The notes under the pieces were generated by a model, which had not been told where the DNA came from, did not search any database, and worked only from the letters and a program-made list of their open reading frames with translations. Shown piece by piece: positions 1 through 44,035 of a stretch of DNA of 44,035 bases; the stretch's first letter is position 1, and each line of letters begins with the position of its first letter. The position numbers were made by a program, and so were the translations under genes. The stretch is from a virus. The DNA lies in the IMG/VR virus record IMGVR_UViG_3300030098_004159, positions 1-44,035 of that record. One strand, 5' to 3'.

Positions 1-615
1 ATACCCGGTACAACACGATACAAAAAACAATTAGAAAAAGAAAAGAAAAAAAGAGAGGAGAAGAAAAAGAAAAAAGATGCTCTTTATATGAGTAAGTTTT
101 CAGATAAGTATCATAAGGAAATGGCAGAAAGGCAGAAAAAATTTGAAGCTAAAAATGCTACAAAGAAAGAAGAATCTAAAACTAAAACTCAAAAGAAAGA
201 AAACAACAAATCTACAACACCAGATAATAAAAAAGTAGAAAAGAAAGTAGAGAAAACACGCCTTACAAAAGAAGAAAGGAAAAAGCATGAAAAGATTGCT
301 AAAGACGAAAGAAAAAAAATGGTGAATGAAAAAGGTGAAAAAAAAGCTAAAGGTGCTACGACTAAAGGTGGTCCAGTTAAAGATGGTGTTAAATTTGCAA
401 GATCTAAAGGTGATGACTTAGCTGGCTTTAGAAGAGGACCGGGTACAGGTAGAAAAGATACTAGCATTACTAAACACCTTAAAAAATCTGGTTTTACTGA
501 AGATCGTTTAGCTCGTCTAAGAAAGAAACATGCTGAATTTAAAGCTAAGAAAAAAGCTTTTAGACAAAATAAAAGAAATAAAAACAAATTAAAGAAAAAT
601 ACTATGGGAGGCTAA
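1..615 (+). CDS. Lysine-rich hypothetical protein, 5' end cut by window edge
   Basis: The frame is open from base 1, so the gene probably begins before the window; the first internal ATG is at 88 (175 aa from there). The visible protein is extremely rich in Lys and Glu over its first two thirds, suggesting a charged helical or disordered nucleic-acid-binding segment. The last 80 residues are less biased and contain a Gly/Arg patch (GFRRGPGTGRKD) followed by a basic helix. It ends one base before the next gene, with a GGGAGG ribosome site for that gene inside its last codons. It sits where T7 keeps its small terminase (gene 18), just upstream of the terminase block, but I see no small-terminase signature and do not assign that role. 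The open frame is certain; the function is unknown. Confidence 0.75.
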   Translation: MPGTTRYKKQLEKEKKKREEKKKKKDALYMSKFSDKYHKEMAERQKKFEAKNATKKEESKTKTQKKENNKSTTPDNKKVEKKVEKTRLTKEERKKHEKIAKDERKKMVNEKGEKKAKGATTKGGPVKDGVKFARSKGDDLAGFRRGPGTGRKDTSITKHLKKSGFTEDRLARLRKKHAEFKAKKKAFRQNKRNKNKLKKNTMGG

Positions 616-616
616 C

Positions 617-1678
617 ATGGGTTATAAAGCCAAAATTGCCAAAACTGTATTATCTGAATGGGGAGAAACGTTAGGTACTAAAATCTTTGGCAAAAATATT
701 CCTACTAATGTCAGACCTTTATTAAGCAATGGTTCAGAAGCTATTTCTAAAATGGATGCTTTAACTTTTAGTAAAGCTATAGATTTAGATGGAGAAGTTC
801 AAGAACCTTTAAGTCAATTACTACGAAATGCTGGTGATGGTGACGATGATGCTTTTGGATTATTAGCTAATGCTGCACGAGATTTTCAAGTTGAAGATCA
901 AAGTCAAAGAGTTTTAAATCAAACTAGAAAAAACATAAGTGTTGCTAGAAATAAAAGTAGATTACCTACAAAACTAGGTAGATCAATTATTGCTCAAAAT
1001 CAAACTCCTGCTCCTAGTCCTAAAAGAGCTAAATCTATACCCCCTAATTTACCTCAAGACGAAATTGATGCATACATCGAAATGGCAGAAGCTGCACTTT
1101 TGTCTGGTAAAAAGAATAGAGTAGATGTACCTTATTTAACTGATAAAGATGGTAGAACATTTAGATTAGATAACAAGGGAAATCAAAAGTATGGTTTACA
1201 AGATCAAGAATTAAAAAATGCTCGAAATGCTAAGTTACAAGAAGTAAGAACTAAGAAAGGTAATTTAACAACTAGACCCGGTGTAGATCAAAGAGAATTT
1301 TATGCAGATCCTGATTTTGAGGCTAGGCATAAAAAGAATGTAGAAGAACCTCATCATAGAGCACCATTACATCCTTCATCTAAACTTAAAGAAGGTTTAA
1401 CAGTTAAAGAACGTAAACAAGTTGATTCTATATTAGAAGCAGTAGGTATTGTATTAGGTAATGACAAATTTAATAGAGATAATTTACCTAAACAAGTTCA
1501 TAAACAATTACATTCTTGGTTAAAGAAAAATAAATTGTTATTAGGTGATATTGATATGTCTACATTAAGTATGCGTGAGCGTATGAAATATATTAGACAA
1601 TTTATTATGGATATGCAAAAGTCTGATCAAAAAACTTACGAATTAATGCAACAGTTTATACAGCAAAGTAGACAATGA
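617..1678 (+). CDS. HNH-like putative endonuclease upstream of terminase
   Basis: A 353-aa protein with a good ribosome site (GGGAGG, 605-610) before ATG 617. Residues 1-140 are a non-conserved helical region. The C-terminal part has His246-His247 (context EEPHHRAPL), then Asn286/Asn289, a Leu-Pro, His295 and His299 (VHKQLH). This spacing resembles the HH...N...H..H pattern of HNH/AHH-type His-Me finger nucleases. The stop overlaps the terminase start as ATGA (1675-1678), so the two are translationally coupled. HNH proteins next to terminase genes assist packaging cleavage in several cos-type phages; a similar role here is inference. Alternatively it is a homing-like or structural protein. 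Gene certain, nuclease call moderate. Confidence 0.6.
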   Translation: MGYKAKIAKTVLSEWGETLGTKIFGKNIPTNVRPLLSNGSEAISKMDALTFSKAIDLDGEVQEPLSQLLRNAGDGDDDAFGLLANAARDFQVEDQSQRVLNQTRKNISVARNKSRLPTKLGRSIIAQNQTPAPSPKRAKSIPPNLPQDEIDAYIEMAEAALLSGKKNRVDVPYLTDKDGRTFRLDNKGNQKYGLQDQELKNARNAKLQEVRTKKGNLTTRPGVDQREFYADPDFEARHKKNVEEPHHRAPLHPSSKLKEGLTVKERKQVDSILEAVGIVLGNDKFNRDNLPKQVHKQLHSWLKKNKLLLGDIDMSTLSMRERMKYIRQFIMDMQKSDQKTYELMQQFIQQSRQ

Positions 1679-3408
1679 CAGACGTTTTAACATCATTACA
1701 AGAAGACTTTAAACTGTTCCTGCAAGCTTTGTGGGATCAGTTAGATCTTCCTTCGCCTACGAGGGCACAATATGCAATTGCTGATTACCTGCAGAATGGT
1801 CCCAAGAGGCTTCAGATTCAGGCGTTCAGAGGTGTTGGTAAGTCTTGGATTACTGGTGCTTTTGTGTTATGGACGCTATTTAAAGATCCGGAAAAGAAGA
1901 TAATGATTATCTCTGCGTCTAAAGAACGTGCAGATAACATGTCTATATTCCTACAAAAACTTATTATTGAAACCCCATGGCTAAAACATCTCCAACCCAA
2001 ATCGGACGATTCTCGTTGGTCTCGCATCAGCTTCGACGTAAACTGTTCACCTCACCAAGCACCAAGCGTAAAGTCGGTGGGAATTACTGGGCAGCTCACC
2101 GGAAGCAGAGCAGATCTCATGATTTTAGACGATATCGAGGTTCCGGGAAATTCTATGACGGAGTTAATGCGTGAGAAGTTACTTCAACTCTGTACCGAAG
2201 CCGAGTCAATCCTTACGCCGAAAGACGATAGCCGTATTATGTATCTCGGGACTCCTCAGACTACTTTTACTGTTTATCGTAAGTTGGCAGAGCGGAGTTA
2301 TCGACCATTTGTTTGGCCAGCAAGATACCCCAAATCCCTCAGTAATTACGAAGGACTCTTAGCTCCACAGCTACAAGAAGATATAGATATGGGTGCTGAG
2401 TCTTGGGATGTTACAGATCCTGACAGATTTGACGCCGATGACCTTATAGATCGTGAAGCATCTATGGGTAGATCTAATTTCATGCTACAGTTTATGTTAG
2501 ATACATCTTTAAGTGATGCTGAAAAGTTCCCACTTAAGATGGCTGATCTAATTGTAACTAGCGTTAACCCTAAAGAAGCACCTGATGCAATCGTCTGGTG
2601 CTCCGATCCTAGTAACGTAATCAAAGAATTACCGACGGTTGGTTTACCGGGAGACTATTTCTACAAGCCAATGCAGCTTCAAGGTCAATGGGGTGAATAT
2701 ACAGAGACTATATGCAGCGTAGACCCCTCTGGAAGGGGTTCAGATGAGACTGCAGCAGCTTATATATCCCAAAAGAATGGTTTCCTATACCTACACGAAA
2801 TGAGAGCCTATAGAGACGGTTATAGCGACGCTACACTATTAGACATATTACGTGGATGTAAAAAATATGACGTATCTACTTTAGTAATCGAGACAAACTT
2901 TGGAGATGGTATAGTTAGTGAACTTTTTAAGAAACACCTTCAACAAACAAAGCAGAACATTTTTGTGGATGAAGTTCGAGCGAATGTTAGGAAAGAAGAC
3001 CGAATCATTGATAGTCTGGAACCTGTTCTTAACCAACATCGCCTTGTTGTTAATAGGGGTGTCATTGATTGGGATTATAACTCAAACAAAGACGCAGCAC
3101 CTGAAGAAAGACTCCTCTACATGCTCTTCTACCAAATGTCTAGAATGTGTAGAGAAAAAGGTGCAGTAAAACATGATGACAGATTAGATTGCCTTGCTCA
3201 AGGAGTTAAATACTACACAGATGCATTAGCTATCTCAGCCTATGAACAAGTTAAACTACGTGAACGTGAAGACTTCCAAGACATGCTAGATACATGGGCA
3301 GATGATCCTATGGCAGCAGCTAATCATATGGTCTTAGGTATGGATTTAGAGCAACGTAAGAAGGCTAGAGGTATAAATTCCGGAAAAGGCATCCCTACTT
3401 GGATCTGA
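1675..3408 (+). CDS. terL: Terminase large subunit (T7 gp19-like)
   Basis: The packaging motor that translocates phage DNA into proheads and cuts concatemers (577 aa; T7 gp19 is 586). The N-terminal ATPase shows a Walker A loop, FRGVGKS, at residues 51-57 and a Walker B, DLMILDDIE, near 147-155. The C-terminal RNase H-like nuclease shows its acidic residues in three places: SVDPSGRGSDET, LVIETNFGDG and HDDRLDCL. The start overlaps the upstream stop (ATGA). It acts with the portal (18878-20518). A cluster of hairpins follows its stop. Its codon use is less AT-rich than that of the gene before it. High confidence from motif order and length. Confidence 0.97.
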   Translation: MTDVLTSLQEDFKLFLQALWDQLDLPSPTRAQYAIADYLQNGPKRLQIQAFRGVGKSWITGAFVLWTLFKDPEKKIMIISASKERADNMSIFLQKLIIETPWLKHLQPKSDDSRWSRISFDVNCSPHQAPSVKSVGITGQLTGSRADLMILDDIEVPGNSMTELMREKLLQLCTEAESILTPKDDSRIMYLGTPQTTFTVYRKLAERSYRPFVWPARYPKSLSNYEGLLAPQLQEDIDMGAESWDVTDPDRFDADDLIDREASMGRSNFMLQFMLDTSLSDAEKFPLKMADLIVTSVNPKEAPDAIVWCSDPSNVIKELPTVGLPGDYFYKPMQLQGQWGEYTETICSVDPSGRGSDETAAAYISQKNGFLYLHEMRAYRDGYSDATLLDILRGCKKYDVSTLVIETNFGDGIVSELFKKHLQQTKQNIFVDEVRANVRKEDRIIDSLEPVLNQHRLVVNRGVIDWDYNSNKDAAPEERLLYMLFYQMSRMCREKGAVKHDDRLDCLAQGVKYYTDALAISAYEQVKLREREDFQDMLDTWADDPMAAANHMVLGMDLEQRKKARGINSGKGIPTWI

Positions 3409-3457
3409 CCGGTCCCTGACGTATACAGGGGGAGAGAAGGGTGGACTCGACCCCTAT

Positions 3458-3492
3458 GAGGAAGTTGTCGTCTTAACAGACAACACTTCCTC
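3458..3492 (+). terminator. Hairpin downstream of terminase, possible terminator or processing site
   Basis: GAGGAAG pairs with CTTCCTC and TTGTC pairs with GACAA, separated by a 2-nt bulge, with a 9-nt loop, giving a 12-bp stem. Two smaller hairpins precede it: CCCTG/CAGGG at 3414-3430 and GGGT/ACCC around 3440-3454. There is no strong T-run after the stem, so it may be an RNA processing or stability site rather than an intrinsic terminator. It fills most of the gap between terL and talC. Confidence 0.45.
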
Positions 3493-3556
3493 TCTATACC
3501 TATTTCCCCTTAATGGACATACTTATAACACCTCCACCAACTTACTCTACCCTACT

Positions 3557-4195
3557 ATGAGAATATTTTTAGATACAGCAGATGTTGATGCAGTTGCAAG
3601 AAGAGTTGATACTGGATTAATAAGTGGTGTTACCACTAACCCAACCCTCATTAGAAAAAGCGGAAGAAAACCTTCAAATGTTTACTATCAGTTAGATAAC
3701 TTAGACTATATAACAGACGTTAGCATAGAAGTTGTTGCAGATACAGCAGTACAAATGTACGAAGAAGGGATAACTGCAGCAGATAACTACGAAACTGCAA
3801 CCATAAAGTTACCGTGTACTGAAGAAGGGTTAAAAGCGTGTATGATGTTAAATGATCAAAAGGTACGTACGAATGTAACCTTAGTATTTAGTCCAGCTCA
3901 AGCAATATTAGCTAGTTTAGCAGGTGCTAGGTATATATCTCCCTTTGTTGGAAGGTTAAATGATAATTCAGTAGATGGATTGAAGTTAATTAGTGATATA
4001 TCTGCCTTACATATGCCATGTACACAGATATTAGCCGCTTCTATACGTGATGTACCTTCGGTAAGCCAAGCATTCCGATATGGTGCCGATATATGTACTT
4101 TACCTCCGGCAATATTCGATAAAATGTATAAACATGTACTAACTGACCAAGGTTTAGCTCAATTTAACAAAGATTATGCAGACACCAACACTTAA
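3557..4195 (+). CDS. talC: Transaldolase (cyanophage TalC type)
   Basis: Small transaldolase of 212 aa, matching the TalC/fructose-6-phosphate-aldolase-like subfamily rather than long host TalB. It transfers a dihydroxyacetone unit in the pentose phosphate pathway in the host cytoplasm, which supports NADPH and ribose-5-phosphate supply for phage dNTP synthesis. Visible family features: the N-terminal FLDTAD strand, GVTTNPTLI, the Schiff-base lysine Lys84 in ATIKLP, NVTLVFSPAQA, and SPFVGRLND near the C-terminal half. It is an auxiliary metabolic gene of cyanophages and lies at the right end of this genome type. It has no clear Shine-Dalgarno site. The next ORF overlaps its last 20 bases. Confidence 0.96.
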   Translation: MRIFLDTADVDAVARRVDTGLISGVTTNPTLIRKSGRKPSNVYYQLDNLDYITDVSIEVVADTAVQMYEEGITAADNYETATIKLPCTEEGLKACMMLNDQKVRTNVTLVFSPAQAILASLAGARYISPFVGRLNDNSVDGLKLISDISALHMPCTQILAASIRDVPSVSQAFRYGADICTLPPAIFDKMYKHVLTDQGLAQFNKDYADTNT

Positions 4196-4463
4196 ATTAC
4201 GTATATTTCAAGATATACATAAACGATTCAAAAATCCTCCGTGGTTAGGCTTTTTAGTGCTGGGATTTCTGATTGGATTAGAAGAACAGTATATTAATCT
4301 TAAAACTAAGCTTACTGTAGATGAGGCTATAAAGAATTACAAGGAGGAGACTGAGGAAGAGGACGTTAAACCTAAAGTAGTCGAACATGAGGATGGTAGT
4401 ATGTCTATACGCTCACCTTGGGCAAGCTTTAAGGATGATGATGGTCCTACATTTTTGACATAA
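4176..4463 (+). CDS. Small single-pass membrane protein with acidic tail
   Basis: A 95-aa ORF that begins inside the last codons of talC in another frame. Residues about 22-34 (WLGFLVLGFLIG) form one short hydrophobic segment after a basic N-terminus (KLRIFQDIHKRFK), suggesting an N-in membrane anchor. The rest is strongly acidic (EETEEEDV, EHEDG) and ends in a DDD-rich tail. I do not recognise the family. Small membrane proteins at the right end of phage genomes are often lysis proteins, and no other holin candidate is visible, but one transmembrane span alone does not prove that. It is followed by the 361-bp non-coding block. Confidence 0.7.
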   Translation: MQTPTLKLRIFQDIHKRFKNPPWLGFLVLGFLIGLEEQYINLKTKLTVDEAIKNYKEETEEEDVKPKVVEHEDGSMSIRSPWASFKDDDGPTFLT

Positions 4464-4481
4464 TTTTCTGAAGTGATTGCA

Positions 4482-4495
4482 GTATCATTTGATAC
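4482..4495. repeat. Dyad GTATCATTTGATAC, copy 1
   Basis: A perfect inverted repeat with 5-bp arms (GTATC/GATAC) around ATTT, 18 bases after the stop of the small membrane protein. An identical 14-mer occurs at 6560-6573, also shortly after a gene stop. It could be an operator or an RNA hairpin; it is followed by A-runs rather than T-runs, so it is not a + strand intrinsic terminator. Confidence 0.7.
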
Positions 4496-4528
4496 AAAAA
4501 AACCCCCCAATGGGTACATTAGAATGTG

Positions 4529-4667
4529 CCGCTCGCTACGCTCGCTCTTTTTTCCTGCGGCGGCGGCGGATGAAAATGGTTATCGTTTTCATTTACCGCT
4601 CGCTTCGCTCGCTTGCGTGGAAATGGTTATCATTTTCATTGGGGGAGCGAGTGCGAAGCACGAGCGG
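4529..4667. repeat. GC-rich interleaved direct and inverted repeat cluster
   Basis: Two kinds of repeat alternate. Type A is CCGCTCGCTACGCTCGCT at 4529-4546 and the same with one change (A to T) at 4596-4613. A third, imperfect, inverted copy lies at 4646-4667. Type B is a 22-mer at 4572-4593 and again at 4619-4640, differing at two positions. Each B copy folds into a 7-bp stem around GTTAT (GAAAATG/CGTTTTC and GGAAATG/CATTTTC), each with one G-U pair at a different place. A GCGGCGGCGGCGG run lies between A and B. The composition is far more GC-rich than the rest of the window. Confidence 0.75.
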
Positions 4668-4766
4668 GTCTCACCTTTGCGACAGTTGAGATAGTCTCAC
4701 CTATGATACTGATGAGACTGGCTGCTCATCTGTTGCGCTACTAATGTTACAGAATGTAAAGCGCAG

Positions 4767-4795
4767 TTGACATGCTCAACAAATGCTGCTATTAT
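4767..4795 (+). promoter_or_regulatory. Host sigma70-type early promoter P1
   Basis: A perfect -35 TTGACA (4767-4772), a 17-bp spacer and a -10 TATTAT (4790-4795) within an AT run, giving a start near 4802, about 23 bases before the first small early gene. The -35 is overlapped by the inverted repeat GTTGA-CATGC-TCAAC (4766-4780), a possible operator. It is well placed to drive early genes and the RNA polymerase gene with host polymerase. Confidence 0.8.
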
Positions 4796-4824
4796 AATAA
4801 TATAAACAATCAGAGGTAAAACTT

Positions 4825-4953
4825 ATGAGCCATGCAGTAAACGACGAACTATTAGAAACACTATATGAAGAAGTAAAAGAAGAGTTCCCAAAAGCTTTAG
4901 AACCTTTTGTAATTGCTGAAGTCTACAAAAGATTTGAAGATATGAGTATGTAA
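4825..4953 (+). CDS. Small early acidic protein, 42 aa
   Basis: The first ORF after promoter P1. It starts at ATG 4825 after a CAGAGGT ribosome site and ends with TAA at 4953. The 42-aa product is acidic and helical (ELLETLYEEVKEEFP, then EVYKRFEDMSM), with no membrane segment and no family I recognise. Its position directly under a strong host-type promoter suggests an immediate-early, possibly host-takeover, function. The promoter and ribosome site are the main support that it is translated. Confidence 0.6.
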   Translation: MSHAVNDELLETLYEEVKEEFPKALEPFVIAEVYKRFEDMSM

Positions 4954-4970
4954 CAAAATGTAAATAACAC

Positions 4971-4999
4971 TTGACTTATTACTCATTATCATTTATTAT
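4971..4999 (+). promoter_or_regulatory. Host sigma70-type early promoter P2
   Basis: -35 TTGACT (4971-4976), a 17-bp spacer and -10 TATTAT (4994-4999), with a predicted start near 5006, 16 bases before the next small gene. It has the same -10 and the same spacing as P1, 204 bp upstream. Confidence 0.75.
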
Positions 5000-5021
5000 T
5001 AAAGTATAGACAACTAACACT

Positions 5022-5156
5022 ATGAACTATCTTCAACAACTACAAGCAGACATTGACAGACTACAACATCAATGCAAACCACAATTAATGACGGTAAGGT
5101 TTACTAAATTACCATCAACAATTAATAGACCTAGAAAAGCTGTAAGGTGGAACTAA
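5022..5156 (+). CDS. Small early protein, 44 aa
   Basis: ATG 5022 to TAA 5156, directly downstream of promoter P2. The N-terminal half is a Gln/Leu/Asp helix (YLQQLQADIDRLQHQ), likely a short coiled coil. The second half is basic and ends in RKAVRWN. It has no clear ribosome site, and its stop overlaps the next start as TAATG. I do not recognise it. Support comes from its promoter-proximal position and tight coupling to its neighbour. Confidence 0.5.
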   Translation: MNYLQQLQADIDRLQHQCKPQLMTVRFTKLPSTINRPRKAVRWN

Positions 5157-5293
5157 TGACTAAAACACAATCAACCAAAGTATTTGATGATGACCCATTC
5201 GGATTTAAAAAAGCTTTGAATGTTAAATCATTAAATAATCTAAATCAAAAACAAATCGAACAAATAGCGAGGATTTTAAAAAATGTCAAATGA
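5156..5293 (+). CDS. Small early protein, 45 aa
   Basis: Starts at the TAATG overlap with the preceding gene and ends at 5293. The N-terminus carries an acidic patch (VFDDDPFGF). The second half is a basic amphipathic helix (NQKQIEQIARILKNVK). It overlaps the next gene by 11 bases. I see no known family. The chained overlaps on both sides make it a plausible member of the early operon. Confidence 0.5.
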   Translation: MTKTQSTKVFDDDPFGFKKALNVKSLNNLNQKQIEQIARILKNVK

Positions 5294-5438
5294 TAAAATG
5301 ATTTATGATGATGCTAGATCTATTGGATTAGACTATGAAACATTTAAGAAATTTGAATCACTATTCAATAATCACAATAACGACGACGAGCCAGAGGTTG
5401 GCGACTTCACAATTAAAGGTAACACATTATGGCTATGA
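5283..5438 (+). CDS. Small early acidic protein, 51 aa
   Basis: ATG 5283 to TGA 5438, overlapping both neighbours by about 10 bases. The product is helical then acidic (NNDDEPEVGDF). It contains one copy of the dispersed TCACAATAAC motif at 5372-5381, read here as His-Asn-Asn. No recognised domain. A GGTAAC-type weak ribosome site for the following gene lies near its end. Confidence 0.5.
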   Translation: MSNDKMIYDDARSIGLDYETFKKFESLFNNHNNDDEPEVGDFTIKGNTLWL

Positions 5439-5623
5439 TTACAAACAAACAAAAAGATGAGCTTGCAATCGCTCGTGAAAATGACGACAGACGCAACTTA
5501 TCATATATTACATTATGTAACGATGATTTGCTATACTTAGTTGATCATTGCTATAATAGAATTGGAGAGGACAGATTAAAGAATATTTGTGATCGTCTCC
5601 TATTATCCGCACTAACTCATTAA
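5429..5623 (+). CDS. Small early hypothetical protein, 64 aa
   Basis: Starts at ATG 5429 with AAAGG about 12 bases upstream, overlapping the preceding gene by 10 bases. It is a soluble helical protein with mixed charge (KQKDELAIARENDDRRN) followed by a Leu/Tyr-rich helix (DDLLYLVDHCYNRIGEDRL). No family recognised. It is part of the early chain of small genes that ends at the RNA polymerase gene. Confidence 0.6.
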   Translation: MAMITNKQKDELAIARENDDRRNLSYITLCNDDLLYLVDHCYNRIGEDRLKNICDRLLLSALTH

Positions 5624-5628
5624 CTATT

Positions 5629-5904
5629 ATGGAATTAAAATCATTCGCCACTAATCGTACATTGTTAACTTTTGACGACGGCACCGAGATTTTCTTTAGT
5701 TATGAAACTCCAGTTGCTGGATACTCAAACAAATTAGGTTATGTTAAAACAAATACATGGTATAGTTCGACAACTACTCGCCACATTAACAGATACTTAA
5801 ACGATGTTTTGATTACTTCAACCGTTAGCGAACTTAAAGTATCTGAGGTTGACCAATCAGTAATCAACAACCTAATCAGAGAATATATACCTAATAGGTA
5901 TTAA
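5629..5904 (+). CDS. DUF8033-like small phage protein
   Basis: A 91-aa protein. It has a beta-strand pattern with FFSYETPVAGY, then a Tyr/Thr stretch (KTNTWYSSTTTRHINRYL). The combination of an F.SY.TPVA strand and the W-S-T-T-RHIN-L motif is typical of a small, widespread phage domain I recall as DUF8033. No biochemical function is known to me. The last third is an amphipathic helix. It follows the upstream gene by 5 bases with no ribosome site. A TCACAATAAC motif (5910-5919) lies just after the stop. Confidence 0.7.
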   Translation: MELKSFATNRTLLTFDDGTEIFFSYETPVAGYSNKLGYVKTNTWYSSTTTRHINRYLNDVLITSTVSELKVSEVDQSVINNLIREYIPNRY

Positions 5905-5942
5905 TACTCTCACAATAACTTTCACTCACTCAATTTATTATT

Positions 5943-6257
5943 ATGTTTAACATGTTTATTTCAGTTCCCAAAAGATCATCAACATTTTTAAATGATGTTA
6001 AAGTTGATCTCGTTAATGGCAAAGCCGTTGCCTACTTTGACGATGGTAACGTTTACGGATACCGCTTTGTATCTAAGAAAGCAATATTAAATATATTGTT
6101 TAATCCTTCAATCAGTCTAGGTTTTTGGTGTAATAGAAATCTATTCAATTCAAACAGAGCCGTTGAAGATTGGAGTGTAATCCCTAAAGAGAATAAAACA
6201 ATGCGCAATGGCTACCGCAAAACACACGCCGACGTTAACTTACCACACTTTATCTAA
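5943..6257 (+). CDS. KTSC-like domain small early protein
   Basis: A 104-aa protein. Residues about 18-70 have the pattern V-DL-NGKAVAYFDDGNVYGYRFVSKKAI, then NPSISLGFWCNRN. This resembles the KTSC domain of phage and bacterial proteins: a strand carrying a short acidic turn, an aromatic strand, and a helix ending in G-F-N. The remainder is basic. It overlaps the next gene as TAATG (6257). Function unknown; KTSC domains have been linked to RNA or nucleotide processing only by association. Confidence 0.65.
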   Translation: MFNMFISVPKRSSTFLNDVKVDLVNGKAVAYFDDGNVYGYRFVSKKAILNILFNPSISLGFWCNRNLFNSNRAVEDWSVIPKENKTMRNGYRKTHADVNLPHFI

Positions 6258-6541
6258 TGAACACTTATCAAATGTATTTAGGTTTAACACGTCCAGATAA
6301 TGAAACCATTACTACTGAACAGTTCAACGCCTATACTAAAGAAGTCCTTGATACATTATTCGACGGTTACACCATATCGGACGCCGTCGGTAATTGGAAA
6401 GGAGAACGGGAACAAACTAAGATAGTTTCCATATGTACCGAGTATAAGAACTTAGTCAACAAAGCGGCTGAATTATACAAGGTTTATTTTGAACAAGACG
6501 CTGTAGCAATTAATATATTGCCAGCTCTGGAGATGGTGTAA
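6257..6541 (+). CDS. DUF3574-like small early protein
   Basis: A 94-aa protein starting in TAATG. Its pattern YLGLTRPDNETITTEQF, then FDGYTISDAVGNWKGEREQT, then IVSICTEY and a helix leading to YKVYFEQDAVAIN resembles the DUF3574/antibiotic-monooxygenase-like alpha-beta fold. This fold occurs in many phages as a stand-alone small protein. No catalytic residues can be named. It is the last gene before the repeat-rich intergenic block at 6542-6757. Confidence 0.6.
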   Translation: MNTYQMYLGLTRPDNETITTEQFNAYTKEVLDTLFDGYTISDAVGNWKGEREQTKIVSICTEYKNLVNKAAELYKVYFEQDAVAINILPALEMV

Positions 6542-6559
6542 CTTCTACACCTCTCCTTT

Positions 6560-6573
6560 GTATCATTTGATAC
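6560..6573. repeat. Dyad GTATCATTTGATAC, copy 2
   Basis: Identical to the 14-mer at 4482-4495 and again placed about 20 bases after a gene stop. Here it precedes the tandem TCACAATAAC repeats. Exact repetition of a palindrome at two intergenic sites suggests a binding site or a structured RNA element. Confidence 0.7.
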
Positions 6574-6576
6574 TAT

Positions 6577-6622
6577 TCACAATAACTCACAATAACTTAT
6601 TCACAATAAGTTTCACAATAAC
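6577..6622 (+). repeat. Tandem TCACAATAAC repeats
   Basis: Three exact copies (6577-6586, 6587-6596, 6613-6622) and one with a single change (6601-6610, ending AAG) lie within 46 bases. The first two are directly adjacent with a 10-bp period, about one helical turn. This is the densest cluster of a motif that recurs across 5.3-17.1 kb. Confidence 0.85.
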
Positions 6623-6625
6623 TAC

Positions 6626-6718
6626 AAGGACGCAAGGACGCAACCACACTACTACAAGGACGCATGAGCAGCCACCTACTCTTTCGCATATACCGAGCAG
6701 CACGACTGCAAGGACGCA
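6626..6718 (+). repeat. AAGGACGCA repeats
   Basis: Four exact copies at 6626-6634, 6634-6642, 6656-6664 and 6710-6718, directly after the TCACAATAAC cluster. A variant, AGGGACGCA, follows the TCACAATAAC pair at 7686-7707, just before a gene start at 7724. The AAGGA core could act as a ribosome site where an ATG follows (6664), but the other copies have none. Confidence 0.75.
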
Positions 6719-6765
6719 AACAAACACCATTACGCAAACGGAGGTTAAGTATTCTCAATGAATAA
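6664..6765 (+). CDS. Possible basic micropeptide, 33 aa
   Basis: ATG 6664 has AAGGA 4-8 bases upstream and opens a 33-codon frame rich in Arg/Lys (context RAARLQGRKQ, then LRKRRLSILNE). It ends 8 bases inside the next gene. It runs through the repeat region, so its composition may simply reflect the repeats. Low confidence; listed because of the ribosome-like site and overlap with the following start. Confidence 0.25.
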   Translation: MSSHLLFRIYRAARLQGRKQTPLRKRRLSILNE

Positions 6766-6946
6766 CTTTTCAGAGACTTATTATCCTACAATACAAGGAT
6801 ACAGGTTAACACCTGAAGAGCATAAAGCTAATAACCAATGGTTTGCTTCAATGCTTGACAAGCTCACGGACGATGGTGTATTATATATACCAGTACTTCA
6901 TAAATCTTTTAACAAACAAGGAGATGAGATCAATGGCTTACTATGA
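6758..6946 (+). CDS. Small early hypothetical protein, 62 aa
   Basis: ATG 6758 is preceded by CGGAGG about 13 bases upstream. The product is soluble and mixed alpha-beta (NNFSETYYPTIQGYRLTPEEH, then DDGVLYIPVLHKSFNKQGDE). I recognise no family. It overlaps the next gene by 14 bases. The AAGGAG in its last codons serves as that gene's ribosome site. Confidence 0.6.
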   Translation: MNNFSETYYPTIQGYRLTPEEHKANNQWFASMLDKLTDDGVLYIPVLHKSFNKQGDEINGLL

Positions 6947-7136
6947 CATTCAGATAACCAGAGAAAAGTATATGTACACAGTACAAGCTGACTCTGAAGA
7001 ACAAGCCGAAGAGTATGCATTAAGCCGAGCTAATTGGGATTATGGTAATACACATTCTCATATTACTGAGGTTAGTCAATCTGAGGTTGACAGTCGACAT
7101 GCAGCAAAACATTGGCAAAACGTAAACACCCATTAA
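6933..7136 (+). CDS. Small early hypothetical protein, 67 aa
   Basis: I chose ATG 6933 (MAYYDIQITREKYMY) because AAGGAG lies about 9 bases upstream; an earlier in-frame ATG at 6924 is less well placed. The pattern YDIQITREKYMYTVQADSEEQAEEYALSRA is a strand followed by an acidic helix. It resembles small DpnD/PcfM-like or 'bacterial sensor' alpha-beta folds seen in phages, but this is a loose resemblance. It is soluble and acidic. Function unknown. Confidence 0.6.
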   Translation: MAYYDIQITREKYMYTVQADSEEQAEEYALSRANWDYGNTHSHITEVSQSEVDSRHAAKHWQNVNTH

Positions 7137-7141
7137 TTACC

Positions 7142-7348
7142 ATGACTACCACTAAACCACTCTACCTACTCATCAAACTAGACGTTGATGGAGAAATAGT
7201 CTTTGACTACAAGGACGCTGAAAACTATGCAAAAAACTTCTGTAATAACATGGAGTTTGAGCTAATTGACCATTGCTTAGAAGAAGAGGAGAACAATGAT
7301 CTTTACATTGGTTGTGACTCTGAAATTAAGGAGGAGGTATGGCCATGA
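7142..7348 (+). CDS. Small early acidic protein, 68 aa
   Basis: The first ATG in the frame is 7142. The frame extends upstream only through a TTG. The product begins with a strand (PLYLLIKLDVDGEIVFDY), continues as a helix (DAENYAKNFCNNMEFELIDHC) and ends in a very acidic tail (LEEEENND). No recognised domain; the fold outline resembles the preceding gene product. A GGAGGAGG ribosome site for the next gene lies in its last codons. Confidence 0.6.
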   Translation: MTTTKPLYLLIKLDVDGEIVFDYKDAENYAKNFCNNMEFELIDHCLEEEENNDLYIGCDSEIKEEVWP

Positions 7349-7422
7349 TCGTTTACTTTTTATTAGTCTTTGGTCTTTTATATATTGCATACATTCTACG
7401 TGTCTATGACCCACATAATTAA
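7339..7422 (+). CDS. Single-span membrane micropeptide, 27 aa
   Basis: ATG 7339 (or 7345, two codons later) follows a very strong GGAGGAGG site. The peptide is almost entirely one hydrophobic span (VYFLLVFGLLYIAYIL) with a short tail RVYDPHN, consistent with a single-pass inner-membrane peptide. It overlaps the genes on both sides in other frames. It is too short for family recognition. The ribosome site and clean membrane profile make translation plausible; a role in altering the host membrane is conjecture. Confidence 0.5.
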   Translation: MAMIVYFLLVFGLLYIAYILRVYDPHN

Positions 7423-7663
7423 GGTATGGAAGTATGCACTTGGCTCATTTTCAGATGAGAAAACTAAGGAAGTTGACAATCAAGTTGTTTTTGTTCGATC
7501 TCTTATCTTTTTATCTTATCTTATCACTAATTGTTTTATTATTAGTGGAGTAATTCGACATTGGAACTATGGCAACAACACCAAACTGGCAGCACCACAG
7601 CAAGAAGCTGCCCAAATACAAAAAGAAACCACAAATTATACGAGCTGCAAAGAAGCGAACTAA
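7406..7663 (+). CDS. Small membrane protein of a cyanophage-conserved type
   Basis: Start at ATG 7406 (85 aa); the upstream part of the frame has only a TTG and overlaps the micropeptide. The N-terminal part WKYALGSFSDEKTKEVDN, followed by a hydrophobic segment (LIFLSYLITNCFIISGVI) and a terminal His-Trp, matches a small membrane protein recurrent in marine cyanophages. The part after about residue 55 is low-complexity and overlaps another ORF (7569-7694), so the C-terminus may be less constrained. Function unknown; one membrane span. Confidence 0.65.
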   Translation: MTHIIKVWKYALGSFSDEKTKEVDNQVVFVRSLIFLSYLITNCFIISGVIRHWNYGNNTKLAAPQQEAAQIQKETTNYTSCKEAN

Positions 7664-7694
7664 GCAATTTCTAGCTCGTATTTTTTCACAATAA
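7569..7694 (+). CDS. Basic small protein, 41 aa
   Basis: ATG 7569 to TAA 7694, overlapping the C-terminal region of the membrane protein in another frame. The product is highly basic (HHSKKLPKYKKKPQIIRAAKKRTK), suggesting nucleic-acid binding. There is no clear ribosome site. Its stop codon lies within a TCACAATAAC motif. It may be a real small gene or the shadow of a poorly constrained tail; I cannot decide from sequence alone. Confidence 0.35.
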   Translation: MATTPNWQHHSKKLPKYKKKPQIIRAAKKRTKQFLARIFSQ

Positions 7695-7707
7695 CTATCA
7701 CAATAAC
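7686..7707 (+). repeat. TCACAATAAC pair
   Basis: Two exact copies at 7686-7695 and 7698-7707, 12 bp apart, immediately followed by AAGGAGG and a GGGACGCA element upstream of ATG 7724. The arrangement repeats that of the 6577-6718 block: the motif first, then AAGGA-type elements. Confidence 0.85.
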
Positions 7708-7723
7708 AAGGAGGCAGGGACGC

Positions 7724-7903
7724 ATGGAGACTCAGCGACTTCTAGATCCACACAAAGTTAAATATTATGTTACACTAAGAAGTGGTAGAGACTTCATTAT
7801 GAATAGTTCTCTAGACCCTGAAGAGGCGGCGTGGGACGCTCACGACGAGGCGTGTCTTATGGACGACTATGTAAACAACATTACACCTATTTGCGATGTC
7901 TAA
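7724..7903 (+). CDS. Small early acidic protein, 59 aa
   Basis: ATG 7724 to TAA 7903, with AAGGAGG about 11 bases upstream. The product has a basic N-terminal strand (HKVKYYVTLRSGRDFIM) and an acidic C-terminal helix (DPEEAAWDAHDEACLMDDYV) ending in CDV. The outline of strand plus acidic helix is shared with the two genes at 6933 and 7142. No family recognised. It overlaps the next start by 8 bases. Confidence 0.6.
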   Translation: METQRLLDPHKVKYYVTLRSGRDFIMNSSLDPEEAAWDAHDEACLMDDYVNNITPICDV

Positions 7904-8198
7904 ACGAAAGTATTACCCGAACAAATGGAAACAAGTTAAAGCTGTACCTGCAGAATACTTTGAGTCTATTGACTTTGAAGATCTTATGGATTGGAAGCTT
8001 GGAGGTTATGAACTACCAGAGGGTGTAGTATGTGTCTTACGAGAACGTAACCTTAAAACAAATAAGGTAAGTGAATATACTTACATGCAAATGTCAGCGG
8101 CTAAACGTCGTACAAATAAAATCATAAAGCAAGGAGATAGTGAGCTTACAATATGTACTCATCAACAAGTTGCACACATTGATTCCACCAATTTATAG
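7896..8198 (+). CDS. Early hypothetical protein, 100 aa
   Basis: ATG 7896 overlaps the preceding stop by 8 bases. The protein is basic at its N-terminus (SKRKYYPNKWKQVK), then has an acidic segment (YFESIDFEDLMDWKLGGYELPEG), a beta-like CVLRERNLKTNKVSEYTYMQ and a basic KRRTNKIIK. It is soluble, with no family I can name. It is part of the early chain leading to the RNA polymerase gene. Confidence 0.65.
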   Translation: MSKRKYYPNKWKQVKAVPAEYFESIDFEDLMDWKLGGYELPEGVVCVLRERNLKTNKVSEYTYMQMSAAKRRTNKIIKQGDSELTICTHQQVAHIDSTNL

Positions 8199-8205
8199 GA
8201 GAACC

Positions 8206-8373
8206 ATGAAAGAATCATTCAAGGACGTATATACATATGCTAGTCAAGCACTAGATATGATAGAACGTGAGAAGGATATTAATCCTAACTACAAGGAACT
8301 AAAGAAATTATTAACCGATCAAGTAAACGAAGAACTACATGATGTCACCTACTCCAGAGTCTCTAGTAAATGA
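8206..8373 (+). CDS. Small early helical protein, 55 aa
   Basis: I place the start at ATG 8206 because AGGAGA lies 5 bases upstream; the frame opens earlier but only as a shadow of the previous gene. The product is charged and helical (YASQALDMIEREKD, YKELKKLLTDQVNEELHD). It overlaps the RNA polymerase gene by 35 bases. No family recognised. Confidence 0.6.
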   Translation: MKESFKDVYTYASQALDMIEREKDINPNYKELKKLLTDQVNEELHDVTYSRVSSK

Positions 8374-10687
8374 ACAAGTTGAATTAGAGAGATCACAGAT
8401 AAGTCAAGGTCTCAAGCGTCTCAACGATAATACATTTAAACTTGAAGATAAAAGCTATGCTTCAGCTTCAGTTTATGGTATTGCATCTATTGATACTCTA
8501 CTACCTTTATTAGTAAAAAGAATTAACCAAACTACTAATAGAATTAAAGAAGGTAAAACAGGTGTAGCATTTAAGGAGATACACAAGTATCTAGCTGACT
8601 TAGAACCATTAGCCGCTGCAGCTATAGCATGTAAGATTACATTCGATAAAGTGTTTAGCTTTAAGGAAGGTAGTAATTTTGCTGTTAATGTATGTGACTC
8701 TATTGGTCATGCTATTGAAGATGAGTGTCAAATGAGACACTATGAAGACAAGGTGCCAGCTCTTTTAACTACATTAAAGAAAAACTATTGGCATAAGTCT
8801 ATTGGAACACAGCAAAAGCTAGTAGTGATCAAGACTTTGATGAATCGTTATAATGTATCTGCATGGACGCCATGGGGTAGATCAATTCGTGTGAAACTAG
8901 GAGGTTGGTTGCTTGACTGTATCATGGAGTCAAGTGGTTGGTTTTCTCAGGAGAAGATAAGAGAAGGACATAAAACTGTTACATATGTGTTACCAACTGC
9001 TGAGTTTTTGGATATCAAGGACGAAGTTATGGCAACTGCTGAACTGTTCTCACCATTAGCTTGGCCGATGCTAGTGATACCAAGGGATTGGAGTAATGAA
9101 GAACAAGGAGGTTACATTCTTAATGAAGTAATGTGTGGTCACGATTTAGTTAGAAGAGGCGATCCCTTACGTATACAGGGAGAAACACCACTAGACTTTC
9201 TAAATAAAATACAGAAGGTCGGATATAAACTAAATCCCTTTATAGTAATTACTGCTGAGTTCTTACAAGAAAAAGAAATTAGTGTTGGGAAATTCCTCCC
9301 TATCATTCATTATGATCTACCACCTAAACCTTTTGATATAGCTGAGAACAAGGAGTCTCGGAAGAACTATAGAAGAAAGACTGCTGAGGTATTAAATAGA
9401 CAAGCTCAGGAGACAAGAAGATCGTGTCGTACTCGTATGACAATGGAAGCTGTAGCTAAGTTTAAGGATAGAGATAGATTCTATATACCTTGGTCTTTTG
9501 ATTACAGAGGTAGAGCATATCCTATACCTGCATTCCTTACACCGCAAGATACTGACTTTGGAAAAAGTTTAATTAAGTTTGCGGATGAAGCTGAAGTTAC
9601 ACCTGAGTCTTATAAGTGGTTAGCTTTTCAAGTAGCTACTGCTTATGGTCTAGATAAACATACATGGAATGAGAGACAGCAATGGGTAAAGGATAACATA
9701 TTCACAATAACTCGAGTCGCCGAAGATCCTGTAGATAACTTAGGAGATTGGGAAGGAGCTGAAGAACCTTGGCAGTTCTTAGCAGCTTGCGAAGAGTATT
9801 ACCATTGCGTTATAAAGAAGGATAGACTAACTACTGGTCTATGTGTAGCTACAGATGCTACATGTAGTGGTCTTCAGATTCTAGCAGGTTTAGCTAGGGA
9901 CAAGTCGACAGCACAACTCGTCAATGTGTTGCCTTCTGATAGACCACAAGACGCTTATGCTGTAATAGCTAAGAAATCTAAACCTAATATACCTGAGGTC
10001 TTACACCCTGTCTGGGACAGGAAATGTTGTAAACGCACAGTTATGACAATACCTTACAATGCTAAGGCGTTTAGTAACAGAGCATACATCAGGGAGGCAC
10101 TCAAAGAAAAAGGTATAGAGGTTGATAAAGATGACCTTACAATAACTGTCAGAGCTGTCAGGGACGCAATGTCTAGGGTAGTTCCGGGTCCGATGTCTGT
10201 TATGAAATGGATTGAAGACGAGGTATCTAAAGCTATTAAACGAGGATCTACAGAATTAGAATGGATAACACCATCTGGATTTGTAGTAGTTCAACGTTTA
10301 ATGAAAAAGAAGATGGAGACTATAGAGTTAAAACTCTTAGGTCGTTGTCAATTAAGAGTAGCTACAGGAGATAAGGACGAAGTAGATAGGAATAGGCATA
10401 AAGCAGCAACTGCACCTAACCTTATCCATAGTCTAGATGCTTCACTACTACACCTAAGTGTTAAACGATTTAATGAACCCATCGCATTAATACATGACTC
10501 AGTACTATGTAGAGCTACTGATATGTCTTTACTGTCTACTATAGTCAGGGAAACATATATGCATCTATTTGCTGAACATGATTACCTAACAACCTTCGCC
10601 CAACAAATTGAGGCGGAGACTGAACCACCGATCATAGGAGATCTTGAACCGAGATCCGTGATTGATTCCACTTATTTTTTCTGTTAA
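8339..10687 (+). CDS. T7-type single-subunit RNA polymerase (gp1)
   Basis: Transcribes the middle and late phage genes (782 aa; T7 gp1 is 883, so the N-terminal domain is shortened). Motif A is DATCSGLQILAGLARD with catalytic Asp506. Motif B has Lys565 and Tyr573 in KRTVMTIPYNAKAF, the same 8-residue spacing as T7 Lys631/Tyr639. Motif C is ALIHDSV with catalytic Asp720. An upstream RFYIPWSFDYRGRAYPIP block is also typical. Two ATGs (8339, 8342) could serve as start; the gene overlaps its neighbour by 35 bases. It lies at the end of the host-promoter-driven early block, as in T7. Its promoter sequence is not established here; the TCACAATAAC motif is one candidate. Confidence 0.97.
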   Translation: MMSPTPESLVNEQVELERSQISQGLKRLNDNTFKLEDKSYASASVYGIASIDTLLPLLVKRINQTTNRIKEGKTGVAFKEIHKYLADLEPLAAAAIACKITFDKVFSFKEGSNFAVNVCDSIGHAIEDECQMRHYEDKVPALLTTLKKNYWHKSIGTQQKLVVIKTLMNRYNVSAWTPWGRSIRVKLGGWLLDCIMESSGWFSQEKIREGHKTVTYVLPTAEFLDIKDEVMATAELFSPLAWPMLVIPRDWSNEEQGGYILNEVMCGHDLVRRGDPLRIQGETPLDFLNKIQKVGYKLNPFIVITAEFLQEKEISVGKFLPIIHYDLPPKPFDIAENKESRKNYRRKTAEVLNRQAQETRRSCRTRMTMEAVAKFKDRDRFYIPWSFDYRGRAYPIPAFLTPQDTDFGKSLIKFADEAEVTPESYKWLAFQVATAYGLDKHTWNERQQWVKDNIFTITRVAEDPVDNLGDWEGAEEPWQFLAACEEYYHCVIKKDRLTTGLCVATDATCSGLQILAGLARDKSTAQLVNVLPSDRPQDAYAVIAKKSKPNIPEVLHPVWDRKCCKRTVMTIPYNAKAFSNRAYIREALKEKGIEVDKDDLTITVRAVRDAMSRVVPGPMSVMKWIEDEVSKAIKRGSTELEWITPSGFVVVQRLMKKKMETIELKLLGRCQLRVATGDKDEVDRNRHKAATAPNLIHSLDASLLHLSVKRFNEPIALIHDSVLCRATDMSLLSTIVRETYMHLFAEHDYLTTFAQQIEAETEPPIIGDLEPRSVIDSTYFFC

Positions 10688-10897
10688 ATGTACACACTAT
10701 TTGATAGTTTCTTTGCACCTCCTACTATTGTAGTGGTGTCTGAAGAAAGGCTAAAAGCTGCTGAATTGAAAGCTAAAGAGAAACAACTTTTAGAAGTTAA
10801 AGTACGCATAGAACAATTACAAGAGTTCTATGATAAACTTGATAACGAAGTTAAATCTCTTAAACCTGCTAACGAGGAGGTAGAATCTAATGGCTAG
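10688..10897 (+). CDS. Small coiled-coil protein, 69 aa
   Basis: Starts immediately after the RNA polymerase stop. Residues 18-60 form a continuous charged helix (EERLKAAELKAKEKQLLEVK..., then LQEFYDKLDNEVKSL) with a heptad-like Leu pattern, so a coiled coil. It carries an AGGAGG site at 10876-10881 for the next gene and overlaps it by 8 bases. No known function; its position between polymerase and gp2.5 suggests a small accessory factor. Confidence 0.65.
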   Translation: MYTLFDSFFAPPTIVVVSEERLKAAELKAKEKQLLEVKVRIEQLQEFYDKLDNEVKSLKPANEEVESNG

Positions 10898-11471
10898 AAC
10901 TATCCACAAAACTGAAAAACCCGTAACACTTGAGGGATTCCAAGCAATACTAGCACCTAGTAAATTTGGTTATTCACTCTCGGCTGTAGTTGATAACGAT
11001 GTTATCGACAAATTAGAAAATGAGCGAGCTGAAGTCCTTAAATGGGCAGAGTCTAAGCTCAAAAATCCGAAACGCTCTACGCTCAAACCTGAGCCATGGG
11101 AAGAGGTTTCAAAGGATAAGTATAAATTAAAATTCTCTTGGAATGAAGAGACTCGTCCTCCAGTAGTCGACACGGAGGGAACTCAACTTACTGATGTTAA
11201 AATACCTTTATATGCAGGATCTACTGTTAAACTGGGTTTCTATCAAAAACCATATATTCTTAGGGATGGGGTTACCTATGGTAGCTCTCTTAAGTTGGTT
11301 GGTGTACAAGTTATCTCAGTAAAAGGTGAGGCTGGAGTAGATACAGGAGACTTAGACGCTAATGAAGTTGCCGAGCTATTTGGTAAGTCTTCAGGATACA
11401 AGGCGGCTGACCCTAATGTAGTTCCAGATACCACACCTAGTTCCGTTGAAGATGACGAAGACGATTTCTAA
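10890..11471 (+). CDS. Single-stranded DNA-binding protein (T7 gp2.5-like)
   Basis: A 193-aa protein in the gp2.5 position before gp3 and gp4. It has the length, the lack of a bacterial SSB signature and the acidic, aromatic-terminated C-terminal tail (EDDEDDF) that T7 gp2.5 uses to contact polymerase and helicase. The core contains strand-rich segments such as YKLKFSWNEETRPPVVD and VKLGFYQKPYILRDG, consistent with an OB fold. It has a good AGGAGG ribosome site. The gp3 start lies within its last 20 bases. Confidence 0.88.
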   Translation: MARTIHKTEKPVTLEGFQAILAPSKFGYSLSAVVDNDVIDKLENERAEVLKWAESKLKNPKRSTLKPEPWEEVSKDKYKLKFSWNEETRPPVVDTEGTQLTDVKIPLYAGSTVKLGFYQKPYILRDGVTYGSSLKLVGVQVISVKGEAGVDTGDLDANEVAELFGKSSGYKAADPNVVPDTTPSSVEDDEDDF

Positions 11472-11820
11472 ATTTAAATCCAAGTTAGAAGAGAGAATAG
11501 CTACTCTCTTCGTAACGCTTGGAGTTAAGTACGAATATGAGTCTGAGAAAATATCTTATACAATTCAGCACTATTATTGCCCAGACTTTGTGCTTCCTAA
11601 TCATGTATATTTGGAAGCTAAAGGTTATTGGGCACCGGCTGATAGGCGTAAGATTTTAGCCGTGAAGAAGGATAATCCAGACATGGACTTACGTATGGTA
11701 TTCCAAGCACCTTACAATAAAATAAATAAAAATAGTAAGACTACCTATGCAATGTGGTGTGAAAAACATAACATTCCATGGACAGCTTACCATGACATAC
11801 CTATTGATTGGTTAACATGA
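11452..11820 (+). CDS. Endonuclease I, Holliday junction resolvase (T7 gp3-like)
   Basis: Resolves branched DNA and helps degrade host DNA. I use ATG 11452 (122 aa); a longer frame begins only with TTG. The catalytic set is visible: Glu13 in KLEERI, Asp45 in YCPDFVL, Glu55 and Lys57 in YLEAKGYW. The Asp-to-Glu spacing of 10 and Glu-x-Lys match T7 Asp55, Glu65 and Lys67. The gene overlaps gp2.5 upstream and the primase-helicase downstream (ATGA). High confidence from motif and position. Confidence 0.94.
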   Translation: MTKTISKFKSKLEERIATLFVTLGVKYEYESEKISYTIQHYYCPDFVLPNHVYLEAKGYWAPADRRKILAVKKDNPDMDLRMVFQAPYNKINKNSKTTYAMWCEKHNIPWTAYHDIPIDWLT

Positions 11821-13397
11821 CCGAGAACGAGTTCGTAAGACATATAGCTTGCGACAACTGTGGTTCATCAGATGCAAATTCCTTGTATTCTGATGGACAC
11901 ACTTACTGCTTCGTCTGTCATAATGTCACGGACGGAGATAAACCTATTCACAATAACAGAATGAAAGGAGCTGTATACCTTACAGGATCAGCCGAAAGGC
12001 TAAAAAAACGTAATATTTCTGAAAAAACTAACAAATTTTATCAAATACACATTGATGGTAATGAATTGAAGTTCCCTTACCATGATGAATCAGGAGTATT
12101 AAAAGGTATAAAAACCAAAACAAAGAAAAAAGATTTTCGTTATGAAGGAGTTTCCACTAATACCTTATTCGGTCAGCATCGCTTCCCTACTACTGGTAAA
12201 CGTATTGTTGTTACTGAAGGTGAACTAGACGCCGCCTCATGTTATGAAGCCATGCCTTCGTGGCCGATGGTATCACTACCTCATGGAGCTGCGGCAGCTA
12301 AAAAGGACATTCAAAAACAGATACCGTTATTCCAAGGTTATGAGGAAATTGTCTTATTCTTTGATAATGATGAAGCAGGTATTAAAGCAGCATCTGAAGC
12401 TGCATCCGTATTACCTCCCGGAAAAACAAAGATAGCTCGTTTGGAAGCATACAAGGATCCTTCAGAAGCATTGCAAGCCAACGACTCTGACGCAATTAGA
12501 AAAGCTATCTGGGATGCTAAACCTTACCGACCAGATGGTATTGTTGAAGGTAAATCATTATTAGAATTAATTACTACACCCACACCACCTGCAGATCACG
12601 AATATCCATTTCAAGGACTTAATGATATGCTGCATGGCATTAGGTACCAAGAATTAGTCACAATAACAAGTGGCTCAGGTATAGGTAAATCAAGTTTCTG
12701 CCGTCAAATTGCAGCAAAACTCTTAGATAATGGAGATAAAGTAGGCTACTTAGCTTTAGAGGAATCTAACAGACGAAGTGCTTTAGGACTAATGTCATGT
12801 GCATTAGGAAAATCTTTACACATAGGAGATCATGAACAAACAGAATTGGCAGACGCTTTTCGCTCTACTATGGAACATTGGAATTTATTCCTGTTTGATG
12901 GTTTTGGTTCGTATGATCCTGACACAATTTACTCTAGGATCGAATACCTTGCCTGTGGATTGGAATGTCGTATTGTATTCCTAGACCACTTGAGTATCTT
13001 ATTGTCTGGTTTAGATGGGGATGAGCGTCGTATGTTGGATCAAACTATGACTAAGTTAAGGTCATTAGTTGAACGTACTGGCATTACATTATTCCTAGTA
13101 TCACATTTACGGAGGAGTAACAATGATAGGACTTCGCACGAAGAGGGAGGAAAAGTATCCCTCAGCCAACTTAGAGGATCTCATAGCATTGCTCAACTCA
13201 GCGATAGCGTCATCGCTTTGGAGCGAGACCAACAGAGCGAAAATGATAGAGACGTTACCACGCTTAGAATTATTAAAAACCGTTATTCAGGAGAGACTGG
13301 ATTCGCAGGTAAAATAAAGTACAATTTATCTACATCGAGGTTTACTGAACATGAAACTACGCAAACACCAATTTTCGACCCAAGCACAGACTTCTGA
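11817..13397 (+). CDS. Primase-helicase (T7 gp4-like)
   Basis: Bifunctional replication enzyme, 526 aa (T7 gp4A is 566). I use ATG 11817, overlapping the gp3 stop as ATGA; a TTG 9 bases upstream is less likely. An N-terminal zinc ribbon has Cys12, Cys15, Cys31 and Cys34. The TOPRIM primase core shows Glu134 in VVTEGELDAA and Asp183/Asp185 in LFFDNDEAG. The RecA-type helicase has Walker A SGSGIGKSS (285-293) and Walker B ending in Asp390 (RIVFLDH). It contains two copies of the TCACAATAAC motif (11948, 12658) in different reading frames. Confidence 0.96.
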   Translation: MTENEFVRHIACDNCGSSDANSLYSDGHTYCFVCHNVTDGDKPIHNNRMKGAVYLTGSAERLKKRNISEKTNKFYQIHIDGNELKFPYHDESGVLKGIKTKTKKKDFRYEGVSTNTLFGQHRFPTTGKRIVVTEGELDAASCYEAMPSWPMVSLPHGAAAAKKDIQKQIPLFQGYEEIVLFFDNDEAGIKAASEAASVLPPGKTKIARLEAYKDPSEALQANDSDAIRKAIWDAKPYRPDGIVEGKSLLELITTPTPPADHEYPFQGLNDMLHGIRYQELVTITSGSGIGKSSFCRQIAAKLLDNGDKVGYLALEESNRRSALGLMSCALGKSLHIGDHEQTELADAFRSTMEHWNLFLFDGFGSYDPDTIYSRIEYLACGLECRIVFLDHLSILLSGLDGDERRMLDQTMTKLRSLVERTGITLFLVSHLRRSNNDRTSHEEGGKVSLSQLRGSHSIAQLSDSVIALERDQQSENDRDVTTLRIIKNRYSGETGFAGKIKYNLSTSRFTEHETTQTPIFDPSTDF

Positions 13398-13426
13398 GTT
13401 GAAAAAACCTAACCCACCTACTAAAG

Positions 13427-13990
13427 ATGCAATCCACCGAGCCAAATTTAGAGACAAAACCTTCAACTGGGACAACAGTAATAATAGACCTAGAGACAAA
13501 CGGTCTACTTAAGAATACAAGTACAATTCATTGTCTTGTTATTCATGACCTTGAAACAGGACTTACTGAACGTTTTAATGATACAGGTTCTGAAGAATCA
13601 ATAATTAGAGGTGCTCAGTATATTGAGATAGCTGATAGAATTATTGGACATAATATTATAGGATTTGATTTACCTATAATAAAAAAAATGTATTCATGGT
13701 TTGACCCTAAAGGTGAAATTATAGATACACTTGTTTTATCTCGATTATATCATCCAAATTTAATGGAGATAGACAAAAGAAGAAATTGGAAACATATGCC
13801 GTTACAATTATATGGTAGACATTCACTCGAAGCATATGGTTACCGATTAGGAGAATACAAAGGAAACTTTGGTAAAGAAACTGATTGGTCTACATGGAGC
13901 CAAGAGATGGAAGACTACTGCGTACAAGACGTTGCTGTTACTAAAAAACTATGCAATCATTTCCACCGTTACCTGAATGGGTCAAATTAG
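13427..13990 (+). CDS. DNA polymerase, 3'-5' exonuclease part (split gp5)
   Basis: A 187-aa protein holding only the proofreading domain of an A-family polymerase. Exo I is IDLETNG (Asp21, Glu23), Exo II is GHNIIGFD (Asp81) and Exo III is YCVQD (Tyr164, Asp168). It ends with TAG at 13990, 40 bases after the start of the polymerase part, which lies in another frame. T7 gp5 is one 704-aa chain, so the two products here (187 + 422 aa) together make a compact equivalent. Either they associate as subunits or a frameshift joins them. Confidence 0.88.
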   Translation: MQSTEPNLETKPSTGTTVIIDLETNGLLKNTSTIHCLVIHDLETGLTERFNDTGSEESIIRGAQYIEIADRIIGHNIIGFDLPIIKKMYSWFDPKGEIIDTLVLSRLYHPNLMEIDKRRNWKHMPLQLYGRHSLEAYGYRLGEYKGNFGKETDWSTWSQEMEDYCVQDVAVTKKLCNHFHRYLNGSN

Positions 13991-15219
13991 AACACAAGGT
14001 AGCACAAATACTTACACAACAGGAGATACATGGATGGTACTTTGATGAGGATGCTGCACGGAAACTTGAATCTGCTCTCAGAACTGAGTATGAGGCGATT
14101 ACTAAGGTACTTCTCGACAGGTATCCTTACGTTGCAGGAAAGGAATTTACTCCTAAACGAAATAATAGCCGCCAAGGGTATATCGAAGGTTGTACATTTA
14201 CTAGATTAAAAGAATTTAACCCGTCATCAAGGGATCATATCGCATGGATCTTACAAACACATTGTGGTTGGACGCCCGTATCAATGACCTCCACAGGAAA
14301 ACCAGTAATAGACGAAACAATTCTCAAAGAGATTGGGACGGATACTGCTCTGAAGTTCTTGACACTACTGGATCTTACGAAGCAGTTAGGAATGATATCC
14401 GAAGGCGTGAACGCATGGCAGAAGCTTGTTACGAAGTCTAGGATACATCATTACTGTGCTACTACCACAGCTACATTTCGATGTGCTCATCGTACACCTA
14501 ACCTTGGACAAGTTCCAGCTGATGAACGATTTAGAAGATTGTTCAGAGCTACACCCGGTCAACGCATGGTCGCAGCTGACTTATCGGGTATAGAATTACG
14601 CATGCTCGCTCATTATCTTGCTAGATATGACGGAGGTCGATATGCAACCATTCTTACAACAGGCGACATTCACCAAACTAATGCTGACAAAATTGGAATT
14701 ACCCGTAGACAAGTCAAAACCGTTACTTATGCATTCTTATATGGATGTGGAGATATTAAATTGGGACATAGTTATGATCAATTATTATCCGAAGATGAAG
14801 CTAGGAAAAAAGGCAAAGAGATTAGGAAAGCTTATGTTGATGCCATTCCGGGTCTTGCAGAGCTGTTACAAGCTTGTAAGATACGTAGCCAAAGAAATTT
14901 CGCAAACGCCATCGACGGTCGTCGTATCAGCGTGGACAAAGGGCATAAGTTTCTCAACTACCTCTTACAGGGAGGAGCAGCGGTTATCGCCAAAAGATGG
15001 ATGGTCAGATCCCATGAACGAATATTACAAGGAGATGTAGACTGTCACCAACTTGCTTTTATCCATGATGAATTACAATTTGAATGTAATCCTAAACACG
15101 TAGAAGATCTCAAGTCCATATTAGAATTATCTGCTGTTGAAGCAGGTGAACATTATAATATGAGGATTCCTATAGCTGCTGAAGCCAAGGATGGAGAGAC
15201 TTGGGCAGACACCCATTAA
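13951..15219 (+). CDS. DNA polymerase, polymerase part (split gp5)
   Basis: A 422-aa A-family polymerase domain without an exonuclease. Motif A has Asp210 in VAADLSGIELR. Motif B has Arg252, Lys256 and Tyr260 in the O helix (RRQVKTVTYAFLYG), with the T7 spacing and with Tyr at the dNTP-selecting position. Motif C is IHDE (Asp373, Glu374). ATG 13951 overlaps the exonuclease gene by 40 bases in the -1 frame and has no ribosome site. The N-terminus (LEHKVAQILTQQEIHGWYFD) is the usual bridge between exo and pol domains, so nothing obvious is lost. No thioredoxin-binding loop can be judged. Confidence 0.93.
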   Translation: MQSFPPLPEWVKLEHKVAQILTQQEIHGWYFDEDAARKLESALRTEYEAITKVLLDRYPYVAGKEFTPKRNNSRQGYIEGCTFTRLKEFNPSSRDHIAWILQTHCGWTPVSMTSTGKPVIDETILKEIGTDTALKFLTLLDLTKQLGMISEGVNAWQKLVTKSRIHHYCATTTATFRCAHRTPNLGQVPADERFRRLFRATPGQRMVAADLSGIELRMLAHYLARYDGGRYATILTTGDIHQTNADKIGITRRQVKTVTYAFLYGCGDIKLGHSYDQLLSEDEARKKGKEIRKAYVDAIPGLAELLQACKIRSQRNFANAIDGRRISVDKGHKFLNYLLQGGAAVIAKRWMVRSHERILQGDVDCHQLAFIHDELQFECNPKHVEDLKSILELSAVEAGEHYNMRIPIAAEAKDGETWADTH

Positions 15220-15222
15220 TTT

Positions 15223-16008
15223 ATGAAAATTTTAATAGACGCAGACTATATTGTATATAAGTCTTGTGCTGCAGCAGAAAGTGAAGTAGACTTTGGTGAT
15301 GATGTTATTCTCGTTACAAGTAATTTCAATGATGCTTACAATGCTGCAAAACGTGAGATAGCGAAGATTGAAAAGAAACTTGGTGATTTCTCAAATACTA
15401 TATTGTTCTTTTCTGACAGTACAAATTTCAGGAAAAAAATTCTACCAGAATATAAAGGACATCGAAATCGTAAAAAACCATGTGGATACAAACGTATCAT
15501 CAATGCTCTTGGAAAAGAGTACAAGGTCATCAAAAAGCCTTCGTTAGAGGGTGATGATGCACTTGGTATTTATGCCACAAAATTTCCGGGTAATATAATT
15601 GTTTCACCAGACAAGGACATGAAACAGATTCCCGGTCAGCTGTATAACTTTGACGATGTTTTCACAATAACACCTGAAGAAGGTGCTAAATGGCACTTGC
15701 TTCAAACAATGGCAGGTGATAACACCGATGGATATGCTGGAGTACCTACAATCGGCGTAAAAAGAGCCGAAAAAATCTTTGAGGAAAAAGGTTACACTTG
15801 GAAAGCCGTAGTGGAAACCTTTGAAGAAAAAGGTATGACAGAAGAAGATGCTCTAGTTAATGCTAGGCTTGCAAAAATATTAACTGCTGATGATTATGAC
15901 TTCAAAAGAAAAGAACCTAAACTTTGGTCCCCCTCCTCCAATTACAAAGTTAACGACGGAACAGGATCTAAAAATGAGACTGATAGCCGACAAACTAAAG
16001 AGGGATAA
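15223..16008 (+). CDS. 5'-3' exonuclease (T7 gp6-like)
   Basis: A 261-aa FEN-family nuclease (T7 gp6 is 300 aa) that removes RNA primers and degrades host DNA. Metal-binding acidic motifs are visible in order: ILIDADYI at the N-terminus (Asp6, Asp8), a basic clamp SDSTNFRKKILPEYKGHR, EGDDALGIYA, SPDKDMKQIPG, and the helix-hairpin-helix region AGDNTDGYAGVPTIGVKRA. It starts 3 bases after the polymerase stop. One TCACAATAAC copy lies at 15662-15671. Confidence 0.95.
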   Translation: MKILIDADYIVYKSCAAAESEVDFGDDVILVTSNFNDAYNAAKREIAKIEKKLGDFSNTILFFSDSTNFRKKILPEYKGHRNRKKPCGYKRIINALGKEYKVIKKPSLEGDDALGIYATKFPGNIIVSPDKDMKQIPGQLYNFDDVFTITPEEGAKWHLLQTMAGDNTDGYAGVPTIGVKRAEKIFEEKGYTWKAVVETFEEKGMTEEDALVNARLAKILTADDYDFKRKEPKLWSPSSNYKVNDGTGSKNETDSRQTKEG

Positions 16009-16141
16009 CGTTAAAAAAGAAGATATAATTACTGTATATTTAGCATTGCAAAAACAAAACTTTGTATTAAGTAATTCTTTAATGAATTTAATTGATAATT
16101 GGCCGCAGGAGCCAGTTACCACTTTTGGTATTTTAATTTAA
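15974..16141 (+). CDS. Small hypothetical protein before ribonucleotide reductase, 55 aa
   Basis: The frame opens at 15890, but ATG 15974 with AGGAT upstream limits the overlap with the exonuclease gene to 35 bases, and I prefer it. The product is helical: a basic segment ADKLKRDNVKKEDI, then VYLALQKQNFVLSNSLMNLIDNWP. The LALQ-x-F-N-L-WP pattern is one I associate with small phage proteins of unknown function. Its stop overlaps the reductase start (TAATG). Confidence 0.6.
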   Translation: MRLIADKLKRDNVKKEDIITVYLALQKQNFVLSNSLMNLIDNWPQEPVTTFGILI

Positions 16142-17505
16142 TGACAACAGAACTTATCTCCCGTACTGGTCGGGTCCAGTCTTGGCTGGATAACCCAGAA
16201 TCACGCCTACCAGTTTCATGTACTGTATTCGTAGTCGAGGACTCAATGGAAGGTCCCGACGGAATTGAAGCCAGCTGGAGGTTTGTCTCTCATGCTCTCC
16301 GATACGGAGCAGGAGTAGCAGTCCACTTATCAAAAATTAGACCTAGAGGACATGAAAATGGCAGAGGTTTAGTTGCTAGTGGACCAGTATCATTTGCAAA
16401 AATTTATTCTAGTTTAAATGAAACATTACGTAGAGGCGGTCACTTCAAAAACGGTGCTGTGGTTGCCCATCTTGATATTGATCACCCCGATATTATTGAG
16501 TTCGTGCAAACGCCCAGAGAAGAACTCCCATGGATTAAGCGATGTGTTAACGTCGATAGAGAAAAATGGTTTAGAGCAAACATTAGAACAAGAGAAGCAA
16601 TATTACAAGGAATTGCCAAAGGAGATATTTGGCTCAACAAAATAAAATACGATGGAAAATCTAAACGAATTCGTGGAAACGTCTGCCTCGAGGTTTACCT
16701 GCCCTCACGAGGAACTTGCCTCTTACAACATGTCAATCTCGGTGGGTGCAAGATCGAAGACCTCCCGAAAGCTTTCGCTGTGGGTATGTCTGAATTGTGT
16801 GAACTCCATAGCAAAACAGGCGTCGGAAATACAGGCGAGTATTTACCTTCCGAAACGGACCGCCAAGTCGGACTTGGATGCCTTGGATTAGCTAACTTTT
16901 TAGCAAATAATAATGTAACATATGCAGACTTTGCTAACGCATTAGAAAGTAAAGAATGTAGTGAAACGGCATTATATATAGTTGATGAATTGCAAGCAGC
17001 TATAGAAGGAGCAGCAGTCATAGCTCGTCACAATAACATGGCTCGAGCTTTTGCTATTGCTCCTACAGCATCTTGTTCTTATAAAAGTAGAGATGTAAAA
17101 GGATATACTTGTACTCCTGAAATAGCACCACCCATTGCTAAAAGTGTAGACCGTGACTCTGGCACTTTTGGTGTAGAAAAAGTTGAATACGGCAATGTCG
17201 AAATTGCCTCGGAAGTTGGTTGGGACGTTTACAAACGTGTCACTAATGGTATCGTAAAATTATTCGACGCTACGGGACTTCTTCACGGATACAGCTTTAA
17301 CTCATGGAGTGATGTTGTAACCTACGACAATGCGTTCGTTGAAGAGTGGTTGCTTTCTCCTCAGACCTCCCTTTACTATTCTTTACAAGTAATGGGTGAT
17401 ACTCAGGATAAGACTAACGCTTACGCTGCTCTTGATCAGGACGAAGTTGATGATTACTTGAAAGAAATTTTAGATAATCCAATTAACTGCGACTGCCAAG
17501 AATAA
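16141..17505 (+). CDS. nrdA: Ribonucleotide reductase, catalytic alpha subunit (class I, NrdA-like)
   Basis: Reduces ribonucleotides to deoxyribonucleotides for phage DNA. ATG 16141 gives 454 aa; the frame runs further back only to a TTG. The active site shows Cys27 (first redox Cys), Asn180-x-Cys182-x-Glu184 (NVCLE, the thiyl radical loop), Cys193 (partner redox Cys), a Tyr-Tyr pair in SLYYSLQ for radical transfer and the C-terminal CDC (450-452) that is re-reduced by thioredoxin/glutaredoxin. The N-terminal ATP-cone is absent, and the chain is much shorter than cellular NrdA (about 760 aa). The Tyr pair and the adjacent beta gene point to class I, not the class II label these cyanophage genes once carried. 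Confidence 0.9.
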   Translation: MTTELISRTGRVQSWLDNPESRLPVSCTVFVVEDSMEGPDGIEASWRFVSHALRYGAGVAVHLSKIRPRGHENGRGLVASGPVSFAKIYSSLNETLRRGGHFKNGAVVAHLDIDHPDIIEFVQTPREELPWIKRCVNVDREKWFRANIRTREAILQGIAKGDIWLNKIKYDGKSKRIRGNVCLEVYLPSRGTCLLQHVNLGGCKIEDLPKAFAVGMSELCELHSKTGVGNTGEYLPSETDRQVGLGCLGLANFLANNNVTYADFANALESKECSETALYIVDELQAAIEGAAVIARHNNMARAFAIAPTASCSYKSRDVKGYTCTPEIAPPIAKSVDRDSGTFGVEKVEYGNVEIASEVGWDVYKRVTNGIVKLFDATGLLHGYSFNSWSDVVTYDNAFVEEWLLSPQTSLYYSLQVMGDTQDKTNAYAALDQDEVDDYLKEILDNPINCDCQE

Positions 17506-18227
17506 TGAAATTAGATCCCTATGAAAAACTACTCAGTAGGAAAAGAAAATGGACGCCTGTTAAGCCAAAGGCTGGCGTCTTTAAAAATGGAGCGGAACAA
17601 ACCATCCGACGTTGCCTCGCAATACGTCATATGGAGTTACCAGTTGGTGAGTTCATTAAAGAAGGTCTTGAAAAGAACGTTCCCGAAAACGCTCGAGCAT
17701 TATTAATAGATAATGTTAGAGATGAAGAAAGGCATGACCTTGCTTTAGGTTATATCGTTGATGCTCATGGAGCTGATATGAAAGATGAATACGAAGCTAT
17801 GAGGTTAAGAGATGCATGGATTGAACACCCTGATCATACTATTACAAAGGCACTCGTTGCAGAGCGAGCTGTATTCTTTGTTTTACTTCCTTTCTTTCGG
17901 TTTACTGGTGATCCTGCTCTCAGAACAGTATCAGCTGATATATCCAGAGATGAACAAATCCACGTTGCAACAAATAGCCTTGTATGTGCTGAGTTGGGTC
18001 TTCGTCCTAGCAATAGCTTGGACAAGCTTAGGAAAGCAACTATCAACTGGATTTTCCAACCTCTAGGTATAAATACTACCGATAAATATTTGGACAAAAA
18101 TTTTTGGCTGGATGCAAGCGACCGCTTAATGTATGAAGGTAAAGCACCTCAACTTTCTGAGACACGGTCAGCACGTATGCCAGCATTTTTCGAGCACTCA
18201 AATGTCAATCTCCCTCAATACTCTTAA
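17505..18227 (+). CDS. nrdB: Ribonucleotide reductase, small beta subunit (class I, NrdB-like)
   Basis: A 240-aa ferritin-like four-helix protein coupled to the alpha gene (TAATG). Di-metal ligands can be assigned by spacing: Glu44, Glu74-x-x-His77 (EERH), Glu120, Glu150-x-x-His153 (EQIH). This symmetrical set is the class I beta signature. The position of the radical tyrosine (four residues after His77) is Leu81, so the usual Tyr is absent; Tyr83 is nearby. The subunit is short compared with E. coli NrdB (376 aa). It would generate the radical for the alpha subunit with an Fe/Mn-type or other metal centre; the exact cofactor is inference. Confidence 0.85.
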   Translation: MKLDPYEKLLSRKRKWTPVKPKAGVFKNGAEQTIRRCLAIRHMELPVGEFIKEGLEKNVPENARALLIDNVRDEERHDLALGYIVDAHGADMKDEYEAMRLRDAWIEHPDHTITKALVAERAVFFVLLPFFRFTGDPALRTVSADISRDEQIHVATNSLVCAELGLRPSNSLDKLRKATINWIFQPLGINTTDKYLDKNFWLDASDRLMYEGKAPQLSETRSARMPAFFEHSNVNLPQYS

Positions 18228-18387
18228 ATTACACAACGAGCGAGTGGAAGAACTGCTAAAAAAAGTTGAAGACAATTTTAAATGGCAACCCGTCCACCCC
18301 AAGGAGGAATTAGCCTCCATCATGTACCGTGCTGGTCAAGCTAGTGTGGTAGAATATATTAAACAACTTATAAAGGAAGAAGAATAA
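18202..18387 (+). CDS. Small helical protein, 61 aa
   Basis: I place the start at ATG 18202; the frame continues upstream without another ATG. It overlaps the beta-subunit end by 26 bases and the next gene as TAATG. The product is a charged helix (KLHNERVEELLKKVEDNFKWQPVHPKEELASIMYRAGQ), then VVEYIKQLIKEEE. The segment resembles small proteins at this position in other T7-like cyanophages. Function unknown. Confidence 0.65.
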   Translation: MSISLNTLKLHNERVEELLKKVEDNFKWQPVHPKEELASIMYRAGQASVVEYIKQLIKEEE

Positions 18388-18659
18388 TGTGCGTAGGCAA
18401 CATTCTAGGTTTAAACCGTCCAACACCTGCTCCTCCTCAAAGGCAAGCACCTGCTCCTACAATGAAAGCAGCTGCACCTCCAACTGAGATGGTAGATCCT
18501 GAAAGAATTAAGGATGAACAAGGTGATGAAGATAAATTATCAACAAAAAAAAAGAAAGCTTTAGAAATTAAAAAAGTTAGAGAAGGTGTTAAAACTTTCG
18601 GAGCTATTAATCCTGCTTCTTTACCAAGCACACCAAGCGGTGGTGTCAACACACCATAA
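18387..18659 (+). CDS. Small proline-rich protein upstream of portal (gp7.3-like position)
   Basis: A 90-aa protein beginning MCVGN and rich in Pro/Ala (TPAPPQRQAPAPT), followed by a charged segment (DEQGDEDKLSTKKKKALEIKK) and a Gly/Ser/Pro C-terminus. It lies just before the portal, where T7 encodes gp7.3, a short disordered tail-assembly protein; the composition fits, but I see no firm homology. The next gene product has a similar MC-x-GG-Pro start. Confidence 0.6.
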   Translation: MCVGNILGLNRPTPAPPQRQAPAPTMKAAAPPTEMVDPERIKDEQGDEDKLSTKKKKALEIKKVREGVKTFGAINPASLPSTPSGGVNTP

Positions 18660-18668
18660 GGAGGTACT

Positions 18669-18878
18669 ATGTGTTTAGGCGGAGGCGGTGGTTATATGCC
18701 ACCACCAGTTAAGAAAGCTCCGGATCCAGAACCCGGACCAGCTTCACCACCAGATATGGTGAACAATACTATAATACCTAATGCAAATCCAAGAGATCAA
18801 CAGGAAGCAGCCAGAGGTGAATTTGATCCTCCTAAAAATAAAGCTAAACTTAAATCTCAATCAAGTAAATACAACTAA
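18669..18878 (+). CDS. Small Gly/Pro-rich protein upstream of portal
   Basis: A 69-aa protein starting MCLGGGGG, then PPPVKKAPDPEPGPASPPD and a polar tail. AAGGAGG lies about 5 bases before the start, and the stop overlaps the portal start (TAATG). Its N-terminus resembles the preceding gene's (MC then a Gly/Pro-rich run), so the two could be diverged copies or share a constraint such as a membrane or virion anchor. No function is established. Confidence 0.6.
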   Translation: MCLGGGGGYMPPPVKKAPDPEPGPASPPDMVNNTIIPNANPRDQQEAARGEFDPPKNKAKLKSQSSKYN

Positions 18879-20518
18879 TGAAAGCACGTGATAGATACAC
18901 ACAACTGACCAAAGGTAGATCACAGTTCCTTGATACCGCAGTTGAGTGTTCCAGATTAACGTTGCCTTATCTTATACAAGAAGATCTCAGTTCACGACCA
19001 ACTCACCAGAAGTTACATACACCATGGCAATCAGTTGGCAGCAAGTCAGTTGTCAATTTGGCAGCAAAACTTATGCTTGCATTGCTACCACCACAAACAA
19101 GTTTTTTTAAATTTCAAGTTAGAGATGATAAACTTGGTGAAGAATTTCCACGTGAAGTAAAAAGTGAATTAGATTTATCCTTTTCTAAAATGGAAAGGAT
19201 GGTTATGGATTATATTAATGCCTCTAGTGATAGAGTCGTAGTCCACCAAGCACTCAAGCACTTGATTGTCTCAGGAAATGCATTAATATTTATGGGCAAG
19301 GACGGTCTCAAAAATTATCCCCTTAATCGCTTTGTGATAAACAGAGATGGAAACGGGAACGTATGTGAGATTGTCACAAAGGAACTAATAAGTCGTAAGA
19401 TTCTAGGTATGGACCTGCCAGAACCTTTACCAAACTCTCCCGGAGATGATGGTTACAAGACAGGGTCCGATGATCAAGACGTAGAAGTGTATACTTACGT
19501 CCGACTCGATGATAATGGTCGATGGGTATGGCATCAGGAAGCATTCGATAAAATATTACCTAACAGTAGAAGTACAGCTCCAAAAAACGCAAGTCCTTGG
19601 CTCGTCCTCAGGTTTAATACCGTGGACGGAGAAGATTACGGACGTGGTAGAGTAGAAGAGTTCCTTGGCGACATCAGATCGCTTGAGGGATTATCTCAAG
19701 CTCTTGTTGAAGGAAGTGCTGCAGCTGCTAAGGTTGTCTTCCTTGTCTCACCATCCTCTACAACAAAACCAAAAACTATAGCCGATGCTGGTAACGGAGC
19801 CATCGTTCAGGGTAGACCTGATGATGTTGGTGTTATACAGGTAGGCAAAACAGCTGATTTCCGAACGGCTGCAGAGCAAATGCAAACCTTAGAACGTAGG
19901 ATAGGAGAAGCCTTCCTTGTACTACAGGTTAGGCAAAGCGAAAGAACAACTGCGGAAGAGGTACGCCTCACGCAAATGGAATTAGAACAACAGCTTGGCG
20001 GCTTATTCAGCTTGCTCACGGTTGAGTTCCTAATACCCTACCTCAATAGAACCTTGCATATATTACAACGCAACAAGGAACTACCTAAAATTCCTAAAGA
20101 TGTGGTACGTCCACAAATAGTTGCTGGTGTTAATGCATTAGGTAGAGGACAAGATCAAGAATCTCTTGTTCAATTCGCACAAACTCTTGCACAAACTATG
20201 GGACCAGAAGTCATGGCTAAGTATCTTGATCCCGGTGAGTATGTTAAACGACTTGCTGCAGCTCAAGGTATAGATGTACTTAACTTAGTTAAGACAGCTG
20301 AAACCATGCAGATGGAGAAAGAACAACAGATGCAACAGATGCAACAGCAAGAAATGCTCAAGCAAGCTGGTCAATTCGCTAACTCTCCAATGATGGATCC
20401 AAGTAAGAACGAAGGAATGCAGCAAATGATACAAGACGGATACGATCAATTACAAAATGGACAAAATCAAGGCGAGCCGCCCACAGAAGGTGGCGAAGAA
20501 ACCTCTCCCCAAGGTTAG
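18878..20518 (+). CDS. Portal protein, head-tail connector (T7 gp8-like)
   Basis: Forms the dodecameric ring through which DNA enters and leaves the head (546 aa; T7 gp8 is 536). The start is typical of the family (RYTQLTKGRSQFLDTAVECSRLTLPYL), followed by the HTPWQSVGSKSVVNLAAKLMLALLPPQ region. The C-terminal part contains EEVRLTQMELEQQLGGLFSLL and a Gln/Met-rich tail. It interacts with the terminase and gp11. The next small gene starts inside its C-terminus. Confidence 0.96.
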   Translation: MKARDRYTQLTKGRSQFLDTAVECSRLTLPYLIQEDLSSRPTHQKLHTPWQSVGSKSVVNLAAKLMLALLPPQTSFFKFQVRDDKLGEEFPREVKSELDLSFSKMERMVMDYINASSDRVVVHQALKHLIVSGNALIFMGKDGLKNYPLNRFVINRDGNGNVCEIVTKELISRKILGMDLPEPLPNSPGDDGYKTGSDDQDVEVYTYVRLDDNGRWVWHQEAFDKILPNSRSTAPKNASPWLVLRFNTVDGEDYGRGRVEEFLGDIRSLEGLSQALVEGSAAAAKVVFLVSPSSTTKPKTIADAGNGAIVQGRPDDVGVIQVGKTADFRTAAEQMQTLERRIGEAFLVLQVRQSERTTAEEVRLTQMELEQQLGGLFSLLTVEFLIPYLNRTLHILQRNKELPKIPKDVVRPQIVAGVNALGRGQDQESLVQFAQTLAQTMGPEVMAKYLDPGEYVKRLAAAQGIDVLNLVKTAETMQMEKEQQMQQMQQQEMLKQAGQFANSPMMDPSKNEGMQQMIQDGYDQLQNGQNQGEPPTEGGEETSPQG

Positions 20519-20684
20519 TAAACCTGAGTCTCTCGTAGTAGAGAGTGAAAGAGCTAAACCAACTAAGTTTACATCTAGAGCAAACATAGGACCAGATCCT
20601 GATCTAGTAACAACATTTGGTTTAGGAAACCTAAAAGTCACCACCGCTAAAGGAATTAAACATGACGGAAAAACTAACGTATGA
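20457..20684 (+). CDS. Small basic protein between portal and scaffold, 75 aa
   Basis: ATG 20457 lies inside the portal gene and the stop lies 23 bases inside the scaffold gene. The N-terminal half is basic (ASRPQKVAKKPLPKVSK), and the C-terminal half (SRANIGPDPDLVTTFGLGNLKV) looks like a defined segment. It fills a gap of 143 bases that would otherwise be empty, which supports it being real. Function unknown; a role in head assembly is suggested only by position. Confidence 0.6.
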   Translation: MDKIKASRPQKVAKKPLPKVSKPESLVVESERAKPTKFTSRANIGPDPDLVTTFGLGNLKVTTAKGIKHDGKTNV

Positions 20685-21453
20685 CCCTACCCCAGCAGAT
20701 GCTCCCGAATTTACAGAGGATGAACAAAATTCTCTAGAGGTTGCAGAAAAGCTAGGGCAGGAAGAAGCAGAATTATATGCAGGTAAGTTTGAAAATGCAG
20801 AGGAATTAGAAAATGCATACCTAGAACTTCAAAAGAAATTAGGATCTCGTGATGAAGATGACGATGAAGTAGAAGATACTACATTAGACGAAGACGAGTA
20901 TCCTGAAGAAGTAGCTGATGGTGTTAATTTAATTACTCAAGCATCAGAAGAATACTTTGAAAACGAAGGTGCAATCTCTGAAGAAACAATGGAACGTTTT
21001 AAAGAGATGTCTAGTTCAGAATTAGTAGAAGCTTACATGGCAATCAGAGATCGCAATCCTGATGTTGATGGAGGTGGATATTCTGCAGATCTAACTGATG
21101 CTGAAATGAATCAAGTATATAATTCAGCAGGAGGCGAAGCCGAATATAATAACTTAACAAGTTGGGCAGCTCAAAATTTAGATGAATCTAAAATGGATGC
21201 ATTTAATGATATAATTGATAGAGGTAATGCTACTTCTATACAGATAGCAGTTGCTGGACTAAGAGCAGAATATGAAAATCAAGAAGGTTACGAAGGACGA
21301 ATGTTAACTGGCAAAGCAGCAAGATCATCTGGAGATGTATTCAGAAGTCAAGCTGAAGTTGTTCAAGCAATGAATAATCCTAAGTATGACCGAGACCCTG
21401 CCTATCGTCAGGATGTATACGATAAACTAGAAAGATCTAATGTACAATTTTAA
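20662..21453 (+). CDS. Scaffolding protein (T7 gp9-like)
   Basis: A 263-aa, very acidic, mostly helical protein between portal and capsid, the place of gp9. The acidic stretch DEDDDEVEDTTLDEDEYPEE and the repeated Glu-rich helices are typical of phage scaffolds. The C-terminal part is less acidic and basic near its end, as expected for a capsid-binding segment. It directs capsid assembly and leaves the prohead before DNA packaging. Confidence 0.9.
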   Translation: MTEKLTYDPTPADAPEFTEDEQNSLEVAEKLGQEEAELYAGKFENAEELENAYLELQKKLGSRDEDDDEVEDTTLDEDEYPEEVADGVNLITQASEEYFENEGAISEETMERFKEMSSSELVEAYMAIRDRNPDVDGGGYSADLTDAEMNQVYNSAGGEAEYNNLTSWAAQNLDESKMDAFNDIIDRGNATSIQIAVAGLRAEYENQEGYEGRMLTGKAARSSGDVFRSQAEVVQAMNNPKYDRDPAYRQDVYDKLERSNVQF

Positions 21454-21455
21454 TT

Positions 21456-21644
21456 ATGTCTAAAGCTTATGATCCCTCAGCACGAAATAATGCTATGAGG
21501 GTAAAATATAAAGTCAATACTACAGGTGATCGTTGGTTTATACCATACAATGACGCTGGAACTACAGCTGCTCAAGTAGCTCAATGTAATAAACTCGTTG
21601 GCAAAACAGCTAACGGTACACAAGACGCAGGAGGAGAACAGTAA
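21456..21644 (+). CDS. Small hypothetical protein after scaffold, 62 aa
   Basis: Starts two bases after the scaffold stop. It is a small soluble protein (SARNNAMRVKYKVNTTGDRWFIPYND, then AAQVAQCNKLVGKTANG) with an amphipathic helix in the second half. Its stop overlaps the next micro-gene (TAATG), and an AGGAGG site for that gene lies within its last codons. Function unknown. Confidence 0.6.
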   Translation: MSKAYDPSARNNAMRVKYKVNTTGDRWFIPYNDAGTTAAQVAQCNKLVGKTANGTQDAGGEQ

Positions 21645-21703
21645 TGCCAAGAGGTAAAGGAACTTATTCTAAACCCGGTAGACCACCAAAACCTAAAAAG
21701 TAA
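21644..21703 (+). CDS. Basic micropeptide MPRGKG type, 19 aa
   Basis: ATG 21644 follows AGGAGGAG closely and the peptide begins MPRGKGTYSKPGRPPKPK. Small peptides of this MPRGKGTY...GRPPK type recur in marine cyanophage head-gene regions, which suggests it is real. It is basic and Pro/Gly-rich. It is the last gene before the hairpin at 21706-21760. Confidence 0.55.
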   Translation: MPRGKGTYSKPGRPPKPKK

Positions 21704-21705
21704 TC

Positions 21706-21760
21706 ATCAAGGCGGCTCGAATCGTATCGTAAACCGCCTAATGATTCACCTTTTATTTTT
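21706..21760 (+). terminator. Hairpin before hli-psbA, terminator or leader RNA
   Basis: ATCA-AGGCGG (21706-21715) pairs with CCGCCT-aa-TGAT (21734-21745), giving 10 bp with a 2-base bulge and an 18-base loop. A T-rich stretch (CCTTTTATTTTT, 21749-21760) follows and leads directly into the hli start at 21761. It fits an intrinsic terminator separating the head operon from hli-psbA. Alternatively it is a 5' leader structure for these photosynthesis genes. Confidence 0.6.
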
Positions 21761-21964
21761 ATGACAGTAACAACTGAATATGGGAAACAAAATATTTTCC
21801 CAAAAGAAATACCAGCGAGAGTTATCGCTGACTACCCTACAAACATCAACCCTATTATGACAAACGAAGCAGAAAGATTTAACGGCTGGGCAGCAATGCT
21901 TGGTTTCGTTGCAGCTATCGGAGCTTATGTTACAACAGGACAAATCATACCCGGAATATTTTAA
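21761..21964 (+). CDS. hli: High-light-inducible protein (Hli)
   Basis: A 67-aa single-span thylakoid protein that binds chlorophyll/carotenoid and protects photosystem II. The family signature [20 protein letters not shown] is complete at residues about 37-56, with the E-x-x-N-G...A-M-x-G-F chlorophyll-binding pattern, followed by GQIIPGIF. The N-terminal 35 residues are soluble. It overlaps psbA as TAATG, so the two are co-translated. This is a cyanobacterial auxiliary gene. Confidence 0.96.
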
Positions 21965-23040
21965 TGGCAGCTATCTCACTACAAGATACCCAAACTAATT
22001 GGGAGAGTTTCTGTAATTGGGTAACATCAACTAACAACAGAATTTATGTTGGTTGGTTCGGCGTACTTATGATACCCGCACTTTTAACAGCAGCAACTTG
22101 TTTTATTATTGCCTTCATCGCTGCACCCCCTGTGGATATTGATGGCATACGTGAACCCGTTGCAGGATCTCTTTTATATGGTAACAACATCATCTCAGGA
22201 GCAGTGGTCCCCAGCTCCAACGCCATCGGATTGCACTTCTACCCAATATGGGAAGCAGCAACCCTCGACGAATGGCTCTACAATGGCGGACCTTATCAAC
22301 TCATCGTTTTCCACTTCCTTATCGGTGTCGCAGCTTACATGGGACGCCAATGGGAACTTAGTTATAGACTCGGAATGCGACCATGGATAGCAGTAGCATA
22401 TTCAGCACCATTATCTGCAGCAGCAGCTGTGTTTCTCGTTTACCCATTTGGGCAAGGGAGTTTTAGTGATGGTATGCCTCTTGGTATCTCTGGTACTTTT
22501 AACTTTATGTTCGTATTCCAAGCAGAACACAATATCCTTATGCATCCGTTCCACATGCTCGGTGTTGCTGGGGTATTCGGTGGAGCTTTGTTCGCTGCTA
22601 TGCATGGAAGTCTCGTTACGTCTTCACTTTTGCGTGAGACTACTGGTCTTGAGTCGCAGAATTATGGCTATAAATTTGGTCAAGAAGAAGAGACTTATAA
22701 CATCGTTGCAGCTCACGGTTACTTCGGTCGCTTAATTTTTCAATATGCTTCTTTTAATAATAGCCGTGCTTTACATTTCTTTCTCGGTGTTTGGCCCGTC
22801 GTTGGCATATGGCTTACCTCTATGGGAATCTGCACAATGGCTTTCAACCTTAATGGATTCAACTTTAACCAATCCGTTGTTGATGCTAATAGTAAAGTTG
22901 TCCCAACATGGGGTGACGTTTTAAACCGTGCCAATTTAGGTATGGAAGTCATGCATGAAAGAAACGCACACAATTTTCCACTTGACTTAGCATCTGCTGA
23001 GTCTACTGAGGTTGCATTAACAGCTCCCTCATTAGCATAA
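21964..23040 (+). CDS. psbA: Photosystem II D1 protein
   Basis: A full-length D1 (358 aa) with its five membrane helices. It keeps electron flow and ATP production going during infection by replacing damaged host D1. Signature segments: [43 protein letters not shown] (broken only for this note), [29 protein letters not shown] and a C-terminal extension after Ala343 that is cleaved on maturation. Numbering runs one below the canonical scheme. The residue at canonical position 130 is Gln (GRQWE), the low-light D1:1 type. No intron or frameshift. It is followed by a riboswitch-like RNA. Confidence 0.98.
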
Positions 23041-23046
23041 TTGCCA

Positions 23047-23110
23047 CGTCCGTTCATCCCTTACGGGACGCAGGTGATCTGACCATGGAACGGGGGTCAG
23101 GTACTGAGGA
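23047..23110 (+). promoter_or_regulatory. Glutamine riboswitch-like RNA (Downstream-peptide motif)
   Basis: The fold matches the Downstream-peptide/glnA class, shown to bind glutamine. P1: CCGTTC (23050-23055) pairs with GAACGG (23088-23093). P2: TCCC-TTAC-GGGA (23057-23068) forms the inner hairpin. Between them is GCAGGT, and a pseudoknot joins CTGACC (23079-23084) to GGTCAG (23095-23100). A ribosome site (GAGG, 23106-23109) and the ATG of a 33-aa peptide (23116) follow, as the class name implies. Ligand binding should stabilise the pseudoknot and limit translation of the peptide; this last step is inference. Confidence 0.85.
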
Positions 23111-23115
23111 TAATT

Positions 23116-23217
23116 ATGACTCAAGTAGAACTACAAGCTCGAATCAAAGAGCAAAGAGATCACGCTAGATTACAATTACTTAAGTATCGTGGCATAGAGT
23201 ACACCAAAACAAAATAG
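23116..23217 (+). CDS. YRG-type small peptide under the riboswitch, 33 aa
   Basis: ATG 23116 follows GAGG by 6 bases and lies 15 bases after the riboswitch pseudoknot. The product is a charged helix (TQVELQARIKEQRDHARLQLL) ending in KYRGIEYTKTK. The YRG-x-x-Y end resembles the short cyanobacterial DUF4278 family (typically xYRGVxY). The riboswitch plus this peptide is the expected Downstream-peptide arrangement. It may act as a nitrogen-responsive regulator like other riboswitch-controlled cyanobacterial peptides; function not proven. Confidence 0.75.
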   Translation: MTQVELQARIKEQRDHARLQLLKYRGIEYTKTK

Positions 23218-23304
23218 TACTCAGCTGTGCGTAACCACATTAAACTATGGCCGGACAGTATGGCGGAACCATGCATACCGGTGACACACTAATAACTATT
23301 TATT

Positions 23305-23784
23305 ATGGCTTTTAATCAAAACGCTTCAGCAGGTCAGGTAGTCTTTTCTGCTCAGGAGCCAATCACTAAAGTTGTTTTAGCTAACCAAGATGTAACCAGT
23401 TCAACTACTCTTGCAGATGTAACTGATCTTACAATCAGAATTGGTAAGTATGAAAGAATTAACTTTAAGTATAATATTTTCTATACAACAGCTGCAGCTG
23501 GTGATTTTAAATATCTAATTGATACTCCTGCTAGTTTAACAACTTACCGTGTAGCTCAAAACGGTTGCGACCACGCTGGTGCGGCTTTAGCTTCTATCAT
23601 CACAGCTGAAGGTAGTGCTATTGCAATAACAGCTTCAGGTACTGATGGTTGTTTACAACTAACAGGTACTATTGAAAACGGTGCAACAGCTGGAGACCTT
23701 AAGTTCTCCTTTGCACAGAATACTTCAGACAGTACAGCAGCAACTGTACGTGAAGGTTCAAGCGTTCAATACTATCGCTTCTAA
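23305..23784 (+). CDS. Beta-rich structural protein upstream of capsid
   Basis: A 159-aa protein dominated by beta strands and small residues (FSAQEPITKVVLANQDVTSSTTL, then LTIRIGKYERINFKYNIFYTTAAAGDFKYLIDTPASL). The pattern of Thr/Ala-rich turns and a K-Y-...-F-K-Y strand pair is common in phage decoration or virion surface proteins. It lies between psbA and the capsid gene, which supports a head component. There is an 87-bp leader with a possible hairpin upstream. The exact role is not identifiable. Confidence 0.6.
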   Translation: MAFNQNASAGQVVFSAQEPITKVVLANQDVTSSTTLADVTDLTIRIGKYERINFKYNIFYTTAAAGDFKYLIDTPASLTTYRVAQNGCDHAGAALASIITAEGSAIAITASGTDGCLQLTGTIENGATAGDLKFSFAQNTSDSTAATVREGSSVQYYRF

Positions 23785-23968
23785 ATAGTATAAGCGGAGG
23801 AGCACCTCAGAGTCGGACTCCTTCGCCGTTGGCTTTTTGCCCTTACGAGGATACCAATTAGCCGTCTAGACGGTGGGATAGACCACAAATATCAATGAGT
23901 CCAATTAAGACTCACAACTTTTTACGTAAGAAGACGAGTAAATATACCTTTAATTTTGAACCGAAAAT
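23785..23968. promoter_or_regulatory. Structured capsid leader
   Basis: 184 bp without a gene. Three structures: a 9-bp stem GCGGAGGAG/CTCCTTCGC (23794-23802 with 23818-23826, one G-U pair) followed within 7 bases by a T5 run, possibly a terminator for the upstream gene; a perfect 12-bp palindrome CCGTCTAGACGG (23862-23873); and TGAGTC/GACTCA around CAATTAA (23896-23914). A late phage promoter for the abundantly made capsid is expected here, but I cannot identify its sequence. Confidence 0.5.
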
Positions 23969-24985
23969 ATGGCTAACGCTACACAGTCGGTACTTGGTGC
24001 TTTGAATAAAGCGGTATCTAATACTGCTGGATCTCAGGCATATGATACTAAGTATGCGACCTATCTAAAGCTGTTCTCAGGTGAGCTATTTAAAGCTTAT
24101 GAGTCAGCAACTATAGCACGTGACACCGTGCAAAGGCGTACCTTGAAGAACGGTAAATCATTACAATTCATCTTCACAGGACGCATGCAAGCGGCGTATC
24201 ACACACCCGGGGAGCCTATCCTTGGAAGTGGTGATCCTCCAGTAGCTGAGAAAACTATACAATGTGATGACCTATTAATTAGTTCAGCATTCGTATATGA
24301 CTTAGATGAAACACTTGCACATTACTCTCTACGCTCAGAGATCTCTGCTAAGATCGGTCATGCTTTGGCTGAGGCTTATGATAAGAAAGTGTTTAGAACT
24401 ATTGCTAAAGCAGCAAGAGAAGCACATCCTATCACAGCATCACCCGGACCAGAACCCGGTGGTACACAGATCGAGCTAGGTGTAACTAAGGAGTATAACG
24501 CACAAGCACTTGTTGATGCTTTCTTTGAAGCAGCTGCAGTTCTTGACGAAAAAAATCTCCCAAAAACTGGACGTACTGCGATACTTAATCCAAGACAATA
24601 CTATGCCTTGGTATCACAGGTTTCTTCTAACATCTTAAACAGAGACTATGGTAACTCACAAGGTAACCTTAACTCTGGTGAAGGTCTAGTTGAAATTGCT
24701 GGTATTCAGATCAAGCGTTCAAACAACCTACCTTTCCTAGCTGGTACAGTTAATGGACAGTCAGGTGAAAACAACGATTACTCTGGTGACTTCTCAACTC
24801 ATTGCGGTCTTATCTATCAAAGAGATGCTGCAGGTATTGTAGAAGCAGTTGGACCTCAGGTTCAAGTAACAGGCGGAGATGTGTCCGTTTTATACCAAGG
24901 TGACGTTATGGTTGGTAGACTTGCTATGGGTGTAGGAACTCTAAACCCAGCAGGTGCAATAGAATTAACTTCAGCACGTAGCTAA
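23969..24985 (+). CDS. Major capsid protein (T7 gp10-like)
   Basis: A 338-aa capsid subunit (T7 gp10A is 345) between scaffold and tail genes. The N-terminal arm ends in KLFSGELFKAYESATIARDTVQRRTLKNGKSLQF, followed by the HK97-like P-domain helix region (EISAKIGHALAEAYDKKVFRTIAKAAREAH), and a C-terminal GDVSVLYQGDVMVGRLAMGVGTLNPAGAIEL. No long gp10B-type extension is seen. It makes the T=7 shell. No strong ribosome site. Confidence 0.95.
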   Translation: MANATQSVLGALNKAVSNTAGSQAYDTKYATYLKLFSGELFKAYESATIARDTVQRRTLKNGKSLQFIFTGRMQAAYHTPGEPILGSGDPPVAEKTIQCDDLLISSAFVYDLDETLAHYSLRSEISAKIGHALAEAYDKKVFRTIAKAAREAHPITASPGPEPGGTQIELGVTKEYNAQALVDAFFEAAAVLDEKNLPKTGRTAILNPRQYYALVSQVSSNILNRDYGNSQGNLNSGEGLVEIAGIQIKRSNNLPFLAGTVNGQSGENNDYSGDFSTHCGLIYQRDAAGIVEAVGPQVQVTGGDVSVLYQGDVMVGRLAMGVGTLNPAGAIELTSARS

Positions 24986-24987
24986 TC

Positions 24988-25155
24988 ATGTCTTTAAAAC
25001 CCGGTACTTCACAAACAGTTACTAGGACTACTGGTAATGGTGCAAGTCTTAGCGGTATTGGACAGGTTGATAAATCAATCACCAAGAACCCTTCAACTCC
25101 TTTGGAGTATGGAAGGCAGCACTCTGACAGTACACTTCTAGGAACAGTTTCTTAA
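24988..25155 (+). CDS. Small hypothetical protein after capsid, 55 aa
   Basis: ATG 24988 lies two bases after the capsid stop. The product is polar and Thr/Ser/Gly-rich (KPGTSQTVTRTTGNGASLSGIGQV, then NPSTPLEYGRQHSDSTLLG). It is below the size of most gene calls but sits tightly between capsid and the next ORF, and is probably a small virion-associated protein. No function known. Confidence 0.5.
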   Translation: MSLKPGTSQTVTRTTGNGASLSGIGQVDKSITKNPSTPLEYGRQHSDSTLLGTVS

Positions 25156-25167
25156 CAATAAAATATT

Positions 25168-25365
25168 ATGGCAGTTCCAACAGCAGTTGGAGAATACGGA
25201 TCTTGTCAAGGTACAGAGACTCGTATATCTCCTTCAGATACAAGTGGATCAGGCTCACCTTCAGCGGTAGCTTCCACAACAAAAAACTTACGTTTAGCAT
25301 ATAATACTGTAGGCAGTACAGGTGTCGTTGATACTTGTGCAGTTGTTACAGGACAATATACTTAA
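25168..25365 (+). CDS. Small Ser/Thr-rich protein after capsid, 65 aa
   Basis: Starts 12 bases after the preceding gene. It is rich in Ser, Thr, Gly and Val (CQGTETRISPSDTSGSGSPSAV, then LAYNTVGSTGVVDTCAVVTGQYT), with two Cys in the C-terminal half. Low-complexity, beta-type composition resembles small virion surface proteins. It is the last gene before the strong terminator at 25375. Function unknown. Confidence 0.6.
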   Translation: MAVPTAVGEYGSCQGTETRISPSDTSGSGSPSAVASTTKNLRLAYNTVGSTGVVDTCAVVTGQYT

Positions 25366-25374
25366 CATATATAA

Positions 25375-25402
25375 GGGGGGTTTCACGACCTCCCTTTTTT
25401 TT
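25375..25402 (+). terminator. Strong intrinsic terminator after the capsid block
   Basis: GGGGGGT (25375-25381) pairs with ACCTCCC (25388-25394) around TTCACG, a 7-bp GC-rich stem with one G-U pair, immediately followed by eight Ts (25395-25402). It lies 10 bases after the last small gene stop and before gp11. It corresponds in position to the main late terminator Tphi of T7, just after the capsid gene. Confidence 0.9.
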
Positions 25403-25420
25403 ATTAATAAATCTTAACCT

Positions 25421-26053
25421 ATGACTACCACAACTACAACACTCGATACCGAACTATCCGCAGTAAACTCTATATTGGGTAGCATAGGTCAGTCTCCTAT
25501 ATCTCAATTAGACTTTACTAATCCAGAGGTATCATTTGTATACAACTTATTAAAAGAATCTAATCAAGATGTACAGAGTGAAGGATGGACTTTTAATTTA
25601 GAATATCATATAAAAAATACTAGCAAAACTAGCGATGATAAATTTATAATACCTTCAGATGTTATGCGTATAGACATGACAGATGAGTGGGATAAAACTA
25701 GAGACTTTGTAAGAAGAAAAGATTCGGATGGATTATGGAAAGTATATGATAGAGTTAACCATACTTTTGAATTTCCAGATGATGATTACTTTCACTTTAA
25801 TTATGTGAGACTTTTAAATTTTGAAGATATACCAGCTCCATTCCAAAGGTATATTATATATAAAGCTTGCGGTAGAGCCGCAGTACAATTAGTTTCTAAT
25901 GCTGAACTACAAAAAATGATGAGTACTTTTGAGACTCAAGCTAGAGCAGCATGTATAGAATATGAATGCAATCAAGGTGACCATAACTTTATGGGATGGC
26001 CAGATGAATCTGCATATCAATCTTATAAACCTTATAGAGCACTAAGACGTTAA
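25421..26053 (+). CDS. Tail tubular protein A, adaptor (T7 gp11-like)
   Basis: A 210-aa protein (T7 gp11 is 196) forming the ring between the portal and the nozzle. N-terminal LDTELSAVNSILGSIGQSPISQLD, VYNLLKESNQDVQSEGWTFN and the C-terminal FQRYIIYKACGRAAVQLVSN are typical of the family. It overlaps gp12 as TAATG. High confidence from family pattern and position. Confidence 0.95.
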   Translation: MTTTTTTLDTELSAVNSILGSIGQSPISQLDFTNPEVSFVYNLLKESNQDVQSEGWTFNLEYHIKNTSKTSDDKFIIPSDVMRIDMTDEWDKTRDFVRRKDSDGLWKVYDRVNHTFEFPDDDYFHFNYVRLLNFEDIPAPFQRYIIYKACGRAAVQLVSNAELQKMMSTFETQARAACIEYECNQGDHNFMGWPDESAYQSYKPYRALRR

Positions 26054-29000
26054 TGGCAAGTGTTACACAAAAGATACCTAGTTACGTATTAGGTATGTCT
26101 ACACAACCCGATGAAAAAAAAGTTCCGGGTCAAGTAGTAGACTTAGTTAATGGCGTTCCTGATGTTGTAAGACAACTTATTAAACGTCCGGGAAGTCAAT
26201 TAATCAGTACAATAACTCCATCTACAGCAGCTAATGCAAAATGGTTTAATATATATACAGATGATTCAGAACAATATATAGGTCAAGCTGCAGCTGACGG
26301 TACAGTTACTATATGGAGATGTAGTGATGGAGCAGTTATACCGGTTGATTATGCGAATGTAGCAGGTACTAACAAAGCTACTTACTTAGACAACACCGCA
26401 TTGTCAGATGAAAAGTCTTCTGACATACAGGTAATGACAATTAATGAAACTACATTCTTTTGTAATAGAAGAAAAAATGTAGCAATGTTAACAGATGCTT
26501 CAAAAAAATCTCCTCCTCAATTAAATGAAGCGTTTATATCTTTAGATACTATATCTTATGGTAAGCAATATGCTTTAGATATTTATGATCCTACAAGTAA
26601 TGCTACTACTAGCCACACAAGAGCGACAGGATTGACAGTTGCTACTGTTGATGATTCTTCAGACTATAGTGGTACCAGTAATGGTGACTGTAAAGGAGCA
26701 GGTAGAGAAGTTGTAAATGTTAACACAGGTACAGCTATCGGATCTACTTCACCTCCTAATGCTAGTTCAGGTGGTAAGAGTAATCTTAGGTATGAAATAG
26801 ATACTCGTTGCACACCTCAACCTACTGGTACAGTTGATGATAGTTATACATATCACGACACATATCAATCTTATGTAAAATTACAATTTGGTGGAGAAGG
26901 GTGGACAACAAATGATACACATCAACATACATCAGCAAAAGGTGTAACAACTACAGCTACTGTTAAAAGTCATGTAACTGTAATATCTCGAGCTAATGTT
27001 GCTATGGTACGTCCGGCTCCTACATCATCTAGTGCAGATGAACATGTATCTTCTGGAGGTATATTAGGAGATTTAAAAACAGCTTTAGATGCTATAAGTG
27101 GACATGGTATTACCGCTACTATTTCTGGTAATGGTATTCATTTATACAGAGCTACTCCATTTGGCGTTACTTCACCTGAAAAACAATTAATGACTGTTAC
27201 TACAACAGAAGCTAATAATATAGCTGACTTACCTCGTGTATGTCGTCACGGTTATACAGTACGTATTGTTAATAGTGGTGAAGATATGGATGATTACTAC
27301 CTTCGATTTCAAGCTGAAGGTGTATCAGCAGATATAATACAGCAAGGTACATATGCTAGAGCAGGATCTACTATAACTGTCACTTCTGCTGGACATGGAT
27401 TTAGTAATGGTGATCAAGTTATATTAGATGTAACAAGTGGTAATGGGAGTGATGGATATTATACAGTAGCTAACGTAGCAACTAATACATTTGAAGTTAC
27501 AGATGCATCCTCAGGTACAACTAGCGGTAATGTTACAATTCATCCAGTTCGCTACGGAGAGGGCGTGTGGGAAGAGGTAGCAGCTCCCGGGATAACAACT
27601 ACCTTCGATAACGATACAATGCCTCTGAGCCTCACTAGAGTGCTTCCGGGGACATTTTCTATAAATGGAGGTGGTGCTACATCTTATCCTAATGGTGCAT
27701 TCCAATTTAATTATCCAGATTGGGGTAAACGTGATGTAGGTGATGATGTAACAAACCCTGAACCATCGTTTGTAGGATATCCAATTCAAAAGATGTTGTT
27801 CTTTAGAAATAGAATAGCTTTGCTTAGTGCAGAAAATGTTATATTATCTAGAGTAAATGACTTCTATAATTTTTGGGTAAAAACTGCAATGGCAATTTCT
27901 AATGCAGACCCTATTGATTTACAATCTAGTTCGACATTTCCTACTAAATTATTTGATGCTGTCGAAACAGCAAATGGTTTAGTTATATTTAGTGCTAGTG
28001 AACAGTTCTTACTGAGTTCTGGAGCGGAAGCTTTACTTACTCCTGAAACAGCTAAGATAACATATGTATCATCCTATGCATTCAACTCTGACAGCAACCC
28101 TGTGTCTTTAGGAATTACTATAGGATTTTTAAACAGTACAGCTAGGGAAGCTAGGTTCTATGAAGTTGCAAATGTTTCAACACGAAATGAACCTGATGTT
28201 ATGGAACAAAGTAAAATTATTGCAGAATTATTTCCTCAAAATTTAACCAATGTTACAGCATCAACTGAAAACCAATTATTATTATTTGCAGTAGATAGTA
28301 CATTACATACAGCAACTAATGAAGTATGGGGTTATAAATGGTATGAAGCCGGAGATCAACGTGCTCAATCAGCATGGTTTAGATGGACATTACCTAATAA
28401 TGTAATCTATCATACTATTATGGATGATAAATATTATGCTATATTAAATACTGGTTCTACATATACACTAGAACAATTTGACATAAAATTATCTTCGGCT
28501 ACTCCGATGATAGGTTCTCCGCCAGATGAAAATCGTGTTCATTTAGATACGAAAAAAACAATAGCATCTGGAGATATGACTTATAATAGTGCTACGGATG
28601 TGACAACGTTTACATTAGGTGCAGGATTTTATAGCTCTCGTACACTCACAGCTTACTGTATAACTGATAGTGACGCAGCTGGTAAGAGTTATGATATTCC
28701 ATCATCTGCTATTACAGGTACAGCTCCTAACGAAACAGTTACTTTACCCGGAAATTGGAAGACATCCACCGAAGCTGGTGCGTCTACAAGTTCTGTAAAT
28801 ACAGATTTAATTGTTGGGTATGAGTATGAATTTGAAGTTGAGTTACCTAAAGTATATGTAACTAGAGCTGAAGGTGAAAAGACTAGATCTGAAACCAGAG
28901 GGTCTCTTGTTATACATAGAATGAACTTTGACTTTGGAGATGTAGGAGTATTAGATATAACATTACAACGTAAAGGAAGAGCTGATTATACATATACAGT

Positions 29001-29193
29001 TGAATCAAAAGAATGGAATAATATTAATGCTAGTACTGCTGCAATAGCACCAGAATACAGGCATACAATTCCAGTATATGATAGAAACACTAATTTAAGT
29101 GTATTTATAAAATCCAATCATCCTTCACCAGCAACACTTCATTCAATGAACTGGGAAGGAGATTACTCACCAAGATATTATCAACGTGTCTAA
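26053..29193 (+). CDS. Tail tubular protein B, nozzle (T7 gp12-like)
   Basis: A 1046-aa nozzle protein (T7 gp12 is 794). The N-terminal IPSYVLGMSTQPDEKKVPGQ and LVNGVPDVVRQLIKRPG are diagnostic. Later segments include PIQKMLFFRNRIALLSAENV and VELPKVYVTRAEGEK. The extra length includes a compact beta module at about residues 430-497 (STITVTSAGHGFSNGDQVIL, then YYTVANVATNTFEVTDA), a repeat-type domain common in phage tail proteins but not part of T7 gp12. The stop overlaps gp13 by 8 bases. Confidence 0.95.
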   Translation: MASVTQKIPSYVLGMSTQPDEKKVPGQVVDLVNGVPDVVRQLIKRPGSQLISTITPSTAANAKWFNIYTDDSEQYIGQAAADGTVTIWRCSDGAVIPVDYANVAGTNKATYLDNTALSDEKSSDIQVMTINETTFFCNRRKNVAMLTDASKKSPPQLNEAFISLDTISYGKQYALDIYDPTSNATTSHTRATGLTVATVDDSSDYSGTSNGDCKGAGREVVNVNTGTAIGSTSPPNASSGGKSNLRYEIDTRCTPQPTGTVDDSYTYHDTYQSYVKLQFGGEGWTTNDTHQHTSAKGVTTTATVKSHVTVISRANVAMVRPAPTSSSADEHVSSGGILGDLKTALDAISGHGITATISGNGIHLYRATPFGVTSPEKQLMTVTTTEANNIADLPRVCRHGYTVRIVNSGEDMDDYYLRFQAEGVSADIIQQGTYARAGSTITVTSAGHGFSNGDQVILDVTSGNGSDGYYTVANVATNTFEVTDASSGTTSGNVTIHPVRYGEGVWEEVAAPGITTTFDNDTMPLSLTRVLPGTFSINGGGATSYPNGAFQFNYPDWGKRDVGDDVTNPEPSFVGYPIQKMLFFRNRIALLSAENVILSRVNDFYNFWVKTAMAISNADPIDLQSSSTFPTKLFDAVETANGLVIFSASEQFLLSSGAEALLTPETAKITYVSSYAFNSDSNPVSLGITIGFLNSTAREARFYEVANVSTRNEPDVMEQSKIIAELFPQNLTNVTASTENQLLLFAVDSTLHTATNEVWGYKWYEAGDQRAQSAWFRWTLPNNVIYHTIMDDKYYAILNTGSTYTLEQFDIKLSSATPMIGSPPDENRVHLDTKKTIASGDMTYNSATDVTTFTLGAGFYSSRTLTAYCITDSDAAGKSYDIPSSAITGTAPNETVTLPGNWKTSTEAGASTSSVNTDLIVGYEYEFEVELPKVYVTRAEGEKTRSETRGSLVIHRMNFDFGDVGVLDITLQRKGRADYTYTVESKEWNNINASTAAIAPEYRHTIPVYDRNTNLSVFIKSNHPSPATLHSMNWEGDYSPRYYQRV

Positions 29194-29686
29194 ATACATT
29201 CACCCAATTACAATGGAGGCTGCCGTCGAGGTTGCCTCTAATCTTCGTGCAGATGACTATAGAGAAGTATGGGAAGGTCATGGCCATTTCCCACGCTGGT
29301 ATATACCATTTGCTGCTTTTAATGGAGACACAGTTTACTTTAACGTGCCTAACGGCAAGACTGCCGGATTAGCCGGTGTACAGGAAGGTGGTAAAATTTG
29401 GATGTTATGTACCCCAGCTATACATGACTACCCACTCACCTTTGCACGAGAAGCTAAACGATTTATAGAAAGTAGAGAAGAGAAACTCCTTTGGAACATT
29501 GTAGATAAACGGAATACCGCTCATCTAAAACTTCTAAAGTTTCTAGGATTTAAGTTCTTACGGGAACTTGAACATGGTCCTAACAAATTAACCTTTATAG
29601 AATTTTGCCGTGTGCGAACCAGTAACAATGATATCAACCGGTCTATCAATGGCCGGTCAGGTAGCTCAACATCAAGCAGAAAGTAG
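29186..29686 (+). CDS. GNAT-like internal virion protein (T7 gp13-like)
   Basis: A 166-aa protein; the start is GTG at 29186, inside the last codons of gp12, since the first in-frame ATG (29213) would drop a strand-like N-terminus. It has an acetyltransferase-like core: an alpha-beta pattern and the C-terminal LLWNIVDKRNTAHLKLLKFLGFKFL, which lines up with T7 gp13 (WNYVWVGNTSHIRFLKTIG). T7 gp13 is needed for virion assembly and is not known to have acetyltransferase activity. The C-terminal 20 residues are Ser/Arg-rich and overlap gp14. Confidence 0.85.
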   Translation: MSKYIHPITMEAAVEVASNLRADDYREVWEGHGHFPRWYIPFAAFNGDTVYFNVPNGKTAGLAGVQEGGKIWMLCTPAIHDYPLTFAREAKRFIESREEKLLWNIVDKRNTAHLKLLKFLGFKFLRELEHGPNKLTFIEFCRVRTSNNDINRSINGRSGSSTSSRK

Positions 29687-30287
29687 TGCAGTAGCAGGTA
29701 GAAACCGTGCTAAATTACGTAACTTTGAAGAACAAAACAGATTGTATGATCGAGAAGTAATGCTTGATCGTGCTCAATATCGTAATGATATGCAGCTTGA
29801 AGATGTCAAACAAGATGATATCTATAGAGCTATGGTAGATCAATGGACTCAACAAGATGTAAAACTCAATCAATTATTTGCAGATGCAGATATGAAAATT
29901 GAGGAGTCTGTAAGAAAGATGTATCAAAATGAATATGCAGGTACACAAACAGGTGCAACTGCAGCTAGATTAGCAGGTAAAAGTGCTAAAGAAATGGGAC
30001 AAGAAAAATCTCAGATATTGCACAAGCTAATGATGGCTGAAGAAGAAACAACAATAAGTAAAGATATATCAAGAGAAGAAGGAGCAGGTAAATCTCGTGA
30101 TACATATGAAGCAATTAGATTTGCACCTATACATGGACCAACACCATTGGCTCCAGAGTTAGAAGCCAAACCAAGTTCAGCTAGTTTACTTTTAGGATTA
30201 GCAGGTACTGCAGTTGGTGGTTATTCAGATCATCGAGATTGGTTATCAACTGATGCTGGTGAAGCGTGGAAAGCAAGTAGGAGTTAA
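29610..30287 (+). CDS. Internal virion protein B (T7 gp14-like)
   Basis: A 225-aa protein (T7 gp14 is 196). It starts with GTG 29610; the resulting MCEPVTMISTGLSMAGQVA is the usual N-terminus of this family, so the non-ATG start is well supported. A short hydrophobic stretch is followed by long charged helices (KLRNFEEQNRLYDREVMLDRAQYRND) and an Ala/Gly-rich C-terminus (LLLGLAGTAVGG). In T7 gp14 is ejected and forms an outer-membrane pore. It overlaps gp13 by 77 bases. Confidence 0.9.
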   Translation: MCEPVTMISTGLSMAGQVAQHQAESSAVAGRNRAKLRNFEEQNRLYDREVMLDRAQYRNDMQLEDVKQDDIYRAMVDQWTQQDVKLNQLFADADMKIEESVRKMYQNEYAGTQTGATAARLAGKSAKEMGQEKSQILHKLMMAEEETTISKDISREEGAGKSRDTYEAIRFAPIHGPTPLAPELEAKPSSASLLLGLAGTAVGGYSDHRDWLSTDAGEAWKASRS

Positions 30288-30289
30288 TT

Positions 30290-32518
30290 ATGTCATCATC
30301 ATACGATAGAAACATCGACCGTCTTAGGTCAGCTGAACGTAGTAATGCTCAAACAGCTATGTCTCAACGTACCAACATGGCTCAAAGAATGGGTGATCGT
30401 GGTATTAGAGAAACAGAAAAAATAAATAAAGAGTTAACTAAATTTTCTTCTACTCTTAAAGATATGAGAGATAGGCATATTCAAGAAAGTGTAGAACGAG
30501 GAAGATTAGATGCTATAGAACAATCAAATATTAACTCTAAGAAATTAGTAGAATTACAAAATGAATTATCTACTTTAACAGAAATTGATACTAGATATCA
30601 CGAAATTAAAAATGAAATGATAAAACTGTCAGGTCCAGATATTTATCCGGAAGCTGACCGTATAGCTCATCTTTCTCCTTTAGAACAAGTAGGTTTTCAA
30701 AAAGAAAAATTACGTACATTTAACAATACGTATGCTGATAAATTAGAGTATGCAATGGCTAATAGTGAAGAAGCTATTAAAATCCAAAACATGACTTTTA
30801 CACCTAAGCAGTTGCATGACAATAATATACACGGTTTACCTTTTAAAGAAGCTGCTTTAAACATTGTATCAGATAAAATAAAGAAAGCTGCAGGTTTAGA
30901 TAAGTTTTCTCCAGAATTATTAGAATTAGCTGGGGTTAATAGTACTATACAAAAGGCAAAAGAAACTATTACAGCTAAATATAGACAAAGATATAACATA
31001 GAATCATCATCTAGAACTAGAACTAAAGCTAAATTAGAATGGGATACTTCGGCTAAAAAGGGTGAAAATATTCATCATTTCTTAATTAAAAATGGTGCTA
31101 CTGTAGATGCAAATAACAAATGGTTAAACAATGCTGGTGCGTGGAAAATCTTTGATTCTACTCTTGTTAACGAAGCAGTAGCTTTAGGCAATTTAAATCA
31201 TATTGATAATATTTTAAATCAAGAAATTCCTCCTGTTTTAGCAAAGCAATTAGGTGTAACAAAAGGTACTACTTTTGCTGAACATTGGGGTAATAAAATA
31301 CCTACGTTAAGATCTGCAGCTAAAAAGAAAATTGTTGATGCTAGAAATGCTGAAAAGAATTTTATAGATTCAGAAAAAACTGCATTAAATAATAAATATA
31401 AAACCATAATAAGAAATCTTCCAAATGGGGAATTATTAAATGGACAGGAAATTGAAGCAATTAAACAAGACTATAATAGAATAGGAGAAGTTCCTCCTGA
31501 CTTTATAGTTAAATATGAAACTGCTTCTTTAAGAAATGAAAGACTAGATAAAGACTCCATTAAAAATCTAATGGCTAGTCAAGATGGTGCTATTTACCAC
31601 GATCAATTAGATGAATTTCATCCTTTAGCAGCACTAGAATATAGAGATGAAGCAGATAAACATGAAGCAGCATTAAAGAAAACTTACAATGTTGAAGGTT
31701 TAATTAAAGCTGAATTAAATGAAACATGGTCAGATGCTGGTATTAAACAAAATGAAAAGAAACCTATTTGGGAATTTGCATTAGCTGAAGCAAACGCAGC
31801 ATATAATAAGAATTTTAACAGGTTAATTAGGATGGGATATCCTCCTGATCAAGCAAACAGATTAGCATTACACGCTAAAATTGGTGAAATTAAAAATAAA
31901 CAAGGTGAACCAGTAACTGATTTTGAAGGAGTAGTAGCTCATTTAAATAGAACTGGTGTTAAAAATGATTACACTAGGTATGGAGAAGAAGCTAACGCTA
32001 GTTTAAAAGATGCAGAAATAATGGTTTCAAAAATAGCGGAAGGTAAAAAATTTATGATTGATAATCCTGCTGCTATATTAAATAATGTTATTGGTGGAAA
32101 ATATGGGCAAAACCATCTCAATACTATAAAACAAAATATGAATATTTATGGTACATGGAAAGGTATTAGAATGTCTAAAGAAGCTTTACTGTATTATGAA
32201 GGATTAGCTAGAGGTAAACGTAAATTAAGTGGTTTTAATCTTATAGATGCACAGTTAAAAGCCGACGGACATCCCGGTATTTGGCCTGATCGTAAAGATA
32301 CAAGTGAAAATGATTTTACAAACCAAGCTTTTAATATATGGGCACCTGCAAGTTATGAAGGATCATTTACCTCTTATAATGAACTTATGAATAATCAAGA
32401 GGATCTCTATACCTATCAAGAGGGTACCACATCAGTATGGAATTTACAAGAAAATATAAACCCTATTTTAATTGATAATCTTGAATTAAGTGAAAATTTA
32501 TTTGGAGAAAATAATTAA
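30290..32518 (+). CDS. Internal virion/ejection protein (T7 gp15-like)
   Basis: A 742-aa, highly charged, mostly helical protein (T7 gp15 is 747) between gp14 and gp16. No membrane segments. Long Lys/Glu helices run from the N-terminus (RLRSAERSNAQTAMSQRTNM) through most of the chain. In T7 gp15 forms the periplasmic tunnel of the ejection apparatus with gp16. Assignment rests on length, position and composition rather than motifs. It overlaps gp16 as TAATG. Confidence 0.87.
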   Translation: MSSSYDRNIDRLRSAERSNAQTAMSQRTNMAQRMGDRGIRETEKINKELTKFSSTLKDMRDRHIQESVERGRLDAIEQSNINSKKLVELQNELSTLTEIDTRYHEIKNEMIKLSGPDIYPEADRIAHLSPLEQVGFQKEKLRTFNNTYADKLEYAMANSEEAIKIQNMTFTPKQLHDNNIHGLPFKEAALNIVSDKIKKAAGLDKFSPELLELAGVNSTIQKAKETITAKYRQRYNIESSSRTRTKAKLEWDTSAKKGENIHHFLIKNGATVDANNKWLNNAGAWKIFDSTLVNEAVALGNLNHIDNILNQEIPPVLAKQLGVTKGTTFAEHWGNKIPTLRSAAKKKIVDARNAEKNFIDSEKTALNNKYKTIIRNLPNGELLNGQEIEAIKQDYNRIGEVPPDFIVKYETASLRNERLDKDSIKNLMASQDGAIYHDQLDEFHPLAALEYRDEADKHEAALKKTYNVEGLIKAELNETWSDAGIKQNEKKPIWEFALAEANAAYNKNFNRLIRMGYPPDQANRLALHAKIGEIKNKQGEPVTDFEGVVAHLNRTGVKNDYTRYGEEANASLKDAEIMVSKIAEGKKFMIDNPAAILNNVIGGKYGQNHLNTIKQNMNIYGTWKGIRMSKEALLYYEGLARGKRKLSGFNLIDAQLKADGHPGIWPDRKDTSENDFTNQAFNIWAPASYEGSFTSYNELMNNQEDLYTYQEGTTSVWNLQENINPILIDNLELSENLFGENN

Positions 32519-35500
32519 TGGACTCAATGAAATTTAGTCCGGGAGATCTTGGAGCAGCTCATGCAGATGATACCGTCAATATAGAAGGGTATGATCAAAG
32601 TATAGATGCAATTAGAGCTAAGTATCCTGATGAAACTAAAACAGATGAACAACAAAAACTAGAAGATTTATTTGATCCAGATTCTGAAATTAATCAAGGT
32701 TTATTAGAAAATCTAAATACTTTTGATTCAGAGTTAGCCGATAATTTACAAATTTCTGAAGATATAAATCTTGAAAATATGCCTAAGTTGTTTGATTCAA
32801 ATATAGGAAAGGAAGTTTCTATAGAAGAACAACCAACAACAAACGAATTAGGTAGATACACCGAACGAGAAGAAATAGGTTTTAACTTAAATGCTAATGG
32901 TCGTCAATTAGATGACAGAGAACAAGATATTGCAAAACGACTTAGAAATTATAACCTTGAAGAAACTAGGGATGCATTTAATGAGATTAATGCTGATGCT
33001 ACTTTAACTGAAATTTTTGATACTAATGGTGATGGAGCATTTACATATGCTGATATGTTTGATACTCATCGTTGGAATAATGGTAAAGGTATTACAAAAG
33101 AACAAGATATTGAATATACTCGAAGATGGTTAGAAGCTGTAGATAATAAAACTTTTACTGCACGTTGGAGTAGATTTGGTCAAAACCTATTTGCTAATAA
33201 AACTAAATTTATAGCTGACGGACGTCGTGCAAGGTTAGCTCCTATTGATGATGTATTCAATATGGATGATAATGTCATGGCTGGTGTTATCGAATCATTA
33301 GGAGGTACATTAAATCTTCCTGAAGCTGCATTACATTGGGCAAGTGGTGGTAAATTTGGAACAGTTGAAGGCAAAAGATTTGGAGATAAATATTTAGGAC
33401 ATAAGAATCCTCAATCTATGATGTACCTTATGGCAACTCCTGCTAAAAGGCATTGGTCTGATGGTATGTGGCATGAAGTAGGATATTGGGGATTTGAAGC
33501 TGCTATGTTGTTTGCTACTTATGGTACAACTACTAAAGCAACTGCAGGTAAAGCAATGTTAAAATTACCTAAAGGTAAACGACTTGCGATCGCTGCTAAT
33601 AAATTTTTTACAATTAATCCTACTACTAAGACTGCTACACGTACTATAACTAAAAAAGGTATAGTAACAACATGGAGTAATCCTAGTAGTAATTTAGCTA
33701 AATTTAAAAATTTAGGACTTTCGTTTACAAAAGCAGGATATTTAGAAGTTTCTAAAGGTGCATTTACAAGAGATTTAAACTATGCTACATTAGTAGGTTT
33801 ATATAATGAAGATAACTTTGTTAAAGGTATTGTAGATAAATATCCTGATACATGGATTTTTGGATCTCAAATGCAAATGGCAATTGAATCTCCTATTGGT
33901 AAACGAATGTCATATTATGTAGATGAAGCTAGTTGGGATTCAGCATTTGCTGGTGGTTTATTTGGAATATTTAGATATGGTCCTAAAGCTGGTAAACAAA
34001 CTCTCAAATGGGGTTGGAAAACTTTAGAACCTATGAGAACAAGTATCTCTAAATTTGAATGGTCTGCCAGTCCTTTTGCTCAAAAAAATGGTAAAGACTT
34101 TTGGAAAATTAGACAACAAAAAAGTACTGATTTAACTAAAGCTGGAGAAGTACAATTATCTAAAAATATTGATCCATCTAATCCTTTTAATGATGGTGAT
34201 TCTAACATAGCTCAACATAATACCCAAGGTAGATATAAGAATATTGATAGTAATGCTAATCCGGGAGAAGGTATAGTTCCAACTAGATCTAATCCACGCC
34301 AAATTATTAATGATATGGATGAAATTGATGGTGCAGCATTTACAAAATCAGGTAATACAGATGCTATATTAGATCCTACTGATTTAACTATTGCAGCTAG
34401 ACATGGTGTAAATGGTCCAGTTTATAAAAAACTTACGGAATCATTTGTAACTGATGAAACTTTTGCTAAACAATTACAATCATTAGACCCATTAAAAAGG
34501 AATGTAGGAGAATATGGAGAAGGAACTCTAAAACGTATACAAGAAATTATTAGTAGAGATGCAGGTGGTGAAGATTTCAAAAACTTCTGGCCTAAAGAGT
34601 TAACAGATATGCCACTTAAAATTGGTAATCTAAAAGATTTAGATGAACAATGGAGTTATGTTGCGGAAAATATTTTTGTAGCAGATGCTATAAATTCTTC
34701 TCTTTTAACTCAATTAAGAAATTTAGCTGGTGCAACTAGCGAGATGATTGGAAAACAAGACATCTTTACTGTTGATGGTCCTATGTCTAGAATTTCTAAT
34801 AACTTGGCTGCTGGTATAGCAAACGTTAAGCAAACAAGACTTAGGTGGACTTTGCTTGGTGAACGTATGAGAGAAGCTGGAGGATTTAGTCCTCAGTTAG
34901 TTAAAGAAGTAGAAGGCATTGTATCTTCTAGACTTGACGATTTACATACTGAAGCTACAGATGGTGTGCGTTTAATGTTTGATATGTTAAAGAAATCTGA
35001 TTCACCAGAATTAGTTGAAGCAGTATTGGATGTATTTAAAGTATCTAATAAAATTCATAACTGGAAAGATTTTGACGCATGGATGAGGCAAAAAATTAGT
35101 GGTGGTGAATTTGATGGTACAGTTAAAACTGGAGCATTAATTCAAGAACTACAAGGAGTTATGGTTAATAGTATTTTAAGTGGTCCTAAAACTCCATTAA
35201 GAGCTATTTTAGGTACAGCATCAAATTCTTATTTAAACGCTATTAATGAATATGTAGGTGCTGTAATTAAATCTCCTTTTTCAGATCAAACCTTAGCTAA
35301 AAAAGCATCATTTGCTAAACTTAAAGGTATGGTAGAATTGTTACCAGAAGCTTGGACAGTTTTTCGTGAAAGTTGGAATAGTAAATTTGAAGCAGATTTT
35401 GCTAATATTAGAACTAGATATTCAGAAGCACCTACAAGAAATGATCATAACTGGAATTTATTTAGGGAATGGACAGAAAAAAATGGTACTACTGGAGATA

Positions 35501-37164
35501 AAGCTGCTCTTTATTTATTGAATACTGCCAGAACATTAAATAATAATAAATTATTTAGTTGGTCTCCAAGAGCTTTAGCTGCAACTGACGATACTTTTAA
35601 ATGGTTAATGGCTAGAGCTAGGTCTAAAGAAGTAGCGTTACGTAATGTGTTAGAAGAAACAGGTAACGATTGGAATAAATTAACACCAGATTTATTAAAG
35701 AAAGCTGAAGATACACATTACCGTAATTTATTAGATGGTGATGGTAATTTAGATTTAACTGCAGATTCTTATTTAAATAAACAATTTAAAGAAATCACAT
35801 TAACATCTGAATTTGAAGGATTTTCTAAAAAATTAGATGGAATATTAAATGAAACTCCTTTATTAAAACCTTTCTATTTATTTGCTAGAACTGGTATAAA
35901 TGGTTTAAACCTCTCATTTAAAAATACTCCATTATTAGGTGTATTACATAAAGAATCTATTGATATTCTTAAACATACAGGTGATGATTTTAGACCGTTA
36001 ATGAGATATGGTATTGAAAATGCTCATGATTTAATTCAAGCTAGAAATTTAATTGCTGGTAGACAAGCTGTAGGTGCTACAGTAGTTAGTGCTATGAGTC
36101 TTATGTATATGGGAGGCCAATTAACAGGTAACGGTCCTGCTGATAGAGAACTAAAACAGTCTTGGATTAATGGAGGATGGAAACCAAATCATATATACTT
36201 TGGTGATGTTGGTTTTAATTATTCGTCTTTAGAACCATTTAACATTATGTTTTCAGCTATTGCTGATATAGGAGATAATGTTGAATTAATGGGACAAGAA
36301 TGGGCAGAAAAAAGATTACAAGCTGTTATGTTTGTTGTAGGTAGAGGTTTAACTGGAAAAACATATATGTCAGGTTTAGATCAATTAATGCAAATGACTC
36401 AATTTAAACCGGGTGCATGGAATAAAGGTGTAGGTAACATTCTTAACAATAGTGTGCCATTAGCTGGTTTAAGGAATGAATTTGGAAAATGGATAAATCC
36501 ACATATGAAAGAATTAAATTCAGATATGTGGGATTCCATTAGAAATAGGAATCAAATATCTGAAGCATTAACTAATAAACCTTTATCAGTAAAACATGAT
36601 ATATTAAATGGTACTCCTATTAATAATTGGAATATCATAGGTAGATCATTTAACGCTATTTCTCCAATCCAAATAGATATAAGGAGATCTACTCCCGGAA
36701 GAAAGTTTCTAATTGAAAGTGGTTTTGATTTAAAAACTAGCGTATATTCTTATGGTGGTTATTCTTTTGCAAAGAATGCTAATGTTAGATCTGCTTTTCA
36801 ACAAGCTATGGGTGAAGCACCTATAGAATTTGATAATAGAAAATTTAAAAACTTAGAGCAAGCATTAGATTATCTTTCTCAAAGAGAAGATATTATTATC
36901 TCTATAAAAGAAATGAATAAGAATAGAAATAATTCAGCCGTATATGATGTAGATCAAAGGGAATATCCACATAATACTATTTTAAATAGATTAATGGATC
37001 AAGCTCGTGAAAAAGCTTGGGCAAAACTTAATCAACCAACACATCCTGCTTATAGTATTGTTCAACAATTAAAAGCAGAAAAAGATGGTCATACAGTCAA
37101 AACTCGAGAAGTTAGAAATGAAATTCTTGAAATAGCTAATCCTTCTCCAGAGTGGGCGAAATAA
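32518..37164 (+). CDS. Internal virion/ejection protein (T7 gp16-like) with EF-hand loop
   Basis: The largest gene (1548 aa; T7 gp16 is 1318). The C-terminal two thirds are helix-rich with a few hydrophobic segments, as in the gp16 inner-membrane tunnel. The T7 N-terminal transglycosylase motif is not visible. The N-terminal 140 residues are acidic. Residues 168-179, DTNGDGAFTYAD (33019-33054), form a canonical EF-hand calcium loop (Asp1, Asn3, Asp5, Gly6, Phe8, Asp12), flanked by helices (LTEIF and DMFDTHRW). Calcium binding is inference from this pattern. Confidence 0.88.
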   Translation: MDSMKFSPGDLGAAHADDTVNIEGYDQSIDAIRAKYPDETKTDEQQKLEDLFDPDSEINQGLLENLNTFDSELADNLQISEDINLENMPKLFDSNIGKEVSIEEQPTTNELGRYTEREEIGFNLNANGRQLDDREQDIAKRLRNYNLEETRDAFNEINADATLTEIFDTNGDGAFTYADMFDTHRWNNGKGITKEQDIEYTRRWLEAVDNKTFTARWSRFGQNLFANKTKFIADGRRARLAPIDDVFNMDDNVMAGVIESLGGTLNLPEAALHWASGGKFGTVEGKRFGDKYLGHKNPQSMMYLMATPAKRHWSDGMWHEVGYWGFEAAMLFATYGTTTKATAGKAMLKLPKGKRLAIAANKFFTINPTTKTATRTITKKGIVTTWSNPSSNLAKFKNLGLSFTKAGYLEVSKGAFTRDLNYATLVGLYNEDNFVKGIVDKYPDTWIFGSQMQMAIESPIGKRMSYYVDEASWDSAFAGGLFGIFRYGPKAGKQTLKWGWKTLEPMRTSISKFEWSASPFAQKNGKDFWKIRQQKSTDLTKAGEVQLSKNIDPSNPFNDGDSNIAQHNTQGRYKNIDSNANPGEGIVPTRSNPRQIINDMDEIDGAAFTKSGNTDAILDPTDLTIAARHGVNGPVYKKLTESFVTDETFAKQLQSLDPLKRNVGEYGEGTLKRIQEIISRDAGGEDFKNFWPKELTDMPLKIGNLKDLDEQWSYVAENIFVADAINSSLLTQLRNLAGATSEMIGKQDIFTVDGPMSRISNNLAAGIANVKQTRLRWTLLGERMREAGGFSPQLVKEVEGIVSSRLDDLHTEATDGVRLMFDMLKKSDSPELVEAVLDVFKVSNKIHNWKDFDAWMRQKISGGEFDGTVKTGALIQELQGVMVNSILSGPKTPLRAILGTASNSYLNAINEYVGAVIKSPFSDQTLAKKASFAKLKGMVELLPEAWTVFRESWNSKFEADFANIRTRYSEAPTRNDHNWNLFREWTEKNGTTGDKAALYLLNTARTLNNNKLFSWSPRALAATDDTFKWLMARARSKEVALRNVLEETGNDWNKLTPDLLKKAEDTHYRNLLDGDGNLDLTADSYLNKQFKEITLTSEFEGFSKKLDGILNETPLLKPFYLFARTGINGLNLSFKNTPLLGVLHKESIDILKHTGDDFRPLMRYGIENAHDLIQARNLIAGRQAVGATVVSAMSLMYMGGQLTGNGPADRELKQSWINGGWKPNHIYFGDVGFNYSSLEPFNIMFSAIADIGDNVELMGQEWAEKRLQAVMFVVGRGLTGKTYMSGLDQLMQMTQFKPGAWNKGVGNILNNSVPLAGLRNEFGKWINPHMKELNSDMWDSIRNRNQISEALTNKPLSVKHDILNGTPINNWNIIGRSFNAISPIQIDIRRSTPGRKFLIESGFDLKTSVYSYGGYSFAKNANVRSAFQQAMGEAPIEFDNRKFKNLEQALDYLSQREDIIISIKEMNKNRNNSAVYDVDQREYPHNTILNRLMDQAREKAWAKLNQPTHPAYSIVQQLKAEKDGHTVKTREVRNEILEIANPSPEWAK

Positions 37165-37182
37165 TCTCCAATAAATAACTAA

Positions 37183-39669
37183 ATGGCACATACAAAAGTA
37201 ACAAAAACACATTCCCAAAATACGGGAACTGCAAATACATTTAGCTACTCAGGGAGTTTTGATGTATTTAAAGGTACAGAAGTAGTAGTATTGTTAGATG
37301 GTGTTAACCTAACATTTACTGCTTCTACTATAAATGAATCCGCCTCACCTAGAGAATATACAGTAGATACATCAGCTAAAACCATACATATTGGTGGAGC
37401 TGATTTGTCTAGTGGTACTATAACAATAAGACCTGAGACTGATATGGGTGCTCCTACACCAAGAGCAACCTATACACCCGGTTCTTCTGTAGCATCTGAA
37501 GACTTAAATAATAACCAACTCCAACTTATGCGTAAAGCTATGGAGTATGATGAACAGAAAATGTCATCTACTGGAACATCAGTTATGACTGGTGATCTAA
37601 ACATGGGAGTTGGTACTAATATTGTCTTTGAAGGTGCAACAGATGACGCTTATGAAACTACTCTTACTGTTACTGATCCTACAGCTGATAGGACTATTAC
37701 CTTACCTAACGTCACAGGTACGGTAATAACAACAGGAGATACAGGAAGTGTAGCAACAGGAATGGTAGCAGATGATGCTATTACTACTGATAAACTTGCA
37801 AACTCAATCGTTTCTGATATATCTGCAAATACTGCTAAAGTAACAAATGCAACTCACACAGGAGATGTAACAGGTAGTGGTGCTTTAACTATTGCAACAG
37901 GAGCAGTTAACTCTGCTAAGATAGCCGATGGAGCTATTGTTAATGATGATGTAAATGCTAGTGCAGCAATAGCACATAGTAAACTTGCAGCAGTACCTGA
38001 TGGACAAGTTATAGTTGGTAACAGTTCAACTGTTCCTACAGCTGTGGCAATATCAGGAGATGTAACACTTGCTAATGATGGTGCAGTAACTATTGCAAAT
38101 GATGCAGTTGAAATAGGAATGATAGGTTGTGAACAAACAACTATATCTGATAGTGATTCTCACATTCCAACATCTGGAGCTGTAGTAGATTATGTTGCAG
38201 CACAATTAGAACCATTTGGTGGGTTTGAAGCAGTAGCTACAGAAGTAGCTTTCCCTAACACACAACCAGCAAGTGGAGTTATTATTTCTATATCTGATGC
38301 CGCTGGAGTTGTTGTTAACGGATCCGGTACATCTACAACAGGTAGAACTGTAGGTGGATCAACCGTAACAATCAATAATTTTCCATCAAGTCTTAATAGT
38401 GAAACATTAGCAAGTGGTGTTGGCTTAATGGTCAGCTCTACAGGTTCTAGTCAAATATATAATTACCATAAAATATTAGCCGCCGAAACAGATGTTAAAC
38501 AACTTTCTGATGATATTAATGATTTTAATGCTCGTTATCGTGTAAATGCTGGAGAACCCGGATCTAATAATGATCAAGGTGACTTAGTATTTGATACTTC
38601 AGCTTCTAAAATGAAGGTCTATGACGGTTCATCTTGGGGAGAAGTAACATCAACTGGTGAATTTAAATACTTATTCTTATGTCCAGCTGGTGGAAGTGGA
38701 GCACCTACTTTAGATGGTAGTATTGCAACATATGACTTACGTGAAAGCAGCAACTCAGGTACAGCAGCTAGTGTAACAAGTGCAGCTCAATTAATAGTTT
38801 CTATAAATGGTGTAGTACAAAAAGCTAACACAGGAACCTCAGCACCTGCTGAAGGTTTTGCTTTAGTTGATGCTAACACTATTATCTTTGGTGCTAACTT
38901 AGCTAGTGGAGACTCTGTATTTATAGTACAGATTGGTTCTGCTGTAAGTATTCCTACACCGGGAGATGACACAGTTACATCTGCTAAGATTGTAGATGGA
39001 GCTATTTTAAATGTTGACATTAACGCTTCAGCTGATATAGCTGGTAGTAAGTTAGCTGATGACTCAATAGCTGAAGTTAAATTAGATATACATAATGCAC
39101 CATCTGGAACAGATAAGTTCCTTAAGTATACCTCTAATGGTATGGAATGGGCAGTACCAAGTTATGCAACTCCATTAACTGAAGAACAAGTTGAAGATTA
39201 TGTAGGTGGCATGTTAACTGGTAATACTGAAACAGGTATTACAGTAACATATCAAGATGCAGACGGAACTATAGATTTTGTCGTAGATGACACTACAAAA
39301 TTACCTTTAGCTGGAGGAACTATTACTGGAGCTTTAGTTTTAGATGATAGTGTTGGAGCAACAATTACTGCTGCAACATCTTCAACAGGTATTACCTTAG
39401 ATTTAGGAGCTTCTGTTCATCACTCAGTTACACTTGCACATAACACAACCTTTGCTGATCCTAGTAATGAGGTCGCCGGTCAATCTGGTTCCATCATAAT
39501 TACGCAGGACGGCACGGGATCACGTACGGCAGCATGGAACTCAGCTTGGAAGTGGACAGGTGGAACAGCACCTACACTCAGTACAGCAGCTAACGCTGTA
39601 GATAGAATAGACTACTTAGTTGTAGCAGCTGGAAATATACATGCTGTAGCTAGTTTGGATGTAAAATAA
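37183..39669 (+). CDS. Tail fibre protein (T7 gp17-type N-terminus)
   Basis: An 828-aa fibre. Residues 1-125 are the T7 tail-fibre N-terminal domain that attaches to the nozzle (VFKGTEVVVLLDGVNLTFT, then DLNNNQLQLMRKAMEYDEQKM). The shaft is Thr/Ala/Asp-rich with internal repeats: NSAKIADGAIVNDDVNASAA (about 37910-37970) recurs as TSAKIVDGAILNVDINASAD (about 38975-39040). The C-terminal 150 residues are a distinct beta-rich tip. It recognises the host surface. It overlaps the next gene as TAATG. Confidence 0.92.
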   Translation: MAHTKVTKTHSQNTGTANTFSYSGSFDVFKGTEVVVLLDGVNLTFTASTINESASPREYTVDTSAKTIHIGGADLSSGTITIRPETDMGAPTPRATYTPGSSVASEDLNNNQLQLMRKAMEYDEQKMSSTGTSVMTGDLNMGVGTNIVFEGATDDAYETTLTVTDPTADRTITLPNVTGTVITTGDTGSVATGMVADDAITTDKLANSIVSDISANTAKVTNATHTGDVTGSGALTIATGAVNSAKIADGAIVNDDVNASAAIAHSKLAAVPDGQVIVGNSSTVPTAVAISGDVTLANDGAVTIANDAVEIGMIGCEQTTISDSDSHIPTSGAVVDYVAAQLEPFGGFEAVATEVAFPNTQPASGVIISISDAAGVVVNGSGTSTTGRTVGGSTVTINNFPSSLNSETLASGVGLMVSSTGSSQIYNYHKILAAETDVKQLSDDINDFNARYRVNAGEPGSNNDQGDLVFDTSASKMKVYDGSSWGEVTSTGEFKYLFLCPAGGSGAPTLDGSIATYDLRESSNSGTAASVTSAAQLIVSINGVVQKANTGTSAPAEGFALVDANTIIFGANLASGDSVFIVQIGSAVSIPTPGDDTVTSAKIVDGAILNVDINASADIAGSKLADDSIAEVKLDIHNAPSGTDKFLKYTSNGMEWAVPSYATPLTEEQVEDYVGGMLTGNTETGITVTYQDADGTIDFVVDDTTKLPLAGGTITGALVLDDSVGATITAATSSTGITLDLGASVHHSVTLAHNTTFADPSNEVAGQSGSIIITQDGTGSRTAAWNSAWKWTGGTAPTLSTAANAVDRIDYLVVAAGNIHAVASLDVK

Positions 39670-42443
39670 TGGGATTATTTAATTCGATTAGATTAGGATC
39701 TAGTGCTGCTGGAGACTATGAAATAGAACGTAGTTTAAGGTTTAATGATAGTGATTTTGGGACTTTAGCTCGATCCCCTAGTAGTGCCAGTAATCGTAAA
39801 ACCATGACACTTAGTTTATGGGTTAAAGGAATGATTGGTGGGACTTATACAATTTTTGATTCTCATGTAAATGATTCAAATAGGACAAGGTTATTTTTTA
39901 ACGATAATGGGTCTATATCATTTTTTAACAGGGTAAGTAATAGCGATACTAATTGTCATACTACTGGTTTTTTTAGAGATCCTTCAGCTTGGTATCACAT
40001 TGTATTTGCTTTTGATATGACACAGGCAAGTGCTAGTAATAGATATAAAATTTATATTAATGGAGTAGAACAAGCAAATGATAGTAATATTCCAGCACAA
40101 AATGTAGATTTATTTTTTAACAACACAACTGTACATAGATTTGGTGTTGCTGGAGATGATGATGGTAATGAAAATCCTTTTGACGGATATATGGCAGAAG
40201 TTAATTTTATTGATGGATCTGCTTTAACACCATCTTCTTTCGGAGAAACAGACGCTACAACAGGTCAATGGAATCCTAAAGAATTTAATTCTTCTGTTAT
40301 CCCAAATAAATCAAGTAGAACTTTTAGTAGTAGTGGATGGACATTAAGCGCTAGTGGTTGGTCTGGAAGTAACCCAATCACAAATGCTTACAATGGTTCG
40401 ATTGGTACGTCAACCTCGGATGTTGCAAACAATAATGCTGGTGGAGTTACTGCAACATGGGATACTTCTTCATATAATCTTACTGGAAATCTTAGAATTT
40501 TTTGTTGGAGTGATGGTGGAGAGTATGATATTTATGTTAATGGTAATGCTACAAAAGTAGCGGATACTCCTTCAGGCTCAGGTAATGCTGCTTGGGTAGA
40601 TTGCGGAACTCATACTAATATAAATGAAATACAATTTGCTGGTACTTCTTATGATTCAAATACCGGTTTAGGTTCATCAGGTTTTTATATTGCAGGATTT
40701 ATGGTAAATGGAACTTTACTTGAAGACACTACACCTGAATTTGGAACTAATGGATTTTACTTGAATTTTTCAGACAATTCTGGAACGACTGCAACAACAC
40801 TTGGTAAAGATTCAAGCGGTAACGGCAACAACTGGACACCATATAATTTTTCTGTAAGTGCTGGTACTGGTAATGATTCTTTAGAAGATTCTCCAACTAA
40901 TAATTTTGCTACTTTAAATGTTTTAAAAAAACCTACTAATAGTACATTTAGTAATGGAAATTTAGATGGCTCTGGTACTGCAAGTAGTTGGGTTTCATTT
41001 TTTAGTACAATTCTTGTTTCAAGTGGTAAATGGTTTTGTGAAGTAAAAGTTAACGCTACAAGAGTAGGTGTTGGAATTGGAAAAGATGGAGCAAATGAAA
41101 ACTCATATCTTGGTGGTGCAGCGGATACTTATGCTTATTACGATTTAAGTGGAAAGTGGAATAATGGTTCTGACAGCTCTTATGGAGCAACATATGGAGC
41201 TAATGACATTATTGGAATGGCTTTAGATATGGATGCTGGAACTTTAATATTTTACAAAAACGGAGTTAGTCAAGGCACAGCATTTACAGGACTCTCTGGA
41301 GAATTTGCGTTAGGATTTAGTGTTTATGGTAGTGGTGCTTCGGCAAGTATAAACTATGGTCAACGTGCTTTTGATTATACAGTCCCCACAGGATATAAAG
41401 CACTTAATTCAGCAAATTTACCCGACCCATCAATAGCATTACCTGATGAACATTTTGCTCCTTTGCTTTATACGGGTAATGCAACAGATGATAGATCTTT
41501 AACTGTAGGATTTCAACCAGATCTAACTATTCTAAAACAACGTGATGACACAAAGAATTGGTATTGGTATGATTCAGTAAGAGGTGTTAATAAACAGCTA
41601 CTCAGTAACGCTAATAATGCAGAAGCAGAAATTGCTGATCGACTGCAAGCGTTTGAATCTAATGGTATTCAAATAGGTGCAAGTAGTGAGATTAATAACA
41701 ATTCTAGTACTTATGTAAATTACAGTTGGAAAGGAGGAGGAACTGCTTCTTCAAATAGTGATGGCACACTAACATCATCCGTATCTGCTAATACCACAGC
41801 AGGGTTCTCTATTGTTGGATACACAGGTAATGGCAGTAATGGGCAGACAGTAGGTCATGGATTAGGTGTAGCACCAGATGTAATTATTTTAAAAGCAAGA
41901 GGAGCTGCACAAAATTGGAGAGTATGGCATAGGTCGTTAGCAACAGATGGGTCGAAAAGATTGCTTTTAGATGCAACTAATGCAAGCGAAGATGCAGCGT
42001 TTTTAAACGATACTGCACCAACCTCAACTTTATTTACTTTAGGCAATAGTGATGATGCTTGGAACGCTAATGGATCTACATTCATTGCTTATCTATTTAG
42101 CGAAGTAGCAGGGTATAGCAAGTTTGGGTCATATACAGGCAACGGATCAACTAATGGCACGTTTATTTTTACTGGTTTTAAAGTTGCTTTCCTCATAACT
42201 AAAAAAGTACAAGCCGAAAATTGGCATATATTAGATACTACAAGAGATCCAAATAATCCTAATACATTTGGACTTGATCCAAACTTAGCTAATGCAGAAG
42301 CTGATGACTCTAATTTATCTATAGATTTTTTAAGTAATGGTTTTAAATTAAGAACTTCTCATAGTACAAATAATCAAGATGGTGTTCAATACATTTATTT
42401 AGCATTTGCGGAATCACCATTTAAATACTCACGAGCAAGATAA
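39669..42443 (+). CDS. Adhesin-like tail protein with LamG, SPRY and DUF7483 domains
   Basis: A 924-aa protein. Residues about 45-170 look like a concanavalin/LamG module (LSLWVKG..., AWYHIVFAFD, YKIYINGVEQ). Residues about 440-580 match a SPRY domain (GKWFCEVKV, then NDIIGMALDMDAGTLIFYKNG). Residues about 712 to the end carry the pattern FSIVGYTGNG...GHGLGVAPDVIILK...NWRVWHRSL...YSKFGSYTGNG, which I recall as DUF7483 in marine phage tails. Both lectin-like folds suggest glycan or protein binding at the host surface. The GLFNSIRLGSS start is typical of accessory fibre proteins. Coupled to its neighbours by TAATG on both sides. Confidence 0.85.
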   Translation: MGLFNSIRLGSSAAGDYEIERSLRFNDSDFGTLARSPSSASNRKTMTLSLWVKGMIGGTYTIFDSHVNDSNRTRLFFNDNGSISFFNRVSNSDTNCHTTGFFRDPSAWYHIVFAFDMTQASASNRYKIYINGVEQANDSNIPAQNVDLFFNNTTVHRFGVAGDDDGNENPFDGYMAEVNFIDGSALTPSSFGETDATTGQWNPKEFNSSVIPNKSSRTFSSSGWTLSASGWSGSNPITNAYNGSIGTSTSDVANNNAGGVTATWDTSSYNLTGNLRIFCWSDGGEYDIYVNGNATKVADTPSGSGNAAWVDCGTHTNINEIQFAGTSYDSNTGLGSSGFYIAGFMVNGTLLEDTTPEFGTNGFYLNFSDNSGTTATTLGKDSSGNGNNWTPYNFSVSAGTGNDSLEDSPTNNFATLNVLKKPTNSTFSNGNLDGSGTASSWVSFFSTILVSSGKWFCEVKVNATRVGVGIGKDGANENSYLGGAADTYAYYDLSGKWNNGSDSSYGATYGANDIIGMALDMDAGTLIFYKNGVSQGTAFTGLSGEFALGFSVYGSGASASINYGQRAFDYTVPTGYKALNSANLPDPSIALPDEHFAPLLYTGNATDDRSLTVGFQPDLTILKQRDDTKNWYWYDSVRGVNKQLLSNANNAEAEIADRLQAFESNGIQIGASSEINNNSSTYVNYSWKGGGTASSNSDGTLTSSVSANTTAGFSIVGYTGNGSNGQTVGHGLGVAPDVIILKARGAAQNWRVWHRSLATDGSKRLLLDATNASEDAAFLNDTAPTSTLFTLGNSDDAWNANGSTFIAYLFSEVAGYSKFGSYTGNGSTNGTFIFTGFKVAFLITKKVQAENWHILDTTRDPNNPNTFGLDPNLANAEADDSNLSIDFLSNGFKLRTSHSTNNQDGVQYIYLAFAESPFKYSRAR

Positions 42444-42586
42444 TGGCATTTAAATTAGAAGGCAAGACTCTTCCGGTCGATGTGCCATTTCAAACATCAG
42501 ATGGAACAAACTATCCGGCTAACTGGCTTAGACTAACTACGTTGGATGAAAAGAAAGCCATTGGAATTACGGAGGAAACTGATTAA
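42443..42586 (+). CDS. Small tail-fibre-associated protein, 47 aa
   Basis: Lies between two TAATG overlaps (42443 and 42586). The pattern LPVDVPFQTSDGTNYPANWLRL, then LDEKKAIGITEE is one I recognise from the C-terminal or stand-alone small domain in cyanophage tail regions (an N-W-L-R-x-x...A-I-G-I-T signature). Likely a tail fibre accessory or assembly component. Clear coding signal despite its length. Confidence 0.65.
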   Translation: MAFKLEGKTLPVDVPFQTSDGTNYPANWLRLTTLDEKKAIGITEETD

Positions 42587-43035
42587 TGGCATTAACACAA
42601 ATAAAAGCAGCGGCTTTAACTGCGGATCTAATAGATGAAACAAAATTAGCCGACAATTCTATAGACTCAGAACATTATAATGATGGATCTATAGATACAG
42701 CTCACATAGCTGATGACCAAGTTACTCTTGCTAAAATGGCAGGATTAGCTAGAGGTAAAATTATTTATGGTGATTCCTCTGGTAATCCAGCAGCTCTTAC
42801 TGTAGGTAGTAATGGACAAACTATAGTATCTGATGGTACTGATCTTTCATGGGGTGATGCAGCAGCCGGAGCAACCGGCGGGTCGACTGATAAAATTTTC
42901 TGGGAGAATGGACAAACGGTAACGACAAATTACACGATTAGTAATAACAAGAACGCCATGTCTGCCGGACCTATAACTATAAATAATGGTATCGCCGTAA
43001 CAATCGGTACCGGTGAAAACTGGACAATCGTATAA
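42586..43035 (+). CDS. Tail fibre-like protein, 149 aa
   Basis: The N-terminal half contains shaft-type repeats (ETKLADNSIDSEHYNDGSIDT, then HIADDQVTLAKMA) like those of the main fibre. The middle has GKIIYGDSSGNPAAL, similar to GQVIVGNSSTVPTAV in the fibre at 37183-39669. The C-terminal 50 residues are a beta-rich cap (TTNYTISNNKNAMSAGPITI). It is a short fibre or fibre segment that could assemble on the tail. Confidence 0.75.
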   Translation: MALTQIKAAALTADLIDETKLADNSIDSEHYNDGSIDTAHIADDQVTLAKMAGLARGKIIYGDSSGNPAALTVGSNGQTIVSDGTDLSWGDAAAGATGGSTDKIFWENGQTVTTNYTISNNKNAMSAGPITINNGIAVTIGTGENWTIV

Positions 43036-43038
43036 ATT

Positions 43039-43626
43039 ATGCCTTTAACATTAAATGGAAATGGTACTATCACAGGAATTTCTACTGGTGGTTTACCTGA
43101 TGGCTGTGTAGACGCAGATACTCTAGCTAGTGGAGCTGGAGATATTACTGAAGCCGACTCTTGGAGACTCAATGCCGATACATCTTTTGGTACTGGTACT
43201 AATATCGTTGATTCTAATTGGGAAAGAGATGATACAAATTTTGAATTAATAGGAACTGGTTTAAGCCATGACGGAAGTGGTAAGTTTGGCTTTCAAGTAA
43301 CTGGCAAATATTTATTAACATTTTTCTACACTGGTGCAATTTTAAGTGGCAATGATACCAAATATGCAGGGATAAGAGTTTATCTTGCAACTGATGGTAT
43401 AAGTGGCACTTATAATGAAATTGCCCAGAGTTTGGATTCAGTTAAAGGTATAGATAGTAGTTCAACTTATGCTGCTGGCTCAACACAAAAAATTATTGAT
43501 GTAACAAATACCAGTACATATTTTTACCTTGCAGCTTACACTTCAGGTTCAGTAACGTGGAGACTTGACGCACAAACTGCTAGAAATCACAACGGTTTTA
43601 CTTCAATAAGATTAGGAGATACATAA
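43039..43626 (+). CDS. C1q/TNF-like tail protein, 195 aa
   Basis: Begins with a fibre-type start (LTLNGNGTITGISTGGLPDGCV) that is widespread in marine phage tail genes. The C-terminal 130 residues read as a jelly-roll domain (FGFQVTGKYLLTFFYTGAIL, then KYAGIRVYLATDGISGTYNE, and STYFYLAAYTSGSVTW), reminiscent of the C1q/TNF fold. A receptor-binding or decoration role is likely by position. Confidence 0.7.
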   Translation: MPLTLNGNGTITGISTGGLPDGCVDADTLASGAGDITEADSWRLNADTSFGTGTNIVDSNWERDDTNFELIGTGLSHDGSGKFGFQVTGKYLLTFFYTGAILSGNDTKYAGIRVYLATDGISGTYNEIAQSLDSVKGIDSSSTYAAGSTQKIIDVTNTSTYFYLAAYTSGSVTWRLDAQTARNHNGFTSIRLGDT

Positions 43627-43627
43627 T

Positions 43628-44035
43628 ATGAGTCAATTAAAATTAACCGCAGACGGCGGTGGAGGAACAGTTGCTATCAAGGGACCAGCCAGTACAACTG
43701 GTAATGCAGCTCTTGATCTAACTGTTCCGGGTACAGCGTCAGCTACGCTGGATACCTTAAAGAGAGCAGGGAATATTTTACAAGTCGTCTCAACAACTAA
43801 AACTGATACTTTTTCAGAATCAAGTGTAGATGAAGGAGAACATACTGGTGCAGCGATAAGTGTAACAATTACACCTTCTGCTACTTCAAGTAAAATTTTC
43901 GTTATGGCTTCTTTAAATATTGGTTTAAATACTGATAATGAAGTAAGTTTTGCTTTTTTTAGAGGCGGAAGTATTCTTACTGGTGCTATTGGTGATGCTG
44001 CTAGTAACAGATTAAGAACAAGTTTTGGTGGAAAG
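43628..44035 (+). CDS. Tail protein, 3' end cut by window edge
   Basis: ATG 43628 opens a frame that stays open to the last base (136 codons seen). The start (SQLKLTADGGGGTVAIKGPAS, then LTVPGTASATLDTLKRAGNI) is a common anchor of marine phage tail proteins, followed by a beta-sandwich-like domain (GAAISVTITPSATSSKIFVM). It belongs to the same tail-fibre cluster as its upstream neighbours. Its real length is unknown. Confidence 0.8.
   Translation, partial: MSQLKLTADGGGGTVAIKGPASTTGNAALDLTVPGTASATLDTLKRAGNILQVVSTTKTDTFSESSVDEGEHTGAAISVTITPSATSSKIFVMASLNIGLNTDNEVSFAFFRGGSILTGAIGDAASNRLRTSFGGK

Follow-up and report, generated by a model that had tools for sequence, protein, structure and literature searches.

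That phage genomes can be nicked at specific sites has been known for some 50 years, and no function for this is agreed upon (PMC11780129). In Pseudomonas phage tf, 14 nicks have been mapped to TACT/RTGMC on one strand, 12 of them within the early/replication unit, and relatives of tf have TACTATGAC at similar positions, which was interpreted as co-evolution with the nickase (PMC3517423). In phage Rembedalsseter, 13 nicks mapped by nanopore lie at WACTRTGAC, and the word is present in 60 relatives; in this group it often lies where a coding sequence starts, in most cases on the coding strand (PMC11780129). Other dsDNA phages with repeated nick sites on one strand are T5 and the phiKMV-like phages (CGACxxxxxCCTA/CTCCGG).

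The word TCACAATAAC, found in a T7-like cyanopodovirus, resembles the tf and Rembedalsseter sites in several respects. It is a non-palindromic word of 9–10 nt with about a dozen copies on one strand, concentrated in the early and replication genes, both in coding and intergenic DNA and with copies at gene starts, and its allele varies between relatives while the positions stay similar. However, the cyanophage word itself is different, exists in at least seven alleles and forms tandem clusters. It is also unrelated to the consensus of phiKMV, a distant relative among the T7-like phages, where the nicks are on the non-coding strand.

The window is a stretch of 44,035 nucleotides, and among named phages the nearest relative found is Cyanophage NATL1A-7. 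The main features are listed in Table 1. Beyond the primase/helicase the gene order is split DNA polymerase, 5'-3' exonuclease, ribonucleotide reductase and structural genes. The DNA polymerase (13427–15219) is divided between an exonuclease ORF and a polymerase ORF that overlap, which matches the annotation of P-SSP7 and S-TIP37; phage tf likewise has a separate DnaQ-type exonuclease. Ahead of the early genes (region 4767–4999) there are strong sigma-70-like promoters, TTGACA-17-TATTAT at 4767 and TTGACT-17-TATTAT at 4971; scans of the window for sigma-70 promoters and terminators gave counts close to the shuffled expectation.

Table 1. Genes, copies of the word and predicted RNA polymerase (RNAP) promoters in the window.
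Feature	Position	Strand	Context
Terminase large subunit (terL)	1675-3408		
Predicted RNAP promoter	3414-3435		after terL; octamer followed by TATACAGGGAGA-type core
Transaldolase	3557-4195		followed by small early genes
Word copy	5372..5381	+	small early ORF 5283-5438, frame HNN
Word copy	5910..5919	+	intergenic, upstream of ORF 5943-6257
Tandem cluster	6577..6622	+	intergenic; exact copies at 6577, 6587 and 6613, near copy TCACAATAAG at 6601
Tandem pair	7686..7707	+	intergenic; copies at 7686 and 7698, spacing 12 bp
RNAP	8339-10687		followed by SSB
Predicted RNAP promoter	9164-9183		inside RNAP gene; octamer followed by TATACAGGGAGA-type core
Word copy	9702..9711	+	RNAP gene, codon 455, frame TIT
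Endonuclease I (T7 gp3 family)	11446-11820		
Primase/helicase	11808-13397		
Word copy	11948..11957	+	primase/helicase gene, codons 47-50, frame HNN; best conserved site
Word copy	12658..12667	+	primase/helicase gene, codon 284, frame TIT; class A only
Word copy	15662..15671	+	5'-3' exonuclease gene, codon 147, frame TIT
Word copy	17028..17037	+	ribonucleotide reductase gene, frame HNN; last copy, right before the structural genes

All 12 exact copies in the window are on the plus strand, between 5372 and 17037, and none is on the minus strand, while dinucleotide shuffles give an expectation of 0.16. This agrees with an earlier note on this DNA, which had expected far fewer than one copy by chance and had seen none on the other strand. 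Eleven of its 12 coordinates are correct; the copy placed at 9712 actually starts at 9702, and the near match at 6601 is real. When one mismatch is tolerated there are 15 matches versus 5.0 expected, i.e. the enrichment is restricted to the exact word. The copies are also localized, as all ten independent sites fall within a zone of 11.7 kb (p ~2e-6 under a uniform model). The 27 kb of late DNA contains no exact copy, in line with the proposed restriction to early and middle genes, and its sole near match (TCACATTAAC at 35795) is compatible with chance. As the note had also described, copies occur both between and within genes and in different frames: seven of the 13 sites, counting the near copy, are intergenic and six are in ORFs, where they are read as HNN or TIT.

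Relatives were gathered by their RNAP (80 IMG/VR loci) and joined by ten isolate genomes, in total about 90 loci, although many of the contigs are short and cover the RNAP region only. The exact word is frequent on the plus strand in the nearest clade and absent elsewhere. However, a de novo 9-mer scan for clade-specific, strand-biased words shows that other clades have words of their own, alike in general form: TCACAATCG(A), TTCACAGTCA, TCACAATCAC, CACACTCATCA, CACCATCA(C/T) and CACATTCA. There are at least seven clade alleles, TCACAATRAC, TCACAATCG, TCACAGTCA, TCACAATCA, CACACTCAT, CACCATCA and CACATTCA, nearly always on one strand.

Classes were assigned by the counts of a few patterns. As the loci share ancestry, counts over them are not independent. 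On the plus and minus strands of loci from the matching class, the words of classes A–E are found 127/1, 45/0, 105/0, 53/0 and 25/0 times, and the sixth word 30/4 times. The number for class C refers to the strict word TCACAGTCA, since the loose pattern TCACAGTC also catches a run of HSL codons at RNAP 697 that is conserved as protein. Most words are nearly absent from loci assigned to other classes; there the loose class C pattern is found 14/2 times, and the word of class F with about the same frequency on either strand. The relatives thus bear out the one-strand rule, and they agree with the early and middle restriction as well, except Syn5: all other complete genomes examined have no copies beyond 3.5–18.8 kb (rotated), whereas in Syn5, where CACCATCA occurs 21/0 times, 14 of the 21 copies are in the early/replication zone, and seven are outside. 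Three of the Syn5 copies are inside the RNAP gene.

Mapping the sites onto the protein alignments of the relatives reveals that position and spelling are separable. At primase codons 47–50, 62 of 77 loci have the phage's own allele, with all seven classes represented. At exonuclease codon 147, 15 of 27 loci have an allele of class A, B, C or D, and the orthologous position at RNAP 454–455 is occupied by class A, B, C, D or E alleles. Another fixed position is RNAP 600–602. The earlier note had made its reading depend on conservation of the sites in relatives, and positions are indeed kept while the sequence switches. Different phages read the same class C or D word of the primase site in two frames, as IHSQ or NSQS, and as VHNH or NSQSP; both IHSQ and NSQS are encoded by TCACAGTCAA at one orthologous site. 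This bears out the proposal that selection is on DNA or RNA and not on protein. As the sites within a genome switch together, a trans-acting, co-evolving reader is implied. Syn5 and S-TIP37 both grow on host strain WH8109 and have different primase sites, a difference that speaks for a reader encoded by the phage; the weak point of this comparison is that S-TIP37 has few copies of the word.

The reader was searched for by covariation with the allele in RNAP, SSB, endonuclease I, primase, ORF 7896, the exonuclease part of the polymerase, the polymerase itself and the exonuclease. The top columns are often the codons that encode the motif itself (primase 42–57, exonuclease 147–148, RNAP 455). 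The sole endonuclease that tf and these phages were found to share is endonuclease I, and its residues do not covary clearly with the allele among the relatives. Residue 56 of ORF 7896 tracks motif position 7 (nMI 0.63; no formal significance is attached to this or the other nMI value given here). However, the product of ORF 7896 was rejected as the reader since the gene is missing in Syn5 and 9515-10a. ORF 7896–8198 codes for a conserved protein (phrog_9569), found just upstream of RNAP in most relatives. An HNH endonuclease beside the terminase was also rejected as the nickase, as it is present in just 15 labelled loci, all from classes D–G. Neither an HNH gene nor a terminase small subunit was recognised at 42443–44035 and 1–1678 of the window; several relatives have them beside terL, so the contig may be incomplete at that place. 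Among the gene trees, RNAP is the most congruent with allele class, requiring 18 changes versus 21–23 for SSB, ORF 7896 and endonuclease I, and 15 versus 20 for primase on 49 shared rows, but RNAP is the longest gene and its length may explain this advantage.

From the likeness to tf and Rembedalsseter we infer, tentatively, that the word may be the recognition site of a phage-encoded, sequence-specific and strand-specific factor. This factor would act on DNA and would most likely be a nicking endonuclease, making localized single-strand interruptions in one strand of the early/replication third of the genome; the nicks could be used in packaging, DNA entry or recombination. A candidate nickase is our preferred reading, held at somewhat less than even confidence because the placement of copies in leaders and in tandem would also fit an RNA-level signal or a cooperative binding site. 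As a control, the k-mer statistic ranks TACTGTGAC (11/0) as the top word of tf and so retrieves its known nick-site word. In addition to the separate DnaQ-type exonuclease, tf and the cyanophages share the polymerase, primase-helicase, 5'-3' exonuclease and endonuclease I. The word CACAATGAC of some class A relatives matches TACTATGAC at seven of nine letters on the same strand; however, TATTGTGA and TACTGTGA are about as similar in the opposite orientation, so this resemblance is weak. The tf-group consensus WACTRTGMC is not enriched in the window (3 matches versus 2.8 expected) and the phiKMV nick consensus is absent from it. Three further points count against a nickase. Tandem copies at the observed spacing are unexpected for such an enzyme and would be better explained by a protein that binds DNA or RNA, the word is rare or missing in S-TIP37 and S-SBP1, and T7, which has endonuclease I, is not known to have site-specific nicks.

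Alternatively, the word could act in mRNA, as UCACAAUAAC, where a phage-encoded protein would bind it or a phage-encoded endoribonuclease would cut it on early and middle transcripts. We consider this possible, if doubtful. Every copy is in the sense strand of early or middle genes; however, strand bias cannot separate RNA from DNA as all genes are on one strand. The intergenic copies are located in 5' leaders, after the T-tract of the upstream gene and before the next ribosome site, often in tandem. For example, the pair at 7686 is flanked by the T-tract of a terminator-like hairpin (~7638–7685) and the AAGGAGG ribosome site of ORF 7724–7903, and the cluster at 6577 is immediately upstream of ribosome-site-like CAAGGACGC repeats. 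The role would be similar to that of RegB/RegA of T4, whose sites are short, restricted to early transcripts and located at ribosome-binding regions. In the cyanophages, however, many conserved copies are instead located well inside genes and away from start codons, and ATG is enriched near the word at the primase site only. A translational operator at start codons was rejected on the same ground. No candidate RNA-binding protein or RNase was found. Base-pairing with a phage small RNA was rejected too, as the exact reverse complement of TCACAATAAC does not occur on the plus strand of the window.

Two side observations concern the same regions. In most relatives an ATG follows a few bases after the primase motif (codons 47–53), and it could be an internal start of a short helicase form like T7 gp4B. 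Another repeat, CAAGGACG, is found ahead of start codons and resembles an extended ribosome-binding element; it occurs 8/0 times in the window (6625, 6633, 6655, 6709, 7210, 8220, 9016 and 19297) and 9/0 times in P-GSP1.

It is unlikely, though worth weighing, that the word is primarily the site of a phage-encoded double-strand DNA-binding protein, i.e. a replication initiator, repressor or DNA organizer, cooperative on tandem copies and with the single copies being secondary. The intergenic clusters have tandem copies 11–12 bp apart, about one helical turn, and their places upstream of RNAP are conserved in classes A, B and C. All three classes keep a pair ~590–660 bp upstream of RNAP, and several relatives have tandem clusters in the matching intergenic neighbourhood ~1.6–2.2 kb upstream. 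In P-GSP1 the only clear copies are in a tandem intergenic cluster. However, a count of close pairs overstates the evidence, as many of them are inherited, and the best conserved sites are single genic copies in the primase and exonuclease. Further, no DNA-binding protein was found that tracks the allele.

The earlier note had also named a replication or primase site and a promoter core for the phage RNAP as possible roles. The word is strand-specific and overlaps the replication genes, which would suit primase recognition or lagging-strand start sites, but such a role is very improbable, as T7-type primase sites are only three bases long, the 27 kb of late DNA is replicated as well without containing the word, and the strand is unchanged on either side of RNAP.

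The phage RNAP promoter appears to be a separate element. The Syn5 RNAP promoter is known experimentally to be ATTGGGCACCCGTAA (PMC3950665), and we find exactly two copies of it in Syn5, directly after terL and inside the RNAP gene. Long-repeat searches identify a repeat pair at the corresponding two places in other phages, for example AACCCCTACGTATACAGGGG in P-SSP7 and CCACCGTATACAGGGA in NATL1A-7. In the predicted copies of the window, the octamer is CCCTGACG or CCCTTACG and the part after it TATACAGGGGGAGA or TATACAGGGAGA. The general form in 88 loci, an octamer of variable sequence with TATACAGGG after it, has about two copies per genome. Counting back from TATACA in these loci, the fifth base covaries with the residue that aligns to T7 Arg756 (nMI 0.72), the next octamer base with 754, and further ones with 748 and the AT-rich loop 96–98, while the second-nearest octamer base covaries with the intercalating-hairpin residues 233, 239 and 240 (T7 RNAP numbering). 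All these regions are promoter contacts in T7 RNAP. For P-SSP7, AAAATTCTTCAAGTTTACAA has been predicted as a promoter in a study where 18 of 26 predicted pairs were inactive (PMC11475235); it overlaps a repeat, AAAATTCTTCAAGT, that we find only in the tail-fibre region.

The word is similar to TCACTATA in the T7 promoter and points the same way as the genes, and its classes fit the RNAP tree slightly better than the other trees on nearly the same rows, but a promoter role is hardly tenable: the octamer elements occupy the two promoter places of Syn5 and covary with the contact residues, TCACAATAAC does not covary with the RNAP specificity loop (whose residues differ among class A members and are partly shared between classes), and the Syn5 word TCACCATCAC is unlike the known Syn5 promoter. 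As a by-product, we obtain a predicted cyanophage RNAP promoter, backed by covariation with promoter-contact residues and directly testable.

It can be speculated, although we regard it as a rather doubtful possibility, that marine T7-like cyanophages have a diversifying allelic nucleic-acid code within the early and replication genes, where a phage-encoded reader of a novel type, for RNA or DNA, switches by clade together with its dozen or so scattered targets. No earlier description of such an element in cyanopodoviruses was found in the literature searched. If the code exists, each clade would have a factor unable to read the genomes or transcripts of other clades, and the code could serve self-versus-rival discrimination in co-infection. 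Among photosynthetic cells, the hosts of cyanopodoviruses are the most abundant on Earth. The series of alleles amounts to a natural experiment, and for several alleles there are cultured phages (NATL1A-7, P-SSP7, Syn5, S-RIP1 and 9515-10a). Deletion of genes has been published for S-TIP37 and Syn5 (PMC8776855). For site-specific nicking, the co-varying alleles would offer a direct route to the nicking enzyme.

Follow-up and report, generated by a model that had tools for sequence, protein, structure and literature searches.

What does a structured RNA, placed between a photosynthesis gene and a tiny reading frame, do for a virus of marine cyanobacteria? The question is raised by the window, by which we mean the whole 44,035-nt stretch of viral DNA analysed here (IMG/VR record IMGVR_UViG_3300030098_004159), in which the psbA stop codon at 23040 lies 10 nt before the aptamer core CGTTCA. 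The initial annotation had correctly placed the element directly after psbA. It had also described a ribosome site and a short YRG peptide behind the RNA, and both are present: a GAGG at 23106-23109, and an ORF at 23116-23217 that encodes MTQVELQARIKEQRDHARLQLLKYRGIEYTKTK. This ORF starts 13 nt past P2, so that the aptamer is positioned 5′ of a short ORF, as is characteristic of the RF01704 class. The features of the locus are:

21964..23040, + strand: psbA (photosystem II D1), the gene upstream of the aptamer (ORF of 358 aa; PF00124, E 1.4e-86; phrog_182)
23048..23102, + strand: glutamine-II riboswitch aptamer (RF01704, 55.5 bits; covariation, n = 32 phage aptamers)
23051-23055 with 23088-23092, + strand: aptamer PK
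23057-23060 with 23065-23068, + strand: aptamer P1
C23071:G23093, + strand: long-range pair of the aptamer
23077-23084 with 23095-23102, + strand: aptamer P2
23106..23109, + strand: Shine-Dalgarno-like GAGG, 6 nt 5′ of the start codon (direct reading; start-codon spacing)
23116..23217, + strand: gene for a 33-aa YRG micropeptide with a DUF4278-like core, YRGIEY (ORF; purifying selection among homologues)
23969..24985, + strand: major capsid protein, a conserved landmark 3′ of the cassette (PF21703, E 2.5e-84; synteny)

The window also contains an unannotated basic 19-aa ORF at 21644-21703, MPRGKGTYSKPGRPPKPKK, which overlaps the end of the preceding ORF and has relatives, MPKGKGTYGTKKGRPPKK, in phage loci (23 occurrences, 12 versions). 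A 22-aa ORF at 23247-23315, MAGQYGGTMHTGDTLITIYYGF, overlaps the start of the next gene and is kept in several near relatives.

Searching the whole window with Rfam cmscan gave a sole match, to RF01704 (Glutamine-II, or "Downstream-peptide"), which is full length at 23048-23102 on the + strand and scores 55.5 bits (E 6.8e-11) against a gathering cutoff of 33 bits. The Glutamine-I family, RF01739 (glnA), had no match in the window at its gathering threshold. The initial annotation had named the RNA Downstream-peptide/glnA and proposed such a scan: the first half of the name is right, whereas glnA denotes a different class (type I). Its idea that the phage carries a nitrogen sensor is supported. 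The base pairs are as it described them, but their names differ from those of the crystal-structure paper, in which CCGTTC/GAACGG (its "P1") is the PK and CTGACC/GGTCAG (its "pseudoknot") is P2. Within the window there is a single instance of the core pattern CGTTCA..CGCAG..CATGGAACGG, which none of 100 shuffles reproduced. The glutamine contacts of the crystal structure (C1, G18, C39 and G40; PMC6698751) all have equivalents here, namely C23051, G23070, C23091 and G23092. Nested folds of the window were not unusually stable (z of -0.84 and 0.02), pseudoknots lying outside the model used.

The pairing, which the initial annotation had left open to refutation by its loss in relatives, is kept. 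In an alignment of 32 divergent phage aptamers, there is no variation at the five PK pairs or the long-range C:G pair, P1 and P2 covary strongly, with two-sided changes at two and seven pairs, respectively (nine in total), and 95.8% of cells are paired. Invariance of the PK strands and of CGCA partly reflects how the aptamers were chosen, because the collecting pattern fixed both; P1 and P2 were left free. The covariation score was 0.361, compared with 0.113 ± 0.014 for shuffled alignments and at most 0.072 when pairing partners were slid by 1-3 columns. The sequence evidence thus supports a working aptamer in the window, one that would bind glutamine. Variants at 327-388 of locus L254 and 2693-2750 of locus L290 are changed jointly at two otherwise invariant places (CGTTCA to CGTTCG, and CGCA to TGCA) and still exceed the RF01704 cutoff.

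Among equal-length phage peptides, pN/pS was 0.21 in the frame of the ORF, versus 1.26 and 2.12 in the wrong frames, and it was 0.25 after the start, Y, R, G and Y codons had been left out. The invariance of YRG itself is by selection of the data, since cassettes were retained only with a YRG ORF. Of 109 distinct phage cassettes, 104 have their start codon 22-26 nt downstream of GAACGG. We conclude from the substitution pattern that the phage YRG peptide is under purifying selection. The phage peptides range from 14 to 60 aa; many are cut to 14-21 aa around the YRG motif, and many near relatives have the core alone, e.g. MTVKLKYRGVTYTKTI. DUF4278 (PF14105) matched the window peptide weakly and partially (14.3 bits; cutoff 25.3) and exceeded the cutoff for the peptide of relative L239 (31.2 bits). 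This partial match was all that Pfam returned for the 33-aa window peptide, in which there is no IF7-like inhibitory part. In an AlphaFold2 model of the window peptide (mean pLDDT 79.6, pTM 0.42), residues 3-22 form a helix and the YRG site forms a short hairpin behind it. No relative of the host YRG protein was found among solved structures. A few records, e.g. S-TIP28 and S28-C3, annotate the peptide as a hypothetical protein. It lacks annotation in S-CBP1 and in P-SSP7, where a 17-aa peptide, MKVTFVYRGVAYTRVIG, is encoded just after the aptamer at 20522-20575 of AY939843.

How widely is the unit kept, and beside which genes? Scanning 2.9 million viral contigs for the pattern gave 93 stretches; with four annotated phage records added, 87 passed a stricter core filter, and L021, L037 and L059 were then dropped as GC-rich false matches, leaving 84 cassettes. 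T7-like portal, scaffold, capsid or tail-tube genes adjoin 81 of these on the same strand. We detected psbA in the flank of 15 of the 84, and, because many loci are short, a missing psbA is in some cases missing from the covered flank alone. In a survey from the capsid side, covering 52 capsid relatives with >1300 nt upstream (including the window and the near-identical L073), the cassette was found in 50 (46 by pattern and four more as above-cutoff variants) and psbA homologues in 37. When 25 T7-like cyanophage records, four picked for encoding the peptide and the others by capsid similarity, were searched whole, 16 had an above-cutoff RF01704 match and a 17th a weak one. The records with a match include P-SSP7, P-SSP2, P-GSP1, NATL1A-7, NATL2A-133, P-SSP10 and S-RIP1, with a single copy per genome. 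Although the unit is of host type, its retention by many cyanophage genera and by 50 of 52 capsid relatives, together with compensatory changes and purifying selection, means that we give almost no credence to a match by chance or to a host fragment captured recently and now decaying.

Within T7-like cyanophages the unit occupies the scaffold-to-capsid interval. In many phages a gap of 7-23 nt separates the stop codon of the preceding gene from the aptamer, which is therefore most likely read within a longer transcript. In the window that gene is psbA, and its stop codon is close enough for the element to be a psbA 3′ UTR device acting in stability or termination. However, most cassettes have no adjoining psbA, and in others 100-400 nt or other genes intervene between psbA and the aptamer, which makes such a device very improbable. 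The same observations go against the link to the photosynthesis cassette drawn in the initial annotation, and we rejected a psbA-linked function as a general reading: many relatives keep the unit ahead of the capsid gene without psbA alongside, and it is not a psbA accessory. Its position ahead of the capsid gene, which divergent phages share, would instead suit a riboswitch that mainly controls that gene, or the remaining late transcript, with the peptide as leader only. We consider this unlikely, given that the capsid start is about 0.35-1.5 kb 3′ of the unit with other genes between, that the start-codon spacing is tied to the peptide, and that the peptide is under purifying selection, which a leader sequence usually need not be.

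One phage, S-CBP3 (L299, KC310803.1), has a YRG peptide, MSIQVTYTYRGVKYTKTVNR, at the equivalent place with no type II match. Its leader at 1993-2038 is more like type I (glnA), at a score below the cutoff (21.7 bits versus 35; 16.1 bits for RF01704). This may be an aptamer-class swap before the same YRG gene.

A scan of bacterial genomes gave at least 120 copies, nearly all from Prochlorococcus and Synechococcus among the matches listed. The order of aptamer, short leader and YRG peptide, and the aptamer class, are the same in the phages as in the RF01704 and DUF4278/Yfr6 units of Prochlorococcus and marine Synechococcus; MED4 has a known Yfr6 peptide of 33 aa (PMC1242208, PMC2518516). The surroundings differ, the phage copies lying in a structural gene block without the upstream box or the motif repeats of the host copies. 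Of 110 distinct host flanks among the matches listed (L099-L218), 93 have a GTAN8TAC box that starts 17-22 nt 5′ of the aptamer. It was found in 3 of 107 flanks from the phage collection, among them that of L032, where T7-like genes are absent and the peptide is host-like, and there is none beside the window aptamer. We take GTAN8TAC to be the NtcA consensus. Its frequency among the host flanks listed suggests that the host peptides are under combined control by NtcA (2-oxoglutarate) and glutamine.

Phage peptides have one YRG, whereas host peptides among the matches listed mostly have two or three YRG/YRR motifs. This difference and the trimming of many phage peptides around the motif would fit a decoy, in which a single-YRG peptide competes with host multi-YRG DUF4278 proteins for a partner and so keeps nitrogen assimilation high for phage production. 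We regard pure competition of this kind as possible but rather unlikely, since many phages conserve an N-terminal helix, which suggests a role beyond bare competition. On the most economical reading, the phage peptide would either mimic host YRG peptides in nitrogen control or compete with them.

Binding of glutamine activates expression from host type-2 switches (PMC6316151, PMC6698751), and the authors of the structure proposed that PK formation competes with a structure that blocks the RBS (PMC6698751). In 28 representative phages, the 5′ flank adjoining the aptamer shows complementarity to the ribosome site immediately behind the aptamer, as in GTAGACTCCA with TGGAGTCTAC (L006), TGATCTCCG with CGGAGATCA (L036) and TCTCCATA with TATGGAGA (L024). 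Matched flanks of these 28 paired at -9.96 kcal/mol, versus -6.88 kcal/mol for flanks swapped between phages (0 of 5000 permutations). In the window's group, with 32 flanks, the values were -5.92 and -5.71 kcal/mol, and 1164 of 5000 permutations were as good as observed. These groups were set by the bases before CGTTCA, after the per-phage results had been seen. We conclude that an anti-RBS helix is a good candidate for the expression platform in some clades; we do not claim it for the window, since the permutation test was negative in its group. Host flanks paired with the RBS less than shuffled flanks did, the duplex test alone being weakly positive (26 of 5000). A CGTCC/GGACG anti-aptamer hairpin, picked by eye in the window's group, was dropped because the flank stays constant when P1 changes (L241, L243).

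The aptamer class itself is already known, and the Rfam model detects the T7-like cyanophage copies. Phage-borne glutamine aptamers have likewise been reported in T4-like cyanophages, methylophages and pelagiphages (PMC9964418, PMC9602691, PMC9004378). Those are glnA (type I) where the type is stated and precede other genes, e.g. ssrA, whereas in the T7-like phages described here a type II aptamer precedes a YRG peptide. We found no report of a glutamine riboswitch in T7-like cyanophages in the open-licence literature, and one may have been described elsewhere. In Synechocystis, the gifB/IF17 switch (PMC6316151) also places a DUF4278-containing protein under a glutamine aptamer, but that aptamer is type I and the protein is a full IF17 with the IF7-like inhibitory part that the phage peptide lacks. 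In IF17, DUF4278 spans the N-terminal part, which promotes stability but is not needed to inhibit glutamine synthetase (PMC6316151). For this reason support for a nitrogen role of the peptide is weak, and, as the peptide has no IF7-like part either, the label "glutamine synthetase inhibitor" would go beyond the evidence.

T4-like cyanophages also carry a compact element resembling a glutamine aptamer, CGTTCATCCC..GGGACGCAAGTA..GGAACGGA, at 153427-153474 of KJ019042.1 and 168591-168638 of KP211958.1 (1501-1548 of L345 and L346) and in loci L348-L467. In these two isolates it scores 22-31 bits, below the RF01739 and RF01704 cutoffs, and the ORF behind it belongs to phrog_504, a family of unknown function. 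The pattern occurs in at least 120 viral stretches. Among the matches listed, every stretch has a second CGTTC ≤25 nt away, which lies directly before an ATG in 96 and opens a second aptamer in 21. The CGTTC before ATG may be a competitor strand for GAACG.

We think it likely that the cyanobacterial-type glutamine-II aptamer and its YRG ORF are a lineage-wide gene of T7-like cyanophages, encoding a glutamine-ON peptide with a role in nitrogen control. Because the same pair precedes the capsid gene in most relatives, these viruses probably tune a tiny protein to host nitrogen status. Most likely, glutamine switches on translation of the DUF4278-like micropeptide during infection; binding, expression and target are what we infer, and glutamine control in infection can reasonably be inferred from tested host homologues (PMC6316151, PMC6698751). 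The unit would be transcribed together with its neighbouring genes. High host glutamine would then stabilise the pseudoknot, freeing the ribosome site so that the peptide is made, an ON switch like the host type-2 switches. The peptide, a single YRG hairpin that may be preceded by an N-terminal helix, would act where host DUF4278/Yfr6 peptides act, in the control of nitrogen assimilation, as a mimic or competitor of the multi-YRG host proteins. More tentatively, the lineage may read host glutamine by RNA and answer with a micropeptide, of 14-19 aa in some phages, that resets host nitrogen assimilation in infection, the NtcA layer having been dropped and the RNA sensor kept, and some clades having built an anti-RBS helix from sequence 5′ of the aptamer. 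If this is true, the 14-19 aa peptides would be among the smallest genes under riboswitch control.

Most of the T7-like cyanophages examined carry the unit, with the peptide mostly unannotated, and among them is P-SSP7, a laboratory model with Prochlorococcus MED4. As a minimal and strongly conserved form of the YRG/DUF4278 peptides of marine picocyanobacteria, the phage unit should make the function of these peptides easier to test. If the unit works as proposed, these phages would sense the nitrogen status of their host directly and act on it.
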